A DNA stretch of 64,000 bases from Leuconostoc lactis KCTC 3528 = DSM 20202 (lineage in GTDB: Bacteria > Bacillota > Bacilli > Lactobacillales > Lactobacillaceae): the NCBI RefSeq assembly GCF_014651235.1, contig NZ_BMWM01000005.1, positions 1 to 64,000 on the forward strand, read 5' to 3'. Below the pieces are notes generated by a model that was not told the origin of the DNA, searched no databases, and saw nothing but the letters and a program-made list of their open reading frames with translations. Each line of letters opens with the position of its first letter. Position 1 is the first letter of the stretch. Shown piece after piece: positions 1-64,000 of this stretch. Both the position numbers and the translations under genes were made by a program.

Positions 1-94
1 ACACCAATCGAGATCTTCTTACTTAATCTACGTCACTAAATTCGTTCAAGTTATTTCTTGCAATCTGCCATATGCAAAACAGGGTTGTCTCAGG

Positions 95-100
95 TATAAT
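95..100 (+). promoter_or_regulatory. -10 box of glf promoter, probably leaderless
   Basis: A perfect TATAAT lies at 95-100 and the glf ATG begins at 110. A start site about 7 bases after the box would fall at 106-108, leaving a 5' UTR of two to four bases. There is no Shine-Dalgarno sequence before the ATG. The -35 region is weak. No gene is recognisable in positions 1-94. Confidence 0.55.
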
Positions 101-109
101 AGAACTACT

Positions 110-1300
110 ATGACAAATAAATTTAATACGAAGAATTATGACTACTTAGTTGTTGGTGCTGGACCGTTCGGCATGATTTTTGCCTACGAGGCTGCCAAGC
201 GTGGCAAGCGGTCTCTGATTGTTGAGAAGCGCCCTTATATTGGCGGTAACATGCATACCCATACTGAACATGGGATTACAGTGCATGATTTTGGCGCACA
301 CATTTTCCATACAGATAATAAAGAAGTGTGGGATTATATTCGTCAATTCGCCGAATTTAATGGCTATCAAAACCAAGTGGTGGCGAACTACAAAGGCACA
401 TTGTACAATTTGCCCTTCAACATGAATACGTTCTATCAAATGTGGGGAACCAAGACACCTGCTGAGGCACAAGCCAAAATTGCTGAACAAAAGGCTGCGG
501 CTTTGGCTGACTTAGGTGATCGCCAACCACGTAACTTGGAAGAACAAGCGATTTCATTAATCGGAACTGACATTTACGAAAAGCTCATTAAGGGTTACAC
601 GGAAAAGCAATGGGGACGTAAGGCTACTGAATTGCCAGCCTTTATTATTAAGCGCTTGCCAGTACGCTTTATTTACGATAACAACTACTTTAACCACCGC
701 TACCAAGGGATTCCGGTGGGTGGTTATACGCAAATTTTTGAGCGTATGGTGGCCCAATCGAACGGCTTGATTGATGTCTTAACAGACACTGACTTCTTTG
801 ATCATAAGGACACGTTATTAGCCGAATTCCCACGAGTACTCTACACGGGCATGATTGATCAATTCTTTGACTATAAGTTTGGGGAATTAGAATATCGTTC
901 ACTCCGTTTTGAACATGAAGTAGTGGATTCAGAAAACTATCAAGGTAATGCTGTCATTAATTATACAGATGCCGAAACACCTTACACGCGTGTCATGGAA
1001 TGGAAGCACTTTGATGGTTTGGCTGACGAAGGTAAAACAATCATTACGCGCGAGTATCCACAAGAGTGGAACCGTGAAAAAGAAGCGTATTACCCAGTCA
1101 ACGATGACAAAAACACGCAAATCTACAAGCAATATGCGAAAGAAGCACGGACAAAGCACGCAGAAATTATTTTTGGTGGTCGCTTAGGGAAGTATCGTTA
1201 CTTTGATATGGATCAAGTGATTAATGATGCTTTGAACACGGTTCGTGAAGAATTTGGGGTCGCTTCAGATTTCAACTTCGCACATGACAACGTTAAATAA
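110..1300 (+). CDS. glf: UDP-galactopyranose mutase
   Basis: This flavoenzyme interconverts UDP-galactopyranose and UDP-galactofuranose in the cytoplasm, supplying galactofuranose for cell-surface polysaccharide. The 396-residue protein has the N-terminal dinucleotide fold VVGAGPFG (about residues 14-21), the EKRPYIGGN segment and the family motif WGRKATELP, and is close to the usual family length of 370-400. The start at 110 is the only in-frame ATG before the FAD fold; it has no ribosome site and sits ten bases after a TATAAT, so the message may be leaderless. The next recognisable gene is a glycosyltransferase that could use the product. Identification is secure; the start is likely. Confidence 0.93.
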   Translation: MTNKFNTKNYDYLVVGAGPFGMIFAYEAAKRGKRSLIVEKRPYIGGNMHTHTEHGITVHDFGAHIFHTDNKEVWDYIRQFAEFNGYQNQVVANYKGTLYNLPFNMNTFYQMWGTKTPAEAQAKIAEQKAAALADLGDRQPRNLEEQAISLIGTDIYEKLIKGYTEKQWGRKATELPAFIIKRLPVRFIYDNNYFNHRYQGIPVGGYTQIFERMVAQSNGLIDVLTDTDFFDHKDTLLAEFPRVLYTGMIDQFFDYKFGELEYRSLRFEHEVVDSENYQGNAVINYTDAETPYTRVMEWKHFDGLADEGKTIITREYPQEWNREKEAYYPVNDDKNTQIYKQYAKEARTKHAEIIFGGRLGKYRYFDMDQVINDALNTVREEFGVASDFNFAHDNVK

Positions 1301-1672
1301 ACAGGCCCTTTTTGGCGCACATATAACACTTTAGCGTGATTCGTCTGACTAATTAGCACTGAATCGGTGATTTAGCAACTGGACAGCGACACAATGGCGT
1401 AACGCAACATTTAAATTAACATCGAAAGGCATAATCGGTAGATGTCTGATCGTACAATGACTGGTACAGTGAGCTTGCTTAGGCAAGAAGCGTACCAACA
1501 GTGTTCGACAGCGATGTTATTTTTTTGTGCCATTTTGTGAACAGTGCAACTGTCTAGTCGCAGGTTGCCAACAGCAAGGCAAATTTGGCGATCGGCTAAT
1601 GTGTGGTGTCTGTGGGACACAATACAGTCTCTGTGACCGCAGTAATCAATATCATAATTGAAGAGGGAAAAC
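1301..1672. other. Intergenic region with cysteine-rich frame
   Basis: This 372-base gap between glf and the glycosyltransferase has base composition like the neighbouring coding DNA. The only structure seen is the small cysteine-rich reading frame described separately at 1442-1661. No clear terminator follows glf and no strong promoter is visible. Confidence 0.5.
1442..1661 (+). pseudogene. Possible small zinc-ribbon ORF split by a T7 frameshift
   Basis: An ATG at 1442, twelve bases after GAAAGG, opens a frame starting MSDRTMTGTVSLL that stops at 1540. In the next frame, from about 1521 to 1661, the reading is rich in paired cysteines: VPFCEQCNCL and later LMCGVCGTQYSLC, the spacing of a treble-clef or ribbon zinc site. 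The two frames meet in a run of seven T (1520-1526); removing one T would fuse them into a protein of about 72 residues ending 11 bases before the glycosyltransferase ATG. This could be a true small zinc protein with a frameshift, a sequencing error in the homopolymer, a remnant, or chance. I do not recognise a family. Confidence 0.28.
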
Positions 1673-2602
1673 ATGACTGAACCAACTGTAACAGCGATGA
1701 TTGTCACGTATAATCGGCTACCGTTATTAAAAGAAGCGATTCAAAAAGTGTTAGCACAAGACACGTCTGCCTTAAAACATCTCATTGTGGTTAATAGCGC
1801 GAGTACCGATGGGACACATGAGTATTTAGATCAGTTAACTGATCCACGCTTAATTGTGACGCACATGTCGGAAAATCTGGGCGGTGCTGGCGGTTTTAAT
1901 TGGGGTATGCGAGAATTTATGATGCTCACGCAGGATGATTATGTCTGGGTGATGGATGATGATTCGATGCCAACCGAGGATGCTTTATCCAAGTTGTTGG
2001 CGCTATTTGCAGCGCAGCCTAAGGCAGGTTGGGCGGCTAGTAAAGTGATTTGGACTGATGGCGATTGGTCTAAGATGAACGTCCCAGCACCACTGGCAGG
2101 AAACGCCGCAACGTTATTACAGGATCAGGCGCGCTGGCTGCCAATCAAGCAGGCTACGTTTGTCTCAACCATCTTTTCACGGGCAGTGATTGCACAAATT
2201 GGGTTACCGCAAAAAGAATATTTCATCTGGGGGGATGATATTGAATTTACTCAACGTGCCACGCAAGTCAGTGCGGGATTTTTTGTGCGAGACTCGATTG
2301 TGGTACATGCGAGTCAAGCCAACCCCAAGCCTGGCGATATTGTGGGTGAAGTAGATATCACACGCTTACCCCGCTATTATTATGAGTATCGCAATCGCAT
2401 TCTGACATCGCGGCGGCGCCATTCGCTCATTAAATTAGGCAAAACGCTCGCACACACTGGGCTTGATTTTACTAAAACGCTATTGTTACCAAGTGTGCAG
2501 TTTCGTGGTCAAAAATTAAAGATTATTGTGGTAGGCACTTATCAAGGGCTTAAATTCCGGCCGGCGATTGAATATGTGCCACAAGTCTGTGAGAGTGCTT
2601 AG
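1673..2602 (+). CDS. Family 2 glycosyltransferase (possible galactofuranosyltransferase)
   Basis: A GT-A fold transferase of 309 residues. It opens with MIVTYNR, has STDGTHEYL in the nucleotide-binding half, the metal-binding DDD in WVMDDDSMP (residues 95-97) and a downstream WGDDIEF that fits the catalytic-base region. I start it at 1673 because AAGAGGG (1661-1667) lies correctly before that ATG; a TTG at 1658 would be upstream of the ribosome site. The closeness to glf and the resemblance to rhamnosyl/galactofuranosyl transferases suggest that it adds galactofuranose to a surface glycan. The donor is inferred from context, not shown by sequence. No transmembrane segment is obvious. Confidence 0.8.
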   Translation: MTEPTVTAMIVTYNRLPLLKEAIQKVLAQDTSALKHLIVVNSASTDGTHEYLDQLTDPRLIVTHMSENLGGAGGFNWGMREFMMLTQDDYVWVMDDDSMPTEDALSKLLALFAAQPKAGWAASKVIWTDGDWSKMNVPAPLAGNAATLLQDQARWLPIKQATFVSTIFSRAVIAQIGLPQKEYFIWGDDIEFTQRATQVSAGFFVRDSIVVHASQANPKPGDIVGEVDITRLPRYYYEYRNRILTSRRRHSLIKLGKTLAHTGLDFTKTLLLPSVQFRGQKLKIIVVGTYQGLKFRPAIEYVPQVCESA

Positions 2603-2682
2603 TGCCCATCTTTATGAGAGACATATTTATGGGTTGTCAACGCGAGTCCATCAGTGTTAAACTGTATTATATTAAAAAATAC

Positions 2683-2783
2683 GTGATATAGTGTCGGATA
2701 ATGGCCGACTGTTTCTACCCAGCACCGATGTTGGACTATCACAAATGCGGGATCTGTCCATCATTTGTGGTGGGCAGATTTTT
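2683..2783 (+). promoter_or_regulatory. Guanine-type purine riboswitch with terminator
   Basis: P1 is GTGATA (2683-2688) paired with TATCAC (2737-2742). P2 is GTCGG/CCGAC (2693-2697, 2705-2709). The core GTTTCTACC follows, and P3 is CCAGC/GTTGG (2719-2723, 2730-2734). The ligand-pairing base in GGACTAT is C (2736), the guanine/hypoxanthine class. Downstream, ATCTGTCCATCA (2752-2763) pairs with TGGTGGGCAGAT (2768-2779) before a run of T: a terminator. CACAAATG (2740-2747), which includes the end of P1, can instead pair with CATTTGTG (2762-2769) as an antiterminator. Bound guanine should therefore switch the permease off. Confidence 0.93.
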
Positions 2784-2801
2784 CGCGTTTAGGAGAGTAT
2801 T

Positions 2802-4250
2802 ATGTCGAAGTTTTTTAAACTGGCTGAAAACAAAACGACTGTACGTCGTGAAGTTTTAGCAGGGATAACGACCTTTGTGTCGATGGCTTACATTTTCTTT
2901 TTGAACCCTCAAATTTTGGGGCAAGCTGGTATTCCTGAACAAGCCGTCTTTTTGGCAGCCATTATTGTTGCCATGTTTGGGACGTTGTTCATGGGAATAT
3001 TTGCCAACGTACCGTTTGCATTGGCGCCGGGAATTGGGATGCAAGCGTACTTCACTTATACCATCGTGTTTGGCTTTGGCTTTTCATGGCAGCAAGCCTT
3101 GGCGATTGTCTTTTTGGTTGGTGTTGTCGATATCGCCATTACGTTAACACACGGCCGTCGCGCAATTGTTAAGGGCATTCCAACCGAATTAAAGGCCGCC
3201 ATTGGTGGTGGTATCGGGATGTTTGTGACGTATATTGGCTTAAAGAATGCCGGGTTCATTAACTTTTTGGTGGATGGCAACAACGTTAAGACAGTCAATG
3301 ACGAAGCTTACACAGGTAAGACGAGTGGGGCGATTCATTCACTCTTAGCCAATGGTGGTGTTACACCAGAATTGACAAAGTTTAACGAACCATCAGTTTT
3401 GTTGGCTTTAATTGGTTTCGTGTTGCTCCTTGTTTTGGTTATGCGTAAAGTACCAGGTGCCTTTTTGATTACGTTGGTTGCCACAACTTTGATTGGTATT
3501 CCAATGGGCGTGACGAACACACAAATCCAACCAGGGACATCAATTGGTTCTGCCTTCCACCAACTTGGTGATGTCTTTGGGCAAGCCTTTGGTGCCAAAG
3601 GGATGGGCAGTCTGTTTTCAAATTGGGAAAACACCTCAATGGCCATTGTGACAATCTTTGCCATGGGGCTAACTGGTTTGTTTGATGCAATCGGGACGTT
3701 GATTGGTATTGGTAATCAAACGGGTATTTTCTCAAAAGCAGACACGAAAGCGTTTGAACAAGAAGATGGTTTCAACTCAAAGATGGACCGCGCTTTGGTG
3801 GTTGATACCTTTACCACTGCTTTAGCGGGTGTTGTTGGGACGTCAAATACCACAACGTTCATTGAATCAGCGACTGGTATTGCAGCTGGTGCCCGCACCG
3901 GCTTAGCCAATGTTGTCACAGCGATTGGCTTTGGTTTGATGGTGATTTTTGCACCGTTTGTTGGGGTTGTCCCATCAGCGGCCACATCACCATTGTTGAT
4001 TCTAGTTGGGATTATGATGATGGGTGAATTCAAGAAGATTTCTTGGGAAAACTTGGAAGTTGCCATTCCAGCGTTCTTCACTTCTGTCTTTATGGCCTTC
4101 TCATACTCAATTTCATATGGGATTGCCGCCGGCTTCATTTTCTTCATTGTGGTGAAGTTAGCCCTTGGTAAATTCAAGGAAGTGTCACCAGTTTTGTTAA
4201 TCGTGTCAACGTTCTTCTTGATTAACTTTATTATGTTGGCATTCATGTAA
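2802..4250 (+). CDS. NCS2 family purine (guanine/hypoxanthine) permease
   Basis: A polytopic inner-membrane transporter of 482 residues with about 12-14 hydrophobic segments, belonging to the AzgA/PbuG branch of the NCS2 family. Visible family signatures are the N-terminal AGITTFVSMAYIFFLNP, the LAPGIGMQAYFTYT stretch, the GLFDAIGTLIG segment and TTTFIESATGIAAGARTG near residue 360. It imports purine bases with proton symport. AGGAGA (2791-2796) precedes the ATG. The guanine riboswitch directly upstream supports guanine/hypoxanthine as substrate. A terminator follows at 4271. Family assignment is firm; exact base preference is inferred from the riboswitch class. Confidence 0.92.
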   Translation: MSKFFKLAENKTTVRREVLAGITTFVSMAYIFFLNPQILGQAGIPEQAVFLAAIIVAMFGTLFMGIFANVPFALAPGIGMQAYFTYTIVFGFGFSWQQALAIVFLVGVVDIAITLTHGRRAIVKGIPTELKAAIGGGIGMFVTYIGLKNAGFINFLVDGNNVKTVNDEAYTGKTSGAIHSLLANGGVTPELTKFNEPSVLLALIGFVLLLVLVMRKVPGAFLITLVATTLIGIPMGVTNTQIQPGTSIGSAFHQLGDVFGQAFGAKGMGSLFSNWENTSMAIVTIFAMGLTGLFDAIGTLIGIGNQTGIFSKADTKAFEQEDGFNSKMDRALVVDTFTTALAGVVGTSNTTTFIESATGIAAGARTGLANVVTAIGFGLMVIFAPFVGVVPSAATSPLLILVGIMMMGEFKKISWENLEVAIPAFFTSVFMAFSYSISYGIAAGFIFFIVVKLALGKFKEVSPVLLIVSTFFLINFIMLAFM

Positions 4251-4270
4251 TTCAATATTGATTTCAATAA

Positions 4271-4295
4271 AAACCGCCGTTATGGCGGTTTTTTT
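4271..4295 (+). terminator. Intrinsic terminator after purine permease
   Basis: AAACCGCC (4271-4278) pairs with GGCGGTTT (4284-4291) around a five-base loop, followed by T to 4295. The last T is also the first base of the next promoter's extended -10. Confidence 0.9.
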
Positions 4296-4303
4296 GATAC
4301 AAT
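4295..4303 (+). promoter_or_regulatory. Extended -10 promoter of the cold-shock gene
   Basis: TGATACAAT is an extended -10 (TGn plus TACAAT). The start codon of the next gene begins at 4310, exactly where transcription should start, and there is no ribosome site, so a leaderless mRNA is predicted. No -35 is recognisable. Confidence 0.6.
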
Positions 4304-4309
4304 GTTAGT

Positions 4310-4534
4310 ATGAAAACAGGAACAGTAAAAATTTGGCAAAAAGAACGGGGCTATGGCTACATTACTCCGGACGAAGGCGGCGCTGACGTCTACGTTCACT
4401 TTAACGGCATTGATATGGACGGTTTCAAATCGCTCAATCAAGGGGAACGTGTCAGTTACGTCCTCGTTCAAGGCTATAAAGATTATCAAGCAGCAGAAGT
4501 AAGACCCATCATGAAGAAGGCATCAGAAGTATAA
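4310..4534 (+). CDS. Cold-shock domain protein
   Basis: A 74-residue single-domain protein with the five-stranded cold-shock (OB) fold. The order GTVKIW, then RGYGYI (RNP1-like; usually KGFGFI), then VYVHF (RNP2) is typical. Such proteins bind single-stranded RNA/DNA and melt secondary structure. It departs from CspA types by having Ile-Trp-Gln in place of the Trp-Phe-Asn after GTVK, so it is a divergent member. It has no Shine-Dalgarno and sits at the predicted transcription start. Its TAA overlaps the ATG of the NUDIX gene by one base (TAATG), so the two are probably translationally coupled. Confidence 0.85.
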   Translation: MKTGTVKIWQKERGYGYITPDEGGADVYVHFNGIDMDGFKSLNQGERVSYVLVQGYKDYQAAEVRPIMKKASEV

Positions 4535-5085
4535 TGGCGGAACGCGAGCAAGTACAAGATACCCAAATCGTCTATGAAGGGCCTATTTTTAGTGTCGAAA
4601 AACAGGCAGTCTCGTTGTTTAATGGTAAGACATCACAACGTGATATTGTCCGACATGTGCCCGCAATTGCCGTGTTAGCGTTTGTTGATGACGACCATAT
4701 TTTGTTGGAAAAACAATATCGGGCGACAATTGGGGATTTTATCTTAGAAATTCCTGCGGGTAAGTTAGATGAACGTGACGTTGATCAACCAGAACACGCC
4801 GTTGTTCGTGAGTTAAATGAAGAATTACGCGTGTCAGCTGGTGATATTCAACGGGTGACCGGTTTTTATGAAACCGTTGGTTTTTCAGATGCTTATATGC
4901 ATCTCTACGTGGCCCGCGATTTGCAGCCACTGCCCGTTGCTGAGCAATTACCACGAGATTTAGGTGAGTCTTTAGACATTAAGACGATCAGCTATGACGA
5001 GATGAAGCGTTTGTTTGAAGCCGGCGCGTTGAATGATCAAAAAACGTTGACGGCCTTCTTATACTGGTCATATATACGAGGTTAA
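4534..5085 (+). CDS. nudF: NUDIX hydrolase, probable ADP-ribose pyrophosphatase
   Basis: A 183-residue protein of the ADP-ribose pyrophosphatase type, which cleaves ADP-ribose to AMP and ribose-5-phosphate. The NUDIX box is seen around GKLDE...AVVRELNEEL, with the catalytic REL-NEE core; the spacer between the Gly and the Arg-Glu is slightly longer than the textbook box. IPAGKLD before it and GFYETVGFSDAYMHLY after it are characteristic of NudF rather than MutT. It overlaps the cold-shock gene by one base and is followed after one base by an unknown membrane-anchored protein, so the three form an operon. Substrate is inferred from family. Confidence 0.87.
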   Translation: MAEREQVQDTQIVYEGPIFSVEKQAVSLFNGKTSQRDIVRHVPAIAVLAFVDDDHILLEKQYRATIGDFILEIPAGKLDERDVDQPEHAVVRELNEELRVSAGDIQRVTGFYETVGFSDAYMHLYVARDLQPLPVAEQLPRDLGESLDIKTISYDEMKRLFEAGALNDQKTLTAFLYWSYIRG

Positions 5086-5086
5086 G

Positions 5087-5383
5087 ATGGCAGAAGAACT
5101 ATCACGGCGTGCCGCAAAGAAAGCACAAAAACAACGCGAGAAGGAACGTATTCGGGTCGAAAAAGCGTATGCTAAAGCGCATCCCACCCCAATCACAGTC
5201 GTGACACCAGAAACACGTGAAGAAATGCGTCTGACCCGTAAAGGGCGCTACGAACTGGGGTCAGATGGTAAACTCACTGCTAATGGTAAATCTAAACGAT
5301 TACGGCATCGCTATAATGTGGCGATTGTTTGCTTAATTGTGCTGATTATCGCGACTTATGCGTATTTCTTTTTAGTCAAATAA
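5087..5383 (+). CDS. Unknown small tail-anchored membrane protein
   Basis: A 98-residue protein I do not recognise. The first 35 residues are very basic and rich in Ala, Lys, Arg and Glu (AAKKAQKQREKERIR), probably helical or coiled. A low-complexity middle follows, and one hydrophobic helix lies at the C-terminus (about residues 76-95, VAIVCLIVLIIATYAYFF), ending in VK. The topology suggests a cytoplasmic basic domain anchored by its tail. GAGG at 5079-5082 precedes the ATG, which lies just after the NUDIX stop, so it is co-transcribed with csp-nudF and probably with mtnN. Confidence 0.7.
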   Translation: MAEELSRRAAKKAQKQREKERIRVEKAYAKAHPTPITVVTPETREEMRLTRKGRYELGSDGKLTANGKSKRLRHRYNVAIVCLIVLIIATYAYFFLVK

Positions 5384-5422
5384 TTGGGGCTTAAATCACA
5401 CCGAAACTGGTGGTAAATTAAG

Positions 5423-5473
5423 AAGGAAGAGATGACCGAATCGCTTGGCTGATTCGGCGTCATAAATGACAAC
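5423..5473 (+). promoter_or_regulatory. Shine-Dalgarno and hairpin before mtnN
   Basis: AAGGA (5423-5427) is the only ribosome site. It is separated from the mtnN ATG (5474) by 46 bases. The gap holds a hairpin: ATGACCGAATC (5432-5442) pairs with GATTCG (5451-5456) and, after a two-base bulge, GTCAT (5459-5463). Ten bases remain before the ATG. The 5' arm also contains a six-codon ORF (ATG 5432, TGA 5450-5452), so a leader peptide is an alternative reading. Confidence 0.6.
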
Positions 5474-6148
5474 ATGAAAATTGGAATTATTACGCCAATG
5501 GCGGAAGAAAAAATCACACTGATTGCTGCCTTAGAAGATGTGACAACTAAGCAACACGGTGGGACTGAAATCACAAGTGGTCGCTATAAAGGCCACGAGG
5601 TGATTTTAACCGAATCAGGTATTGGAAAAGTAGCTGCGGCTTCTGCGACTGCGTTGATGATTGATAATTTTGAACCTGACTTAGTAGTCAATACTGGTTC
5701 TGCTGGGGCGCTTGATCCTGATTTGAAAATTGGGGATGAAGTGATTGGCACGCAAGTCGCTTATTCAGATGTTGACGTGACGGTGTTTGGTTATGCTTAC
5801 GGACAAGTCCCAAACAAGCCACTTTACTATGAAGCCGACCCAACAGTGGTTAAAGACTTTGAACAATTAGCCCCAGTAAAAGAAGGCTTGATTGTATCAG
5901 GCGATCAATTTGTGCAAGATACGGCAAAAAAGCGTATTTTAACACATTTCCCAGAGGCTTTAGTGGCCGAAATGGAAGCTGCTGCGGTTGCGCAGGTTGC
6001 CTACCAATTTGGCACACCTTTCATTGTCTTGCGTGGGGTGTCTGATTTAGCAAATGGTGATTCTGGCGTGGTATTTGATGATTATGTCGTTGAAGCAGGG
6101 CGGGCTTCAGCAAAATTGTTGCTATCTTATTTGGATAGCAAAGCATAA
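5474..6148 (+). CDS. mtnN: 5'-methylthioadenosine/S-adenosylhomocysteine nucleosidase
   Basis: The enzyme cleaves the glycosidic bond of methylthioadenosine and S-adenosylhomocysteine, recycling these by-products and feeding S-ribosylhomocysteine to LuxS. At 224 residues it matches the family (about 230). The three catalytic residues are present by comparison with E. coli MTAN: Glu in MAEEK (residue 12 region), the ribose-binding Met-Glu in VAEMEAAAVAQ and the Asp in RGVSDLANG. It is cytoplasmic. The start codon is far from its Shine-Dalgarno, with a hairpin in between. A short terminator follows. Identification is secure. Confidence 0.95.
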   Translation: MKIGIITPMAEEKITLIAALEDVTTKQHGGTEITSGRYKGHEVILTESGIGKVAAASATALMIDNFEPDLVVNTGSAGALDPDLKIGDEVIGTQVAYSDVDVTVFGYAYGQVPNKPLYYEADPTVVKDFEQLAPVKEGLIVSGDQFVQDTAKKRILTHFPEALVAEMEAAAVAQVAYQFGTPFIVLRGVSDLANGDSGVVFDDYVVEAGRASAKLLLSYLDSKA

Positions 6149-6151
6149 TTG

Positions 6152-6172
6152 AGACCGTGAGAGCGGTCTTTT
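6152..6172 (+). terminator. Terminator after mtnN
   Basis: AGACCG (6152-6157) and CGGTCT (6164-6169) form a six-base-pair stem followed by TTTT. The stem is short, so termination may be partial. Confidence 0.6.
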
Positions 6173-6218
6173 GTGCTTTAATCACGCAATATATAAATTT
6201 AAAATAAGGATTTTAAAG

Positions 6219-6875
6219 ATGATAACAAGTTATAACTTACAAGGGATGGGTGATGTTTTAGTCATTATTTTGGCCCCAAACGCTGCTGAACAAACAGTAA
6301 AAACAAATGGTCAAGTGACGCGTATTCAAGATGCCGCAACACAAGCCACAACTGGTTTTAACATTGCTGGCGTTGGCGCACAATTGGGCTTAACTGACGT
6401 TCAAGGACAAGTCGTATTGGATGCGGATCAGGTTGATCAGGTCAATGGGTTGCTAGCAAAAGCTGGCTTTGAAGATCGCTTGACGGTGTCACCCTCAAAG
6501 CTAGTCATTGGTCGCGTTGAAAAAATGACGGCGCATCCTGATTCTGATCATTTGCATGTGACCACAACCGCTGTTGGCGAGGGTAAAACGCTACAAATTG
6601 TCTCAGGTTCACCAAATATGCGTGAAGGGATCAAAGTCGTGGTCGCACAACCAGGAACAATGATGCCATCAGGTGCCTTGATTTGGGATGGCGCTTTACG
6701 TGGCGTGCAATCAAGTGGCATGATCGTTTCAGGACGTGAATTGCAATTGCCGGCAGCACCAGATAAGCCAGGGGCACTGGTATTACCTGAAGACTTTGGT
6801 GAAGTTGGCACGGTTTTTGACTTTGATAAGGCGCAGAACTTGTATACGGATCACTTAGTGGATACGAATTATTAA
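6219..6875 (+). CDS. ytpR: YtpR-type tRNA-binding domain protein
   Basis: A 218-residue cytoplasmic protein with an N-terminal YtpR-specific part of about 90 residues and a C-terminal EMAP/Trbp111 tRNA-binding OB fold (the fold at the N-terminus of PheT). The OB fold is seen in VIGRVEKMTAHPDSDHLHV, IVSGSPNMREGIKV and GRELQLPAAPDKPGAL. I start at 6219, where AAGGA (6206-6210) lies eight bases before the ATG; the longer frame to 6171 overlaps the preceding terminator. It is followed after one base by a 47-codon ORF and then murC, suggesting co-expression. Its exact role is unknown in bacteria generally. Confidence 0.85.
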   Translation: MITSYNLQGMGDVLVIILAPNAAEQTVKTNGQVTRIQDAATQATTGFNIAGVGAQLGLTDVQGQVVLDADQVDQVNGLLAKAGFEDRLTVSPSKLVIGRVEKMTAHPDSDHLHVTTTAVGEGKTLQIVSGSPNMREGIKVVVAQPGTMMPSGALIWDGALRGVQSSGMIVSGRELQLPAAPDKPGALVLPEDFGEVGTVFDFDKAQNLYTDHLVDTNY

Positions 6876-6876
6876 G

Positions 6877-7020
6877 ATGGCAACACAAGAAAAAATTCAG
6901 AATGCGCGGCGGACATATCGGACGTTAAACGATGAAAACGCGCAATATAAAAAATTAATATTTGAGTTACGAAAAGGTGAATTACAATACTTTACCTTCG
7001 TTTCAGTTGAGGAGCAATAA
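6877..7020 (+). CDS. Small unknown protein between ytpR and murC
   Basis: A 47-residue ORF begins MATQEKIQNARRTYRTLNDE and ends FVSVEEQ. Its ATG lies one base after the ytpR stop, and its TAA overlaps the murC ATG by one base (TAATG). It also carries the murC ribosome site (GAGGAG) in its last codons. It is basic and probably helical. The tight packing on both sides argues that it is translated, at least to couple murC to ytpR. No family is recognised. Confidence 0.6.
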   Translation: MATQEKIQNARRTYRTLNDENAQYKKLIFELRKGELQYFTFVSVEEQ

Positions 7021-8354
7021 TGGCGAAAACATATTATTTTATCGGTATCAAAGGTACAGGTATGGGGCCATTGGCACAAATTTTACATGATCAAGGCCAT
7101 GTGGTACTAGGCTCAGATATTGAAACTTATACTTATACACAAGCACCGTTGGAAGCAGCGGGGATTGAAATTTTGCCATTTGATGCAGCCAATGTGGATG
7201 CCCATACGGATGCCATTTTTATTCGAGGCAATGCGTTTACAGACGATCATGTTGAAGTTGCTCGCGCACTGGCGCTTGGGGTGGCCATGATGACCTATCC
7301 TGATGCAGTGCAAGATCAAATTGCGCAAACAACCTCGATTGCAGTCGCTGGTGCGCATGGGAAAACATCAACCACTGGTTTACTCGCACACGTCTTAAAA
7401 AACATTGCGCCAACCTCTTATTTGATTGGCGATGGTACGGGGCGTGGGGTACCAAATTCGCAATTTTTTGTGGTGGAAGCCGATGAATATCGTCGTCATT
7501 TCAAAGATTATGCCCCAGATTACGCCATTTTGACCAACATTGATTTTGATCATCCAGATTATTATCATGATATTAACGATGTGACAGCAGCTTTTTCAGA
7601 CTTTGCTGGCAACGTTAAGAAGGCCATTTTTGCTTGGGGCGATGACCCACATCTACGTAGTTTGCAATCAGCCGCTGACGTGTACTATTATGGGACAAAT
7701 GCGGATCGGGATGATTTTGTCGCCACGAATATTCGGAAATCAACTCAAGGGTCACATTTTGAGGTGTTGTTCCGTGGGGAACCTTTAGGTGAGTTTGCGG
7801 TGCCATTGTTTGGTCAGCACAGTATTTTAAATGCTTTGGCTGTCATTGCGGTGGCCTACATGGAAAAGGTTGATCTCAACTTGATTCGTGAGTTCTTAAT
7901 GACCTACCAAGGGGTTAAGCGACGATTTAGTGAAAAGCAAATTGCCGATATTACAGTAATTGATGATTATGCGCATCATCCTACGGAAATCGATGCGACT
8001 TTGGATGCGGCACGGCAGAAGTATCCCAATAAACAAATTATTGCGATTTTCCAACCGCACACTTACTCACGCGTGATTGCCTATAAAGACGAATTTGCGA
8101 AAAGTTTAGAAGCCGCAGACAAAGTCTTTTTAGCTGATATCTTTGGTTCAGCGCGTGAAAAGGCTGGCTCCGTGACTTCAGCAGAAATTGGTGCGGAAAT
8201 TAGTAAGTTTGGTGGCATTATTATAGAAGATAATATGAGCTTACTGATGCCATTTGAAAACGCAGTGATGGTCTTTATGGGTGCCGGTGATATTGAAAAA
8301 TATGAGTTCGCCTATGAAAAGTTACTGGGGCAATTGCGGACAGATTTGCAGTAA
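7020..8354 (+). CDS. murC: UDP-N-acetylmuramate-L-alanine ligase
   Basis: MurC adds L-alanine to UDP-MurNAc with ATP, the first amino-acid step of peptidoglycan synthesis. The 444-residue protein shows the Mur ligase order: N-terminal Rossmann domain with GIKGTGMG (residues 9-16), ATP loop GAHGKTST, VEADEYRRHF, DFDHPDYYHD, and the C-terminal domain with DDYAHHPTEID and FQPHTYSR. This is the form typical of Firmicutes. The start overlaps the stop of the 47-codon ORF by one base and GAGGAG precedes it. Cytoplasmic and essential in cell-wall bacteria. Confidence 0.97.
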   Translation: MAKTYYFIGIKGTGMGPLAQILHDQGHVVLGSDIETYTYTQAPLEAAGIEILPFDAANVDAHTDAIFIRGNAFTDDHVEVARALALGVAMMTYPDAVQDQIAQTTSIAVAGAHGKTSTTGLLAHVLKNIAPTSYLIGDGTGRGVPNSQFFVVEADEYRRHFKDYAPDYAILTNIDFDHPDYYHDINDVTAAFSDFAGNVKKAIFAWGDDPHLRSLQSAADVYYYGTNADRDDFVATNIRKSTQGSHFEVLFRGEPLGEFAVPLFGQHSILNALAVIAVAYMEKVDLNLIREFLMTYQGVKRRFSEKQIADITVIDDYAHHPTEIDATLDAARQKYPNKQIIAIFQPHTYSRVIAYKDEFAKSLEAADKVFLADIFGSAREKAGSVTSAEIGAEISKFGGIIIEDNMSLLMPFENAVMVFMGAGDIEKYEFAYEKLLGQLRTDLQ

Positions 8355-8398
8355 ATACTGTAGACATTAGCGTATTGATATTATTTTAAATGCGAGTT

Positions 8399-8497
8399 TG
8401 CTATAATGATAGTAACCAGGCATTTCTATAGCAATATAATATATAGAAACGGTAATATTTTACGCTGGTAAAATTATGAAAATACAGGGAGACTCAA
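8399..8497 (+). promoter_or_regulatory. Extended -10 promoter and structured leader of the BI-1 gene
   Basis: TGCTATAAT at 8399-8407 is a perfect extended -10. The leader of about 84 bases can form ACCAG (8415-8419) with CTGGT (8465-8469), enclosing TTTCTATA (8423-8430) with TATAGAAA (8442-8449). The competing hairpin ATTTTAC (8457-8463) with GTAAAAT (8468-8474) shares the CTGGT bases. Two exclusive folds upstream of the ribosome site suggest regulation. It matches no riboswitch class I recognise. Confidence 0.5.
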
Positions 8498-9214
8498 ATG
8501 GATAATTTTGACATGAATGCCCGTCGCGATGTGACAGGCATGGACGCAGGAATGCGTGCGTTCTTTAAACAAACTTATAGCTTTATGGGCATTGCAGTCT
8601 TAGTGACAGCGTTCACTGGCTTCATTGTACAAAAGTTTTTCTTAGCACAAGTTTATGCCTTGATTGCCGGTAATTTGATCGGAACATTGGCCTTGTTTGG
8701 GATTCAAATCTTGATCATGACCATGATTGGTCGCGCTACATTTAAAAACCCAGCACGTGCGTTTGGTCTCTTAATGGCCTTTGCCGTGATTGAAGGGTTG
8801 ACATTGGGCTTGTTGTTGGCGGTTTATACCGGTGCTTCAGTCATGATGGCTTTCGCCTCAGCTGCTTCAGTCTTTGGTGGTATGGCACTTTATGGTGTGT
8901 TCACGAAGCGTGATTTAACAGGTATGGGATCAATTTTGTTTGGCATGTTGATTGGTTTGATCATTGCATCATTGATTAACCTATTTTTCTATAATGGTAT
9001 TGTCTCATTATTGATTTCAGGGGTAACCGTGATTATCTTTGCTTTGTATACAGCCTATGATAACCAAAACTTGAAGGTGATGTACGGTCAATATGCTGGT
9101 CAAGTTGATACAACGGGCTTGGCAGTCAATGGGGCCTTGCGTCTCTATCTTGACTTTATTAACTTGTTCTTTGCCTTTATTCAAATCTTTGGTATTGGTA
9201 ACTCAAGAGATTAA
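8498..9214 (+). CDS. Bax inhibitor-1 family membrane protein
   Basis: A 238-residue protein with seven predicted membrane segments, of the BI-1/YccA/YetJ family (pH-dependent calcium leak channels in characterised bacterial members). The N-terminal cytoplasmic part ends in MRAFFKQTYSFMGIAVLVTA, the typical entry into the first helix. The C-terminal LYTAYDNQNLKVMYGQ and LRLYLDFINLFFAFIQIFG are family signatures; the Asp residues near the last helix fit the pH-sensing pair. GGGAG (8488-8492) precedes the ATG. It is a single-gene unit with its own promoter and a terminator at 9239. The physiological role here is not known. Confidence 0.9.
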   Translation: MDNFDMNARRDVTGMDAGMRAFFKQTYSFMGIAVLVTAFTGFIVQKFFLAQVYALIAGNLIGTLALFGIQILIMTMIGRATFKNPARAFGLLMAFAVIEGLTLGLLLAVYTGASVMMAFASAASVFGGMALYGVFTKRDLTGMGSILFGMLIGLIIASLINLFFYNGIVSLLISGVTVIIFALYTAYDNQNLKVMYGQYAGQVDTTGLAVNGALRLYLDFINLFFAFIQIFGIGNSRD

Positions 9215-9238
9215 GTTTAATTGTCGAAAGACAAGACA

Positions 9239-9264
9239 AAAGCAGCCGAAAGGCTGTTTTTTTT
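9239..9264 (+). terminator. Terminator after the BI-1 gene
   Basis: AGCAGCC, GAAA and GGCTGTT form a stem with a GNRA-like tetraloop, followed by eight T. The final T at 9264 is part of the next extended -10. Confidence 0.85.
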
Positions 9265-9272
9265 GTTACACT
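9264..9272 (+). promoter_or_regulatory. Extended -10 promoter of polA
   Basis: TGTTACACT (TGn plus TACACT) follows directly on the terminator T-tract. The ribosome site AAGGAAG at 9284-9290 and the ATG at 9296 follow. Confidence 0.55.
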
Positions 9273-9295
9273 AGAACTACGTAAAGGAAGATAAA

Positions 9296-11977
9296 ATGAC
9301 AAAGACACTACTTTTAATTGATGGTAATTCGCTCGCATTTCGTGCGTTTTATGCCATGTATAATCAATTGGATCGGATGATTGCGCATAATGGGCTCCAC
9401 ACCAACGCCTTGGTCGCTTTTAATAACTTTCTAGACCAAATCGTGGATCCCATGCAACCTGACCTAGCTGTGGTAGCCTGGGATGCAGCATCGGGCAAAG
9501 AAACATTCCGTGGTGACTTATTTGCCGGTTATAAAGACGGCCGATCAAAAGCACCAGAAGAGTTCAAAGAACAGTTTCCCTACCTGCGTGAAATGGTCGC
9601 TTTACATGGCTTACGCAATTATGAACATCCTGAATTGGAAGCCGATGATATCATTGGGACATTTTCGCGTTTAGGTGAAGCTGCCGGCTATCAGGTGACC
9701 ATTGTGACGGGCGACCAAGATTTAATCCAACTCGCAACGGATAACATCACAGTGAACGTGACGAAAAAAGGTGTGACGGAAATTGAGCGTTTTACACCAG
9801 CCTATATTCAAGAAAAGTATGGCTTGACACCGCTACAAATTATTGAGAAAAAGGCTCTAACTGGTGATACGTCTGATAATTATCCTGGCGTTACTAAGGT
9901 TGGGGAAAAGACAGCGTTGAAATTGTTAGCCCAGTATCACGATTTGGATAATCTTTATGCTCAAATCGATGAGATGAAGCCTTCAAAAATGAAAGAGAAT
10001 TTGATTAACGATCGTGAAGCTGCTTACACAGCACGGCAATTAGCAACGATTCGGACAGACGCTGATCTTGAATTACCACTGACGGAAATTGAATATCGCG
10101 GTATTGATTATGATGGGTTGGTACCGTTCTATGAAGATATCGATTTTAAACAACAATTGGCTAAAATTAAAGCCTTAAAACAATCCGGTCAGTTGACTAG
10201 TCAAGCGATAGTGCCGGAACCAGTGGTGAATGTTGTGCCATTGCAGGCAGATAATTTACGAGCGGTGGCGATGATGGGCGACAAAATTGCCTTGCATATC
10301 GAAATGGCCGGCCAAAACTATCATGAAGATGACATGATTGGTTTTGTTATTGGTAATCCAACAGTGGGTTACTATGGTAGTCTTGATTTGTCCTTACTGC
10401 AAACACCGGAACTGCGCGCGGTAATTGAAAACCCAGCTATCATCAAAAACGTTTTTAACGTCAAAGCACAATTGGTGTTGTTTAAGCGCCTGGGCTTAGC
10501 GTTGCAGGGTGTTGATTTTGATTTTTTGTTGGCAGCTTACTTGCTCGATACGACAGCAAATGATAATGAACTCTCAACGTTGGCTCAACGTTTTGATGTA
10601 TATGTGCAGCCAGATGAAGAAGTTTATGGCAAGGGAGCCAAGTTTGCGGTGCCAGAAGACGTCGATCAGGTCTTGACGCATCTTGGTCAAAAGGCGGATG
10701 CGTTAATGCAGTTGGAAACGCCCACTTTGGCGGCTTTAACTGATCATGAGCAAATGCATTTGTACACTGATATTGAGTTGCCTTTAGCCCACGTGTTAGC
10801 CGATATGGAATACCGTGGTATTGCCATTAACCAAGCGCGTTTAGTAGAAATTGGGACAGATTTAACTGGTCGTATTCAGGCGATTGAAGATGCCATTTAT
10901 CTAGAAGCTGGGGAAAAATTCAACATTAATTCACCGAAGCAACTCGGGGTGTTGTTGTTTGAAAAAATGGGCTTGCCAGTCATCAAAAAAACGAAAACTG
11001 GTTATTCAACGGCAGTTGATGTCCTGGAAAAGTTAGCACATCAAGCCCCAATTGTCGATTATATTTTACAATATCGGCAACTGGCCAAGCTAAAGTCCAC
11101 TTATGTGGATGGCCTATTAGCGGTTGTCAATCAAAAAGATAGCAAAATTCACACGCGTTTCTTACAGACCTTGACGCAAACGGGCCGTTTGTCATCAGTT
11201 GATCCTAATTTGCAAAATATTCCGATGCGTTCCGATGAAGGACGTCAAATTCGGACAGCCTTTGTGCCAAGTCAACCAGATTGGCAAATTTTTGGTGCGG
11301 ATTATTCGCAAATTGAATTACGCGTGCTGGCGCATATGACAGGTGACAAAAATATGCAACAGGCGTTCTTAAATGGCGAAGATATTCATGCCGAAACGGC
11401 ACGTGCCGTCTTTGGCTTAGACAGTCAAGCACCAGTTAATGCGTTACAACGGCGAACGGCAAAAGCGGTTAACTTTGGGATTGTCTACGGGATTTCTGAT
11501 TTTGGTTTGGCCAATAATCTGGGGATTTCCCGTGCGCAAGCCAGGCAGTTTATTGAAACGTATTTTAAAGAATTCCCTAAAGTACATGAGTGGATGGAAA
11601 ATATTAAGGCGGTTGCACATGCACAAGGGTATGTGGAAACCATTGCCAAGCGGCGCCGTTACTTACCTGATATTCATGCTAAAAACTTTAACTTGCGGAG
11701 TTTTGCGGAACGGACAGCGATGAATTCACCAATTCAAGGTTCCGCTGCAGATATTATCAAGATTGCGATGATTAAGGTGGCCGACGCCTTAGCAGAAAAT
11801 AACATGCAAGCACGGATGTTACTGCAGGTCCACGATGAATTGATTTTTGAAGCACCAACGTCTGAAATACCCGAATTGACAGCGTTAGTGACCCAAGTGA
11901 TGGATTCAGCTGTGACTTTGGATGTCCCTATGCAGGTTGAAAGCCATTATGGTAAAACATGGTATGATGCCAAGTAA
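9296..11977 (+). CDS. polA: DNA polymerase I
   Basis: An 893-residue family A polymerase for Okazaki fragment processing and repair. The N-terminal 290 residues are the 5'-3' exonuclease (LLLIDGNSLAFRAFYA, ELEADDIIGTF, TGDQDLIQLA, GDTSDNYPGV). A central 3'-5' exonuclease-like domain follows, but the DxE metal motif is replaced (IALHIEMAG), so proofreading is probably lost, as in many Firmicutes. Polymerase motifs A (DYSQIELRVLAH), B (RRTAKAVNFGIVYG) and C (QVHDELIFE) are intact. AAGGAAG precedes the ATG. A monocistronic unit with an extended -10 promoter. Confidence 0.97.
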   Translation: MTKTLLLIDGNSLAFRAFYAMYNQLDRMIAHNGLHTNALVAFNNFLDQIVDPMQPDLAVVAWDAASGKETFRGDLFAGYKDGRSKAPEEFKEQFPYLREMVALHGLRNYEHPELEADDIIGTFSRLGEAAGYQVTIVTGDQDLIQLATDNITVNVTKKGVTEIERFTPAYIQEKYGLTPLQIIEKKALTGDTSDNYPGVTKVGEKTALKLLAQYHDLDNLYAQIDEMKPSKMKENLINDREAAYTARQLATIRTDADLELPLTEIEYRGIDYDGLVPFYEDIDFKQQLAKIKALKQSGQLTSQAIVPEPVVNVVPLQADNLRAVAMMGDKIALHIEMAGQNYHEDDMIGFVIGNPTVGYYGSLDLSLLQTPELRAVIENPAIIKNVFNVKAQLVLFKRLGLALQGVDFDFLLAAYLLDTTANDNELSTLAQRFDVYVQPDEEVYGKGAKFAVPEDVDQVLTHLGQKADALMQLETPTLAALTDHEQMHLYTDIELPLAHVLADMEYRGIAINQARLVEIGTDLTGRIQAIEDAIYLEAGEKFNINSPKQLGVLLFEKMGLPVIKKTKTGYSTAVDVLEKLAHQAPIVDYILQYRQLAKLKSTYVDGLLAVVNQKDSKIHTRFLQTLTQTGRLSSVDPNLQNIPMRSDEGRQIRTAFVPSQPDWQIFGADYSQIELRVLAHMTGDKNMQQAFLNGEDIHAETARAVFGLDSQAPVNALQRRTAKAVNFGIVYGISDFGLANNLGISRAQARQFIETYFKEFPKVHEWMENIKAVAHAQGYVETIAKRRRYLPDIHAKNFNLRSFAERTAMNSPIQGSAADIIKIAMIKVADALAENNMQARMLLQVHDELIFEAPTSEIPELTALVTQVMDSAVTLDVPMQVESHYGKTWYDAK

Positions 11978-12004
11978 GCGTTAAAATAGTGACCTTTTTT
12001 CTCA

Positions 12005-12021
12005 TGTTATAAAAGCTGACA
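12005..12021 (+). promoter_or_regulatory. GlnR box upstream of glnRA
   Basis: TGTTATAAAAGCTGACA matches the GlnR/TnrA consensus TGTNAN7TNACA at every fixed position. It lies 61 bases before the glnR ATG, just upstream of a TAGAAT -10-like box near 12050, so GlnR should repress its own operon under nitrogen excess. Confidence 0.85.
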
Positions 12022-12081
12022 TGTATTATCAAAATCGCCAGATTTAGCTTAGAATATAGATATGTTAACGGAGGTTGTTAA

Positions 12082-12417
12082 ATGAGCGAACGTGAATTGA
12101 GAAGAAATTTAGCAATTCTGCCGATTGGCACCGTCCGTGAATTGACTCTATTAACTGATCGTCAGATTCGATATTATGAACAAAATCAGTTAATTACGCC
12201 AAATCGCGGGAAGGGCGGTCAGCGTCGATTTTCATTGAATGACGTGGATCGCTTACTAGAAATCAAAGATTTTCTAGATGCGGGTGATTCAATCAAAGAT
12301 ATTCAAGAAATCTTCGCAAAAAAGCGCCGCAAAGCAGAAGGGCAACCTGATTCGGAAACAGCATTACGTCGATCATTGCAAAAAGAATTTGCGCAAATTG
12401 GTCGGTTTGGTCGTTAG
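12082..12417 (+). CDS. glnR: MerR-family nitrogen repressor GlnR
   Basis: GlnR represses glnRA and ammonium genes when feedback-inhibited glutamine synthetase stabilises its DNA-bound dimer. The 111-residue protein has a MerR winged helix-turn-helix (LTLLTDRQIRYYEQNQLI, then GGQRRFSLNDVDRLLEI) and a short C-terminal tail (SLQKEFAQIGRFGR), which in Bacillus is the part that senses glutamine synthetase. It is shorter than Bacillus GlnR (135) but typical for lactic acid bacteria. GGAGG precedes the ATG. A perfect GlnR box lies upstream and glnA follows after 49 bases. Confidence 0.95.
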   Translation: MSERELRRNLAILPIGTVRELTLLTDRQIRYYEQNQLITPNRGKGGQRRFSLNDVDRLLEIKDFLDAGDSIKDIQEIFAKKRRKAEGQPDSETALRRSLQKEFAQIGRFGR

Positions 12418-12466
12418 TTTTGAAATGCTGGGCATTTCAATATTGGTGTAGGAAGAAAGGAAAATC

Positions 12467-13813
12467 ATGGCACGCAAGTCATATACAAAAGAAGAAATTA
12501 AGCAAATTGTTGCAGATGAAAATGTGGAGTTCATCCGTGTCACATTTACCGATGTTTTTGGTGCAATCAAGAACGTTGAAGTGCCAACATCACAATTGGA
12601 CAAAGTGTTAAACAACAATTTGATGTTTGACGGGTCATCAATTGAAGGATTCGTACGTATTAACGAATCAGATATGTACCTTTACCCTGACTTGTCAACC
12701 TTTATGATTTTCCCATGGGCAACAGATGAGCATGGTGGTAAGGTTGCACGTTTGATTGCTGATATCTATACGGCTGATCGCGAACCATTTGCTGGTGACC
12801 CACGTTATGCTTTGCGCAAGGTTTTGGCAGAAGCTAAAGCTGCTGGTTTCACATCATTTAACGTTGGAACAGAACCAGAATTTTTCTTGTTCAAGTTGGA
12901 CGCCAATGGTAACCCAACCACTGAATTGAACGATAAGGGTGGTTACTTTGACTTGGCCCCACTTGACATGGGTGAAAATGCCCGCCGTGAAATCGTGTTG
13001 ACTTTGGAAAAGATGGGCTTTGAAATTGAAGCAGCTCACCACGAAGTTGCGGAAGGGCAACACGAAGTTGACTTCAAGTACGCTTCTGCTTTGGAAGCAG
13101 CCGACAACATTCAGACATTTAAGTTGGTTGTGAAGACCATTGCGCGTAAGAATGGTTACTTTGCGACATTTATGCCAAAGCCAGTTGCTGGGATTAACGG
13201 GTCAGGCATGCACACCAACATGTCATTGTTCCGCGACTCAGAAAATGCTTTTGAAGACACATCAGATGAAATGGGCTTGTCAAAGACAGCTTATAACTTC
13301 TTGGGCGGTTTGTTGGCGCACGCGACAGCTTTAACAGCTTTGGCAAACCCAACTGTCAACTCATACAAGCGTTTGACACCTGGTTTTGAAGCACCAGTTT
13401 ATGTGGCATGGTCTGCCTCAAACCGTTCACCAATGGTACGCGTACCGGCTTCTCGTGGTAAGTCAACACGTTTGGAATTGCGTTCAGTGGATCCAACGGC
13501 TAACCCTTATACAACATTGGCTGCGGTCTTAGCTGCTGGTTTGGATGGGATCAAGAACGAACTTGAACCATTGGCATCTGTTGATAAGAACATCTACTTG
13601 ATGGATGAAACAGAACGCACAAAGGCTGGTATCACAGACTTGCCAGACACATTGTTGGCTGCTGTGCGTGAATTGGCGAAGGATGATACGGTGATTGCAG
13701 CCATTGGGACGCATATTGCGGATAAGTTTATTGAAGCTAAGAAGATTGAATATACATCATATCGTCAGTTCGTCTCACAATGGGAAACTGACGCCTATCT
13801 TGAAAACTATTAA
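12467..13813 (+). CDS. glnA: Glutamine synthetase, type I-alpha
   Basis: The enzyme makes glutamine from glutamate, ammonia and ATP as a dodecamer. The 448-residue length and lack of an adenylylation loop fit the Gram-positive GSI-alpha type, which is feedback-inhibited and partners GlnR. Motifs include the substrate-binding [10 protein letters not shown], the metal-site [13 protein letters not shown], the ATP-site [11 protein letters not shown], and [11 protein letters not shown] near the active-site arginines. AAAGGA (12459-12464 region) lies before the ATG. Codon choice is strongly biased (TTG, ACA, CAA), as in other highly expressed genes here. It is second in the glnRA operon. Confidence 0.98.
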
Positions 13814-13853
13814 TGGCTGCTGCTTTGGCCATTAGGGCACATTAATTCATCAG

Positions 13854-13881
13854 AAAAGCCACGACAAGTCGTAGCTTTTTT
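13854..13881 (+). terminator. Terminator after glnA
   Basis: AAAAGC (13854-13859) pairs with GCTTTT (13874-13879), and ACGAC with GTCGT inside it, with one mismatch between. A T-run follows and leads into TG of the next promoter. Confidence 0.8.
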
Positions 13882-13889
13882 GTTATGAT
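13881..13889 (+). promoter_or_regulatory. Extended -10 promoter of the YitT gene
   Basis: TGTTATGAT (TGn plus TATGAT) begins directly at the end of the glnA terminator T-tract. GAGGAG precedes the ATG at 13930 with a rather long 12-base spacer. Confidence 0.5.
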
Positions 13890-13929
13890 AAAGGGAGTGT
13901 TTTAATAGACTGAGGAGCGTGTCAACGAC

Positions 13930-14919
13930 ATGAAAAACATAACAATTGACTGGCGAAAAGCTTGGCTAATTGCGATTGTATTTATCGCAAGTGCCTGCGT
14001 CCAGGTCTTGGCTTTGAATGCCTTCTTAATCCCTAATAATGTGTTCTCAAGTGGGTTTAATGGTATTGCACAGCTTTTGGCGATTTTCTTTGCGCAAGTC
14101 TTTCATATGAATGTCCAAACCGGTGTGTTCATTATGATTTTCAACATCCCAATTGGGATTATTGGCTGGAAGTTAATCGGTGGTAAATTTACAATTTTGA
14201 GTTTTTTGAATTCAATTTTTGTGTCATTTTTGCAAATTCTTGCCCCAACACAAGCTTTGACAACTGAACCCTTACTCGCCTCACTGTTTGGTGGTTTATT
14301 GTTAGGGGTATCAATTGGGCTGGCCATGCGTTATGGCTTTTCGACCGGTGGGATGGACATTGTTGCCATGGTCGTTCAGAAGCGTACGGGAAAGTCAATC
14401 GGCGCCTTGATGAACGGGATTAACTTTGTTGTGGTGATTGTTGCCGGTACCTATATTGGTTGGCAAAATGCCTTGTTCACGTTAATCGGGATTTATGCCA
14501 CTGGTCGTGCTGTTGATGCCATTTATACCGGTTATCAAAAGTTAACGGCCATGATTGTCACCTCAAAAGGCGACGAAGTGGTGACCGCTTTGCATAAGGA
14601 TCTGATTCGTGGGATTACTATTTTGCCATCAAAAGGGGCTTATACCAAGCGTGATTCTATGACGTTGATGATGGTATTATCACGTTATGAATTGGTTGAA
14701 ATGCAAGAGATTGTTCATCGGACAGATCCCAAAGCATTTATCAATCTGATGAGTACGGTGAGTGTGTCAGGGGAATTCTTTGACTCTGACCGCCAGTTGC
14801 AAATGAAAAAAGCCGTTGCCGTACCGAAATTTGAAACGGTTGAAGCGCAAATTGAAGCTGATCTACAATTAGAAGCGCAATTAGATCAAATTGAAGTCGA
14901 ACAAAGGAAGGATATCTAA
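13930..14919 (+). CDS. YitT family membrane protein
   Basis: A 329-residue membrane protein with about five or six N-terminal transmembrane helices (to about residue 200) followed by a cytoplasmic DUF2179 domain. Family signatures are [20 protein letters not shown] near the start, [15 protein letters not shown] in the middle and [20 protein letters not shown] in the C-terminal domain. A Glu/Gln-rich tail ends the protein. Function of the family is not established; transport has been suggested. The tautomerase gene follows after two bases, so the two form an operon. Confidence 0.88.
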
Positions 14920-14921
14920 CT

Positions 14922-15107
14922 ATGCCTATTGTACAAGTTGAATTATTAGAAGGTCGCACACAAGCACAACTCGCCAAAATGGTGAAAGACATCACGGATG
15001 TGATTGTTGAAGATGCTGGTGCAGCACGCGAAGCGGTACACGTTATTGTACGTGAAATGCCTAAAGACCGTTACGCAGTTGGCGGCGTGTTAAAGAGTGA
15101 TCAATAA
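14922..15107 (+). CDS. 4-oxalocrotonate tautomerase family protein
   Basis: A 61-residue protein of the 4-oxalocrotonate tautomerase superfamily, small hexameric enzymes using an N-terminal proline as general base. [16 protein letters not shown] has the required Pro-2 (Pro-1 after methionine removal). An Arg in [13 protein letters not shown] fits the usual active-site position. The physiological substrate in Firmicutes is unknown. AAGGA (14904-14908) precedes the ATG, inside the end of the YitT gene. A strong terminator follows. Confidence 0.9.
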
Positions 15108-15113
15108 GCGAAT

Positions 15114-15150
15114 AAAAAAGCGTGTGTCATACGTGACACACGCTTTTTTT
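15114..15150. terminator. Bidirectional terminator between tautomerase and scrR
   Basis: GCGTGTGTCA (15120-15129) pairs perfectly with TGACACACGC (15134-15143) around TACG, with A-run before and T-run after. It serves the plus-strand tautomerase and the convergent scrR. Confidence 0.95.
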
Positions 15151-16120
15151 ATTGTTTTGGTTGCGTTGAATCCCGAATGACCAATTGGCCATCCATCACG
15201 ACACGTTGGATAGTTTGTGGCTGTTCATCACGGACTTTAGTAAACAGCTGATAGAGCTGTTTACCTGCTTCAAAAAAATTAAATTCAAAGCTAGTTAGAT
15301 TTGGGGTCACAGTTTTGCTAAAAAACGATTGACCAAAGCCAATATATTGTGGTGTTTGCTGCAATGCGTAGCCAGCCTGCATGGCACCAACCACAATACG
15401 GTCAGTAGCACCAATCACAAGATCGTACTGATCGGCGGCCATAGCCATTTTGGCATCGTGCTTGGCGGTATCGAGTTTAAAGTCGGTAATCACTTCGGTA
15501 TAGGGAATATTTGTTAGCGCAGCTTTAATCCCCATGAACCGTTCATAGCCAACGGCATGATCCGCTTTGGCATCGACATTTAACAATAACACATTTTCAG
15601 GTTTTAAGGTCTTAATATAGGCACCAACAGCCTCGCCGCCCTGACGATCAGCCATAATGACACGGTGAAAATTCGGTTCGTCTTGGCCTTGAATGACAAT
15701 TGGCAGTGGGGAAGCCATTAAAGTCTCGCGAATGGCATCAGTTAAATTAGCCGTTAACAAAATGATGCCGCCGACATTTTGGGCGTGTAATTTGTCAATT
15801 GCGGCTAATTCGCGCTCAGGATCTTGATAGGCATTGACAATTAAAAAAGTGTCATCATGGTTATTTTCGTCCAAACCACGAAGCATATCTGATTGGGCAA
15901 TGGAATCCAAACGGGGCACAATGACGCCAATCGTATGATTTTTTTGTTGCTTAAGACTTTGGGCAAAAGTGTTGGGGGTATAGCGATATTCTTTTACAAT
16001 CCGATCAATTTTTTGTCGGGTGTGGGTACTCACAGAACCACCATTGAGGTAACGTGAGACCGTACTTTTGGCGACATTTGCCATTTTGGCAATGTCATTA
16101 ATTGTGACTTTCTTATTCAT
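15149..16120 (-). CDS. scrR: LacI-family repressor of the sucrose genes
   Basis: A 323-residue LacI/GalR regulator. It starts MNKKVTINDIAKMANVAKST, the usual helix-turn-helix N-terminus, followed by the hinge and a periplasmic-binding-protein-like sensor domain (HTIGVIVPRLDSIAQ onwards). I place the start at 16120 because LacI proteins begin four to six residues before TI-DIA; the open frame extends to 16339 but into the promoter region. An AAGG lies only three bases upstream, so the start could be the ATG at 16132. It is divergent from scrA, with the palindrome GAACCGGTTC between them as probable operator. Sugar specificity is inferred from neighbours. Confidence 0.88.
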   Translation of the reverse strand: MNKKVTINDIAKMANVAKSTVSRYLNGGSVSTHTRQKIDRIVKEYRYTPNTFAQSLKQQKNHTIGVIVPRLDSIAQSDMLRGLDENNHDDTFLIVNAYQDPERELAAIDKLHAQNVGGIILLTANLTDAIRETLMASPLPIVIQGQDEPNFHRVIMADRQGGEAVGAYIKTLKPENVLLLNVDAKADHAVGYERFMGIKAALTNIPYTEVITDFKLDTAKHDAKMAMAADQYDLVIGATDRIVVGAMQAGYALQQTPQYIGFGQSFFSKTVTPNLTSFEFNFFEAGKQLYQLFTKVRDEQPQTIQRVVMDGQLVIRDSTQPKQ

Positions 16121-16181
16121 AACCTTAATCATATCAGAAATACCAACGGTTGTTGCGATATTCAGCAAAAAAAAGTGGGGG

Positions 16182-16210
16182 TTGCAAAATAATTTGTAAG
16201 CGGTTACAAT
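16182..16210 (+). promoter_or_regulatory. scrA promoter
   Basis: TTGCAA (16182-16187) and TACAAT (16205-16210) are separated by 17 bases, a near-consensus sigma-A promoter reading into scrA. Confidence 0.85.
16195..16208 (+). promoter_or_regulatory. cre site (CcpA) over the scrA -10
   Basis: TGTAAGCGGTTACA is a perfect palindromic match to the catabolite-responsive element consensus and overlaps the scrA -10 box, so CcpA binding would repress the sucrose genes when a preferred sugar is present. Confidence 0.88.
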
Positions 16211-16224
16211 GACAGTGTAATAAA

Positions 16225-16234
16225 GAACCGGTTC
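16225..16234. promoter_or_regulatory. Probable ScrR operator
   Basis: GAACCGGTTC is a perfect ten-base palindrome with a central CG, as LacI-family operators have. It lies 14 bases after the scrA -10 box, over the start of the transcript. Confidence 0.65.
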
Positions 16235-16305
16235 CGTAATACGTATTTGTAAGATTGGCAGTGCTGTTTTAACAGCTCGTTTTAAACTGAGTAGAGGAAA
16301 ATCCA

Positions 16306-18270
16306 ATGAAGTATGATGAAGTAGCAAAGCGCGTGGCAAAAGCGGTCGACCAAGACAACATTATTGCTGCAGCGCACTGTGCCACACGGTTACGACTTGT
16401 CGTCAAGGACGTCAAGAAAATTGATCAAGACGCTTTAGACAATGATCCGGATTTGAAAGGGACCTTTAACGCAAATGGTCAGTATCAAATCATTGTTGGA
16501 CCTGGAGATGTGAATGGTGTTTATGATGAATTTGTGAAGCTAACCGGCGTTAAACAAGCCTCAACAGATGACTTGAAGCAGATTGCCGCACAGTCTGGTA
16601 AGAAAAATCCAATTATGGATTTGATTAAAGTTTTGTCTGATATCTTTGTGCCACTGATTCCAGCCTTGGTTGCTGGTGGTCTACTAATGGCCTTGAATAA
16701 CATCTTGACCGGTGCTGGCATGTTTGGACCAAAGTCATTGGTTCAGATGTTCCCACAAATTACTGGCTTAGCTGAAATGGTTAACCTAATGGCGTCGGCA
16801 CCATTTGCCTTCTTACCCATTTTGATTGGGATTACAGCGACACGGCGGTTTGGTGGGAGTGAAATCCTGGGTGCTGCGGCTGGTATGATGTTGGTGATGC
16901 CAAGCTTGGTCAACGGTTATAACGTGGCTGAAGCGGTGTCAACTGGTAAGATGCCAACTTGGGATTTGTTTGGTTTGCATGTTGCCCAAGCTGGTTATCA
17001 AGGTCAAGTGTTACCAATTATCGGTGTTGCCTTTATTCTTGCCACTTTGGAAAAGTTCTTCCATAAGCATTTGAAAGGGGCGATTGACTTTACCTTTACG
17101 CCAATGCTTGCGATGCTGATTACAGGATTTGTGACCTTCATTGTGGTCGGACCAATCTTGCGCGTCATCTCAAACGGTATCACAGATGGTTTGACTTGGA
17201 TGGTGACAACCTTTGGCTTTATTGGTTATGGTATCTTTGGATCATTCTATTCAGCCATTGTGATTACTGGCTTGCATCAAAGTTTCCCAGCGATTGAAAC
17301 CCAATTGTTAGCCAATATCGCCAAAACTGGTGGTGACTTTATCTTCCCAATTGCAGCTTCAGCTAACGTGGCGCAAGGGGCCGCAACCTTTGCTATCTAT
17401 TTCTTGGCAAAGGGAAATCCAAAGATGCGTGCCTTGGCATCATCAGCCGGCGCCTCAGCGATGCTTGGTATCACTGAACCTGCCTTGTTTGGGGTCAACC
17501 TTAAGTACAAATTCCCATTCTTTATCGCCTTAGGGGCTTCTGGTGTTGCTAGCTTGATGATGGGCTTGTTCCATGTGATGTCCTCATCACTTGGCCCAGC
17601 TGGTTTGATTGGTTTCATTGCAATCCCAGCAAATAAGTGGGTTGGCTTCTTTATCTCAGTGATTATTGCCTTTGTGCTCGCGTTTGTGGTAACGTTTGTT
17701 TACGGCCGCTCACACATGCCTGCTTCAGATACACCAAAGGCACCAGTTGTGCCTGATGAAACAGTCGTTGCTGTTGGGTTTTCTGTAAATGCACCAGTTG
17801 CTGGGGCATTAGTGGATATTGCCACGGTAAATGATCCAGTTTTCTCAAGTGGTATGATGGGACAAGGTGTTGCGATTGAACCAAGTGATAATCAAATCGT
17901 AGCCCCAGCCGATGGCCTGATCACCGTTGCCTATGCGACAAAACACGCTTATGGCTTGAAAACAGATGACGGTGTTGAAGTATTAATTCACGTCGGAATT
18001 GATACGGTTAACTTGGAAGGTAAGGGCTTTACGTCAGAAGTTGTCCAAGGCCAATATGTCACGAAGGGGACAGTGCTTGGTACATTTGATAAGCAAGTCA
18101 TTGCTGATGCCGGCTATCCGGTCACAACGATGGTTGTGGTGACCAACAGTCAATCATATGAGAAAGTAGTGCATGACAAGCCGTTTGGGTCAAAGGTTGT
18201 CCCAACTGATGTTGTTCTGACTGCTGTACCCGAAGCATCGGCTGAAAATCTGATTGTTGCACCAGTTTAA
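16306..18270 (+). CDS. scrA: Sucrose PTS permease, IIBCA domains
   Basis: A 654-residue glucose-superfamily PTS permease that imports sucrose as sucrose-6-phosphate. IIB is at the N-terminus with the phospho-cysteine in AAHCATRLRLV. IIC follows (about residues 100-460) with some ten helices. IIA is at the C-terminus with both active-site histidine regions, KHAYGLKT and VLIHVGIDTVNL. All phosphorylation sites are thus present, in contrast to the IIA-like protein at 47068. AGAGGA precedes the ATG. scrB follows after nine bases. The promoter carries cre and a repressor operator. Confidence 0.93.
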   Translation: MKYDEVAKRVAKAVDQDNIIAAAHCATRLRLVVKDVKKIDQDALDNDPDLKGTFNANGQYQIIVGPGDVNGVYDEFVKLTGVKQASTDDLKQIAAQSGKKNPIMDLIKVLSDIFVPLIPALVAGGLLMALNNILTGAGMFGPKSLVQMFPQITGLAEMVNLMASAPFAFLPILIGITATRRFGGSEILGAAAGMMLVMPSLVNGYNVAEAVSTGKMPTWDLFGLHVAQAGYQGQVLPIIGVAFILATLEKFFHKHLKGAIDFTFTPMLAMLITGFVTFIVVGPILRVISNGITDGLTWMVTTFGFIGYGIFGSFYSAIVITGLHQSFPAIETQLLANIAKTGGDFIFPIAASANVAQGAATFAIYFLAKGNPKMRALASSAGASAMLGITEPALFGVNLKYKFPFFIALGASGVASLMMGLFHVMSSSLGPAGLIGFIAIPANKWVGFFISVIIAFVLAFVVTFVYGRSHMPASDTPKAPVVPDETVVAVGFSVNAPVAGALVDIATVNDPVFSSGMMGQGVAIEPSDNQIVAPADGLITVAYATKHAYGLKTDDGVEVLIHVGIDTVNLEGKGFTSEVVQGQYVTKGTVLGTFDKQVIADAGYPVTTMVVVTNSQSYEKVVHDKPFGSKVVPTDVVLTAVPEASAENLIVAPV

Positions 18271-18279
18271 GGAGTTTAA

Positions 18280-19551
18280 ATGTTAGTTACAAATGACACG
18301 ATTGCTTTTGAGAAATATCACTTATATCCAACCAAAGGGTTACTTAATGATCCCAACGGCCTCGTATTTTTTAAAGGACAGTACCACGTCTTTTACCAGT
18401 GGAATCCAAAGGCTTGCGACCATAAGTATAAAGAGTGGGGCCATTTTATTTCAGATGATTTGAAGACATGGCGTCGGGTTGAATCCGCTTTAAAGCCGTC
18501 ACTGGAAAATTTGGATTCGGCCGGTATATACTCGGGCGCCGCTTTTGTCAAAGATGATCGACTCTACGTCTTCTATACTGGTAACGTGCGCGATGCGGCT
18601 GGTCACAGTGTGAAATCATCACAAATGTGGGCGGTGAGTGATGATGGGATTCATTTTGAAAAACTCGGTGAATTATTTCCTCATCCGGCAGGGTTTACCA
18701 AAGATGTGCGAGATCCAATGGTTTGGCAGGGTGATAATGGACATTATTTCTTGATTTTAGGGGCGCAACACGATAATCAAGTTGGCGATATTATCATTTA
18801 TGAATCGGTTGATTTTAAGAACTGGACATTTAAAGGCTCATTGATAGGCGATCAATTACGCGACGTTCGTGGTTATATGCTGGAATGTCCAGGATTGATC
18901 ACTGTCGATGGCAAGCAAATCTTGATGTTTTCCCCACAAGGATTAGCACCAGATCGTGTGCATCATCGATATGAGAACATTCATAACACGGGGTATGTGA
19001 TTGGCACTTTTGATGAAACAACGGCACGTTTTCAGGTCGAAACAGACTTTGAAGAAGTTGATCAAGGGTTTGAATTCTATGCCCCACAGACTATGAACGC
19101 ACCTGACGGGCGACGCATCATGTGGGGATGGGCTGGTATGATGACACCCGAACGGGAAGCGGCTGTGCCAACAATTGCCACAGCCGATTGGGTACATGTG
19201 TTAACGGTACCACGGGCATTACACGTCACAGCCGATAATCACCTCGTGCAACGCCCAATTGAAGAAATTTTGGCGCCAACAGTGCTTGACATTCAGTCAC
19301 TTGATCATCTGACGGTTGGTCAATATCGTGTACAGACTGATACGGATTGGTCGGTGGCCCTGGGTGATCATGCTACATTAAAGCGAGTGGGCCAAACGTT
19401 GTATTTTGAACGGCAACAGTGGGAAGATCATCGTTTAGATACGCGTCAAATGACGGGCAACCTTGATGAACTCTTGCTGATTGTAGACAATGATGTGATT
19501 GAAGTTTATACTGAAGATGGTTTGCAGGTTATGACGGGACGTTATTTCTAG
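18280..19551 (+). CDS. scrB: Sucrose-6-phosphate hydrolase (GH32)
   Basis: A cytoplasmic GH32 enzyme that splits sucrose-6-phosphate into glucose-6-phosphate and fructose. The catalytic nucleophile motif is LLNDPNGLVFF, the transition-state motif is VRDPMVW, and the acid/base is in MLECPGLI. The five-bladed propeller is followed by a shortened C-terminal beta-sandwich: 423 residues against about 450-490 in many homologues. AGGAG precedes the ATG, nine bases after the scrA stop, so the two genes are co-transcribed. Confidence 0.93.
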   Translation: MLVTNDTIAFEKYHLYPTKGLLNDPNGLVFFKGQYHVFYQWNPKACDHKYKEWGHFISDDLKTWRRVESALKPSLENLDSAGIYSGAAFVKDDRLYVFYTGNVRDAAGHSVKSSQMWAVSDDGIHFEKLGELFPHPAGFTKDVRDPMVWQGDNGHYFLILGAQHDNQVGDIIIYESVDFKNWTFKGSLIGDQLRDVRGYMLECPGLITVDGKQILMFSPQGLAPDRVHHRYENIHNTGYVIGTFDETTARFQVETDFEEVDQGFEFYAPQTMNAPDGRRIMWGWAGMMTPEREAAVPTIATADWVHVLTVPRALHVTADNHLVQRPIEEILAPTVLDIQSLDHLTVGQYRVQTDTDWSVALGDHATLKRVGQTLYFERQQWEDHRLDTRQMTGNLDELLLIVDNDVIEVYTEDGLQVMTGRYF

Positions 19552-19632
19552 GCAGCTATTGTGATATTGAAGACGCTAGTACGTAAAGGTGTTGATCAAA
19601 ATAGGGTTAACATCGCATAAAGAGGTAAAAGA

Positions 19633-20499
19633 ATGGGACTATTAGGTGCAATTGAAGCAGGTGGTACAAAGTTTGTGGTGGCTGTTGCTGATGAGAATTT
19701 TAACATTATCGATCGGACAGCATTTCCAACATTAGATGGCGAAAAGACGTTAGATCAGGTCATTGCGTTCTTTGACCAATATGATAACATCGACGCCATT
19801 GGGATTGCCGCCTTTGGGCCAATTGATATTGTGCCTGAATCAAAGACTTACGGTTATGTCCTCGACACGCCAAAACACGGCTGGGCAGGGTATAATTTCT
19901 TAGGCCGGATGAAGGCTTGGCGTGATATTCCTTATTACTGGACCACGGATGTCAATGGGGCTGGTTGGGCTGAGTTTACCACAGGGGCTGCCAAAGACGT
20001 TGACAATATGGTGTATTTGACAGTCGGCACGGGTGTTGGGGCCGGTATTGTCTCTGGTGGACACCTTGTCAGTGGTTATGGTCACCCAGAAGCCGGTCAC
20101 ATTTTCTTGCAAAAGCATCCAGAAGACACGTATGCGGGTCATTGCCCATTCCACGGTGCGAACTGTTTGGAAGGTTTGGCAGCTGGACCAGCCATCGAAG
20201 AACGTTGGGGTATGAGTGCCAAGGAAATTCCTGATGATCATTTGGCATGGCGGATGGAAGCCTTCTACTTGGCACAAGCCATATTGGATTATACGATGAT
20301 CTTGCGCCCAGAAAAGGTGGTACTTGGTGGCGGCGTCCCACACCGTGAGATTCTTTTCCCCTTAATTCGGGAAAGCTTTGCGGAACAGATGAGCGATTAT
20401 TTGGCAGTGCCACCATTGGATGACTATATTGTGCCAGTGGCTAATGGCGACAATGCCGGCATCCTCGGTTGCTTCTATTTGGCGAAAACATTACTATAA
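19633..20499 (+). CDS. scrK: ROK-family fructokinase
   Basis: A 288-residue ROK kinase that phosphorylates the fructose released by ScrB to fructose-6-phosphate. GAIEAGGTKFV is the N-terminal ATP motif, TVGTGVGAGIVSGG is the second phosphate loop, GHPEAGH marks the substrate site, and HCPFHGANCLEG is the zinc-binding H-C-H-C motif of the family. AAAGAGG precedes the ATG. The 81-base gap after scrB has no clear terminator, so it is probably part of the same operon. It shares a terminator with the convergent RNase H-like gene. Confidence 0.93.
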   Translation: MGLLGAIEAGGTKFVVAVADENFNIIDRTAFPTLDGEKTLDQVIAFFDQYDNIDAIGIAAFGPIDIVPESKTYGYVLDTPKHGWAGYNFLGRMKAWRDIPYYWTTDVNGAGWAEFTTGAAKDVDNMVYLTVGTGVGAGIVSGGHLVSGYGHPEAGHIFLQKHPEDTYAGHCPFHGANCLEGLAAGPAIEERWGMSAKEIPDDHLAWRMEAFYLAQAILDYTMILRPEKVVLGGGVPHREILFPLIRESFAEQMSDYLAVPPLDDYIVPVANGDNAGILGCFYLAKTLL

Positions 20500-20502
20500 A
20501 AA

Positions 20503-20541
20503 ATAAAACCGACAAGCCATTAATTGGTTTGTCGGTTTTTT
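20503..20541. terminator. Bidirectional terminator between scrK and rnhA-like gene
   Basis: ACCGACAA (20508-20515) pairs with TTGTCGGT (20529-20536) with flanking A-run and T-run, so it works on both strands. Confidence 0.9.
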
Positions 20542-20909
20542 AGTGCCTGTAAGGCTAAGTTGTGGGCGCCAAGATTGTCTTTTTCTGGCAACCATTGACT
20601 AAGGACGAGGGTACGAGACGCTAATAATGCCAAAATGTCATCGACTTCGGGTTGATAATGTTTGGCGTATTGTTTGTGTAACGCCTCAACTAATAATTTA
20701 GAATCACTATAAATGGTTAAAATATCCGTGTTAGGAGGTAATTGCTTTAACGCCCAAATCAAGGCTTGAAACTCCGCCGCGTGGTTATCCAAAGATTCAA
20801 ATAGGGGCGACTTAAATTGTTGCTGCTGTTTTTGTTGGATTAGCACGGCACCGGCAGCGCTGAGGCCAGTGTTGGGCTCACGTGCGGCATCGACGTAAAG
20901 GGTAAGCAA
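20520..20909 (-). CDS. RNase HI family protein
   Basis: A 129-residue single-domain RNase H fold protein, expected to degrade RNA in RNA-DNA hybrids. Three acidic active-site residues are visible: Asp in LYVDAAREP, Glu in HAAEFQALIWAL and Asp in IYSDSKLL. The fourth, usually Asp in AD-LA, is His here (NLGAHNLALQAL), as in the RVT_3-type subfamily. It starts at TTG 20909, with GAGG eight bases before. It lies downstream of fba on the same strand with a gap of 122 bases that holds a TATAAT box. Related proteins occur widely in lactobacilli, with unclear roles. Confidence 0.82.
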   Translation of the reverse strand: MLTLYVDAAREPNTGLSAAGAVLIQQKQQQQFKSPLFESLDNHAAEFQALIWALKQLPPNTDILTIYSDSKLLVEALHKQYAKHYQPEVDDILALLASRTLVLSQWLPEKDNLGAHNLALQALKNRQTN

Positions 20910-21031
20910 TGGTTTTTCCTCGGCAAATAGTTTTTTAAGACAAATCTGATTGTGATACTGTCATATTGTTTCCTATTATAGCGGGTTTTTAACCAAAAAT
21001 GTACTATTTTTAAGTCTGTGGTTGAGGCACG

Positions 21032-21913
21032 TTAGTTTTTAAAAGGGGCGCCGAAAACAGCTAAGCGATCAGCTAAACTTGCTTCAATGGCAGTGACACC
21101 TGGTGCCAATAATTTTCTTGGATCATAGTTTTTACCAATTAAATCTTGGTCGGTTAAAATAAATTCGCGTAATGCTTGATGAAAGGCTAATTGTGCTTCA
21201 GTATTCACATTAACTTTGGCAACACCTATGCGAATGGCTGTTTTGATTTGATCATCTGGGACACCCGATCCACCATGTAAAACAAACGGCACTTTATGGT
21301 TGGTGATGGCGTCTAGTGTGGTTGTTAATTGTTGGAGATGGGGCAGGTTTAGTCCTTGCCAATTAGCGGGGTAACGGCCGTGAATATTGCCAATACCGGC
21401 AGCAATGAAATCAATTTGAGTTTCAATCATGGCAATGGCATCAGCAATTGCGGCAATTTCACCAGTGCCAATGATACCATCCTCTTCGCCGCCGATACTG
21501 CCAACTTCAGCTTCCACTGAAATATCTTGTGCATGGGCTAAAGCGACAATTTCACGCGTTTTGGCTAAATTTTCCGCTAATGGTAAATGCGAACCGTCAA
21601 ACATAACCGACGTAAAACCAGCTTGAATAGCGGCTTTGGCCGCCTCGTAGTCACCATGGTCAAGGTGAATGGCAATGGGTACCGTAATATTTAGGGCGTC
21701 ATCAAGGTTGCGAATCAATTGTGCAACGGTTTTAAACCCACCCATATAGTTAACAGCGCCCATTGAGATAGCAATGATCGTCGGGGCTTGTTTTGCTTGT
21801 GCGACTCGGAGGATTGCTTGTGTCCATTCAAGGTTATTGGTATTAAAAGCACCTACGGCGTAGCCGTGATCACGGGCTGTTTGTACAATAGCTTTACCAG
21901 AAACAATTGTCAT
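21032..21913 (-). CDS. fba: Class II fructose-bisphosphate aldolase
   Basis: A 293-residue zinc-dependent class II aldolase, splitting fructose-1,6-bisphosphate (or tagatose-1,6-bisphosphate). Visible motifs: VGAFNTNN at the N-terminus, the catalytic and zinc-binding IHLDHGDYE, EAEVGSIGGEEDG, VLHGGSGVPDDQ and VNVNTEAQLAFH. The ribosome site is weak. In an obligate heterofermenter it would serve gluconeogenesis or a partial pathway rather than main glycolysis; this depends on the inferred genus. A cre-like site lies 222 bases upstream. The tagatose alternative cannot be excluded. Confidence 0.9.
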   Translation of the reverse strand: MTIVSGKAIVQTARDHGYAVGAFNTNNLEWTQAILRVAQAKQAPTIIAISMGAVNYMGGFKTVAQLIRNLDDALNITVPIAIHLDHGDYEAAKAAIQAGFTSVMFDGSHLPLAENLAKTREIVALAHAQDISVEAEVGSIGGEEDGIIGTGEIAAIADAIAMIETQIDFIAAGIGNIHGRYPANWQGLNLPHLQQLTTTLDAITNHKVPFVLHGGSGVPDDQIKTAIRIGVAKVNVNTEAQLAFHQALREFILTDQDLIGKNYDPRKLLAPGVTAIEASLADRLAVFGAPFKN

Positions 21914-22134
21914 AATTTATTCTCAACTTTCTTTGGTTTAGATTGGGTTGTCGCGAAAAAGTGGGTCATCATGCTGTTGGAATTCGGCTATTTCAAAGGC
22001 TAGTTAATAAGGCGTTTAGACTAGACCAATTGATCATTTTTGTTAAAGATATTAAGCCTGCTAGTCGATAAACGTCATGTATTAGCGATGTTAAAGCCAT
22101 CAATGTTTGGTCAACAGCGGACGATCCTCTGTTT

Positions 22135-22148
22135 TGGAAACGCTTACA
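22135..22148 (-). promoter_or_regulatory. cre-like site upstream of fba
   Basis: Read on the minus strand, TGTAAGCGTTTCCA matches the cre consensus with one mismatch. It lies just downstream of the minus-strand TATAAT, where CcpA could control fba. Confidence 0.55.
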
Positions 22149-22196
22149 TTTTCGCTATAGAAAACATTATACCGTGTCAAAAAAATAAAGCACCAT

Positions 22197-22218
22197 AGAC
22201 CAATTTTAAAATTGGTCT
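22197..22218. repeat. 22-base perfect palindrome
   Basis: AGACCAATTTT and its exact reverse complement AAAATTGGTCT abut with no spacer. It sits between the fba and EbsA-like promoters. With no loop and no good T-run it looks more like a protein-binding operator than a terminator. Confidence 0.6.
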
Positions 22219-22303
22219 TATATTTGATTGTATAATTTTGGTAAAAGTGCCACGCTTTGTAGGTTAGATCCACAGAGCGGTACCAACGTCTGACAACTAT
22301 TTG

Positions 22304-22312
22304 TGGTACAAT
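22304..22312 (+). promoter_or_regulatory. Extended -10 promoter of the EbsA-like gene
   Basis: TGGTACAAT (TGn plus TACAAT) lies 132 bases before the start codon. No good -35 is visible. Confidence 0.5.
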
Positions 22313-22444
22313 AGTTCTAGCTAATTTCCGATAAAAATTTAAGAAATATGACAAAAAAACTTGAAAAATAGTGGCAAATGCCATCTGAAAATTGTCAGAT
22401 AGCGCAGTAATAGCGTATATTTTCATTGAATGAGAGGTAAACAC

Positions 22445-22846
22445 ATGATTCCAAAGCGTGGGTTCTTTCAACCCTTAGAAATAACGGGCCAAATTAGTTG
22501 GTTATGGTGGGGAATTGCGCTGTTGGCTGGTCTCATTACTTGGAGTGAGTTGGAGTTCAAACTCGTCCTACCAGTGATTGGTTACCTGATCATCGTCCTC
22601 TTATTAGGCTTGATTCTTGTTTTACGCCGACGCGTATATATCGTCGGACCACGACTATTTTTAGGGCATGTCTTGACGTCAGAATATGAAGAAATTTCAC
22701 TTGTGAAAGTTGAAAATTGGCAATTAAATGGGCACGTATTACAATTCACACGTGCCGGCCGTGATCGGAAATATTGGTTGAGTAAAAATATCACACAACA
22801 AGTTAAGGATTATATGAATACCCATGACGGACAAAATCACAATTAA
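22445..22846 (+). CDS. EbsA-like membrane protein
   Basis: A 133-residue protein with two adjacent hydrophobic helices near the N-terminus (LWWGIALLAGLITW and VIGYLIIVLLLGLILVL), then RRRVYIVGPRLFLG and a soluble C-terminal part with a PH-like pattern of short strands. This resembles the EbsA-like family of Lactobacillales, whose function is unknown. I start at 22445, seven bases after GAGAGG, not at the ATG at 22430 that lies upstream of the ribosome site. Its end overlaps the start of the pseudouridine synthase gene by 23 bases, so they are co-expressed. Family name is tentative. Confidence 0.6.
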   Translation: MIPKRGFFQPLEITGQISWLWWGIALLAGLITWSELEFKLVLPVIGYLIIVLLLGLILVLRRRVYIVGPRLFLGHVLTSEYEEISLVKVENWQLNGHVLQFTRAGRDRKYWLSKNITQQVKDYMNTHDGQNHN

Positions 22847-23750
22847 TATCACAGATCAAACGGGCCGAATTGATGCCATTTTGGCAAATCAAAACTTACC
22901 GTATTCCCGTACAGTTTTAGCAAATTGGGTACAATCAGGCGAAGTGCTTGTTAACGGACAACGGGTGAAGCGCTCGTACAAAGTCACTGCCGGCGATGTG
23001 ATTAGCATTCAGCCACCAGTCGTACAGCCGACCGAAATTGTCGCCGAAGCGATGCCATTAGACATTGTGTATGAAGATGCAGATTTATTAGTGGTCAATA
23101 AGCCACAAGGGATGGTTGTGCACCCAGCAGCAGGGCATACGTCTGGCACATTGGTGAATGGTTTGTTACACCATGCACCATTATCGACGATTAATGGCGA
23201 ATTCCGACCAGGGATTGTCCATCGCATTGACCGTGACACCAGTGGGTTATTAATGGTTGCCAAAAACGATCAAGCTCATCAAGCACTCTCTGCACAATTG
23301 AAAGCGCATAAAAACGACCGTATTTACTATGCACTCGTTCGCGGTGAATTTGAAGAAAATACTGGGACAATTAACGCACCAATCGCCCGTCACGCTATTG
23401 ACCGTAAAAAGCAAGCGGTCCAAGAAGGCGGACGTGAAGCGGTGACGCATTTTGAAGTGATCGCCCGTTACGTTGGTTATACGTTACTCAAGGTGCGCTT
23501 AGAAACTGGTCGTACGCATCAAATCCGTGTCCATTTAACTTACATTGGCCATCCTATTGTTGGGGATCCAGTTTATGGTGGCGCACAAAAGCTACCTGGC
23601 GTGCATTTAGCAGGTCAATTATTACACGCCAAAACACTATCGCTAACCCAACCAACAACTGGGGAAACCCTTACGTTTGATAGTGAAATACCCGCATATT
23701 TTGCGCAGGCTTTAGCAACTTTAACCCCAATTAATCCGCAACATGATTAA
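22824..23750 (+). CDS. RluD/RluA-type 23S rRNA pseudouridine synthase
   Basis: A 308-residue enzyme that isomerises uridines in RNA. An N-terminal S4 RNA-binding domain (residues about 14-75, with LANWVQSGEVLVNGQRV) precedes the RluA catalytic domain: VVNKPQGMVVHPAAGH, the catalytic Asp in VHRIDRDTSGLLMVAK, and LETGRTHQIRVHL. Length and S4 domain match RluD of Firmicutes (YlyB/YjbO group). In Bacillus and lactobacilli such a gene also lies beside pyrR, which agrees with the neighbour here. Exact target uridines cannot be read from sequence. Confidence 0.92.
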   Translation: MTDKITINITDQTGRIDAILANQNLPYSRTVLANWVQSGEVLVNGQRVKRSYKVTAGDVISIQPPVVQPTEIVAEAMPLDIVYEDADLLVVNKPQGMVVHPAAGHTSGTLVNGLLHHAPLSTINGEFRPGIVHRIDRDTSGLLMVAKNDQAHQALSAQLKAHKNDRIYYALVRGEFEENTGTINAPIARHAIDRKKQAVQEGGREAVTHFEVIARYVGYTLLKVRLETGRTHQIRVHLTYIGHPIVGDPVYGGAQKLPGVHLAGQLLHAKTLSLTQPTTGETLTFDSEIPAYFAQALATLTPINPQHD

Positions 23751-23761
23751 TAACAGATAAG

Positions 23762-23799
23762 AAAGGAGCTGTGTGGTTGTGTAACCGCATAACGAGAAT
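23762..23799 (+). promoter_or_regulatory. Shine-Dalgarno and hairpin before pyrR
   Basis: AAAGGAG (23762-23768) is 31 bases from the pyrR ATG (23800). Between them GTGGTT (23773-23778) pairs with AACCGC (23783-23788) around the tetraloop GTGT, extendable by two outer pairs. No PyrR-binding attenuator was recognised. A GTG at 23771 could open a 16-codon ORF overlapping pyrR. Confidence 0.55.
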
Positions 23800-24327
23800 A
23801 TGGCAAATAAAGAAGTATTAGACAACGCATCATTACAACGTGCGTTGACGCGTATTACTTACGAGATTATTGAACGTAACAAGGGCGGGCAAGATCTTGT
23901 CTTGGTCGGCATTAAGACACGTGGTGAATTCTTAGCTCATCGGATCGCGAATCGTCTAGAACAATTAGAAGGGGTTAAGATCCCAGTGATGGCCATTGAC
24001 ATCACTAATTTTCGTGATGATGTTTTGAATCGTGATGATAGTTTAGGTCTAAATGCTGAAGAAAAAACCAATATTTCGGATAAAAATATTGTGTTAATCG
24101 ACGATGTGTTGTTTACAGGTCGCACAATCCGCGCCGCGTTGGATGCCTTGATTCACATTGGCCGACCAAATACCATTGCTTTGGCGGTACTGGTTGATCG
24201 TGGGCATCGGGAACTCCCAATTCGCGCAGACTTTGTTGGGAAAAATATTCCAACGGCGCAAAATGAAAAGATCAAGGTCTTGGTCCAAGAAATTGACGGC
24301 CGTGACGCCGTTGAAATTGTCCATTAA
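23800..24327 (+). CDS. pyrR: PyrR, pyrimidine operon regulator / uracil phosphoribosyltransferase
   Basis: A 175-residue PyrR protein: an RNA-binding attenuation regulator that senses UMP/UTP and also has uracil phosphoribosyltransferase activity. The PRPP motif [17 protein letters not shown] is intact, as are [16 protein letters not shown] and the C-terminal [15 protein letters not shown]. Normally PyrR controls the pyr biosynthetic genes by binding leader RNA. Here the next genes are the CarA-like and CarB-like proteins, which appear catalytically dead. The start codon is separated from its ribosome site by a hairpin. Confidence 0.95.
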
Positions 24328-24328
24328 T

Positions 24329-24383
24329 AGGAGATATAAAGTAGGTTATTTAGCAATTTTATGACCTATTGTGAGTAATAGAT
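24329..24383 (+). promoter_or_regulatory. Shine-Dalgarno and hairpin before the carA-like gene
   Basis: AGGAGA (24329-24334) lies 49 bases from the ATG (24384). AGTAGGTTAT (24340-24349) pairs with ATGACCTATT (24361-24370), ten pairs with two G-U, leaving 13 bases to the ATG. No start codon follows the ribosome site at usual spacing, which weakens a leader-ORF explanation here. Confidence 0.6.
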
Positions 24384-25469
24384 ATGAAACGGCACTTAAT
24401 TCTTGAGGATGGCACGGTATTTCAAGGCTTAGGCTTTGGTGCACCGGCAACGACATTTGGCGAAATTATTTTTCATACAGCCATGACTGGTTACCAAGAA
24501 ATCATCACCGACCCGATTTATGATGGGCAGATGATTGTTTTTGCGATGCCAGTTGTCGGCGCTGCTGGGATTCATGCAGAGGCGTATGAATCGGTGAAAC
24601 CAACGATTCGAGGCATGATTGTGCATGATCTGGCGGAAGTCTCTGTTAATCGGCAACGTCGGATGAGTTTAGACCGCTTTTTAAAGCAAAATAATATTCC
24701 TGGTTTATACCAAGTAGACACACGGCAACTTATCCGGCATTTGCGCGAGACGGGACCACAAAAAGCGACCATCGTGGATTATGCTGATGAACACGCAGTG
24801 GATCAATTGGTGGCTACGGTGTTAACCAATAAACAGGTGCAAAATACCGCAACGCCAAAGCCCTATGCCAATCCAGGGCGGGGGCGTCATATTGTCGTGA
24901 TTGATTTTGGTTTAAAACACGGCATTTTACGGATGCTTGGTGACTTTGATGCCAATGTCTCGGTTTTACCTTATACAACAACTGTTGAAGAAGTGCTGAC
25001 ACTTGATCCAGATGGTATTGTGCTGTCAACTGGACCAGGGGACCCGCGCACACTGCCTGAAAGTGTGTTAACGCTGATTCGTGTTTTGCAAACCAAGGTT
25101 CCAATGTTGGGGATTGGCTTAGGGCATGAATTATTTGCGATGGCCAATGATGCGGAACTTAAGCCACTTCAGTCCGAACATCACGGGATGAATCATCCTA
25201 TTCAAGAAATTATTTCACAACAAATTTTTTATGCGATGCAGGGTCAAGGTTATGCGGTCGATGAAGCAACTATCAATCGAAAGAAAATGATTGTGACGTA
25301 TCGCGACTTGGTTGATGGCGCTGTCCAAGGGTTGCGCCACCGTGAATTTCCCGCTTTTAGTGTCCAATTTTTCCCTGATGCTGCCCCAGGGCCATTAGAA
25401 GCCACCGCTGTATTTGCAGATTTCTTTGAAACGGTAGAAGATTATGTCGAACATTTCAATCAATACTAA
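24384..25469 (+). CDS. Carbamoyl-phosphate synthase small subunit-like, glutaminase triad lost
   Basis: The 361-residue protein aligns along its whole length with CarA: VFQGLGFG, MTGYQEIITDP, DFGLKHGILR, LSTGPGDPR. In active CarA the C-terminal class I amidotransferase uses a Cys-His-Glu triad. Here the nucleophile motif GICLGHQ reads GIGLGHE (Gly-245), QNHGY reads QGQGY, and the HPEASPGP motif reads FPDAAPGP (Phe-330, Asp-332). All three catalytic residues are therefore replaced, so glutamine hydrolysis is not expected. The frame is uninterrupted and ordinary in codon use, arguing for a maintained pseudoenzyme rather than decay. It overlaps the carB-like gene by 26 bases and follows pyrR. 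Confidence 0.88.
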   Translation: MKRHLILEDGTVFQGLGFGAPATTFGEIIFHTAMTGYQEIITDPIYDGQMIVFAMPVVGAAGIHAEAYESVKPTIRGMIVHDLAEVSVNRQRRMSLDRFLKQNNIPGLYQVDTRQLIRHLRETGPQKATIVDYADEHAVDQLVATVLTNKQVQNTATPKPYANPGRGRHIVVIDFGLKHGILRMLGDFDANVSVLPYTTTVEEVLTLDPDGIVLSTGPGDPRTLPESVLTLIRVLQTKVPMLGIGLGHELFAMANDAELKPLQSEHHGMNHPIQEIISQQIFYAMQGQGYAVDEATINRKKMIVTYRDLVDGAVQGLRHREFPAFSVQFFPDAAPGPLEATAVFADFFETVEDYVEHFNQY

Positions 25470-27978
25470 TATAAAAAAACTGCTCTTTATCGGTGCGGGG
25501 GCCAATGACTTTGGCCGCGAGGCAGAACATGATGCAGCAATTTATCAAGTCATGCCAGAACTTTGCGGGCATGGCATTGATGTTTTTGTCATTGATGAAA
25601 ATCCTTATGCGCTGGCTTTAGAGAGTTTAGCAGCGACTGCCTATTGGCAACCACTGACAGTCGCCAACATTAAAGCCATTATCAAGGAAAATCATATTGA
25701 TACGGTGATGCCACTGTTTGGTGGTGAAGCCTCGCTGCGGATCTGGGCCGAAGTTGTCCAAAGTTGGTCACACGGGGATGGGGCATTACCGCATACGCTT
25801 GGTCTCAGCATTGAGATGTTACTGAAAGTGAATAATTTACCGGCATTGACGCAGCTGATGGCCGAAAATGGTTTACCGGTAATTACGAACTATGTGCTCA
25901 AAGCACAGGACGAAGCGAATGAGTTATTGCGTGAATTGCATTTGCCGTTAATGGTGCGGGCCTTACATCCTAACCAAACCAACACACGTCACATTATTGA
26001 ACGATTAGATGACTTTGAAGACGCGATTAACCTCGCGAAGTCGCAGTCCGTGACGCAAGAAGTGATTATTTCACGGGCTATCAATGGCCTTAAAGAAGTC
26101 AGTTTAGAGATTTTACGTGATGCACGCGGGAATAAAATGCAAATTGGCGCGAGTGAAGATATGGATCCAATTGGCATTCATACGGCTGATTCCCTCAGTG
26201 TGTCACCAATTCTGACGATTCAAGATCAGTTGATTAGCCGTATGCGAGACTACGCTTTTCGAGTTGCTGATATCTTGCAATTGCAAGGGATTATGCATGT
26301 CCAATTTGCAGTCGATGACGATACCGATAAAATTTATGTCATTAAAGTATCCCCTTATATTGACCAAATGGCGACGCGCATGGCTTTGGCTACGGGGTAC
26401 CCAACGATGCTTGTGGCCATTAATCTAGCAATGGGCATTCCGTTGGAAGAAATTGTGTTACCACACAATTTTGGACCACAAACAGCGATGATGGAACCCA
26501 TGATGGATCACGTGGTGGTTAAATTACCAATCTTTCCATTTGGTGAACTGGCTGAAGCTGGGGTACATGTGAAACGCCAGCTTAACAGTGTGCAGAAGTC
26601 CGTGGGGACAACCCTTGGCTTTGGCCGGACGTTTATTGAGTCCTTAGAAAAGGCGATTCGGTCGGCGCACTTTAACAATGCGAGTTTCTCACCAACGAAC
26701 ATGGCTCACATTAACGATGATGAATTGATTCAACAATTGATTCATCCACAAGATAACCGTGTACTCTTGTTGATTGAAGCGATTAAACGCGGGTATGAAA
26801 TTGATGAACTCGCGGAATTAACAGATATTGATGAATTCTTCTTCCATCAGTTGCAACATTTACACCAGTTGGAAACGGCTATTGAAGCCGATGTGGATAG
26901 TATTGCTGCACTAAGGCGTGGGAAAAGATACGGTTTGTCAGATGGTTTGATTGCCCGTTTTTGGCATACGGACTTTAATATTATACGGACCTTAGCCCAG
27001 GAACATCACATTGATGTGACCTATAAGGCGGTTGAACCATCTGCTGGTGAATTCCCAGAAAATGCGCGGCAGTATTATGCAACCTTTGAGTCAGAAAATG
27101 AGTCTAAGCAGGTCGCAGAAGACGCGATTTTGGTGATTGGCTCGGGCGCTTTTCGGATGGGGGATGCGGCATCTGGTGGTTATGCGACGACAATTACGCT
27201 GTCAGAGTTGCGCCGGTTGCAGTATCCAACCATTATTATGAACAATAATCCCAGTGACGCGACATTGTTACCACATTTAGCGGATAAGCAGTATTTGGAA
27301 CCATTGGAAATTGCTGATGTGATGCAGGTTGTTGAATTAGAACAGCCAAAGGCAATTATTATTCCTGGTAACCGTCGCAAGTTGATTCGCGCTTTACGTG
27401 AATTGGGACAGCGGGTAATTATTTTGCCAAAGGAAAAGCATACGCCTAACGGACCAGATGAAAACGAGTCAGAGTTTGCGCTAAACGTCTTTTTTGATGG
27501 CGACAAAGTCTATCCAATCAATATTACCCAACACATGGCTGGCGAGATGCGGGTGATTGCCCCTGCTGGTGAGGTACCAAGCCGGTTGCTGGCAACAACA
27601 AAAACACTAGAAAATCCTGGTGTTTACCAAGTGATTTGGTATGAAAAAACGGTTCAGTGGCGTCGGGAAGTTGATTTGGCACCGATTAATGATGGTACTT
27701 GGTTACGCCCAATGCCATTTGGGCAAATTGCTTTCTTGACAAAAGTTACGCATATCGAATGGTTACGTTTAACGATTCGGGCAGCTTTGCATGAAATGAC
27801 CGAACAGGATTTGCAACTATTAGCTGATATTGCGCATCATGCCAAGTCACAACCGTTGGCATTGGTGGCAGCTGACGTGAATTATCGTTTGCATTTGCAA
27901 CCGAGTGAAGTCATTGATGGTACAAGATTTGAAATGGGAGTAGGTGTGAGCGACTATGGGCGATCGGAAGAAGTATGA
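25444..27978 (+). CDS. Truncated, degenerate carbamoyl-phosphate synthase large subunit-like protein
   Basis: An 844-residue relative of CarB (normally about 1060). The first half has the CarB order but key parts changed: the Gly-rich ATP loop region reads RALHPNQTNTRH (172-183) and the metal-binding IEMNPR reads IKVSPY (300-305, Glu and Asn lost). GIHTADSLSV (244-253) and KSVGTTLGFGRT remain. The oligomerisation domain and linker (YKAVEPSAGEFPENA) are recognisable. A second pre-ATP-grasp domain starts at VIGSGAFRMGD (564-574), but after about residue 668 no second ATP-grasp or allosteric domain is seen; about 175 residues without recognised homology follow. Carbamoyl-phosphate synthesis is unlikely. 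Confidence 0.85.
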   Translation: MSNISINTNIKKLLFIGAGANDFGREAEHDAAIYQVMPELCGHGIDVFVIDENPYALALESLAATAYWQPLTVANIKAIIKENHIDTVMPLFGGEASLRIWAEVVQSWSHGDGALPHTLGLSIEMLLKVNNLPALTQLMAENGLPVITNYVLKAQDEANELLRELHLPLMVRALHPNQTNTRHIIERLDDFEDAINLAKSQSVTQEVIISRAINGLKEVSLEILRDARGNKMQIGASEDMDPIGIHTADSLSVSPILTIQDQLISRMRDYAFRVADILQLQGIMHVQFAVDDDTDKIYVIKVSPYIDQMATRMALATGYPTMLVAINLAMGIPLEEIVLPHNFGPQTAMMEPMMDHVVVKLPIFPFGELAEAGVHVKRQLNSVQKSVGTTLGFGRTFIESLEKAIRSAHFNNASFSPTNMAHINDDELIQQLIHPQDNRVLLLIEAIKRGYEIDELAELTDIDEFFFHQLQHLHQLETAIEADVDSIAALRRGKRYGLSDGLIARFWHTDFNIIRTLAQEHHIDVTYKAVEPSAGEFPENARQYYATFESENESKQVAEDAILVIGSGAFRMGDAASGGYATTITLSELRRLQYPTIIMNNNPSDATLLPHLADKQYLEPLEIADVMQVVELEQPKAIIIPGNRRKLIRALRELGQRVIILPKEKHTPNGPDENESEFALNVFFDGDKVYPINITQHMAGEMRVIAPAGEVPSRLLATTKTLENPGVYQVIWYEKTVQWRREVDLAPINDGTWLRPMPFGQIAFLTKVTHIEWLRLTIRAALHEMTEQDLQLLADIAHHAKSQPLALVAADVNYRLHLQPSEVIDGTRFEMGVGVSDYGRSEEV

Positions 27979-28249
27979 GACGCACCTCTTTAAGGGAATT
28001 CTCGTGACGCAAAATGCATCGGGGCGTTTTGAACCAAAAGCCGATGCGGTGCCACATTTGTGGCGTACGGGAAAACATACCAAGGGGCAATTTAAACAAA
28101 TTGGGCAAATTTTCTTAACGGAAAACGGCCAATCGGTGGCGGTGTTGCAGCAAGATAAATTAGCTTTTAATCAACGCCATGATTTTACCCCGCTACAACG
28201 GTGGACCGCAGAATACGTGCCACTTGAATTATTGACCAAGTGGTTATAA
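27956..28249 (+). CDS. Unknown small protein at the end of the pyrR-car-like cluster
   Basis: A 97-residue protein starting MGDRKKYETHLFKGILVTQN, with its ATG 23 bases inside the end of the carB-like gene, so it is translationally coupled to it. It has no membrane segment or signal peptide. Charged and aromatic residues are evenly spread, and it ends VPLELLTKWL. No family is recognised. A strong terminator directly after the stop makes it the last gene of the unit, and its tight overlap suggests that it works with the CarA/CarB-like pair. Confidence 0.72.
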   Translation: MGDRKKYETHLFKGILVTQNASGRFEPKADAVPHLWRTGKHTKGQFKQIGQIFLTENGQSVAVLQQDKLAFNQRHDFTPLQRWTAEYVPLELLTKWL

Positions 28250-28252
28250 AAA

Positions 28253-28283
28253 AACCTGAACATCATGTTGTTCAGGTTTTTTA
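28253..28283. terminator. Bidirectional terminator, end of the carB-like operon and MFS gene
   Basis: AACCTGAACA (28253-28262) pairs with TGTTCAGGTT (28269-28278) with A-run and T-run on the two sides. Confidence 0.92.
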
Positions 28284-29516
28284 TATGCGGGCGGGTTTAA
28301 TATGCTTACTTGTAAAGTGAAAGAGCGTAGCATTGATGATAATAATGAGGCCGCTGAAAATGAAAATAGCCCGATAATCGTATAGACTAGCGACAATAGC
28401 CCCCATCATGGGACCAATCACAGAACCTAATGACTGAAAACTTTGGTTATAACTGAAAATACGACTGGTCATTTCAGTGGGTGAGTTTTTAGAGAGTAAG
28501 GTTTGAACGGCTGGTAACATGGTTGCATCACTAATACCGACCAAGAATCTAAAGAACATTAACATACTGATACTGGTCACAAAAGCGGTAGGAATCAAGG
28601 CAATGACCCCAATCATAAACCCAATTTTAATCATGCGATGGGTCCCGACGCGATCACCAATTCGGCCAAAACGCGGCGCCGCAATCACGGTTGCGATACC
28701 TGGCATGGCAGCCACAATACCGGCGATAAACGTGGTGTCGGCACCATGATGTAAGATTTCTCGAACAAATAAACTCACAATCGGGTTAATCGCTGTGTTG
28801 ACGGTTTGAACTAACATGGTGGTCACAAACAAGCCGACAATAAGTGGTTTATTAGGGATATTTTGCCAAAGCGTTTTGGTGGATACACGTGATACGCGTA
28901 GGGCAGCGGGCCGGGGCGATTCCTTAACCAGGAACAACGTTAATATAAACACGAGAAACAGGATGATGCCGGTAATATGAAATGAGGTGCGGTAACTGAA
29001 AAAAGTTGCCAAGATACCACCAAACAGTGGGCCGACCAAATTACCAGCGGTCATGCCCGTCACTAAAATACCAAGGGCTTTCCCAGCATGTTTTTTCGGT
29101 GTTTGAGTTGCCACTAGGGCATTCGCATTTGAAATGAAGCCACCCATAGCACCTTGCAGGGCGCGTAGGATAAATAATTGCCACACATTGGTCACATTCC
29201 CCATTAAAAATAAGACAATTGACATACCAAAGGCGGCGCGTAACAACATGAGCTTGCGACCTTTGCTATCGGCTAGTTTACCCCAAAATGGTGACACAAT
29301 TGCTGTGACTAAAAACGACACGGCAAAGACAGCACCAGAATAAAAGCTTAATTGGTCTTTATCAAATGTCCCTAGTGTGTCGATGTAAAGGGACAAAAAC
29401 GGCATGACCTCACTCAATGCAACCCCAGTCATAAAGACGCCAAACCAGAGGACAAAGACATTTCTTTGCCACAATGGCTCGCCATCCGACTGAGATTCTT
29501 GCGTGTTTTCAGGCAT
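28281..29516 (-). CDS. MFS multidrug efflux transporter (PmrA-like)
   Basis: A 411-residue major facilitator with twelve predicted helices. LWQRNVFVLWFGVFMTG, SEVMPFLSLYI in helix 1, FWGKLADSKGRKLMLLRA in the 2-3 loop (the MFS motif A) and the GxxxGPxxGG-like LVGPLFGGILA in helix 5 place it with the DHA1 drug:H+ antiporters near PmrA/NorA. I start at 29516, where GGAGGAAG lies nine bases upstream; the open frame continues to 29579 without a ribosome site. It is a single gene, divergent from rel. The substrate is not predictable. Confidence 0.85.
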   Translation of the reverse strand: MPENTQESQSDGEPLWQRNVFVLWFGVFMTGVALSEVMPFLSLYIDTLGTFDKDQLSFYSGAVFAVSFLVTAIVSPFWGKLADSKGRKLMLLRAAFGMSIVLFLMGNVTNVWQLFILRALQGAMGGFISNANALVATQTPKKHAGKALGILVTGMTAGNLVGPLFGGILATFFSYRTSFHITGIILFLVFILTLFLVKESPRPAALRVSRVSTKTLWQNIPNKPLIVGLFVTTMLVQTVNTAINPIVSLFVREILHHGADTTFIAGIVAAMPGIATVIAAPRFGRIGDRVGTHRMIKIGFMIGVIALIPTAFVTSISMLMFFRFLVGISDATMLPAVQTLLSKNSPTEMTSRIFSYNQSFQSLGSVIGPMMGAIVASLYDYRAIFIFSGLIIIINATLFHFTSKHIKPARI

Positions 29517-29594
29517 ATAGATCTTCCTCCGAGAAAAAATTGATAGTCTTAGTGTATGCTTCTTTGTCAAAATATGCACGTTATAAGACTTAGC

Positions 29595-29623
29595 TTGTGA
29601 ATGTATTAAATTTTTATTATAAT
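29595..29623 (+). promoter_or_regulatory. rel promoter with long leader
   Basis: TTGTGA (29595-29600), 17 bases, TATAAT (29618-29623). Transcription would start near 29630, giving a leader of about 164 bases. The leader has GAAGGGA (29695-29701), then a possible long hairpin (GTTTG 29718-29722 with CAAAC 29759-29763 and ATCGA/TCGAT inside) before the start codon. Confidence 0.7.
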
Positions 29624-29793
29624 GAAACTACGTTTGAAAACGTATCAAGGCATGTTGCGGTTTTTAAAATAGTGATGTGTCTTCCGGAATTAAATGAAGG
29701 GAATGTGCTTTCTTGCATACACTTGTTTGAAGTACATCGACCAGATTCGGTGATCGATCAAACGACTGTGTGCCAGATAGCGCGCAAAACAAT

Positions 29794-32031
29794 ATGGCAA
29801 GAACTAAGAGTTATTCAGGGCAAGAAGTCCTTGATATGGTTGGGCAATATATGGTACCAGCAGATGCCGAAAAAGTCAAATTGGCTTATGACTGGGCGTC
29901 AGAGCTCCACCACAATCAGTTCAGAAAATCTGGTGAACCTTACATTATTCACCCCATTCAGGTGGCAGGGATTTTAGCCGAGCTTAAGATGGATACGGCA
30001 ACGGTTATTTCCGGCTACTTGCATGATGTGGTGGAAGATACAACAGCCAGCATCCAAGACATTGAAGAGAAGTTTGGCGCAACGATTGCGCAAATTATTG
30101 ACGGTGTCACAAAGATTAGTAAAATCGAATACAAAAACTCACGAGAACAGCTTGCGGAAAATCACCGAAAGCTGCTTTTAGCCATGTCCAAAGATATTCG
30201 TGTCATTATTGTCAAACTCGCCGATCGTTTGCACAATATGCGCACGTTGGGCGCGTTGCGAGAAGAAAAGCAACGCCGTATTGCGAGTGAGACGTTGGAT
30301 ATTTATGCACCATTGGCCGATCGCTTAGGAATCAGTACGATTAAGTGGGAGCTTGAAGACCTCGCTTTGAGCTATTTGGATCCAGAAAAGTATTACATGA
30401 TCGCGTCACAAATGAATATGAAACGTGACGAACGGATCCAGTATGTGCAAGAAGCGGTGACGGAAATTACGCAAGCCATTCAAGATCTTGAATTGGAAAA
30501 TGTGAGTGTTTACGGGCGACCAAAGCATATTTATTCGATTTATCGCAAGATGACGGACAAGCATAAGGCGTTTGAAGAAATTTATGATTTGTCAGCGGTT
30601 CGGGTCCTCACTGATACGATTCCAGATACGTATGCGGTCCTTGGTGCGATTCATTCCAAGTGGATGCCATTACCTGGTCGCTTCAAAGATTATATTGCGT
30701 TACCCAAAGCCAATGGGTATCAAAGTTTGCATACCACAGTGATTGGCCCAAGTGGTCGCCCTTTGGAAGTGCAGATTCGTACGCATACCATGCATGAAGT
30801 TGCGGAGTTTGGTGTGGCAGCCCACTGGGCCTATAAGAAAAATAAGGGCTCAAACAAAGAAGCCAAAGTCAATGACCAAAACCAGCAGGCATTGAACGTG
30901 ATTCAAGGGATTCTAGAATTACAAGAGGATGCCAAAAACGCTGAAGACTTCATGGCTGGCGTACAAGGGGATCTCTTTAGCGATCGTGTTTATGCATTCA
31001 CGCCACGTGGGGATGTCTTTGAATTGGCAAAAGGCGCTGGACCGCTTGATATGGCTTTCTCCATTCATACCAATGTGGGCATTAAAACAACGGGAGCCAA
31101 AGTCAATGGCCGGATTGTGCCACTAGATTATAAAATCAAAACTGGTGATATTATTGAAATTATCACCAGTTCAACAGCTAAGCCAAGCCGCGACTGGTTA
31201 GACATTGTCTCCACGCGTCGGGCACGCAATAAAATTAAGCAATATTTCAAGCAACTTGATCGCGAGGATAACATCGAAGCGGGTCGTGACTTGTTAGCGC
31301 GTATCTTACAAGACACTGGCTTTGATCCGGCAGCTATTTTAACGGTTGATCGGTTGGTTAAAACAGCCGAAGCCCTGCATTATCATACGTATGAAGATAT
31401 GTTGGCAGCGCTTGGTTATGGCGACGTTGCCGTACCAGGGGTAGCCAATAAGTTGACGGAAGCCATTCGTGAAGCCCAGCAAGAAGCGGAAACGGCGGAA
31501 TTGCAACGGGAATTACTTGAAGAAGGTCACGAAATTAAACGGGTTGAAACAGCACTCACCCAACGGCAAAAGGCAACTGCTGATGATATTGTGATTGCTG
31601 GTGTTGATAATTTACTGGTACGTTTGGGGCGTTGTTGCACGCCAGTGCCAGGAGATGACGTCACTGGCTACATTACCAAAGGTCGCGGCATTTCGGTGCA
31701 CCGCGTCGGCTGCCCAAATATCCGCGCGGCCGAGACACAAGGGCAACGTTTGGTGGATGTACAGTGGGAAGATGAAAAGGGGCTCAAGCCTAACTATGAC
31801 GCTGATTTGACGGTTCATGGTGAAAACCGTAATGGGTTACTCAATGATGTCTTACGGGCTGTCAATGGTCGGACAAAGTTTGTCAACTCAGTGAACGGAC
31901 ATGTGACTAAAAACGGCATGGCGCAAGTGTCATTATCAATTGGCGTGAAAAATAGTGAACAGCTCGGCAATATTATGGATGCTCTCAATAATCTGCCAGC
32001 TGTCTATGATGTGGAACGGACATTTCATTAA
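29794..32031 (+). CDS. rel: Bifunctional (p)ppGpp synthetase/hydrolase
   Basis: A long RSH protein of about 745 residues that makes and degrades the stringent-response alarmone. In order: HD hydrolase domain (YLHDVVEDT and ADRLHNMRT intact, so hydrolase active), synthetase domain (SAVRVLTDT, NGYQSLHTT), TGS domain (VYAFTPRGDVFELAKGA), a zinc-finger-like region (RLGRCCTPVPGD) and a C-terminal ACT domain. I choose ATG 29794 because MARTKSYSGQEVLDMV fits homologues; GTG 29770 is in frame. Neither has a nearby Shine-Dalgarno; the nearest, GAAGGGA, is 92 bases upstream of the ATG. Confidence 0.94.
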   Translation: MARTKSYSGQEVLDMVGQYMVPADAEKVKLAYDWASELHHNQFRKSGEPYIIHPIQVAGILAELKMDTATVISGYLHDVVEDTTASIQDIEEKFGATIAQIIDGVTKISKIEYKNSREQLAENHRKLLLAMSKDIRVIIVKLADRLHNMRTLGALREEKQRRIASETLDIYAPLADRLGISTIKWELEDLALSYLDPEKYYMIASQMNMKRDERIQYVQEAVTEITQAIQDLELENVSVYGRPKHIYSIYRKMTDKHKAFEEIYDLSAVRVLTDTIPDTYAVLGAIHSKWMPLPGRFKDYIALPKANGYQSLHTTVIGPSGRPLEVQIRTHTMHEVAEFGVAAHWAYKKNKGSNKEAKVNDQNQQALNVIQGILELQEDAKNAEDFMAGVQGDLFSDRVYAFTPRGDVFELAKGAGPLDMAFSIHTNVGIKTTGAKVNGRIVPLDYKIKTGDIIEIITSSTAKPSRDWLDIVSTRRARNKIKQYFKQLDREDNIEAGRDLLARILQDTGFDPAAILTVDRLVKTAEALHYHTYEDMLAALGYGDVAVPGVANKLTEAIREAQQEAETAELQRELLEEGHEIKRVETALTQRQKATADDIVIAGVDNLLVRLGRCCTPVPGDDVTGYITKGRGISVHRVGCPNIRAAETQGQRLVDVQWEDEKGLKPNYDADLTVHGENRNGLLNDVLRAVNGRTKFVNSVNGHVTKNGMAQVSLSIGVKNSEQLGNIMDALNNLPAVYDVERTFH

Positions 32032-32121
32032 AAAACGGGCAATGTAATTTTTTATCAAACGATTAGGCGTGTTTTCATGCTATATTTTTAATATTACTTT
32101 TTAATTTGAAATGAGCGCAAA

Positions 32122-32706
32122 ATGAAGACCCCAATTTTAATGGCCATTGCCCCCATTACTCAGTCACAGCAACCAGGGATGTTGTTAGTCGATAAACAGG
32201 CAAAAAAAGTGTATTTTACAGCACAACAATTACCGGAACCAAAGTCCCAAAAATGGTTACTCTGGCTACTGATTATTAGTAGTGTCTTAGTGACCCCATA
32301 TTGGTTGTTTGATAAATTACTGCATTTACCCCATTTTCCAATTCATCAGCCCATCGTGTGGTGGCTTGTCTTAGTTATTACATTGGGCATTCCAATTATT
32401 GCTTGGTATGTGGGTCGGCAAAAAGTCCACTATGACTTTCAACAAGTACAACCCTTAGCCGTGGACCAAAGTACCTTAGACAAAGCGTTAAAATACTGGT
32501 GGTTTGAACGGTTATGGGTCGCGACAGTCTTGTTGTTGTTACCCCCAACATCTGTCCTGTTTTTAGTACTTTATATGATTAAACGTGATCCATTAGATGC
32601 TTTATTGATTACGGTGCATGCGACACTGTTTATGCGGCGTTTGATCCCGCACGCCTTTTCCCGTATCATGGTATCTAAACGTGATATTGAGGAGTGGGAA
32701 AAATGA
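32122..32706 (+). CDS. Unknown membrane protein upstream of dtd
   Basis: A 194-residue protein I do not recognise. Hydrophobic helices are at about residues 51-70 ([19 protein letters not shown]), 85-105 ([15 protein letters not shown]) and 139-158 ([19 protein letters not shown]); further weak ones are possible. The N-terminal 48 residues and the C-terminus ([13 protein letters not shown]) are polar. A TGCTATATT extended -10 near 32078-32086 may drive it. Its stop overlaps the dtd start by two bases, so dtd is its operon partner; a general function link is not evident. Confidence 0.75.
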
Positions 32707-33149
32707 AAGTTGTGCTACAACGTGTCAAATCGGCACAAGTCACGGTTGATGACCAAATTGTTGGGCAAATTAAAGCTGGCTTTGTGTTATTAGTGGGTGT
32801 TGCTGATGACGACACAACGGCTGATATTGATTATCTGGTTCGAAAGATTAGTCAGTTACGTGTCTTTGAAGATGCGGACGGGCGGATGAACTTGAGCATC
32901 CAAGCAATTGCTGGTGAAATTTTGTCTATTTCTCAATTTACATTGTTTGCTGATACGAAGAAGGGCAATCGGCCGAGCTTTACCAAAGCTGGCCAACCAG
33001 GCTTTGCCAGCATGATGTATGACCAGTTTAATGATGCCCTACGGGATGCAGGGTTACCGGTTGCAACCGGCCGATTTGGTGCCGATATGGCAGTGTCATT
33101 AGTGAATGATGGCCCAGTAACCATTCTATTTGATACAAAAGACAACTAA
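32703..33149 (+). CDS. dtd: D-aminoacyl-tRNA deacylase
   Basis: DTD hydrolyses D-amino acids and glycine wrongly attached to tRNA. The 148-residue protein has both family signature motifs: [18 protein letters not shown] (SQFTL) and the C-terminal [11 protein letters not shown] (GPVT), which form the active site across the dimer. I start at ATG 32703, preceded by GAGGAG, giving [15 protein letters not shown]; the frame begins three codons earlier. The ATG overlaps the stop of the upstream membrane protein (ATGA). A perfect bidirectional terminator follows. In many Firmicutes dtd lies next to rel, as it nearly does here. Confidence 0.96.
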
Positions 33150-33178
33150 AAAAGGTTCGGCTTAGCCGAACCTTTTTT
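33148..33178. terminator. Bidirectional terminator between dtd and plsY
   Basis: GGTTCGGC (33154-33161) pairs perfectly with GCCGAACC (33165-33172) around TTA, with six A before and six T after. Confidence 0.95.
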
Positions 33179-33794
33179 AGTTGTGATGTGTTTGTCGATA
33201 ATGGTAATACCAACCAAATGGGACGAGACTTTCAGTCCCGTTTTTAATACGTTGGATATTTGAGTGGTGCCGGTAAAAGACAAAGCAAGTTAACGCGGCC
33301 GCTACTATAGTCAAAATGAGATCGTGATAGAAAAATGACGTGATCAGGGCAAAACTAAAGCCAACCATTGAACTCAACGACACCATTGACGTGAGCAGTA
33401 ACATGATAATAAAGACTGCCGAGACTAGGATGAAAAATTGTGGGTTGTAGGCGAGTAAGACCCCAGCTGAGGTGGCCACCGCTTTGCCCCCTTTGAATTT
33501 AATCCAAATTGAGAAGGTATGCCCAATGATGGCTGCAATACCAACCAACATGGGGTTGATCGGACTGTGGAAAAGGATGGGTAACAAGCCAGCAGCTGTC
33601 CCTTTTAAGAGATCAAGGACGAGTGTGACGGTACCAGCGACTGGACCAAGGACGCGAAAGGAGTTGGTCGTGCCGATATTACCGGAACCTTCATCACGAA
33701 TATCCTTGTGATAAAAAATGAGGCCAATCCAATATCCCGGTAGTAATGACCCGATAAAGTAGGCACAGACGAACATCAGTATTGTAGAAAACAT
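33177..33794 (-). CDS. plsY: Glycerol-3-phosphate acyltransferase PlsY
   Basis: PlsY transfers an acyl group from acyl-phosphate to glycerol-3-phosphate, the first step of membrane phospholipid synthesis. The 205-residue membrane protein has five to six helices and the conserved cytoplasmic motifs: GSGNIGTTNSFRVLG (motif 1), the GHTFSIWIKFKGGKAVAT stretch (motifs 2/3). GAGGAG lies seven bases before the ATG. It is divergent from parE, the usual arrangement in lactic acid bacteria. Confidence 0.95.
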   Translation of the reverse strand: MFSTILMFVCAYFIGSLLPGYWIGLIFYHKDIRDEGSGNIGTTNSFRVLGPVAGTVTLVLDLLKGTAAGLLPILFHSPINPMLVGIAAIIGHTFSIWIKFKGGKAVATSAGVLLAYNPQFFILVSAVFIIMLLLTSMVSLSSMVGFSFALITSFFYHDLILTIVAAALTCFVFYRHHSNIQRIKNGTESLVPFGWYYHYRQTHHN

Positions 33795-33891
33795 AGTTTA
33801 ACTCCTCAATATTGTGAATAAACACAAAGTTAATTCTATCATAAAAAGTCATCGTAAAGGGGGAGATATATTGAAAATGTTATTTTGAGTC

Positions 33892-33920
33892 TTGTCAGAA
33901 TAAGTTTTTTAATCTATGAT
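33892..33920 (+). promoter_or_regulatory. parE promoter and leader hairpin
   Basis: TTGTCA (33892-33897), 17 bases, TATGAT (33915-33920). The leader begins with a hairpin of CATGAT (33935-33940) with ATCATG (33957-33962) enclosing GAACA/TGTTC. Confidence 0.75.
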
Positions 33921-33996
33921 AATATAGATTGACGCATGATCACGAACAGTTGTTCAATCATGACAATGTTTTAAAATAAGAAAGATATGAGTATTC

Positions 33997-36078
33997 ATGG
34001 CAGAAAAAAATCACTATGATTCAGATTCAATAAAAATTCTTGAAGGTTTAGAGGCGGTTCGTAAGCGTCCAGGGATGTACATTGGTTCAACTGACGGCCG
34101 TGGTTTGCATCATTTAGTTTATGAAATCGTTGATAATGCAGTGGATGAAGCCTTAGGTGGCTTTGGTAATGATATTCGGGTCACAATCCATGAAAATAAT
34201 GCCATAACAGTGCAGGATTTTGGCCGTGGGATGCCAGTTGGCATGCACGAATCAGGTAAACCTACACCTGAAGTTATTTTAACAGTGTTGCATGCTGGTG
34301 GGAAGTTTGGCCAAGGCGGCTATGCCACTTCTGGTGGTCTCCACGGGGTGGGGTCATCGGTTGTTAACGCCTTATCTGAAAGTTTGCAAGTCACGATTGT
34401 GCGTGATGGTCACAAGTGGCAAGAAGACTTTGTGAATGGGGGACATCCCGTTGGTACGCTCCGTGATCTTGGGCCAACGACTGAACATTCAGGGACAACG
34501 GTTAAATTCAAGCCAGATCCATCATTATTTAGTGCGACAGTCTATAAGTATGACACGTTATCTGAGCGTTTGCGCGAATCAGCCTTTTTGATGTCAGGCG
34601 TGAAGTTTACCTTAACGGACGAACGCGTGCAACCTGCACGGGTAGAAACATACCATTATGAAAAAGGGTTAGAATCATTTGTTGGTTTCTTGAATGAAGA
34701 TAAGGCCACGATTGGCCCAGTTATGACATTTGAGGGCGAACAATCAGGGATTGTAGTTGAAGTTGCAGCGCAATACAACGATGGTTATTCCGAAACGCTC
34801 CTATCATTTGTTAACAATGTGCGGACGCAAGATGGGGGAACCCATGAAGTAGGCTTCCGGACGGCTTGGACAAAGGCCTTTAACGAATATGCCCGTAAGG
34901 TCAATTTGTTAAAAGATAAAGATAAGAATCTCGAAGGGACTGACGTCCGTGAAGGCTTAGCTGCCGTTATTTCGCTACGTGTGCCGGAACAATTCTTGCA
35001 GTTTGAAGGCCAAACCAAAGATAAGCTGGGGACACCAGAAGCGCGCGGTATTGTGGAGTCCGTTGTCAATGAAACATTGAGTCGTTTCTTGATGGAAAAT
35101 GGTGATTTTGGTCAAAATTTGATTCGTAAAGCCATTCGGGCACGAGAAGCGCGTGAAGCAGCGCGTAAAGCCCGCGACGAAAGCCGAACGGGGAAGTCAA
35201 AGGGACAAAAAGAACGGCTATTATCGGGTAAGTTAGCGCCTGCGCAATCAAAAGATGCGACGCGTAATGAACTCTTTTTGGTCGAGGGTGATTCAGCCGG
35301 TGGTTCCGCTAAGCAAGGCCGTGACCGTAAGTTCCAAGCGATTTTGCCTTTGCGTGGTAAGGTTTTGAATACCGAAAAAGCTAAGTTGGTTGACATTTTA
35401 AAGAATGAAGAAATTTCAACGTTGATTTATGCCATCGGTGGTGGCGTTGGCAATGACTTCAAAGTATCTGATACAGCCTTTGATAAAATTATCATTATGA
35501 CGGATGCCGATGATGATGGCGCACACATCCAGACACTCTTGTTGACGTTCTTTTATAAGTACATGCGACCATTGATTGAGGCCGGTCGGGTTTATATTGC
35601 TTTACCACCGCTCTACCGCGTGAAATATGCGTCAAAGAAAATGGCAGACCAATTTGCGTGGACAAATGACGAATTGGAAGCGATTACGAGCCAAAGTGAT
35701 GCGCGTTATGAATTGACACGCTTTAAGGGGTTGGGTGAAATGAATGCGCCACTCCTATGGGAAACAACCATGAATCCTGAAACACGGACTTTGATTCGTG
35801 TGAAAATCGATGATGCTGTACTGGCTGAAAAGCGCGTGACAACATTGATGGGCGATAAGGTTGAACCACGTCGTGACTGGATTGAAGCCAATGTTCACTT
35901 TACATTAGATGAAGCGGGTTCAATTTTGGATACGGTTGATGGTGATCCGACAAATGCAAGTGACGTGTTTGAAAAAGCCCGTCAGCATGAAAATAAACCA
36001 GTCGTCGCGACGAAGTCAGCAGCATCAACGGGACCAGTGATTACGAACTGGCAAAATGGACAAGACAACGGCGCTTGA
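33997..36078 (+). CDS. parE: DNA topoisomerase IV subunit B
   Basis: ParE is the ATPase subunit of topoisomerase IV, which unlinks daughter chromosomes. The 693-residue protein has the GHKL ATPase (IVDNAVDEALGG, GLHGVGSSVVNALSE), the transducer domain, then the TOPRIM part (VEGDSAGGSAKQGRD, MTDADDDGAHIQTLL) and the C-terminal KGLGEMNAPLLWETT. ParE rather than GyrB is supported by the partner parC downstream and plsY upstream. The C-terminus has a short extra tail rich in Ser/Asn/Gln. The ribosome site is poor (GAAAGA at some distance). Confidence 0.96.
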   Translation: MAEKNHYDSDSIKILEGLEAVRKRPGMYIGSTDGRGLHHLVYEIVDNAVDEALGGFGNDIRVTIHENNAITVQDFGRGMPVGMHESGKPTPEVILTVLHAGGKFGQGGYATSGGLHGVGSSVVNALSESLQVTIVRDGHKWQEDFVNGGHPVGTLRDLGPTTEHSGTTVKFKPDPSLFSATVYKYDTLSERLRESAFLMSGVKFTLTDERVQPARVETYHYEKGLESFVGFLNEDKATIGPVMTFEGEQSGIVVEVAAQYNDGYSETLLSFVNNVRTQDGGTHEVGFRTAWTKAFNEYARKVNLLKDKDKNLEGTDVREGLAAVISLRVPEQFLQFEGQTKDKLGTPEARGIVESVVNETLSRFLMENGDFGQNLIRKAIRAREAREAARKARDESRTGKSKGQKERLLSGKLAPAQSKDATRNELFLVEGDSAGGSAKQGRDRKFQAILPLRGKVLNTEKAKLVDILKNEEISTLIYAIGGGVGNDFKVSDTAFDKIIIMTDADDDGAHIQTLLLTFFYKYMRPLIEAGRVYIALPPLYRVKYASKKMADQFAWTNDELEAITSQSDARYELTRFKGLGEMNAPLLWETTMNPETRTLIRVKIDDAVLAEKRVTTLMGDKVEPRRDWIEANVHFTLDEAGSILDTVDGDPTNASDVFEKARQHENKPVVATKSAASTGPVITNWQNGQDNGA

Positions 36079-36171
36079 TTTTTGCGTTGTTGGGATTAAT
36101 TTGACGAAAGTCTTAGTCGCCGCGTACGTTTGTGCGCGGCCTTTACATCTAACTTTGCATGCATTCTATTT

Positions 36172-36219
36172 GAAAGGAAATGTGTCTAATCGTGTGACGG
36201 CTGTTAGACACTCGTATAT
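36172..36219 (+). promoter_or_regulatory. Shine-Dalgarno and hairpin before parC
   Basis: GAAAGGA (36172-36178) is separated by 41 bases from the parC ATG at 36220. GTGTCTAA (36182-36189) pairs perfectly with TTAGACAC (36204-36211), leaving three bases before the stem and eight after it. A five-codon ORF from ATG 36180 is possible but too close to the ribosome site. Confidence 0.65.
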
Positions 36220-38658
36220 ATGGCAGATCGTATAACTGAACTCTCACTGGAAGCAGTGATGGGGGAGCGCTTTGGGCGCTACTCAAAATATATTATTCAA
36301 GAACGTGCGTTACCGGATATTCGGGATGGGCTTAAGCCTGTGCAACGGCGGATTCTTTTTGCGATGGACCAAGATGGTAATACGTATGACCATCCTTATC
36401 GTAAATCAGCTAAATCTGTTGGAAATGTCATGGGTAACTTCCATCCGCATGGTGACTCATCAATTTATGAAGCGATGGTACGGCTATCACAAGATTGGAA
36501 AGTGCGTGAACCGTTAATTGACATGAACGGTAACAACGGGTCAGTCGATAATGATCCAGCAGCTGCGATGCGTTATACCGAAGCGCGTTTGTCCAAGATT
36601 GCTGGCGAAATGATGGCTGATTTGGGACAAGAAACGGTTGATATGGTGTTGAACTTTGATGATACGACCTATGAACCAACTGTATTGCCATCACGTATCC
36701 CAAGTTTGTTTATTAATGGGGCAACGGGGATTTCTGCGGGTTATGCCACCGAAATTCCACCGCATAACTTAAAAGAAATCAATGCCGCGTTAATTTACTT
36801 GTTGGATCATCCTGAGGCACCGTTATCAGCGTTGATGCGCTATGTCAAAGGACCTGATTTCCCAACTGGTGGGATTATTCAAGGTCTTGACGGGATTAAA
36901 AAAGCGTATAAGACAGGACGTGGTAAGATTGTCGTTCGTGCCAAAACGGAAATTTCTGACCTTAAAGGTGGGAAGAAAAAGATTGAAATTACCGAGTTAC
37001 CTTATGAAGTTGTTAAGTCAAACTTGGTATCAAAAATCGATGCCATTCGCTTGAATAAGGAAGTTGCAGGCATTGCGGAAGTTCGTGATGAATCAGACCG
37101 TGAGGGAATGTCAATCGTGATTGAACTTAATAAGGGAACGAATGCCGAAGGTATTTTGACTTATTTGTTCAAGAAGACAGATCTTCAAATTTCTTACAAC
37201 TTCAACATGGTCGCCATACATGACCAACGGCCAGTGACGGTTAGTTTAAAGCAAGGCCTACAAGCATTTTTGGATTTCCGGAAAGAAGTCGTGTTGAAGC
37301 GTTCTGCCTTCGAATTAGCGAAGGCACAAGCCCGTCAACACATTGTTGAAGGCTTAATTCGGATGTTGTCAATTTTGGATGAGGTCGTGGCCACCATTCG
37401 CGCTTCTCAGAACCGTAAGGATGCCACGCAAAACTTGATTGACAAGTTCCAATTCACCCAACCGCAAGCAGAAGCGATTGTGACTTTGCAACTTTATCGG
37501 TTGACTAATACAGACGTTACGCAATTAGAAGCCGAATTTGCGACATTAACCGCTAGAATTAATCATTTGAATTTGATTCTAACAGAAGAATCAGCCTTAA
37601 AAGATGTGATTCGTGAGGAATTGACAGCCATTACGAAAACGTATACCACCCCACGTCGCTCACAAATTGAAGCTGAAGTGGAAGATTTGGTCATTGATAC
37701 GGCGGTTACGATTGCCGAAGAAGATGTCCAAGTATTGGTTTCCCGTAATGGTTACTATAAGCGGGCCTCATTGCGTTCTTATAAAGCATCAGATGCTGAC
37801 AATGGGTTGGCTGACGATGATTTGCCAGTCTTTGTGGGTCAGTTAAATACCACGCAACACTTGTTTATGTTCACGAATAAGGGGAGTGTCATTTACCGGC
37901 CAGTTCATGAATTACCAGACTTCAAGTGGAAAGATACTGGCGAACATTTCTCACAACAGCTAGCTAATTGGCGACCAGATGAATATGTGATCCAAGTGGT
38001 CGCAGTTGATCATCTGGCACAAGGTGGGGCGTTTACTATCGTGACAAATGATGGGTTCATCAAGCAAACAACCTTGGCTGACATGGTGCCTAAAGCTTAT
38101 AAGAAGAAGACGGCAATGGCCATTAAGCTCAAGACTGATGCTAGTCAGGTTGTCAATGTGGCTTATACGCCAACCGTTACGGATCAAGATGTACTCTTGC
38201 TATCACACAATGGTGTTGGGTTACGCTTTGGGCTAAGTGATGTACCAGAAATTGGTGTCCGTACGGCGGGTGTCAAGGCGATGGATCTTCGCGGGGATGA
38301 TACCATTCAGGCTGCCTTAATGGTCACCTCACCAGATCAACAGGTTGCCATTGTGGCGGAAAACGGCGCCTTTAAATACATGCCAGTTGCTGAAATTAAT
38401 CATTCAAAGCGTGCCAATAAAGGCTTATTGATCTTTACACAAAAGAAGACCGTGCCTTATCATGTGGCGGCTGCGACATTGTTTGATCAAGATGTGACCG
38501 CACTAGAAATTTTGACAAGTCGCTGGCAAGTACAAGATTTGCAGTTAAGTGACTACAGTCCTTCACAACGTGTGGGTAACGGCCAATATGTTGTGGACGT
38601 GAAGAAAAACGGCACGCCTTGGCTGGTTCGGCCTTTGGCGATTGCTGGGACAAAATAA
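36220..38658 (+). CDS. parC: DNA topoisomerase IV subunit A
   Basis: The DNA-cleaving subunit of topoisomerase IV, 812 residues. The winged-helix/tower domain carries the catalytic tyrosine at 119 (AAMRYTEARL). The quinolone-determining region reads HPHGDSSIYEA, with Ser-80 and Glu-84 as in susceptible enzymes. The C-terminal beta-pinwheel (from about residue 490) contains the repeated blade segments (VFVGQLNTTQHLFMFTNKG, DVLLLSHNGVGLRF). It is the second gene of the parEC operon after 141 bases with a structured leader. Confidence 0.97.
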   Translation: MADRITELSLEAVMGERFGRYSKYIIQERALPDIRDGLKPVQRRILFAMDQDGNTYDHPYRKSAKSVGNVMGNFHPHGDSSIYEAMVRLSQDWKVREPLIDMNGNNGSVDNDPAAAMRYTEARLSKIAGEMMADLGQETVDMVLNFDDTTYEPTVLPSRIPSLFINGATGISAGYATEIPPHNLKEINAALIYLLDHPEAPLSALMRYVKGPDFPTGGIIQGLDGIKKAYKTGRGKIVVRAKTEISDLKGGKKKIEITELPYEVVKSNLVSKIDAIRLNKEVAGIAEVRDESDREGMSIVIELNKGTNAEGILTYLFKKTDLQISYNFNMVAIHDQRPVTVSLKQGLQAFLDFRKEVVLKRSAFELAKAQARQHIVEGLIRMLSILDEVVATIRASQNRKDATQNLIDKFQFTQPQAEAIVTLQLYRLTNTDVTQLEAEFATLTARINHLNLILTEESALKDVIREELTAITKTYTTPRRSQIEAEVEDLVIDTAVTIAEEDVQVLVSRNGYYKRASLRSYKASDADNGLADDDLPVFVGQLNTTQHLFMFTNKGSVIYRPVHELPDFKWKDTGEHFSQQLANWRPDEYVIQVVAVDHLAQGGAFTIVTNDGFIKQTTLADMVPKAYKKKTAMAIKLKTDASQVVNVAYTPTVTDQDVLLLSHNGVGLRFGLSDVPEIGVRTAGVKAMDLRGDDTIQAALMVTSPDQQVAIVAENGAFKYMPVAEINHSKRANKGLLIFTQKKTVPYHVAAATLFDQDVTALEILTSRWQVQDLQLSDYSPSQRVGNGQYVVDVKKNGTPWLVRPLAIAGTK

Positions 38659-38666
38659 TTTTTTTC

Positions 38667-38675
38667 TGCTAAAAT
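38667..38675 (+). promoter_or_regulatory. Extended -10 promoter of ppaC
   Basis: TGCTAAAAT (TGn plus TAAAAT) follows a run of T after parC; no clear hairpin precedes the T-run. GAGGAG (38691-38696) and the ATG at 38707 follow. Confidence 0.45.
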
Positions 38676-38706
38676 AAACGTATATTGAACGAGGAGACAT
38701 TCACGC

Positions 38707-39612
38707 ATGGCTAAAACTTTAGTTTTCGGACATAAAAACCCAGATACAGATACAATTGCTTCAGCAATTGCTGCCAGTTACTTCTTAAACCAAATTGGTG
38801 AAGATACAGAAGCAGTTGCACAAGGCACACCCAATGCGGAAACGCAATTTGCTTTGGACTATTTCAAGGTTGCTGCACCGCGGGTGGTGACGTCAGCGGA
38901 CACAGATACAGTCGTCTTGGTTGATCATAACGAAGCAGCGCAATCAGTTGATAACTTGGCTGATGTCACTGTAACGGGTATTTATGACCATCATAAGTTT
39001 GCCTTTACAAATGCAACACCACTTTATATTATTGCTAAGCCATGGGGCTCAGTCGCAACAATCTTGTATTACGAATTCAACCAAGCACAAATGGCTATCC
39101 CAGCAGACGTTGCTGGTTTGTTAGCTTCAGCAATTATTTCAGATACATTGTTGTTAAAGAGTCCAACAACTACAGACTTTGATGTTACAGCTTTGAAGAC
39201 TTTGGCTGACATTGCTGGTCTTGAAGACTACGAAGCTTATGGTTTGGCCTTGTTGAAGGCGGGCACAGATTTGTCATCACGCACGGATAAGGAATTGATT
39301 GATGGCGATGCCAAGTCATTTGACATGGGTGGTCACCAATTCCGCATTGGTCAAGTCAACACAGTAGCCATTGAAGATGTGTTGTCACGTCAAGCTGGTA
39401 TTGAAGCGGCGATGACGGAAGAAGGTTATGACAACTTCTTGTTTGTGATTACAGACATTTTGAATTCAAATTCAAAGGCCATTTTCTTAGGTGAAGCAAC
39501 AGCTGCTGTAGAAGCTGCGTTTGATGGCCAATTGGTTGACAACGTGATCGACTTGCCAGGTGTTGTCTCACGTAAGAAGCAAGTTGTTCCACCACTTGAA
39601 GCGCAATTTTAA
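38707..39612 (+). CDS. ppaC: Manganese-dependent inorganic pyrophosphatase
   Basis: A family II (DHH) pyrophosphatase that hydrolyses PPi from biosynthesis. The metal-binding residues are visible: GHKNPDTDTIASA (His-8, Asp-12, Asp-14), LVDHNEAAQS and the DHH in IYDHHKF. The C-terminal DHHA2 domain ends with SRKKQVVPPLEAQF, with the substrate-binding SRKKQ. At 301 residues it is a little shorter than most (about 310) but complete. It is highly expressed by codon choice and has its own promoter. Confidence 0.97.
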   Translation: MAKTLVFGHKNPDTDTIASAIAASYFLNQIGEDTEAVAQGTPNAETQFALDYFKVAAPRVVTSADTDTVVLVDHNEAAQSVDNLADVTVTGIYDHHKFAFTNATPLYIIAKPWGSVATILYYEFNQAQMAIPADVAGLLASAIISDTLLLKSPTTTDFDVTALKTLADIAGLEDYEAYGLALLKAGTDLSSRTDKELIDGDAKSFDMGGHQFRIGQVNTVAIEDVLSRQAGIEAAMTEEGYDNFLFVITDILNSNSKAIFLGEATAAVEAAFDGQLVDNVIDLPGVVSRKKQVVPPLEAQF

Positions 39613-39689
39613 GTCGTGATACCGTGAGTTGTTGGGCAGGGATTATTTAATTTTAACGAACAGGTTTTCGTCAAAATTGATAAAAACGC

Positions 39690-39718
39690 TTTACACAGAT
39701 AGGCGGTTCATGTATAAT
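39690..39718 (+). promoter_or_regulatory. Promoter of rpmG-rpsN
   Basis: TTTACA (39690-39695), 17 bases, TATAAT (39713-39718): a near-consensus sigma-A promoter. No clear Zur box was found around it. Confidence 0.85.
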
Positions 39719-39774
39719 AACTAATTGTATTGACAAGCAAATAATTTTAACAAACCACATTAAGGAGTAAGGAT

Positions 39775-39924
39775 ATGCGTATTCACGTGATTCTAGGAAA
39801 TGATGAAACTGGTGAACGTATTTACTTGACGTCTAAAAACCGTCGTAATACACCAGATCGTCTTGAGTTGAAGAAGTACTCACCAAAACTTCGCAAAGTT
39901 GTAACATTTAAGGAGATTAAGTAA
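39775..39924 (+). CDS. rpmG: 50S ribosomal protein L33, zinc-free type
   Basis: A 49-residue ribosomal protein of the large subunit. [20 protein letters not shown] aligns with L33, but the CxxC pair of zinc-binding L33 is absent (GNDETGER), so it is the C-minus form. The end [12 protein letters not shown] is typical. AAGGAG precedes it and the rpsN ATG follows after one base. Pairing of zinc-free L33 and S14 is known from bacteria in which these genes replace zinc-binding versions under zinc limitation. Confidence 0.95.
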
Positions 39925-39925
39925 T

Positions 39926-40195
39926 ATGGCAAAGAAGTCAAAGATTGCTAAGGCACAAAAGCGTGAAGCTTTGGTTGCAAAGTATGCTGAAAAGCGTGCA
40001 GCATTGAAGGCGGCTGGCGATTACATCGGTTTGGCTGCATTGCCAAAGGATTCATCTCCAGTACGCGTACACAACCGCGATTTGATTGACGGTCGTCCTC
40101 ACGCTTACATGCGTGAATTCGGTATGTCACGTTTGAACTTCCGTCAATTGGCACACAAGGGTCAAATTCCTGGTGTGCGTAAGGCTTCTTGGTAA
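39926..40195 (+). CDS. rpsN: 30S ribosomal protein S14, zinc-free long form
   Basis: An 89-residue S14 ([17 protein letters not shown]) of the long, zinc-free form; the 61-residue zinc form has CxxC pairs, whereas this one has no cysteine. [19 protein letters not shown] and the C-terminal [13 protein letters not shown] are diagnostic. It is co-transcribed with the zinc-free L33. Whether a zinc-type S14 exists in the main ribosomal operon cannot be seen from this window. Confidence 0.96.
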
Positions 40196-40339
40196 GATCA
40201 AGTTTTCGTTGAAATTGCGTAACTTACACCGGTAAGCATTACGTGGGCGCGTTAAAAGTCAATTATTATAGCATCAGCTAAATACAGTGACTGCCTCAAT
40301 GAGCATAGCGAATGGGGTCATAAAGGTTCACACACAAGT

Positions 40340-40363
40340 AAAACCACAGCAATGTGGTTTTTT
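40340..40363 (+). terminator. Terminator upstream of rimP
   Basis: AAACCACA (40341-40348) pairs with TGTGGTTT (40353-40360) around GCAA, followed by T. It lies about 145 bases after rpsN and probably ends that transcript. Confidence 0.85.
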
Positions 40364-40387
40364 GTTTGGTCAAAAATAGCATGTTGT

Positions 40388-40416
40388 TTGCACTTTCTTA
40401 AAAATTGCGCTATACT
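40388..40416 (+). promoter_or_regulatory. Promoter of the rimP-nusA-infB operon
   Basis: TTGCAC (40388-40393), 17 bases, TATACT (40411-40416). Transcription should begin near 40423. Confidence 0.85.
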
Positions 40417-40428
40417 AGAGAGTGTTAA

Positions 40429-40484
40429 TTTACATAGATATTGTAAATGAGCGGGTCACAGTATATGGGGCCGGCTCATTTTTT
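40429..40484 (+). promoter_or_regulatory. Attenuator-like leader of the nusA operon
   Basis: AAATGAGC (40445-40452) pairs with GCTCATTT (40474-40481), extended inside by GGTC/GGCC-like pairs after one mismatch, and is followed by T to 40484: a terminator just after the promoter. TTTACA (40429-40434) can pair with TGTAAA (40442-40447), which shares three bases with the terminator stem, so the two folds compete. This fits autogenous control of nusA, but the mechanism is inferred. Confidence 0.65.
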
Positions 40485-40541
40485 ATGAAATTGGCACTTG
40501 CTTGCAATACAGATACAAATTCATCAAAGGAGGGTAGGTAA

Positions 40542-41018
40542 ATGGCAAATAAAGTCGAACAAGAAATCACGGCATTGATCACACCGATCTTAGTTGAACA
40601 AAACGATTTATTGTGGGATTTAACCTATACAAAAGAAGGTGGCCAAAAGATTTTGCGGATCATGGTTGATAAACCTGATCATGCTTTTATCACGATGGCA
40701 GACATTACGGACTTTACCCAGGCCGTTAATGAACTTTTGGATACGGTTGAGCCAGATCCAATTCCGGAAGCATATTTATTGGATATCTCATCACCTGGTG
40801 CCGATCGGCCATTAAAGCAGCCTTGGCATTATCGTTGGGCTCAGGAAGCTGACGAAACAATCCTAGTTGCGCTCTTTGCAGCCAAAGAAGGCCAAAAGAA
40901 GTGGCAAGGGAAAGTGAAATCTGTGACTGATGATGGGATTGTTTTGTCAACAGCGCAGGGTGACTTATCACTTCAATTTGATGAAATTGCTAAAGCAGTG
41001 CTGGATATCCAGTTTTAA
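40542..41018 (+). CDS. rimP: Ribosome maturation factor RimP
   Basis: RimP helps 30S subunit maturation. The 158-residue protein has the two-domain RimP fold: N-terminal LWDLTYTKEGGQKILRIMVD, then YLLDISSPGADRPLK (the family's most conserved segment, LEVSSPGLDRPL in others), and a C-terminal SH3-like domain. AAAGGAGG precedes the ATG. It is the first gene of the conserved rimP-nusA-ylxR-ylxQ-infB-rbfA operon. Confidence 0.95.
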   Translation: MANKVEQEITALITPILVEQNDLLWDLTYTKEGGQKILRIMVDKPDHAFITMADITDFTQAVNELLDTVEPDPIPEAYLLDISSPGADRPLKQPWHYRWAQEADETILVALFAAKEGQKKWQGKVKSVTDDGIVLSTAQGDLSLQFDEIAKAVLDIQF

Positions 41019-41125
41019 CGCAACGGGTTGGTCCTGTTGTTAAAGGGTTTTGATTGTTGTATCAATACAAAGCTGGCAATCGTTGCCGGAAGAAAGCACA
41101 CTATTAATTAAATGAGGATAGGCGA

Positions 41126-42223
41126 ATGAGTAAAGAATTAGTCGACGCGCTCGATGCCCTTGAAGCTGAACGCGGGATTGAACGCGCGGTTGTGATTGAA
41201 GCCTTGGAAGACGCCTTAAGAGCGGCTTACAAGAAGCAATACAATGCAGAACAGAATGTTGAAGCCGTTTTTGACACTAAAAAAGGGAATGTTGCCATTA
41301 AGCAAGTCAAAGTCGTTGTCTTAGACGAAGATTTTGAAAACGAAGATACGGAAATTCCTTTGGAAGATGCTTTGGCAATTAACCGTGCCTATGAACCAGG
41401 CGATGAAATTCGTTTTGATGTCACACCAAAAGATTTCGGTCGAATGGCCGCACAAGCAGCAAAGCAAGTGATTGTGCAAAAAATGCGTGAAGCTAGCCGC
41501 GAAGCGATTTATAATAAGTTTGCGGACTATCAAGATGAAATCATCACGGGTGAAGTTGATCGTCAAGATACACGTTTCTTGTATTTGACTTTGCCTGGTA
41601 ATCAAGAAGCAGCTATGGCACCAGCTGATCAAATGCCAAACGAACATTACCGAATGGGTGATCGTATCAAGGTTTTGGTCAACAAAGTTGAAAATAATGC
41701 TAAGGGCCCACAAATCTTTGTGTCACGGACAGCGCCTGACTTGGTTAAGCGTTTGTTTGAACAAGAAGTACCAGAAGTGTATGACGGTACAGTTGAAATC
41801 ATGAGTATCTCACGTGAAGCGGGCGATCGCTCAAAGATTGCGGTTTATACGCATGATGCTGACCTTGACCCAGTTGGGGCTATGGTTGGGCAACGTGGTG
41901 CCCGTGTACAAGCCGTTGTTAACGAACTTGGCGGCGAAAACATGGACATTGTGGAATGGGTGGAAGACGAAGCGCAATATATTGCCAACGCCTTGAACCC
42001 ATCAGAAGTCACAGATGTGATTTTTGATCCAGAAAATGACCGTGCTGTCACAGTCATTGTACCAGACAACCAATTATCATTAGCAATTGGTAAGAAGGGC
42101 CAAAACGCCCGTTTGGCAGCCCGCTTGACTGGCTTTAAGATTGATATCAAATCTGAATCTGAAGCCGCTAACAGTCTTGTAGCGGAAGCACCAGTTGTTG
42201 TCGAAGACGAAACAAACGAGTAA
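41126..42223 (+). CDS. nusA: Transcription termination/antitermination factor NusA
   Basis: NusA binds RNA polymerase and promotes pausing, termination and antitermination. The 365-residue Firmicutes form has the N-terminal polymerase-binding domain (residues 1-125), an S1 domain (ITGEVDRQDTRFLYLTL onward), and two KH domains (DPVGAMVGQRGARVQAV; LSLAIGKKGQNARLAARL), without the C-terminal acidic repeats of E. coli. GAGG lies eight bases before the ATG. An acidic C-terminal tail ends the protein. Confidence 0.97.
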   Translation: MSKELVDALDALEAERGIERAVVIEALEDALRAAYKKQYNAEQNVEAVFDTKKGNVAIKQVKVVVLDEDFENEDTEIPLEDALAINRAYEPGDEIRFDVTPKDFGRMAAQAAKQVIVQKMREASREAIYNKFADYQDEIITGEVDRQDTRFLYLTLPGNQEAAMAPADQMPNEHYRMGDRIKVLVNKVENNAKGPQIFVSRTAPDLVKRLFEQEVPEVYDGTVEIMSISREAGDRSKIAVYTHDADLDPVGAMVGQRGARVQAVVNELGGENMDIVEWVEDEAQYIANALNPSEVTDVIFDPENDRAVTVIVPDNQLSLAIGKKGQNARLAARLTGFKIDIKSESEAANSLVAEAPVVVEDETNE

Positions 42224-42231
42224 TCTGATAG

Positions 42232-42280
42232 AAAGGAAACGTGTTTCTGCTCAAACGGGCACAAAGACACGCTAGATATT
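42232..42280 (+). promoter_or_regulatory. Shine-Dalgarno and hairpin before ylxR
   Basis: AAAGGA (42232-42237) is 43 bases from the ylxR ATG (42281). CGTGTTT (42240-42246) pairs with AGACACG (42265-42271), and within it GCTC (42249-42252) with GGGC (42257-42260). Nine bases remain before the ATG. A GTG at 42241 could open a 16-codon ORF that overlaps the ylxR start. Confidence 0.62.
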
Positions 42281-42577
42281 ATGAAACCTAGAAAAATACC
42301 TATGCGAAAAGACATCGTTACCGGTGAAATGTTTCCTAAAAAAGAACTTGTGCGTGTTGTGCGCGACAAAGAAGGACATGTGAGCTTAGACCCCACATCA
42401 AAAGCCAATGGTCGCGGTGCTTATATTGGTTTGGATCGTGAGATTACAGCCATTGCAAAGAAGAAGCGCATTTTTGATAGAGCATTTGAGGTGAAGATTC
42501 CCGATGAGTTTTATGACGAACTTATCGCTTATGTTGACCATCAACAAGCACGACGGGAGTTGTTTGGTGATAAGTAA
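42281..42577 (+). CDS. ylxR: YlxR family RNA-binding protein (RnpM)
   Basis: A 98-residue basic protein of the YlxR family, reported to bind and modulate RNase P RNA in Bacillus. The fold is seen in VTGEMFPKKELVRVVRD and NGRGAYIGLDREI (the GRGAY motif). The usual Cys in RKCVVTG is replaced by Asp (RKDIVTG). It lies between nusA and ylxQ as in most Firmicutes, and overlaps ylxQ by 11 bases. Its start codon has no close ribosome site; a hairpin fills the gap. Confidence 0.92.
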   Translation: MKPRKIPMRKDIVTGEMFPKKELVRVVRDKEGHVSLDPTSKANGRGAYIGLDREITAIAKKKRIFDRAFEVKIPDEFYDELIAYVDHQQARRELFGDK

Positions 42578-42887
42578 AGACGACCAAATTTTAAATCTCC
42601 TTGGTTTAGCCATGCGTGCCGGTAAGTTAGTATTGGGTTCTGATCCCACATTAACGGCCATTCGTGGCAATAAAGTACAACTGGCTTTTTTTCCAAGTGA
42701 TGGTGGCCAAAGTCAAGCAAAAAAATTCGCTGATAAAGCAGCGTTTTATCATGTCACACTGATTCAAGACTATACCAAAGCGCAATTAACCGATGCTATC
42801 GGCGTAAATCGCAGTGTATTTGCGATTGCGGATCGCGGTTTTAGTCGCAAAATTAAACAATTAATTTCAGAAAAGGAGCGGAACTAA
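42567..42887 (+). CDS. ylxQ: YlxQ, L7Ae-like ribosomal protein
   Basis: A 106-residue L7Ae/L30e-fold protein expected to bind kink-turn RNA. ILNLLGLAMRAGKLVLGSD is the typical N-terminus, and the C-terminal FAIADRGFSRKIKQLI fits the family. I start at GTG 42567, seven bases after GGGAG (42555-42559); the frame continues upstream inside ylxR without a better site. It overlaps ylxR by 11 bases, and infB follows directly. Confidence 0.9.
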   Translation: MISKDDQILNLLGLAMRAGKLVLGSDPTLTAIRGNKVQLAFFPSDGGQSQAKKFADKAAFYHVTLIQDYTKAQLTDAIGVNRSVFAIADRGFSRKIKQLISEKERN

Positions 42888-45374
42888 ATGGCAGAAGAAA
42901 AGAAATTCTCAGGCTCAAACCGTCCTGCACGAAAACAGGCAGTCCCAGAACGTAAGGAATTGCCCGCATCACAACGCCGTCATGCGGCAAAATTGACAGA
43001 AGGATCAGCCTCACAAGCAGGTGCTGGTTCACGGTCAAGTCGTCCTGCACGCCCAAATAATGGTCAAGGACAAACACGCAATGCCGCTCGTCCAAATGGT
43101 ACGGCAGCTAGTCGTCCTAACAATGGTGGTAACCGTAATAGCCGTCCTGGCTCACGTTTACAACCAACTGGTGGTCGCCCAGAAATTCGCGAGAAGAAGA
43201 GCTGGTCAACTAAGCCACGTGAAGGCCAAGTGGATTACTCAAAGCAAACAGATAACAGCTTGAAGCAATACGTGAGTGAAAACGAAAAGCGTAAGCAAAC
43301 TGCCGCTGCGGCTAAGGCACCTAAGAAGCCTGCTGCACCAGCAAAAGCTGCTGCGAAGCCAACTGATGCTAAGAAGCCTGCGGCTAAGGCAGCAACGACA
43401 ACAACGGCACCAGCAGCTGGCGCAGGTAAGTTTGGTGGTGCTTTGGCATCTGGCAACAACTCAGCGCGCAATAACTCACGTAAGCGCAATACCAATGGTA
43501 CTGGGCAACAAACACCACGTCGTAACGATAAGCCACGTGGTTCAAAGAAGTCACGTCGTATTGCGGCTAAGAAGGGCCCAGTAACGCCAGTAACTGAACG
43601 TAAGGAACAGCCACTACCACAAGTATTGGAATACCGTATTGGTATGAACGTGCAAGACTTGTCAAAGTTGTTACACCGTGACACAGCTGAAATTATCAAG
43701 AAGTTGTTCTTGTTAGGCATTGTGACCAACCAAAACCAATCATTGGATTCAGATACCATTGAAATTTTGGCAGCCGATTATGGCATCGATGCGCAAGTGA
43801 AGGAAGAAGAAGACGTCGCTGATATCGATAAGTTCTTTGATGAAGATAACATCGATGAAGACAAGTTGGTATCACGTCCACCAGTTGTTACCATCATGGG
43901 ACACGTCGATCATGGTAAGACAACTTTGTTGGATTACTTGCGTAACTCAAACGTGACAGAAGGCGAAGCCGGCGGTATCACACAACATATTGGTGCTTAC
44001 CAGACACAACTTAACGGTAAGACAATCACCTTCTTGGATACACCTGGTCACGCGGCCTTTACGGAAATGCGTGCGCGTGGTGCTAACGTGACTGATTTGA
44101 CGATTTTGGTTGTGGCGGCCGATGACGGTGTCATGCCACAAACAATTGAAGCTATCAACCACGCCAAGGCGGCTGAAACACCAATCATCGTTGCCGTTAA
44201 CAAGATTGATAAGCCAGGGGCTAACCCTGATGATGTCATGAACCAATTGATGGCCTATGATTTGGTGCCTGAAGAATATGGTGGTGACACAATCTTTGTT
44301 AAGATTTCAGCGAAGTTTGGTCAAAACGTTGACGAATTGTTGGAAATGATCTTGTTGCAAGCTGAAGTGCTTGAATTAAAGGCCGATCCTGATATGCCAG
44401 CACGTGGTTCAGTTGTTGAAGCACGTTTGGACAAGGGGCGTGGTCCAGTGGCAACTGTCTTGGTACAACAAGGCACAATGCGTGTTGGTGACCCAATTGT
44501 TGTGGGTAACACTTATGGCCGTGTCCGGACAATGACTAATGAACGTGGCGTTGAACTTGAAGAAGCTTTGCCAGCCACACCAGTTCAAATTACTGGTTTG
44601 AACGATGTACCACAAGCTGGTGATCGTTTCATCGTTATGGCAGATGAAAAGACAGCGCGTGCTGCCGGTGAAGAACGTGCTAAGCGTGCGCAAGAAGCAG
44701 TCCGTAACTCAGGTTCTGTTGTGACTTTGGATACATTGTTTAGCACAATGTCTGAAAAGGCCATGAAGACAGTGCCAGTTATCGTGAAGGCGGATGTGCA
44801 AGGTTCTGTTGAAGCACTTTCTGGTTCATTGAAGAAGATTGAAGTCGATGGCGTACGTGTGGATATCATCCATACAGCTGCTGGTGCAATTAATGAATCT
44901 GATGTCACTTTGGCTTCAGCATCAGGCGCTATTATTATTGGCTTCAACGTTCGTGCCACACCATTGGCCAAGGCGCAAGCTGACTCTGATAAGGTTGACA
45001 TTCGCTTCTACAACGTCATTTATAACGCAATTGATGATGTTGAAGCAGCCATGAAGGGTCAACTTGAACCTGTTTATGAAGAGAAGGTTATTGGAACTGT
45101 TCTCGTTAAGGAACTGTTCAAGTTCTCTAAGGTTGGTATTATTGCCGGTGCGATGGTTGAAGAAGGTAAGATTACCAAGGACTCAAAGGTTCGTATCATG
45201 CGTGATAGCGTTGTTGTTTATGATGGCGAAGTGGCCTCATTGCAACGTGGTAAAGACGCTGTAAACGAAGTGAAGATGGGCTACGAGTTCGGCTTTACAG
45301 TATCAAAGTTCAACGATATTCGTGTCGGTGATGTTGTTGAATCATATATCATGGAAGAAGTTAAGATAAAGTAA
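42888..45374 (+). CDS. infB: Translation initiation factor IF-2
   Basis: IF-2 is the GTPase that places fMet-tRNA on the 30S subunit and promotes subunit joining. The 828-residue protein has a long low-complexity basic N-terminus rich in Ala, Asn, Gly, Pro and Arg (residues 1-230), the IF2-N domain, then the G domain ([23 protein letters not shown]) and domains II, III and IV. The low-complexity part has strong Lys/Ala repeats ([14 protein letters not shown]). GGAG lies before the ATG, just after the ylxQ stop. Confidence 0.97.
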
Positions 45375-45424
45375 GCCAATTGGCACTTTATCGCTTGTAT
45401 TAAAAGAAAAAGGGGGCACAAGTT

Positions 45425-45778
45425 ATGGCTAATCCACAACGTGCAGGTCGCCTCGCACAAGAAATCCAACGTGACGTGACGGATCTTTTGCTTAAGCGGA
45501 TCAATGATCCACGCGTAAAAGACGTGACGGTAACGAGTGTTGAATTGTCTGGTGATTTGCAAATTGCAACAATTTATTATTCAATCTTGTCTGATTTGGC
45601 AAGTGATGGGCAAAAAGCGCAAGCTGGTTTGGAAGCGGCAAGTGGTTTGATCCGTAAGGAATTAGGGGCACGCTTGACGGTTTACAAGACACCTGAATTA
45701 CGCTTTGTTCGTGATCAATCTGTCCAATATGGTAATCATATTGAAGATTTGATTCGTAAGTTACATGCTGAAAATTAA
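45425..45778 (+). CDS. rbfA: Ribosome-binding factor A
   Basis: RbfA binds the 30S subunit near helix 1 of 16S rRNA in late maturation and cold adaptation. The 117-residue KH-fold protein has RAGRLAQEIQRDVTDLLL at the start, DPRVKDVTVTSVELSGDLQ in the middle and TPELRFVRDQS near the end. AAAGGGGG precedes the ATG. It is the last gene of the nusA-infB operon; a terminator follows. Confidence 0.96.
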   Translation: MANPQRAGRLAQEIQRDVTDLLLKRINDPRVKDVTVTSVELSGDLQIATIYYSILSDLASDGQKAQAGLEAASGLIRKELGARLTVYKTPELRFVRDQSVQYGNHIEDLIRKLHAEN

Positions 45779-45794
45779 TAAATGATAACATCTC

Positions 45795-45824
45795 AACGCT
45801 ACTCTAAAAGGGGTAGCGTTTTTT
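45795..45824 (+). terminator. Terminator after rbfA
   Basis: AACGCTAC (45795-45802) pairs with GTAGCGTT (45813-45820), followed by T to 45824. Confidence 0.9.
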
Positions 45825-45825
45825 G

Positions 45826-45834
45826 TGTTAGAAT
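45826..45834 (+). promoter_or_regulatory. Extended -10 promoter of the aminotransferase gene
   Basis: TGTTAGAAT (TGn plus TAGAAT) begins two bases after the rbfA terminator T-tract. The gene starts at 45875. Confidence 0.5.
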
Positions 45835-45874
45835 AGACTTATATTAATTTGACTAAAAAATGAGGACTTCGAAA

Positions 45875-47053
45875 ATGACAAGCTTGCCACAATCTTTAAA
45901 CCCAATCATTGCCGGTATGGCACCTGATCGGTTATTGGGCTTTCAAGAAAAAGTGCGCGATATTCCAGGTGTGTTAAAGCTGACGTTTGGTGAGCCTGGC
46001 TTTGCAGTTGATGATCGTATCAAACAGGCAGCGGTTGCGGCGATTGAAGGTGATCGTTCACACTACGCCGAGAGCCAAGGTGAACGGGCATTACGCTTGG
46101 CAGCAGTCGATTATTTTAATCAAGCCTATCATTTAAATTATGCTGGTGAAGAAAATGTGATTGTCACGTTGGGTGTCAGTGAAGCCATCAACGTGGTTCT
46201 TCATACCTTGTTGGCCGATGGTGACGGGTTATTAATGCCTGAACCCGCTTACGGGCCATACTTTACCTCACTAGAATTGGCGCGTGGGACGCGGATTACC
46301 ATTGACACCACGCCTAATCGTTTTAAGCTGACACCAGAAATGGTTGAAGAAGCCATTGCCAAAGCCACGGTACCAGTGCGGGCGATTTTGATGAATTACC
46401 CGACAAATCCAACGGGCATAACTTATTCACGTGATGAAATTATGGCATTGGCTGCCACGTTCAAAAAGCATGGCATCTGGGTGATTTCTGATGAAATTTA
46501 TGCGGTGCTGACTTATGATCAAGAACACGTGTCATTTGCGGAAATTATTCCTGATCAAACGATTTATATTAATGGTTTATCAAAGTCACATGCGATGACA
46601 GGTTATCGCGTCGGCTTTATCTTGGGGGCCGCAGAAGTAATTGCGCAAATGCAAAAAGTCCACGGGGCGTTGACGTTTGCCATTCCAACGTTTATTCAAG
46701 ATGCCGCATTGGTCGCCTTGCGCGATGTGACCACAGCGCCACAAGCAATGCGTGATGTTTACAAAAAGCGACGTGATCGCATTTTGCCACAATTAATTGC
46801 GTTAGGATTTGATGTAGTGGCACCAGAAGGGGCGTTTTATGTGTTTGCCAAGTTACCAGCTAATTTAGGGGACGATGGCGATGAATTTGCGTTACAGTTA
46901 GCAAAAGAAGGTAAAGTTGCCGTGATTCCAGGGTCTGGTTTTAGTGCGGCGGCCAAAGCTTATATCCGGATCTCTTATGCAGCATCCGATGAAGATTTGG
47001 ATGAGGGTATGCGACGGTTGACAGCTTATATTAAGCAACGTCGTGGGAATTAA
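45875..47053 (+). CDS. Class I/II pyridoxal-phosphate aminotransferase
   Basis: A 392-residue fold-type I aminotransferase. It shows TFGEPGFAVDD at the N-terminus, NYPTNPTG (substrate and PLP-binding Asn), SDEIYAVLTYD, and the PLP-lysine in INGLSKSHAMTGYRVGF. This is the PatA/aspartate or aromatic aminotransferase group common in lactic acid bacteria; the amino-acid substrate is not predictable. I start at ATG 45875, after GAGGA at 45862-45866, not at 45860. The IIA-like protein gene follows 14 bases later. Confidence 0.9.
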   Translation: MTSLPQSLNPIIAGMAPDRLLGFQEKVRDIPGVLKLTFGEPGFAVDDRIKQAAVAAIEGDRSHYAESQGERALRLAAVDYFNQAYHLNYAGEENVIVTLGVSEAINVVLHTLLADGDGLLMPEPAYGPYFTSLELARGTRITIDTTPNRFKLTPEMVEEAIAKATVPVRAILMNYPTNPTGITYSRDEIMALAATFKKHGIWVISDEIYAVLTYDQEHVSFAEIIPDQTIYINGLSKSHAMTGYRVGFILGAAEVIAQMQKVHGALTFAIPTFIQDAALVALRDVTTAPQAMRDVYKKRRDRILPQLIALGFDVVAPEGAFYVFAKLPANLGDDGDEFALQLAKEGKVAVIPGSGFSAAAKAYIRISYAASDEDLDEGMRRLTAYIKQRRGN

Positions 47054-47067
47054 GTGAGAGGTAGTCT

Positions 47068-47583
47068 ATGAACTGGTGGCAAAATTTATTTATATCATCC
47101 AGCAAGCACGCAACAGTGGCATCAACCGGACAATTAAATGCTGTTCAGATTGCGCGTCAATCGGAATTGCCTGTCATTGTGGCACCAGTCACGGGACAAC
47201 TGCAAAGAATTACGCTCGATAATGACCAGTTAAACAATCGTCATGGTTTTATGATGATTCCAAACGGCCGTGATATCATGTCACCAGTGGCAGGGATTGT
47301 CACAGATGCGGTACCACAGGCGATCACAATTCGCAGTGAGCGTTACGGGACTGTTACCGTGCAAGTGATGTATGAAAAGGCTCAGGATGTCAGATTGGCA
47401 TCTTATCGTACGGGGCAACAATTACACGCAGGCGATTTGATTGGTTCAGTTCGTCAGCACGATCAGTCTGTTCGCGTGTATGTCTTATTTGAAGCGCAGG
47501 CGACGCCATTTGTCAGCTATGGTGCAGTTTATGCTGGACAAAATATCTGGCGGTCGCAAGAGGAAATCGATGCAAAAGAATAA
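47068..47583 (+). CDS. PTS IIA-glucose-like protein without active-site histidines
   Basis: A 171-residue protein with the beta-sandwich pattern of EIIA-Glc/Crr: VIVAPVTGQLQRI, HGFMMIPNGRDIMSPVAGIV and the C-terminal LHAGDLIGS. In active EIIA the phosphorylated histidine is in the motif xxVHFGIDTV and a second is in xHAxxI. Here those stretches read VTVQVMYEKAQDV (97-108) and PQAITI (83-88), with no histidine. It therefore should not take phosphate from HPr. It may be a regulatory relic. It overlaps truB by 14 bases and has GAGAGG before the ATG. Confidence 0.75.
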   Translation: MNWWQNLFISSSKHATVASTGQLNAVQIARQSELPVIVAPVTGQLQRITLDNDQLNNRHGFMMIPNGRDIMSPVAGIVTDAVPQAITIRSERYGTVTVQVMYEKAQDVRLASYRTGQQLHAGDLIGSVRQHDQSVRVYVLFEAQATPFVSYGAVYAGQNIWRSQEEIDAKE

Positions 47584-48478
47584 TCCAGTTGACGGCATCT
47601 TGGTCGTCAATAAACCAAAAGGAGTCACGTCATTTGACGTCGTGGCCAAAGTAAGGCGCGCTGTCGGTCAAAAAAAGGTCGGTCATGCTGGGACGTTAGA
47701 TCCCAATGTTGATGGTGTCTTAGTTGTCGCTTTGGGAAAAGCAACCAAACTAATTGATGAATTACAAGCACGACCAAAACGTTATATCGGCGAAATTACG
47801 TTAGGTTTTGCAACGGAAACTGAAGACCTTGACGGGGACGTGGTGGCCGAACAACCGATTACAACGCCTTATACGGACGCAGCCATTGATCAGGCTATTG
47901 CGCAATTGAACGGGCCAATTCAACAAGTACCACCGATGTTTTCAGCTGTTAAAGTCGCCGGCAAACGCCTATATGAATACGCACGGGCAGGTGAAACTGT
48001 GACGCGACCAGTTCGTGATGCCATGATTTATGATTTTCATCGGACATCAGCAGTGCGTTATCAGCAACAACAGCAAAAATTTAACTTTGAAGCAACAGTG
48101 TCAAAAGGGACGTATATTCGGACACTAGCCGTTGACACCGGTAAACAATTAGAAGTCCCAGCGACCATGACCAGCTTAACGCGAACGATGGGGAGCGGGA
48201 TGCCTTTGTCAGCGGCAACGCCGTTAGAAACGATCACGTCGTTGCCACGAGAAGATGTCTTAAAGCTAGTCGTTCCCATTCAAACGGTGTTGACATGGCC
48301 GGTGAAAGCTTTGACGGATGACGAGTGGTTTGCGGTCAAAAACGGGCAAAAAATCACCACCTGGCCAGCGGCCGACACTTATTTGCAGTTAACTTATCAA
48401 GGGGAATTAAAGGCAGTTTATGCGTATCAAGCTGCTGAACACCACTGGCAATCACGCTATGTGTTTACAAACGAATAA
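47570..48478 (+). CDS. truB: tRNA pseudouridine-55 synthase
   Basis: TruB makes pseudouridine 55 in the T loop of tRNAs. The 302-residue protein starts MQKNNPVDGILVVNKPKGVT and has the catalytic Asp-44 in VGHAGTLDPNVDGVL, RPKRYIGEITLG, and GTYIRTLAVDTG. A PUA-like C-terminal domain follows. I start at 47570, preceded by GAGGA; the frame continues upstream only as a shadow of the IIA-like gene. It is followed by ribF after two bases, the normal truB-ribF pair of Firmicutes. Confidence 0.95.
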   Translation: MQKNNPVDGILVVNKPKGVTSFDVVAKVRRAVGQKKVGHAGTLDPNVDGVLVVALGKATKLIDELQARPKRYIGEITLGFATETEDLDGDVVAEQPITTPYTDAAIDQAIAQLNGPIQQVPPMFSAVKVAGKRLYEYARAGETVTRPVRDAMIYDFHRTSAVRYQQQQQKFNFEATVSKGTYIRTLAVDTGKQLEVPATMTSLTRTMGSGMPLSAATPLETITSLPREDVLKLVVPIQTVLTWPVKALTDDEWFAVKNGQKITTWPAADTYLQLTYQGELKAVYAYQAAEHHWQSRYVFTNE

Positions 48479-48480
48479 CT

Positions 48481-49431
48481 ATGATAGAAACCGTTCCGTT
48501 ACATTATCCAATTAAAAATTTTGAACCATCGCAACCTCAAGTGGTGACGATGGGCTTTTTTGATGGTGTCCATTTGGGTCATCAAGCAGTGATACAAGCA
48601 GCTAAAGCGGAAGCTGATCGGTTAGGGGTACCGCTAGCGGTCCTAACTTATGATCCGCATCCAGTTGTGGTGTTTAAGACCCTCACGCAGCCCTTACATT
48701 ATTTAACGCCACTTGATCAAAAGGTGGCCTTATTTGAAGCGTTGGGCGTTGACCGCGTGTATGTGATGCGCTTTACCTCGCAATTGGCACAACTTGTGCC
48801 CCAGCAGTTCGTCGATGAGGTGCTATTGCCTTTACAACCAACGACTGTGGTTGCGGGGTTTGATCATCTCTATGGTGGTGATCAACAGACGGCCAATATG
48901 CAAGTATTAGATCAGTACGCCGCTAATCGCTTTGATGTGATTACGGTACCACCTTTTGAAGAGGCACATCAAAAAGTGGGCTCTTCGGCAATCCGACGTG
49001 CTTTAGACGCTGGCGATATGCAAACAGTCAACCACCAGTTAGGGCGTGTTTATCAAACGACTGGCACAGTCGTTCATGGTGAAGCACGCGGACGTGAGCT
49101 GGGTTTCCCCACGGCTAATATTCAAACGCCAGAATTAGAATGGCTGCCTGGTATTGGCGTTTATGTGGTTGGGATTGAAATTGCTGGACAGTGGTATCAA
49201 GGGATGGCAAGTATCGGCCGAAACGTCACATTTGGTGATGCCCGACCAATCACTGTTGAAATCAACATTTTAGATTTCAAACAACAAATCTATGGGGAAG
49301 CGGTGACGGTTGCTTGGCATCATTACTTACGCGGCGAAGTCAAATTCACGTTGGTACCTGATTTAATCACGCAGTTACAGCACGATGAACAGGCGACACG
49401 ACAGTATTTTAAAGCACTTAACAAGCGTTAA
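48481..49431 (+). CDS. ribF: Bifunctional riboflavin kinase / FAD synthetase
   Basis: RibF converts riboflavin to FMN and then FAD. The 316-residue protein has the N-terminal adenylyltransferase domain (MGFFDGVHLGHQAVI, YDPHPVVVF, VAGFDHLYGGD, SSAIRRALDAG) and the C-terminal kinase domain (VVHGEARGRELGFPTANI, with GFPTAN binding the phosphate, and GMASIGRNVTFG). Its stop codon lies inside the terminator stem at 49413-49436. It is the second gene after truB. Confidence 0.96.
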   Translation: MIETVPLHYPIKNFEPSQPQVVTMGFFDGVHLGHQAVIQAAKAEADRLGVPLAVLTYDPHPVVVFKTLTQPLHYLTPLDQKVALFEALGVDRVYVMRFTSQLAQLVPQQFVDEVLLPLQPTTVVAGFDHLYGGDQQTANMQVLDQYAANRFDVITVPPFEEAHQKVGSSAIRRALDAGDMQTVNHQLGRVYQTTGTVVHGEARGRELGFPTANIQTPELEWLPGIGVYVVGIEIAGQWYQGMASIGRNVTFGDARPITVEINILDFKQQIYGEAVTVAWHHYLRGEVKFTLVPDLITQLQHDEQATRQYFKALNKR

Positions 49432-49440
49432 GTGCTTTTT
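49413..49440 (+). terminator. Terminator overlapping the ribF stop
   Basis: AGCACTTAAC (49413-49422) pairs with GTTAAGTGCT (49427-49436) around AAGC, followed by T. The ribF stop codon lies within it. Confidence 0.93.
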
Positions 49441-49442
49441 AT

Positions 49443-49469
49443 TTGGCACTCGCATAAAAAGAGTGCTAA
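49443..49469. promoter_or_regulatory. CIRCE element 1
   Basis: TTGGCACTC, nine bases, GAGTGCTAA: the HrcA operator with one change from the TTAGCACTC consensus. It lies directly upstream of the -35 box. Confidence 0.92.
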
Positions 49470-49474
49470 AATGC

Positions 49475-49503
49475 TTGCATTTCTTTCGGAAAGGGTGTAT
49501 GAT
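49475..49503 (+). promoter_or_regulatory. hrcA operon promoter
   Basis: TTGCAT (49475-49480), 17 bases, TATGAT (49498-49503), flanked on both sides by CIRCE elements. Confidence 0.85.
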
Positions 49504-49511
49504 AATAGATG

Positions 49512-49538
49512 TTAGCAGTTGGTATCTATGAGTGCTAA
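49512..49538. promoter_or_regulatory. CIRCE element 2
   Basis: TTAGCAGTT, nine bases, GAGTGCTAA: a second HrcA operator with two changes in its left arm. It covers the start of the transcript. Confidence 0.88.
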
Positions 49539-49553
49539 AACGGAGGCGATGGC

Positions 49554-50582
49554 ATGCTAACAGAAAGACAAAAATTAATTTTAAGCGCCATCATTTACGA
49601 GTACACACACACTGCGCGAGCAGTCGGGTCGAAAAGTTTGCAGGAACAGCTTGATATTAAAGTGAGTTCCGCAACAATTCGTAATGAAATGGCTGTATTA
49701 GAGTCAGCTGATCTGATTAAAAAACTACATTCTTCAGCGGGGCGAGTACCGTCGTGTGCTGGTTATCGTTATTATCTCGATCACCTCATGGCGACACGTC
49801 CCGCAACACAGCAAGATGTGGCGATGGTGATGCATTCGTTTCGTGGGATTTTTCATGAAATTGACGACTTGCTTGATGAAGCTGCGCGGACGCTATCAGA
49901 ATTAACCGGCGCAACCGCTTTGATTTTGAAGCCAAAAGGGTTAAATATCAAAGTGTCGGGGTTCCGTTTGGTACCGTTGGAGAATCATCAGTTAATTGCC
50001 GTGCTGGTAACCAGTGACGGTAAAGTGACAAGTCAGACATTCAAATTACCACGCGAGTTGGCGATATCATCGTTAGATAGTATGGTTAAGTATATCAATG
50101 ATCAGATGATTGGCCATCCGATTTTGGAAGTGTTGCAACTGATGCAATCAGATGAGTTGCCAACGCAAATGAATCGGGTGATTAAGACACCAGCTGCCTT
50201 CTTGCAAATGTTTGGCGACGTCTTAGCGCGATCGATTGGCGATAATGTGCATATTGGTGGTCGACTGAATGTGTTGGATTTTGGTGAAAATGTTGATGAG
50301 ACACAGAAAGTGAAGCATTTGCTAGAGTTTCTGTCATCAGCGCCTGATATCCGACGTGTGGCGAAAGCTGTCCCACATCAGGTGACAGTTAAGATTGGGC
50401 AAGAAATCGATGAACCCTTATTACAATCCTTTAGCTTGATTACGAGTGCCTTTCAGGTACCAAATCAAGGGGATGGGGTGATTGCATTGCTTGGCCCAAT
50501 TCGGATGCCTTATGCGCGCAACGTCTTGTTGATGGATGCCTTTGGTGAAGCGTTAAGCCAAAAGATGCTCGAATATACATAA
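49554..50582 (+). CDS. hrcA: Heat-inducible transcription repressor HrcA
   Basis: HrcA represses class I heat-shock genes by binding CIRCE, with GroEL as its folding partner. The 342-residue protein has an N-terminal winged helix ([33 protein letters not shown]), the HSSAGRVPS segment, and a C-terminal GAF-like dimer domain. GGAGG lies seven bases before the ATG. Two CIRCE elements at its promoter indicate autoregulation. grpE-dnaK-dnaJ follow as an operon. Confidence 0.97.
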
Positions 50583-50599
50583 ATTAGGAGGTCACTTAC

Positions 50600-51196
50600 G
50601 TGGCAGATGAAGCGAAAGAAGCAATGAAGAACGACGAAGAAATCGTTGTAGAAGATGGCGCAGTTGATGATGAAGCTGTAACGGAACAAATCGAAGCAGA
50701 AACTGATGTTTTGCAAGAAGATGAAGCACCAGTAGAAAGCTCAGAAGCAAGTCGAATTGCAGACCTTGAAGCTAAGGTTGCGGAATTAGAAGACAAGCTG
50801 TTGCGTTCACAAGCGGAAATTCAAAATATTCAACAACGTCATGCCCGCGAAGTGCAAAATGTACGCAAGTATGATGGTCAGAAATTGGCCGGCGCAGTTT
50901 TGCCAGCGGTTGACAATCTTGAACGCGCATTGCAAGTTGAAGCAGATGATACAGTAACAAAGCAAATTAAAACAGGTGTTGAAATGACACTGAAGACATT
51001 GGTACAAGCTTTAGCTGATAATGGTATTTCAGCAACGGGTGAAGTCGGAGAAGCATTTGACCCAACGAAGCACCAAGCTATTCAAAGTGTTGCCTCAGAG
51101 GATGTTGCGTCTGATGAAATTGCCGCTGTTTTGCAAAAAGGCTATATGATTCAAGATCGCGTCCTTCGACCAGCAATGGTTGCCGTGGCGAAATAA
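50600..51196 (+). CDS. grpE: Nucleotide exchange factor GrpE
   Basis: GrpE releases ADP from DnaK. The 198-residue protein has a long acidic N-terminus (about 55 residues with many Glu and Asp), a coiled-coil helix (LEAKVAELEDKLLRSQAE) and the C-terminal beta domain (VEMTLKTLVQAL, FDPTKHQAI, GYMIQDRVLRPAMVAV). It starts with GTG at 50600, eight bases after AGGAGG. It lies in the usual order hrcA-grpE-dnaK-dnaJ. Confidence 0.97.
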   Translation: MADEAKEAMKNDEEIVVEDGAVDDEAVTEQIEAETDVLQEDEAPVESSEASRIADLEAKVAELEDKLLRSQAEIQNIQQRHAREVQNVRKYDGQKLAGAVLPAVDNLERALQVEADDTVTKQIKTGVEMTLKTLVQALADNGISATGEVGEAFDPTKHQAIQSVASEDVASDEIAAVLQKGYMIQDRVLRPAMVAVAK

Positions 51197-51283
51197 CAAC
51201 AATTGTCATGGTGATTCAGCGTGTGCACCACACCTTAAAAAGTTAAAAATAAAAGATTAAAAAAGTAAAGGAAGAATTAATTC

Positions 51284-53125
51284 ATGTCAAAGATTATCGG
51301 TATTGATTTAGGAACAACAAACTCAGCAGTTGCCGTCCTTGAAGGTGGCGAACCAAAGATCATCACAAACCCAGACGGCGGTCGTACAACACCATCTGTT
51401 GTGTCATTTAAGAATGGCGAAACACAAGTTGGTGACGTGGCTAAGCGTCAAGCAATCACAAACCCTGACACAATTATTTCAATTAAGTCACACATGGGTG
51501 AAGCTGGCTACAAGGTCAACGTTGACGGCAAGGACTACACACCACAAGAAATCTCAGCCATAATTTTGCAATACATCAAGGGCTATGCTGAAGATTACTT
51601 GGGTGAAAAGGTTGAAAAGGCTGTTATCACAGTACCTGCTTACTTCAACGATGCACAACGTCAAGCAACTAAAGATGCTGGTAAGATTGCCGGTCTTGAA
51701 GTTGAACGTATCATTAACGAACCAACAGCCGCTGCGTTAGCTTATGGTTTGGACAAGTTGGATAAGGATGAAAAGATCCTTGTTTACGACTTGGGTGGTG
51801 GTACATTCGATGTGTCTATCCTTGAATTAGGTGATGGTGTCTTTGAAGTTTTGTCAACAAACGGTGACACACACCTTGGTGGTGATGACTTCGATAACAA
51901 GATCATCGATTACTTGGCTGAACAATTCAAGGCTGAAAATGGCATTGATTTGAAGGAAGACAAGTTAGCTTTGCAACGTTTGAAGGATGCCGCAGAATCA
52001 GCTAAGAAGACGTTGTCTTCAGCAACTGAAGCACAAATAGATTTGCCATTTATCGCTTCAGGTGACCAAGGCCCATTGCACTTGCAAACATCATTGACAC
52101 GTGCCAAGTTCAATGAATTGACAGCTGACTTGATCAAGAAGGCTGAACAACCAGTTTTGAACGCTTTGAAGGATGCTGGTTTGTCATTCTCAGACATCGA
52201 TGAAGTCATCTTGAATGGTGGATCAACACGTATTCCAGCCGTACAAGAATCTGTTAAGAAGTTGACTGGTAAGGAACCTAACCACTCAATCAACCCTGAT
52301 GAAGCGGTTGCCCTTGGTGCAGCAGTTCAAGGTGGTGTGATTACTGGTGACGTGAAGGACGTTGTCTTGTTGGATGTGACACCTTTGTCATTGGGTATCG
52401 AAACAATGGGTGGTGTCTTCACAAAGTTGATTGATCGTAACACAACGATCCCAACATCAAAGTCACAAGTCTTCTCAACAGCTGCCGACAACCAACCAGC
52501 CGTTGATATCCATGTCTTGCAAGGTGAACGCTCAATGGCGGCCGACAACAAGACTTTGGGTCGTTTCCAATTGTCAGATATTCCTGCTGCAAAGCGTGGT
52601 GTGCCACAAATTGAAGTGACATTTGACATTGACCGTAACGGTATTGTTTCTGTATCTGCCAAGGATTTGGGTACGCAAAAGGAACAAAAGATTACGATCC
52701 AAGCCGCTGGTGGTTTGACTGATGAAGAAATCGAACAAATGATGAATGATGCAAAGGCTAACGAAGAAGCCGATGCAAAGAAGAAGGCAGCCGTTGATAC
52801 ACGCAACGAAGCTGACCAATTGATCTTCTCAACAGAAGCCACACTTGAAGAAGTGGGTGACAAGTTGGAAGAAGATGCTAAGAAGGCAACAAAGGATGCC
52901 CTTGAAGCATTGAAGGAAGCTAAGGAAAAGGTCGGCGACGATGTTGAAGCTGACTTGACTGAATTGAAGGAAAAGTCAGAAGCATTGGCTAAGGCTGCAC
53001 AAGAATTAGCAATGAAGCTTTACCAACAAGCTGCCCCACAAGAAGGTGCTGAAGGTGAAGCCAAGCCAAAGGATGATAACACAGTTGATGGTGACTTCGA
53101 AGAAGTTGACCCATCAAAGAAGTAA
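51284..53125 (+). CDS. dnaK: Chaperone DnaK (Hsp70)
   Basis: An ATP-driven Hsp70 of 613 residues. The nucleotide-binding domain has [42 protein letters not shown] and [12 protein letters not shown]; the substrate-binding domain begins near residue 370 ([16 protein letters not shown]), and the lid and disordered tail end in [12 protein letters not shown]. It is shorter than E. coli DnaK mainly by the Gram-positive deletion in the nucleotide domain. AAAGGAAG lies nine bases before the ATG. Strong codon bias (TTG, ACA, CAA) fits high expression. Confidence 0.98.
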
Positions 53126-53168
53126 TCCTTTGACGACAAAGCAATTCGTGACGATCATTTAAGCATAA

Positions 53169-53198
53169 ACGAACCGCATCCAGTTGGATGCGGTTCGT
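53169..53198 (+). promoter_or_regulatory. Strong hairpin between dnaK and dnaJ
   Basis: CGAACCGCATCC (53170-53181) pairs perfectly with GGATGCGGTTCG (53186-53197) around AGTT. No T-run follows, so it is not a standard terminator. It may stabilise the 3' end of dnaK mRNA, mark a cleavage site, or lower dnaJ expression. Confidence 0.75.
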
Positions 53199-53226
53199 GT
53201 ACATAATATGGAAAAGGAGCGGGCTG

Positions 53227-54138
53227 TTGAATAATACAGAATACTATGACCGTCTTGGCGTTGATAAGAATGCCAGCCAAGATGATATTAAAAAAGCATA
53301 CCGAAAATTATCAAAAAAGTATCATCCTGACTTGAACCAAGAACCAGGTGCCGAAGAAAAGTACAAAGAGGTTCAAGAAGCCTTTGAAACGTTAGGCGAT
53401 CCCCAAAAGCGTGCCCAATATGACCAATTTGGCCCAGCCGGCGCCAATGGTGGCTTTGGTGGCCAAGGCTTTGGTGGTTACCAACAAGGTGGCTTCGGTG
53501 ACTTCTCTGATTTGGGTGATATTTTCAGTCAAATGTTTGGCGGCGGCTTTGATCCGAACCGACCACGCAAGGGACAAGATTTGCAATACCGGATGCGCTT
53601 AAGCTTCGAAGAAGCCATTACTGGTAAGGAAGAAATCATCAAGTTTAACCGTGGTGATGGCCCTCATGAAATTAAGGTGACAGTTCCAGCCGGTGTTGAA
53701 ACAGGTCAACAAATGCGTCTGGCTGGTCAAGGTGAAGAAGGCGTTAACGGTGGCCCACGGGGTGATTTGTTCGTGGTCTTCCAAGTTGCCCCTTCAAAGG
53801 ACGGCTTTGAACGTGATGGTGCTGATGTCTTCCTTGAACAAAAGATTAGTTTCACGAGTGCTGCCTTAGGGGATGAAATCCAAGTTAAGACAGTACAAGG
53901 TGACGTGAAGTTGAAGATTCCTGCTGGTACGCAAACAGGTAAGCAATTCCGTTTGCGCGGTAAGGGTGCGCCACGTCTACGTGGTACAGGCAATGGTGAC
54001 CAATATGTCACAATCTTTGTTGAAGTGCCAACGTCAATGACTAAGGATCAAAAGAAGGCCTTGGAAGCCTTCCAAGAAGCCATGACTGGTAAAAAGAAGA
54101 AAAGTTTCTTTGATAAGTTAGAAGAATTAACAGAATGA
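53227..54138 (+). CDS. dnaJ: DnaJ/CbpA-type J-domain protein lacking the zinc fingers
   Basis: Hsp40 co-chaperone that stimulates DnaK ATPase. The J domain is normal ([20 protein letters not shown], with HPD in KKYHPDLN), followed by a Gly/Phe-rich region (residues about 75-115) and the two C-terminal beta domains ([35 protein letters not shown]). The four CxxCxGxG zinc repeats of type I DnaJ are wholly missing; there is not a single cysteine. At 303 residues it has the type II (CbpA) layout although it sits in the dnaK operon. I start at TTG 53227, seven bases after AAGGAG (the frame runs back to 53188). Confidence 0.92.
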
Positions 54139-54145
54139 AGACGAT

Positions 54146-54176
54146 AAAACGCATGGGGGAATCCGTGCGTTTTTTT
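54146..54176 (+). terminator. Terminator after dnaJ
   Basis: AAAACGCA (54146-54153) pairs with TGCGTTTT (54166-54173), with GG/TCC pairs inside, and a T-run to 54176. Confidence 0.85.
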
Positions 54177-54255
54177 ATGATTTTTATATGATGAAAAATG
54201 AAAAAATAAAGTGAATATGTTATAGTAAAACTTAATATATTTTATGAGGAGATAG

Positions 54256-54840
54256 ATGATGCGTTTAAAAGCCCAATTGGCTGGTTTTAGTACCTTGCAG
54301 ACTGAGCGCTTGATATTACGTCCAGTGCAACCGGATGATGCTGAGGCGATGTTTGATTATTTACGTGACGAAGAAACAGTCCGCTTTATCACGGTGCCAC
54401 CGGTAAAAACAGTGACGGAAGTCATTGAAAACAGTATTCAAAGTTATTTTATGCTGGATCCGATTGGAAAATGGGCGATTGTCTATGACCAAAAAATGAT
54501 TGGGACGATTGATTTACGCCTCAATGAAGCGCACCGGCAAGCGGAAATCGGTTATGTTTTAAATAAGCGTTATTGGGGCCAAGGTATCATGCCAGAGGCG
54601 GCACAAGCCATTTTGGCGGTGGGATTTGATCAGCTGCAATTAGTACGTATCTTTTCTGAACATGACACGCGTAACCCAAAATCAGGTCGGGTGATGACTA
54701 AAATTGGTATGCAGCAAGAGGGCGTGGCACTTAAATCACAGATTATTAAAGGTGAAATAGTAGATATGGTACATTATGCCATCACAGATACGCAATACAA
54801 GATGTTGCAACAAGCAAAAAAGTCACAGGCAACCCTGTGA
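54256..54840 (+). CDS. GNAT family acetyltransferase (RimJ/RimL-like)
   Basis: A 194-residue GNAT enzyme. LQTERLILRPVQPDDAEAMF at the N-terminus, IGTIDLRLNEAHRQAEIGYVL and NKRYWGQGIMPEAAQAIL (acetyl-CoA pyrophosphate loop) are the signs of the RimJ/RimL-type ribosomal-protein or small-molecule acetyltransferases. The acceptor is unknown. GAGGAG lies before the ATG pair at 54256/54259. Its stop lies within the stem of the terminator shared with def. Confidence 0.85.
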   Translation: MMRLKAQLAGFSTLQTERLILRPVQPDDAEAMFDYLRDEETVRFITVPPVKTVTEVIENSIQSYFMLDPIGKWAIVYDQKMIGTIDLRLNEAHRQAEIGYVLNKRYWGQGIMPEAAQAILAVGFDQLQLVRIFSEHDTRNPKSGRVMTKIGMQQEGVALKSQIIKGEIVDMVHYAITDTQYKMLQQAKKSQATL

Positions 54841-54846
54841 CTTTTT
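54816..54846. terminator. Bidirectional terminator between the GNAT gene and def
   Basis: AGTCACAGG (54821-54829) pairs with CCTGTGACT (54834-54842) around CAAC, with A-run before and T-run after. Confidence 0.92.
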
Positions 54847-54848
54847 GG

Positions 54849-55427
54849 TTAATCAATATATTTTGTGTCGTCGTTGACTTCCCAAGGAGCGGTCATATCA
54901 ATGTGATCGTAGTACAAGTGGCCATGCAAGTGGTCGATTTCATGTTGGAAAACGATAGCAGGATAATCACGTAACTTAATCGTCTTGGTTTCACCTTGTT
55001 CGTTTTGATAACGGACTGTGATCCGGTTAGCGCGGGGGACAAAACCAGGCACATCTTCGTCAACAGATAAGCAGCCTTCACCAACATCTAGGGCAGCACG
55101 CTTAACTGATTCTGAAATAATGACGGGATTGAAGATTGTGCCCTTAAAGTAAGGTTCATCATCGCGTTCGTGGGGATCCAATGAAGGGATCAACACAGCT
55201 GCCATTTGGAGTGATTCGCCAACTTGTGGGGCTGCTAAACCAACCCCTGGACGTAAACCGTACTTTTCGTTTTGTGCTTCATCTTGTGAGATCACCAAGT
55301 AGGTCATCATATCTTCTGCTAGTTGTGCGTGTTCTTCACTGAGTGGGAAAGGTACTTTCTCAGCAACTTGTCTGAGAACTGGCTCCCCATCACGTGTGAT
55401 TTTATCCATTGTAAATCGAATTGTCAT
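54849..55427 (-). CDS. def: Peptide deformylase
   Basis: Removes the formyl group from new proteins. The 192-residue protein has the three metalloprotease motifs GVGLAAPQVGE (GxGxAAxQ), EGCLSVDE (EGCLS, the metal-binding Cys) and FQHEIDHLHGHL (HExxH). The insertion between motifs and the length fit the type 2 deformylase of Gram-positive bacteria. GGAGGTG precedes the ATG, and a minus-strand TGATATACT extended -10 lies near 55451-55459. Confidence 0.96.
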   Translation of the reverse strand: MTIRFTMDKITRDGEPVLRQVAEKVPFPLSEEHAQLAEDMMTYLVISQDEAQNEKYGLRPGVGLAAPQVGESLQMAAVLIPSLDPHERDDEPYFKGTIFNPVIISESVKRAALDVGEGCLSVDEDVPGFVPRANRITVRYQNEQGETKTIKLRDYPAIVFQHEIDHLHGHLYYDHIDMTAPWEVNDDTKYID

Positions 55428-55514
55428 GTCTTTTCACCTCCATAATAGTATATCAAACTGGCCAACAGGTTAAAACTCCTAAACGTGTTATGCAGCGCAG
55501 TTTTATACCGATTT

Positions 55515-56468
55515 TTATTTTTTTGTGCCACCAGCGTCGCCGTTAACGCCTTCTTCGGTACCTGGATTCCACCAATCAACGTGGGCATTGGTACGTTGGG
55601 TACGTAAATTAAACAAATCAACGAGATTTTGCGGTGCTTGTTGCCAATTGTAGTGGGTTTTCAATGCTGCGTGGGTGATAATGCGGTATTGTGTTGATGG
55701 AAAGAGACAACTAATGATCGTGAGTGTTGGCGCTTTGGTTGGATTAAGGACCGCAATGTCATTTTTAGTCACTGTGGTTTGGCCGGTAATCTCATAAACA
55801 AAAAGACCCGAAGCATTAGCTAAAATAACCGGCTCACCATTCAACCAGTCGGATCCCTTCAATTGGCCGTTTTGAATGTAGGGCCAATCATGATTATTAG
55901 ATTCTTGCAAAGCACTAAAGCCAGATTGGCCATCGTTGAAATTATGGCCAGCCAAGCCGTAGTTACCTTGACCCATAACAGGTTTTTGGGTACCGAGCGG
56001 ATCGACTGCTGACCGATTGGCGTAATTGGCACCAGCATCTAAACCTTTATTTGAATAGGCATCATTATAAATAGGGAGGAGAATAAAGCGGCTGGGGATG
56101 GCGACAAAACCTTGTTTTTCTAAGCCCTTTTGCGCTTGTCGCATGACCATTTTGGCAATCTGATCGCGTGAAGTCGTATCGTTTTTGGCTTGACGCGTTT
56201 GTGCCTTTTGCTGCTGTTTTTGGAGCGTATTGAGCGTGTGGTCTTTGAGTTGACCAACATTATTTTGGTAGAGATAGTCTAGCCCCAAGGTGATGCTGGT
56301 GACCAAACTCGCCACCATGAGTGCTTGATAAAACCACCGCAAGGATTGTTTTTTAGGGCGATGTCGCAAGTAAGCTAATCCAAAAACAAACAACATCACG
56401 AGTCCAAATGTGAGACCAGCTAAGTATAGTGGGTGCCAATTCAAAATATTTAAAAGACCTTGTATCAT
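55515..56468 (-). CDS. Class A-like sortase with two N-terminal membrane segments
   Basis: A 317-residue membrane-anchored transpeptidase that would attach LPxTG proteins to the cell wall. Two hydrophobic helices lie in the first 80 residues (YLAGLTFGLVMLFVFGLAYL; ALMVASLVTSITLGLDYL), then a coiled Gln/Lys-rich linker and the sortase barrel with the catalytic His in YGLAGHNF, Cys in TLTIISCLF and Arg in TQYRIITHAAL. A C-terminal tail rich in Gly, Asn and Asp follows. I start at 56468 because AGGG lies eight bases before that ATG; an ATG at 56483 lacks a ribosome site. Confidence 0.85.
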   Translation of the reverse strand: MIQGLLNILNWHPLYLAGLTFGLVMLFVFGLAYLRHRPKKQSLRWFYQALMVASLVTSITLGLDYLYQNNVGQLKDHTLNTLQKQQQKAQTRQAKNDTTSRDQIAKMVMRQAQKGLEKQGFVAIPSRFILLPIYNDAYSNKGLDAGANYANRSAVDPLGTQKPVMGQGNYGLAGHNFNDGQSGFSALQESNNHDWPYIQNGQLKGSDWLNGEPVILANASGLFVYEITGQTTVTKNDIAVLNPTKAPTLTIISCLFPSTQYRIITHAALKTHYNWQQAPQNLVDLFNLRTQRTNAHVDWWNPGTEEGVNGDAGGTKK

Positions 56469-56753
56469 CTGTTGTGCCCTCATGATTAATTTAACTAGGT
56501 GTTAAAACTTGTCATCGTGTCGTTCAACACCTCCAAATCATTATACAAAGAAGCGCATTGATTTCATAGGTTTTCACACGACGATACACGGTCGTGACGT
56601 TATCATTAGCAGCCGCTAATTGGTTGGCCGGTAAATCGGTTGCAAGGGGATGTATGTTACAATAATTTTAGCTAAAGATCGCTAAAATAGTGGCTGAAGC
56701 GGTAAAATAGAGATAGTTGATAAAAAATTTGAAAGATTGTAGAAAATAGAGTA

Positions 56754-57026
56754 ATGAGTGAAAATTATACGTTACTAATCGATGGTAGTTGGACAGTTGA
56801 AGATATTGTGGCGGTATCTCATTTTATTGACAGCGTGTTAGCTGTTTATGAAACTGGTGTCGCTAAAGCCACGTTACTGGCAAGTTATGACGCATTTCGT
56901 GATGTGATGCCGGCAAAAAGTGAACAAAAGCGGTTCGATCGTGATTTTGAACGTCAAACAGGTCATAGCATTTATCAAACGATGAAACTGGCGCAATACA
57001 CGACCAAAGATCGGGTACGCGGATGA
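56754..57026 (+). CDS. UPF0223 family protein (YktA-like)
   Basis: A 90-residue protein of the UPF0223 family of Firmicutes, of unknown function. It begins MSENYTLLIDGSWTVEDIV, the family's most conserved part, and has FRDVMPAKSEQKRFDRDFE and SIYQTMKLA in the C-terminal half. It is all-helical by appearance. Its stop overlaps the start of the IMPase-like gene by four bases (ATGA), the same pair as yktA-yktC of Bacillus. The ribosome site is poor. Confidence 0.85.
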   Translation: MSENYTLLIDGSWTVEDIVAVSHFIDSVLAVYETGVAKATLLASYDAFRDVMPAKSEQKRFDRDFERQTGHSIYQTMKLAQYTTKDRVRG

Positions 57027-57808
57027 CACTGAGCCAATTTGAAATTCAAGAAATTGACCAAACCGTCATGTTGTGGCTCGATGACGTGCGCCAGCAAACC
57101 TTAGCGGCAATGACGCAGGAATTAAACGTCGGCACCAAAAATAATCCGCGAGATTTGGTGACCAATGTTGACCGCGCAAACGAAACGTTTTTAAATACTA
57201 AAATTCGCGCTTTTGATCCGGGAGCACATATTGTCAGTGAAGAAGGCTTTGGCGATCAGCAACTGGATATGCAAGGGCATGTGTGGTTTGTAGATCCCAT
57301 TGATGGCACGATGAATTTCATCAAAGAAAAATCGGACTTTGCGATTATGATTGGCCTCTATATCGATAATCAGCCCGTTTTGGGGTGGATTCTTGATGTG
57401 ATGAATAATGTTGTTTATCACGGCGGACCAGAAATAGGCGTCTATGCCAACCAATTACGCGTTAGCGCCCCTAAAAATGAACCTTTGTCTGAAGGGTTAG
57501 TCTTGTTAAGTGGTGCGCGCTTATTGTATGGGATGTTTGGCTATGATGACATTGCCAAAGCCGCTTTAGGTTTTCGGATTATTGGGGCTGCGGGTCCATC
57601 ATTTATTCGCGTTATTTTAGGCCAGGCGGTCGGTTATTCCTCTAAAATGATGCCGTGGGACTTTGCGGCTGGCCAAGTTTTGGCACAAACGCTTGGATTA
57701 TCAGTTTCAGATATTGACGGTAAGCCCCTAGATATGTTATCATCTAACATAGTATTAGTGGCTACAAATCGTGCGCATCGTGATATTTTAGCGTTGCATC
57801 AAAGCTAG
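57023..57808 (+). CDS. Inositol monophosphatase family protein
   Basis: A 261-residue metal-dependent sugar phosphatase of the IMPase/SuhB family. The metal-binding motifs are present: DLVTNVDRANE, HIVSEEGFGD, WFVDPIDGTMNFIKE (the DPIDGT motif) and the C-terminal MMPWDFAAGQVLAQTLG (WD-xA). Substrate among inositol phosphates, NADP, or similar is not predictable. It is coupled to the UPF0223 gene. A terminator overlaps its end. Confidence 0.9.
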   Translation: MTLSQFEIQEIDQTVMLWLDDVRQQTLAAMTQELNVGTKNNPRDLVTNVDRANETFLNTKIRAFDPGAHIVSEEGFGDQQLDMQGHVWFVDPIDGTMNFIKEKSDFAIMIGLYIDNQPVLGWILDVMNNVVYHGGPEIGVYANQLRVSAPKNEPLSEGLVLLSGARLLYGMFGYDDIAKAALGFRIIGAAGPSFIRVILGQAVGYSSKMMPWDFAAGQVLAQTLGLSVSDIDGKPLDMLSSNIVLVATNRAHRDILALHQS

Positions 57809-57830
57809 GGCACACCAGTCCCTAGCTTTT
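57801..57830 (+). terminator. Terminator after the IMPase-like gene
   Basis: AAAGCTAGGG (57801-57810) pairs with CCCTAGCTTT (57820-57829), followed by T. The stem contains the gene's stop codon. Confidence 0.88.
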
Positions 57831-57873
57831 ACTATGAGAAGAGTAGCATTTAAATTAAAGGAGCACTAGGAAA

Positions 57874-59712
57874 TTGGCAAATCGCGAAGATATTCGTAAC
57901 ATCGCTATCATCGCCCACGTCGATCACGGAAAGACGACGTTGGTTAACGAACTTTTGAAGCAATCAGATACATTGGACTCACGCAAGGAATTGGGTGATC
58001 GTGCAATGGATACAAACGACATCGAAAAGGAACGTGGGATCACAATCTTGTCAAAGAACACAGCCGTTAAGGTTGGGGACAAGCAGATCAACATCTTGGA
58101 TACACCAGGACACGCGGACTTCGGTGGTGAAGTTGAACGTATCATGGGTATGGTTGACGGTGTTTTGTTGGTTGTTGATGCCTTTGAAGGCACAATGCCA
58201 CAAACACGTTTCGTGTTGAAGAAGGCCTTCGAACAAAACTTGACACCAATCGTTGTTGTCAACAAAGTTGATCGTCCAGGCGCACGTCCAGAAGAAGTTG
58301 TTGATGAAGTGTTGGATTTGTTCATTGAACTTGGTGCCGACGAAGAAGATTTGGACTTCCCAGTGATCTTTGCTTCAGCAATGAACGGGACATCATCATT
58401 GTCACCAGATGTTGCTGACCAAGAACACACAATGAAGCCAATCTTTGACAAGGTGTTTGAAACAATTCCAGCACCTGTTGATAACTCTGACGAACCTTTG
58501 CAATTCCAAGTGGCAATGTTGGATTATAACGACTTCGTTGGTCGTATTGGTATCGGTCGTGTTAAGCGCGGTACGATCAAGATGGGTGATAACGTTGACG
58601 TGTTGAAGCTTGACGGTACAACACAATCATTCCGTGTCACAAAGCTTGCTGGTTTCATTGGTCTTGACCAAGTTGAAATCGAAGAAGCTAAGGCCGGTGA
58701 TTTGATCGCGGTTTCAGGTATGGAAGACATCTCAGTTGGTGAAACTGTTGCTGATCCTGCCCACCCAGAAGCTTTGCCAATCTTGCGTATTGACGAACCA
58801 ACTTTGCAAATGACGTTCCGTCAAAACGATAGCCCCTTTGCTGGTCGTGAAGGTAAGTTCGTGACAGCACGTCAAATCGAAGACCGTTTGCGTCGCGAAT
58901 TGCACACTGATGTTTCTTTGCGTGTTGAAGACACTGACCAAGCTGGTGCATGGTTAGTTTCAGGACGTGGTGAATTGCATTTGTCAATCTTGATTGAAAC
59001 AATGCGTCGTGAAGGCTTCGAATTGCAAGCTTCACGTCCACAAGTTATCTATCGTGACATTGACGGCGTGCAATCAGAACCATACGAATCAGTTCAAATT
59101 GATACACCTGATGAATATGCCTCAACAGTTATCGATTCATTGAACCAACGTAAGGGTGAAATGATCAACATGGAATCTGTTGGTAACGGTCAAACACGTT
59201 TGACTTATATGGCACCTTCACGTGGTTTGATTGGTTACTCAACTGAATTCATGTCAGCAACACGTGGTTACGGTATCTTCAACCACACATATGCTGAATA
59301 CCGTCCAGTTGTTCGTAACTGGGAACCAGGTCGTCGTAACGGCGCTTTGGTTTCAATTAACCAAGGTACTACTTCTAACTATGCCATCATGGGTGTTGAA
59401 GACCGTGGCCAAATGTTCGTTGGTGCCGGTGTTGACGTTTATGAAGGTATGATCGTTGGTATGAACTCACGTGACAACGATATTTCTGTCAACGTGACAA
59501 AGTTGAAGCCACAATCAAACGTGCGTTCATCAAACAAGGACCAAACAGCCTCAATCAAGACACCACGTGTCATGAACTTGGAAGCTAGCTTGGAATTCTT
59601 GAACGATGATGAATACGTTGAAGTAACACCTGAAAACGTTCGTATCCGTAAGGCAATCTTGAACACGGCTGAACGTGAAAAGGCTGCTAAGCGTCGTAAG
59701 GCATCAAAGTAA
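57874..59712 (+). CDS. typA: Translational GTPase TypA/BipA
   Basis: A ribosome-associated GTPase needed under stress and cold and in 50S assembly. The 612-residue protein has the G domain ([40 protein letters not shown]), domain II, and the EF-G-like domains III and V plus the TypA-specific C-terminal domain (APSRGLIGYSTEFMSATRGY). It starts with TTG at 57874 after AAGGAG. Codon use is strongly biased, so expression should be high. Confidence 0.97.
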   Translation: MANREDIRNIAIIAHVDHGKTTLVNELLKQSDTLDSRKELGDRAMDTNDIEKERGITILSKNTAVKVGDKQINILDTPGHADFGGEVERIMGMVDGVLLVVDAFEGTMPQTRFVLKKAFEQNLTPIVVVNKVDRPGARPEEVVDEVLDLFIELGADEEDLDFPVIFASAMNGTSSLSPDVADQEHTMKPIFDKVFETIPAPVDNSDEPLQFQVAMLDYNDFVGRIGIGRVKRGTIKMGDNVDVLKLDGTTQSFRVTKLAGFIGLDQVEIEEAKAGDLIAVSGMEDISVGETVADPAHPEALPILRIDEPTLQMTFRQNDSPFAGREGKFVTARQIEDRLRRELHTDVSLRVEDTDQAGAWLVSGRGELHLSILIETMRREGFELQASRPQVIYRDIDGVQSEPYESVQIDTPDEYASTVIDSLNQRKGEMINMESVGNGQTRLTYMAPSRGLIGYSTEFMSATRGYGIFNHTYAEYRPVVRNWEPGRRNGALVSINQGTTSNYAIMGVEDRGQMFVGAGVDVYEGMIVGMNSRDNDISVNVTKLKPQSNVRSSNKDQTASIKTPRVMNLEASLEFLNDDEYVEVTPENVRIRKAILNTAEREKAAKRRKASK

Positions 59713-59723
59713 TTTAATTGATT

Positions 59724-59747
59724 AAGAACCACTCACTTGTGGTTCTT
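59724..59747 (+). terminator. Terminator after typA
   Basis: AAGAACCAC (59724-59732) pairs with GTGGTTCTT (59739-59747). The T-run is short, and it lies just six bases before the tRNA. Confidence 0.75.
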
Positions 59748-59753
59748 GTTCAT

Positions 59754-59842
59754 GGAGATATGGCACAATCTGGTACTGCAACGGACTCGAAATCCGTCGA
59801 GCCGCGTTTCGCGGTGTGCGGGTTCAAATCCCGCTATCTCCT
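59754..59842 (+). tRNA. tRNA-Ser (anticodon CGA)
   Basis: GGAGATA (59754-59760) pairs with TATCTCC (59835-59841). The D arm has GCA/TGC, the anticodon arm ACGGA-CTCGAAA-TCCGT carries CGA, the long variable arm has CCGCG-TTT-CGCGG, and the T arm is GCGGG-TTCAAAT-CCCGC. The long variable arm marks class II, so serine. The next base, the discriminator, is T rather than the G usual for tRNA-Ser, and CCA is not encoded. Confidence 0.92.
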
Positions 59843-59872
59843 TAAGGGTATGCTATATACCGTCAGAGTATG

Positions 59873-59903
59873 AAAAAAACGTTGATATATCAACGTTTTT
59901 TTA
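59873..59903. terminator. Terminator after tRNA-Ser
   Basis: ACGTTG and CAACGT pair around ATATAT, with seven A before and seven T after. It is symmetrical and can act in both directions. Confidence 0.9.
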
Positions 59904-60010
59904 TTTTCCATTACGTTAAATAACAGAAGAAAACATCCCACGCGGAGCCAAATTGTCGCCACGCTCAAATTTTCTTAACCTAACAGCTCAACCCTTTAGG
60001 ATACTAAGAA

Positions 60011-60112
60011 TTAGCCCCAAATACTCTTAACTTTTTCTGCTTCTTGATGTGATATTTCATCTAACAACGCATGATAGTATGTATGGATAATTTCCACAGT
60101 GTGGCCTGCAAG
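60011..60112 (-). pseudogene. 3' remnant of a tyrosine-recombinase integrase
   Basis: On the minus strand the reading ends LAGHT...IHTYYHALLDEISHQEAEKV...SIWG and a stop at 60011. GH followed after about ten residues by TYYH is the C-terminal signature of phage and conjugative-element integrases (the second His and the Tyr nucleophile). The part upstream does not continue as an integrase. It ends 170 bases from the tRNA-Ser, the usual position of an integrase next to its attachment site. Confidence 0.6.
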
Positions 60113-60284
60113 GTCACAATCATTAGAGCATGGTGAAATTTCATCTGGCGAAAAGTATCATATAGAGCCGTCTAACTTTACTGGAAATCATTTTGTTGAA
60201 ATTTATGTCGTTTCGCAACAAACTGTCATAGCGAGAAATTATATCAAAGTTCCAATTGACGCTTTGAACGAATTTAATAAGTAA
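60099..60284 (+). pseudogene. Fragment of an unknown gene
   Basis: A 61-codon frame whose last 47 codons (from SSGEKYHIEPSNFTG to DALNEFNK) look like genuine AT-rich coding sequence of beta-strand character. The first part overlaps the integrase remnant on the other strand, and no ribosome site is seen, so it is probably the 3' piece of a lost gene. No family is recognised. Confidence 0.4.
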
Positions 60285-60371
60285 TAGGTTCTCTAGAAAC
60301 ATTAAAATATCAAATATTTGGTGTTTATGTTGAATGATATGATGCTTATTTTTTGCTGGTTTCATGGCATA

Positions 60372-60414
60372 ATATAAACAGTAACAAGTTGTGCCAAAAT
60401 GTCACTGTTTATAT
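60372..60414. promoter_or_regulatory. Inverted repeat upstream of hsdR
   Basis: ATATAAACAGT (60372-60382) and its perfect complement ACTGTTTATAT (60404-60414) are 21 bases apart. The right arm overlaps a possible -10 (TATATC), with TTGTGC at 60389-60394 as -35. It is a candidate operator controlling the restriction genes. Confidence 0.55.
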
Positions 60415-60464
60415 CAACAGTGTATTGCATATTGGCTTGCTAATTTGATCTAAGGATATATTAT

Positions 60465-63400
60465 ATGCCATCAGAGCTATCAATTGAGAATCAACTTATC
60501 AGTATATTAGGTGAAGAAGAAAATCAGTGGCGTTATCGGCCGGATATTAAAACTGAAGACGACCTGTGGGCCAATTTTCGGAACCATCTGAATCGTTTAA
60601 ACGCTGCGATTTTAGAAGACCAGGCGTTGACAGATGATGAATTTAATCGTGTCAAAGTCGAACTCGCACGTTTGACTAGTTCACCATTCTTGGCGTCACA
60701 ATGGTTACGCGGTGAAAACGGCGTTGCGCAGATTTTGTTGGAACGTGATTTGGGTGATACGATAAGCCTTGAGGTACTCCGGAACAAGGATATTGCAGGT
60801 GGGACCTCAGCGTATGAAGTGGTGAACCAGATTGTCCCTAATACAGAACGTAGTACCCGTGGTGACGTCACGCTCTTAATCAATGGTTTGCCGATTATTC
60901 ACATTGAGTTGAAAAAGGAATCAGCTAAAGATGGTTATATGCAGGCGTTCCATCAAATTCAACGTTATGCAGAGGATGGCTTTTTCAAGGGGATCTATGC
61001 TACGACACAGCTGTTTATTGTGTCGAACAAAGTCGATACCCGTTATTTTGCGCGACCAAGTATGGACAATGCCGCAGCTTTCCAACGCATGGAAAAGTTT
61101 TTGTTTAATTGGCGAACAGAGAATAATGTCCCTGTACCAGACCTTTTTGATTTTGCGCGGACAGTTTTACGTATTCCAGATGCCCATGAGTTAATTAGTC
61201 AATATACCATCTTAGTTGATGATCAAAAGAATCAAAAGTTCTTGATGGTTTTGCGTCCTTATCAAATTCATGCTATCCGTAAGATTCGACAACAAGCGGC
61301 CTTACATGAAGGTGGCTTCATTTGGCATGCGACTGGATCAGGGAAAACCATTACCAGCTTTGTCGCCACGAAACTATTGGCGCAAAATTCAGTCGGTGTT
61401 GATCGGACTGTCATGGTTGTTGATCGGACCGATCTTGATGCGCAAACACAAGATGAATTCACCAAGTTTGCGTCTGAGTACCATACGGGACAAACTTCAG
61501 GTACATCAGTGAACAATACACTCATTGTCGGGATTAAAAACCAACATCAATTGGCCAAGAGTCTATTGTCGCAGAAAAATAATAATACGATTCTGATTAC
61601 GACGATTCAAAAGTTGTCAGCGGCGATGCGGACAGCACAGGCGGAAAGTGAAGAGACCGGTAGCAATCGTTTTGAAAAACTACGCAAAGAACACATTGTC
61701 TTTATTGTCGATGAAGCGCATCGGGCGGTCAGTGATGAAGAGATGCGTCGCATTAAGAAAATTTTGCCTAATTCTACTTGGTTTGGTTTGACAGGAACAC
61801 CGATCTTTGAGGAAAACCAAAAGCAAGAAAACGGCACGTATGCACGGACGACGGCACAACAGTACGGTGATTTACTCCATGCTTACACCACTAAAAATGC
61901 GATGGATGATCAAGCCGTTCTAGGCTTCCAAGTGGAATATCATTCGCTGCTATCAGAAGTCGATCAAGAAGGAATCGTGGCACGCGCAAATAACAACCAG
62001 GTACCAGATGAGGTGATTGAGCAGGAGCGCTTAATACCGAATGACGTTTATGAAACAGATGAACACATTCGTGCGATGTTGCGTAAAATTTTTGATCGCC
62101 GCAGTATCGTTAAGAAATTCAAAGTGCAAAATGGTTTGCCAACCATGTCTGGTATTCTAACCACGCACTCAATTGCCCAAGCCAAGCGTATTTATCAAAT
62201 TTTGCAAGAAATGAAGGCAGCTGGAACTTTAATTAATGGTCGACAATTCGATGAACGGCACCAGTTGCTGGATCCAGATTTTCCGCGAGTAGCAATTACC
62301 TTTTCCACGAACCCTGATCAACAGGATCAAAATGCTACTGATGATGAATTATTGACGATTATGGCCGACTATGCCAAGCAGTTTGATAGTACGCCATATA
62401 CTGATGAGAAACTGTATAACCAAAACATTAACAAACGCTTGGCGCGTAAGGAGCGTCAGTATCAAACGGACGGCCAATGGCTAGATCTTGTCATCGTCGT
62501 AGATCGCTTGCTGACGGGTTTTGATGCACCAACCATTCAAACATTATATGTCGATCGTGAAATGAAGTATCAAAAATTGTTGCAGGCCTTTTCACGGACT
62601 AACCGGATTTATACCGGCAAAGACGCGGGTATGATAGTGACCTTCCGGAAGCCTGAGACGATGAAAGAGAACGTGGAAGCGACATTCCGCTTGTTCTCAA
62701 ACGAAGATCAAAACTTTGAAGCACTCATCCCACGAGAATACCACGAAGTTCGTGAGGAGTTTGACACGCTGGTGCAAGACTACTTCCAAGCAGAGGTAGC
62801 ACTGGATGAGAATCCAAATGACATTCCAACAATGATCAATCAAGTCCGTGCTTACCAAAAGCTGGAACAGAACTACCGCGCGTTGAAGAGTTATGATGAA
62901 TTTGAAGAAGATGCTGAAGAATTGGCACCAATTACCAACCAACTCCCACAATTCCAAGGGAAAGCTGAAAATCTGAAAGCAGCCATTAAGACAGCAGCTG
63001 AAGATGAGGAAGAAACGTTGGATATCGACAGCTTATTGGCCGACATTATCTTCTCGTCAGACCTCAACGCGACGCATAAGGAAAAGGTTGATAGTTTTTA
63101 TATCAATCATCTCCTTAAAGCCTTGCAGGCAAAAGAAGATGGGGCGTTGGCCAAGTTTGAGGCAGAAATTCAGAACAAAGATGAACTGGTACAACCTTTG
63201 TATCAAGATTTGAAAACGAAAATTCTGAATAGTCCGGAAACCATGGATGTTATCGCATTAAAAGAAGCGGCTATTCAAGCAAAAATTGATGCTTTAACGG
63301 AAGAACAGGTTCAAGCATTTGGCTTGTCGCGTGACTTTTTACGATCAGCGGTGAATGAATATCGGGCAGATAAGCAAGTGATTCCTTATCTGCCTGATCT

Positions 63401-63536
63401 AATCAAATCTATGACGATTTCAAAGACTGATTTTGAAGCCAAAACAGGTGAAAAATATCGTCGACACACGAAAGTCATCGAACAACAACTCAAGGATAAA
63501 TTCGATATTATCCAAAAATGGAAAGAAGAACTTTAA
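60465..63536 (+). CDS. hsdR: Type I restriction endonuclease subunit R
   Basis: The motor and nuclease subunit of a type I restriction-modification complex, which translocates and cuts unmodified foreign DNA. The 1023-residue protein has the N-terminal PD-(D/E)xK nuclease (IIHIELKKESA, about residues 144-154), SF2 helicase motif I WHATGSGKT (about 286-294), motif II VDEAHRA (about 415), motif III FGLTGTP, and the RecA-like second lobe (DRLLTGFDAPTIQTLYVD). The C-terminus binds the methylase. AAGGA lies before the ATG. hsdM overlaps its stop by one base. Confidence 0.96.
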   Translation: MPSELSIENQLISILGEEENQWRYRPDIKTEDDLWANFRNHLNRLNAAILEDQALTDDEFNRVKVELARLTSSPFLASQWLRGENGVAQILLERDLGDTISLEVLRNKDIAGGTSAYEVVNQIVPNTERSTRGDVTLLINGLPIIHIELKKESAKDGYMQAFHQIQRYAEDGFFKGIYATTQLFIVSNKVDTRYFARPSMDNAAAFQRMEKFLFNWRTENNVPVPDLFDFARTVLRIPDAHELISQYTILVDDQKNQKFLMVLRPYQIHAIRKIRQQAALHEGGFIWHATGSGKTITSFVATKLLAQNSVGVDRTVMVVDRTDLDAQTQDEFTKFASEYHTGQTSGTSVNNTLIVGIKNQHQLAKSLLSQKNNNTILITTIQKLSAAMRTAQAESEETGSNRFEKLRKEHIVFIVDEAHRAVSDEEMRRIKKILPNSTWFGLTGTPIFEENQKQENGTYARTTAQQYGDLLHAYTTKNAMDDQAVLGFQVEYHSLLSEVDQEGIVARANNNQVPDEVIEQERLIPNDVYETDEHIRAMLRKIFDRRSIVKKFKVQNGLPTMSGILTTHSIAQAKRIYQILQEMKAAGTLINGRQFDERHQLLDPDFPRVAITFSTNPDQQDQNATDDELLTIMADYAKQFDSTPYTDEKLYNQNINKRLARKERQYQTDGQWLDLVIVVDRLLTGFDAPTIQTLYVDREMKYQKLLQAFSRTNRIYTGKDAGMIVTFRKPETMKENVEATFRLFSNEDQNFEALIPREYHEVREEFDTLVQDYFQAEVALDENPNDIPTMINQVRAYQKLEQNYRALKSYDEFEEDAEELAPITNQLPQFQGKAENLKAAIKTAAEDEEETLDIDSLLADIIFSSDLNATHKEKVDSFYINHLLKALQAKEDGALAKFEAEIQNKDELVQPLYQDLKTKILNSPETMDVIALKEAAIQAKIDALTEEQVQAFGLSRDFLRSAVNEYRADKQVIPYLPDLIKSMTISKTDFEAKTGEKYRRHTKVIEQQLKDKFDIIQKWKEEL

Positions 63537-64000
63537 TGGCAACAGGATTAGAACAACAACTTTGGGCATCAGCGGATATTTTGCGCGGGAAAATGGATGC
63601 CAGTGAATACAAGAACTACCTATTAGGTTTAATCTTCTACAAGTATCTCTCAGATGCTGAATTACGCGAAGTGTATGAACAAGAAAATGGGGCGACAACA
63701 ACTTACCCAGAACGTAGTGTGATGTACCAGTCCCTACTCGACTGGTATGAAGAAGATCCTGAAGAAGTCGCTGATATCATCAGACTTCAAAAAGGCTACT
63801 TTATTGCCCCTGATCAACTCTTTTATACGTATCGTCAGCAAGCTGATCGCTATGAATTTAACCTCACGGATTTACAAGCAGGGTTTAACGAACTGGAACG
63901 CCAAGGGGAACAATTCAATGGCTTGTTCGCCGACGTTGATTTGAACTCAACTAAGCTTGGGTCAAACGCCCAACAGCGTAACGTGACAATTACTGAAGTA
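63536..64000 (+). CDS. hsdM: Type I restriction-modification subunit M, 5' part
   Basis: The first 155 codons of the N6-adenine methyltransferase subunit; the gene runs off the window. MATGLEQQLWASADILRGKM, then DASEYKNYLLGLIFYKYLSD is the classic HsdM N-terminal helical domain; the SAM-binding and NPPY motifs would lie beyond 64000. Its ATG overlaps the hsdR stop (TAATG), so R and M are coupled. The order R-M (with hsdS presumably next) is one of the common arrangements. Confidence 0.94.
   Translation, partial: MATGLEQQLWASADILRGKMDASEYKNYLLGLIFYKYLSDAELREVYEQENGATTTYPERSVMYQSLLDWYEEDPEEVADIIRLQKGYFIAPDQLFYTYRQQADRYEFNLTDLQAGFNELERQGEQFNGLFADVDLNSTKLGSNAQQRNVTITEV

Follow-up and report, generated by a model that had tools for sequence, protein, structure and literature searches.

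The carA′-carB′ locus

The window, a 64,000-nucleotide stretch of the Leuconostoc lactis genome, carries a pair of genes, denoted carA′ and carB′, that resemble the two subunits of carbamoyl-phosphate synthetase (CPS). All genes of the locus are on the plus strand. The first is an open frame (22824..23750) that we take, from resemblance, to be the pseudouridine synthase gene rluD, which anchors the ancestral pyr locus in synteny. It is followed by pyrR (23800..24327), which scores above the cut-offs of the NCBIfam PyrR models and is the sole PyrR found in the genome; a search of that genome with the window PyrR gives one strong match, the next best being 23% identical (3.3e-7). Next are carA′ (24384..25469), encoding a putatively glutaminase-dead CarA of 361 residues with domains PF00988 and PF00117, and carB′ (25444..27978), encoding a shortened CarB of 844 residues with broken ATP sites. 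As the original prediction described, both frames are open, overlap by 26 bases, and are followed by a small ORF. The latter (27956..28249, 97 residues) overlaps carB′ by 23 bases and belongs to PF24710 (DUF7671). Among 87 other loci, relatives of this ORF occur only in L034-L047 and L098, a lineage-specific distribution (genera g1, g2, g7, g8, and g39).

No pyrB or pyrC lies between pyrR and carA′ in the window. The second, intact carAB that was sought in the genome is present elsewhere (G000:C13). Promoter-like sites are at the level of shuffled sequence (17 versus 17.5), and terminator-like sites are somewhat above it (13 versus 8.4, sd 3.0).

Active site of the small subunit

Active CarAB requires the Cys-His pair of a class I glutaminase. 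Residues were called by alignment with E. coli CPS and 89 intact CPS, with E. coli numbering and the E. coli roles of ATP, metal, and glutamine contacts. Here “intact” means outside the pseudo set, and the metal triads are present in all 89; L155, where CarA carries C269G yet CarB is complete, was left out along with loci without both genes. CarA′ was initially thought to have lost its entire glutaminase triad, and for two of the three residues this holds: Cys269 is replaced by Gly245 (codon 25116..25118) and His353 by Phe330 (codon 25371..25373). The third change, Glu355 to Asp332, is not a loss because Asp occupies the position in 45 of the 89 intact CarA proteins, including the genome’s own second copy, and is normal in active enzymes. 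Across 88 loci with the pair, orthologues bear the same substitutions, with glycine at Cys269 in all 88 and His353 retained in none; the latter position holds Phe (57), Ser (13), Asn (4), Glu (4), Asp (4), Gln (3), Leu (2), or Tyr (1).

Four changes, C269G, Q273E, R291H, and E338Q, are each shared by 90% or more of the 73 core loci. The pocket of the window protein is lined by Gly245, Glu249, Phe330, and an Ile at the Ser47 position, and glycines 241 and 243, presumably of the oxyanion side, are kept. The small subunit passes the NCBIfam cut-off as an active enzyme (365.8 versus 307.35 bits). Its AlphaFold model (pLDDT 91.8) superposes on E. coli CarA (1jdb_F) with a Z of 50.0 over 355 residues, in keeping with the CarA-like fold anticipated for it.

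ATP sites and domains of the large subunit

The alignment bears out the losses predicted for the first ATP-grasp domain of CarB′ (25852..26451; PF02786, residues 137-336): the Gly-rich loop is gone, as are two of its three metal ligands. The changes are Glu299 to Lys, Asn301 to Ser, Arg303 to Tyr, Arg129 to Leu, and Gly175/Gly176 to Gln/Thr. At the positions we take to be the metal ligands of ATP-grasp 1 (Gln285, Glu299, and Asn301), the window has Gln, Lys, and Ser, and at those of ATP-grasp 2 (Gln829, Glu841, and Asn843) it has Ile, Pro, and Arg, with the alignment loose in this shortened part. Residues E215, G241, H243, D246, and S247 are kept; E215 and G241-H243 are presumably ribose-side contacts of the nucleotide. 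A complete metal triad is found at one of the 88 loci, in site 1 of L208, and in neither site of the other 87.

The oligomerisation domain (26734..26964; PF02787, residues 431-507) and preATP-grasp domain 2 (27121..27363; PF25596, residues 560-640) follow. The second ATP-grasp and the allosteric domain were both originally described as absent. For the allosteric MGS domain (PF02142) this is supported by a Pfam scan, which does not find it in the window CarB′; L206 and L211, both full-length forms, do carry it. The second ATP-grasp survives in reduced form, as a remnant at 27424..27963 whose approximate limits come from structural superposition. The AlphaFold model of CarB′ (pLDDT 84.9) matches E. 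coli CarB (1jdb_K) with a Z of 42.4 over 793 residues, superposed to residue 924, so that both subunits retain their folds in predicted models. Judged from these residues, the CarA′-CarB′ pair is probably non-catalytic.

Distribution in the Lactobacillaceae

A pair with glycine at the CarA nucleophile position and broken CarB ATP sites is found at the syntenic site in 31 of 40 sampled Lactobacillaceae genera; the other nine have no residue-confirmed pair. Since C269G and the loss of His353 recur in 88/88 loci, the changes are neither chance nor the assembly error that would have undone the original prediction, and a loss confined to the genus of the window is likewise ruled out. Three pairs of loci (L056/L094, L062/L095, and L068/L096), whose contigs are equal in length, each seem to be one genome under two labels. 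Both subunits are encoded at each of the 88 loci, although co-presence is not a blind test because loci were picked for a CarA or CarB relative. Outside the window, a relative of rluD is beside the pair at 86 loci of 87, and pyrR at 74; the window has both, which gives 75 of 88 for pyrR. The 13 loci without pyrR include genera g3, g6, g27, and g37 and two named Limosilactobacillus loci, where the pair is kept.

In Enterococcus, Bacillus, and Ligilactobacillus, and within the family in genus g13 (L225), the same place is occupied by rluD-pyrR-...-intact carAB. The pair is homologous in both subunits to CarA/CarB (PyrAA/PyrAB) of this pyr operon, has the same predicted folds, and sits at the same place; it differs in lacking the nucleophile, either metal triad and, in the window, the MGS domain and pyrB/pyrC between pyrR and carA′. 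The pair is an old, family-wide pseudoenzyme, the remnant of the ancestral pyr-operon CPS at the rluD-pyrR site. Among the open-licence literature matches listed, none recognisably describes this pseudo-CPS.

CarB′ varies in length from 1067 to 643 residues across the 88 loci, with six full-length forms and 73 of 806-905 residues. Frames of at least 780 residues are found in 86 of the 88 loci, covering 31 genera; the shortest, of 643 and 659 residues, are in L202 and L205, where a frameshift is possible. Intermediates (L211, L203, L208, and L210) have the order pyrR-pyrP-carA′ followed by a CarB of full length in which at least one of the two ATP sites is broken. Degeneration of both partners is as first proposed, but it is not strictly parallel: the CarA nucleophile is gone at every locus read, whereas some CarB proteins are still full length though already broken. 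In a CarA tree of 72 chosen rows, pseudo-CarA falls in two clusters, and it may have a single origin. Downstream of the pair, nine of the 24 loci listed have a convergent ORF as their next gene, presumably RqcH, with other neighbours in the remainder; a conserved partner common to all 24 was sought and not found.

A search for the Gly-for-Cys pattern over 295 genomes of the order gives matches in 62; those of G253, G446, and G369 and one of the two in G414, the second, lie outside the set read. The family f8 matches in that set (L215, L216, and L221) are not CarA and presumably an Obg-like GTPase, and L218, L219, and L220 have no CarA relative. L217 does have one; its genome (G327), of another family, has a dead CPS within a complete pyr operon and lacks a second CarB.

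Selection and coevolution

CarA′ is under strong purifying selection, with dN/dS of about 0.03. Values are 0.014-0.035 for carA′ (five of six pairs computable) and 0.055-0.074 for carB′ (two of six), beside 0.025-0.078 for intact CPS genes; all are rough because many pairs have a saturated or undefined dS. Leuconostoc CarA′ proteins are 91.7% identical to one another, compared with 84.6% for catalytic CarA (higher in 15/15 pairs), and between genera the two are at 59.6% and 60.5% (CarA′ higher in 15/40 pairs). CarB′ diverges fast, at 74.4% versus 89.0% for catalytic CarB within Leuconostoc and 38.6% versus 68.2% between genera.

Pairwise distances were correlated, with RluD distance removed, over 45 loci having all four genes after 12 near-duplicate loci were taken out by hand. 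The correlation is 0.59 for CarA′-CarB′ (0/2000 permutations), 0.385 for CarB′-PyrR (0/2000), and 0.18 for CarA′-PyrR (28/2000). The pair shows what marks a conserved pseudoenzyme, namely catalytic residues lost in common across species that retain the fold and keep it under purifying selection, and not the frameshifts, stops, and dN/dS near 1 of a pseudogene: the window frames are open and dN/dS is low where computable, the short CarB frames of L202 and L205 being possible exceptions. Together with the presence of both partners at 88 loci, the purifying selection, correlated evolution, and preserved folds agree with the earlier proposal of a maintained pair with another role.

Genomes without an active synthetase

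At least 102 genomes, hand-picked among the matches listed (G165, one of them, is 87% complete), carry a short CarB′. By hand count, 23 of these 102 have no CarB above the family cut-off, which rules out, as the whole story, a role in regulating the genome’s own CPS. Sixteen of the 23 also have no PyrB match, five of them (G135, G157, G159, G182, and G194) lying outside the no-match cases listed. The pair persists in these 16 genomes without an intact CPS or PyrB and is consequently not merely a CPS regulator.

Relation to PyrR

The association of the pair with PyrR consists of linkage at 75/88 loci and a weak to moderate rate correlation. PyrR-binding RNA above the Rfam cut-off is found at three of the six loci with full-length forms; at the 28 scanned loci with CarB below 910 residues, window included and two of them probably one genome, none is found at the pair. 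In genus g38 the pair follows a second PyrR, whose identity to the pyr-operon PyrR is 63-64%. The two PyrR proteins of L. plantarum, PyrR1 and PyrR2, are reportedly 62% identical, and the published operon name is said to contain Aa1/Ab1. Genus g38 is probably Lactiplantibacillus, and its pair-adjacent PyrR is likely the counterpart of PyrR2. In Lactobacillus plantarum, PyrR2 reportedly makes pyr genes respond to inorganic carbon, in work that appears to concern PyrR2 only; the window genome differs in that the locus PyrR is the sole PyrR found.

Function of the pair

The CPS of the ancestral pyr operon would have lost catalysis in the Lactobacillaceae and been kept as a non-catalytic pair, any active CPS being encoded elsewhere in the genome. 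CarA′ and CarB′ presumably still form a complex. That the complex binds a nucleotide, as the retained ribose-side contacts hint despite the missing Gly-rich loop and metal ligands, is less secure, and so is its action through PyrR. On balance, we favor a complex that responds to a ligand and serves pyrimidine control as a regulator or scaffold, most likely in partnership with PyrR.

That the pair is now an enzyme for another reaction, using the remodelled CarA′ pocket or an altered ATP-grasp on a different substrate, is unlikely. In its favor, CarA′ is better conserved than CarB′ and has its four characteristic changes and both oxyanion-side glycines; however, glycine in place of the nucleophile at 88/88 loci and incomplete metal triads in both ATP-grasps at 87/88 speak against it, and the residues at the His position differ between lineages, as would not be expected of a single new chemistry common to all. 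It is rather improbable that the pair acts as a paralogue on the genome’s active CPS, inhibiting or stabilising it by entering mixed CarA′/CarB or CarB′/CarB assemblies. The oligomerisation domain and CarA fold are retained and the genome of the window has an intact copy, but the pair is kept where no CarB or PyrB is detected.

That the two genes are redundant and slowly decaying, retained by chance or operon position, would fit the shrinkage of CarB′ across genera, the very short frames of L202 and L205, the dead CPS of G327, and the core short forms, in which just 58 of the 363 alignment columns with 95% conservation among intact CarB are kept. We regard this as very unlikely, as long frames persist in 86/88 loci of 31 genera, dN/dS is far below 1 where computable, and in Leuconostoc CarA′ evolves at a slower pace than its catalytic counterpart. 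Hardly credible is an ammonia-using enzyme of the CPS I type, in which a glutaminase is no longer needed. CPS I (human CPS1) also lacks the Cys nucleophile, its CarA-like domain being kept for structural or allosteric reasons, and it superposes on CarA′ with a Z of 46.1. CPS I keeps both ATP sites and is active with ammonia, whereas the window pair combines a dead glutaminase with two broken ATP-grasps, neither metal triad being complete there or at 87/88 loci.

Within the favored reading of a regulatory or scaffold complex, a more specific and tentative possibility, which we hold to be doubtful, is that the pseudo-CPS serves as the sensor so far missing from the PyrR2 system: with catalysis removed, binding of a ligand (nucleotide, possibly bicarbonate or carbamoyl phosphate) would report metabolic state to PyrR. 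If so, it would explain the coupling of pyr expression to CO2 through PyrR2 in L. plantarum, and a whole two-subunit biosynthetic complex would have turned regulator at its own ancestral operon. The second PyrR of g38, probably Lactiplantibacillus, makes the pair a specific candidate for how inorganic carbon controls pyr genes.

What is annotated as a CPS in many lactic acid bacteria thus becomes a family-wide two-subunit pseudoenzyme. Metabolic models that count the locus as a CPS will be in error, above all where no other CPS exists, as in the 23 genomes. The graded forms, full-length broken and short broken, make the locus a good case for the passage from enzyme to non-enzyme.

Gene layout and catalytic residues

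The pair lies in a row of five genes, all on the + strand and separated by short gaps or overlaps. The row opens with rluD (22824-23750), followed by pyrR (23800-24327), carA' (24384-25469) directly after it, carB' (25444-27978), which overlaps carA', and an ORF of the DUF7671 family (PF24710; 27956-28249) with a 23-base overlap with carB'. Leuconostoc and four genera close to it are the only ones in which DUF7671 relatives come after the pair. Elsewhere in the window, a purine riboswitch aptamer scores over the Rfam cut-off (2664-2758, + strand).

Residues were called from alignment with E. coli carbamoyl-phosphate synthetase (CPS), whose numbering is used, and 89 intact CPS. CarA' carries C269G, H353F, Q273E, S47I, N311G, and H312Q, the first two confirming the Cys to Gly-245 and His to Phe-330 changes of the original prediction. 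The third claimed loss from the glutaminase triad, Glu to Asp-332, was rejected because Asp also replaces Glu355 in 45 of the 89 intact CarA. CarB' carries R129L, G175Q, G176T, E299K, N301S, and R303Y, so that the Gly-rich loop (G175Q, G176T) and two metal ligands (E299K, N301S) of the first ATP-grasp domain are gone as predicted; all three ligand positions of the second site also hold other letters. The second ATP-grasp and allosteric domains had both been called absent. The domain scan indeed finds no allosteric (MGS) domain in CarB', but the second ATP-grasp is shortened rather than missing, as the predicted model superposes on E. coli CarB to residue 924. In single-chain structure predictions, CarB' (pLDDT 84.9) matches E. 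coli CarB with Z 42.4 and rmsd 2.6 over 793 residues, and CarA' (pLDDT 91.8) matches E. coli CarA with Z 50.0 and rmsd 1.4 over 355 residues, with its whole fold retained in the prediction. As a CPS small subunit, the glutaminase-dead CarA' scores above the curated NCBIfam cut-off, which will probably lead automatic pipelines to annotate it wrongly.

The genome does hold a second, intact carA-carB, on contig 13 (locus L033; products of 376 and 1069 aa), in which every active-CPS residue checked by alignment is present; no further carA-carB was found in the genome beyond this copy and the window pair. A pyrB stands in front of the contig 13 genes, with a PyrR-binding RNA (RF00515) immediately before it, and the 19 kb read around them yielded no pyrR. 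Since the genome has no other strong PyrR match, the window PyrR presumably controls the contig 13 pyrB-carA-carB operon.

Conservation across Lactobacillaceae

Leuconostoc is, by its taxonomy record, a member of the Lactobacillaceae, and 201 genomes of this family were searched with the C-terminal part of CarB' as query. Loci from further CarA and PyrR searches and from a scan of named genomes were added, and all were then read. Residue data were obtained for 88 loci, 3 of them probably repeats of others, from 31 of the 40 genera sampled. Named holders are Leuconostoc, Weissella uvarum, W. halotolerans, Furfurilactobacillus, Secundilactobacillus, Levilactobacillus, Fructilactobacillus, and Limosilactobacillus; the CarB' of Leuconostoc litchii is 72% identical to that of the window. 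Gly replaces Cys269 in 88/88 loci, His353 is retained in none, and a complete metal triad occurs only at site 1 of L208. CarB is 806–905 aa long in 73 loci, 780–805 aa in 7, over 1000 aa in 6, and under 700 aa in 2. The last are L202 (carB 3072-5003) and L205 (2548-4527), with frames of just 643 and 659 aa, which may reflect truncation or a frameshift. Outside the window, rluD lies near the pair in 86/87 loci and pyrR in 74/87; pyrR is absent from the pair loci of genera g3, g6, g27, and g37 and of two named Limosilactobacillus. Nine sampled genera have no confirmed pair; among them, g28 probably has one, and g13 (L225) has rluD-pyrR and then an intact carA-carB.

Within Leuconostoc, where many pairs are saturated, dN/dS is 0.014–0.035 for carA' (5/6 pairs computable), 0.055–0.074 for carB' (2/6 computable), and 0.025–0.078 for intact carA and carB. 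Identity within the genus is higher for CarA' than for catalytic CarA (91.7% vs 84.6%, in 15/15 pairs) and lower for CarB' than for catalytic CarB (74.4% vs 89.0%, 15/15). Between genera, CarA' stands at 59.6% against 60.5% (higher in just 15/40 pairs) and CarB' at 38.6% against 68.2% (lower in 40/40). With RluD distance removed, and with some shared ancestry left by the permutations, distances correlate at 0.59 for CarA'-CarB' and 0.385 for CarB'-PyrR (each 0/2000 permutations), and weakly, at 0.18, for CarA'-PyrR (28/2000).

Probable origin from a pyr operon

In Enterococcus, Bacillus, and Ligilactobacillus, rluD-pyrR occupies the same place, with an intact carA-carB some kilobases further. 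In L211, L202, L203, L208, and L210, pyrR and carA' are still separated by a gene resembling uracil permeases (PF00860), read here as pyrP. CarB has 1054–1067 aa in six loci (L203, L204, L206, L208, L210, and L211), each with at least one ATP site broken: in L211, Ala replaces both E299 and E841, and L208 retains site 1. A PyrR-binding RNA at or above the Rfam cut-off precedes 3/6 of these loci (L211, L204, L210) and was found at the pair in 0/28 other loci scanned, the window included; L101 has a match about 5 kb beyond the pair. From the shared place, the pyrP-bearing and full-length broken forms, and the RNA at three of the six, the pair is best read as the remnant of an ancestral pyr operon that lost pyrB and pyrC. 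In the CarA tree, core short forms group with intact Lactobacillus and Ligilactobacillus CarA (support 92/94), apart from the second CarA of the window genome. The pseudo-CarA sequences form two clusters; a single origin is possible on these sequences.

Proposed role

Most likely, the pair acts near PyrR as a partner in pyrimidine control that responds to a ligand. At least 90% of the 88 loci keep E215, G241, H243, D246, and S247 of CarB', residues that in E. coli CarB lie close to the ribose side of the nucleotide. This pattern, with the Gly-rich loop and metal ligands lost, would suit a protein that may still bind a nucleotide but does not use it. That the pair performs a new reaction instead is unlikely. 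Modulation of an active CPS is a still less probable role, as the pair also occurs INDEPENDENCE from CPS: of the 102 genomes with a short CarB' among the matches listed, 23 lack a CarB above the family cut-off, and in 16 of the 23 PyrB likewise gives no match at E 1e-40, absences which may also stem from incomplete assemblies (G165, of the 23 and not the 16, is 87% complete). All 23 have a PyrR match. Retention of the pair in such genomes argues that it is not only for regulating CPS or de novo synthesis. Slow decay would agree with the short CarB frames of L202 and L205, but the counts and conservation figures above make it very improbable.

Five genomes (G028, G094, G104, G177, and G197) have PyrB without an intact CarB, so their carbamoyl phosphate must have another source, for instance arginine catabolism.

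Probable relation to PyrR2 of Lactobacillus plantarum

Genus g38 is probably Lactiplantibacillus, as the LarE of G071 shares 86.6% identity with the solved structure 5udq, LarE from L. plantarum; identity is 86–89% between g38 genomes, 73–77% to the next genus, and 65% or less to other genera. All seven g38 genomes have a strong CarA' match (643–649 bits) and two PyrR, and by coordinates one PyrR immediately precedes the CarA' match in 6/7 among the matches listed; pair residues were read in two (L083, L084). In three genomes read, the pyr-operon PyrR is 63–64% identical to the pair-side PyrR, and a PyrR-binding RNA precedes the former in 2. PyrR1 and PyrR2 of L. plantarum reportedly share 62% identity, and deletion of pyrR2 is said to impose a need for high CO2, or for arginine and pyrimidines. 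PMC3582564 reports on both proteins. By this comparison, L. plantarum pyrR2 (lp_1782) would correspond to the PyrR beside the pseudo-CPS.

Other unusual synthetases

A genome from another family of the order, G327, has an apparent whole pyr operon (L222, G327:C1:559000-578900, at 5206-15813) in the order rluD-pyrR-pyrB-pyrC-carA-carB-pyrD-pyrF-pyrE, named by eye except for rluD, pyrR, carA, and carB. Both subunits look dead: CarA has C269G and no longer has His353, and the 1003-aa CarB carries substitutions at ATP-site residues. No second CarB was found in G327. In G209, G243, and G271, of the same genus, the single CarB reaches 1152–1221 bits, where most other genomes compared give about 1550, which suggests that the CPS of this genus has diverged. 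Finally, the carA of L155 (6878-7954), from a Rikenellaceae MAG, has Cys269 replaced by Gly yet keeps both His353 and Glu355, and the CarB sites that were checked are kept too; it may be an assembly variant or part of a CPS that depends on ammonia.
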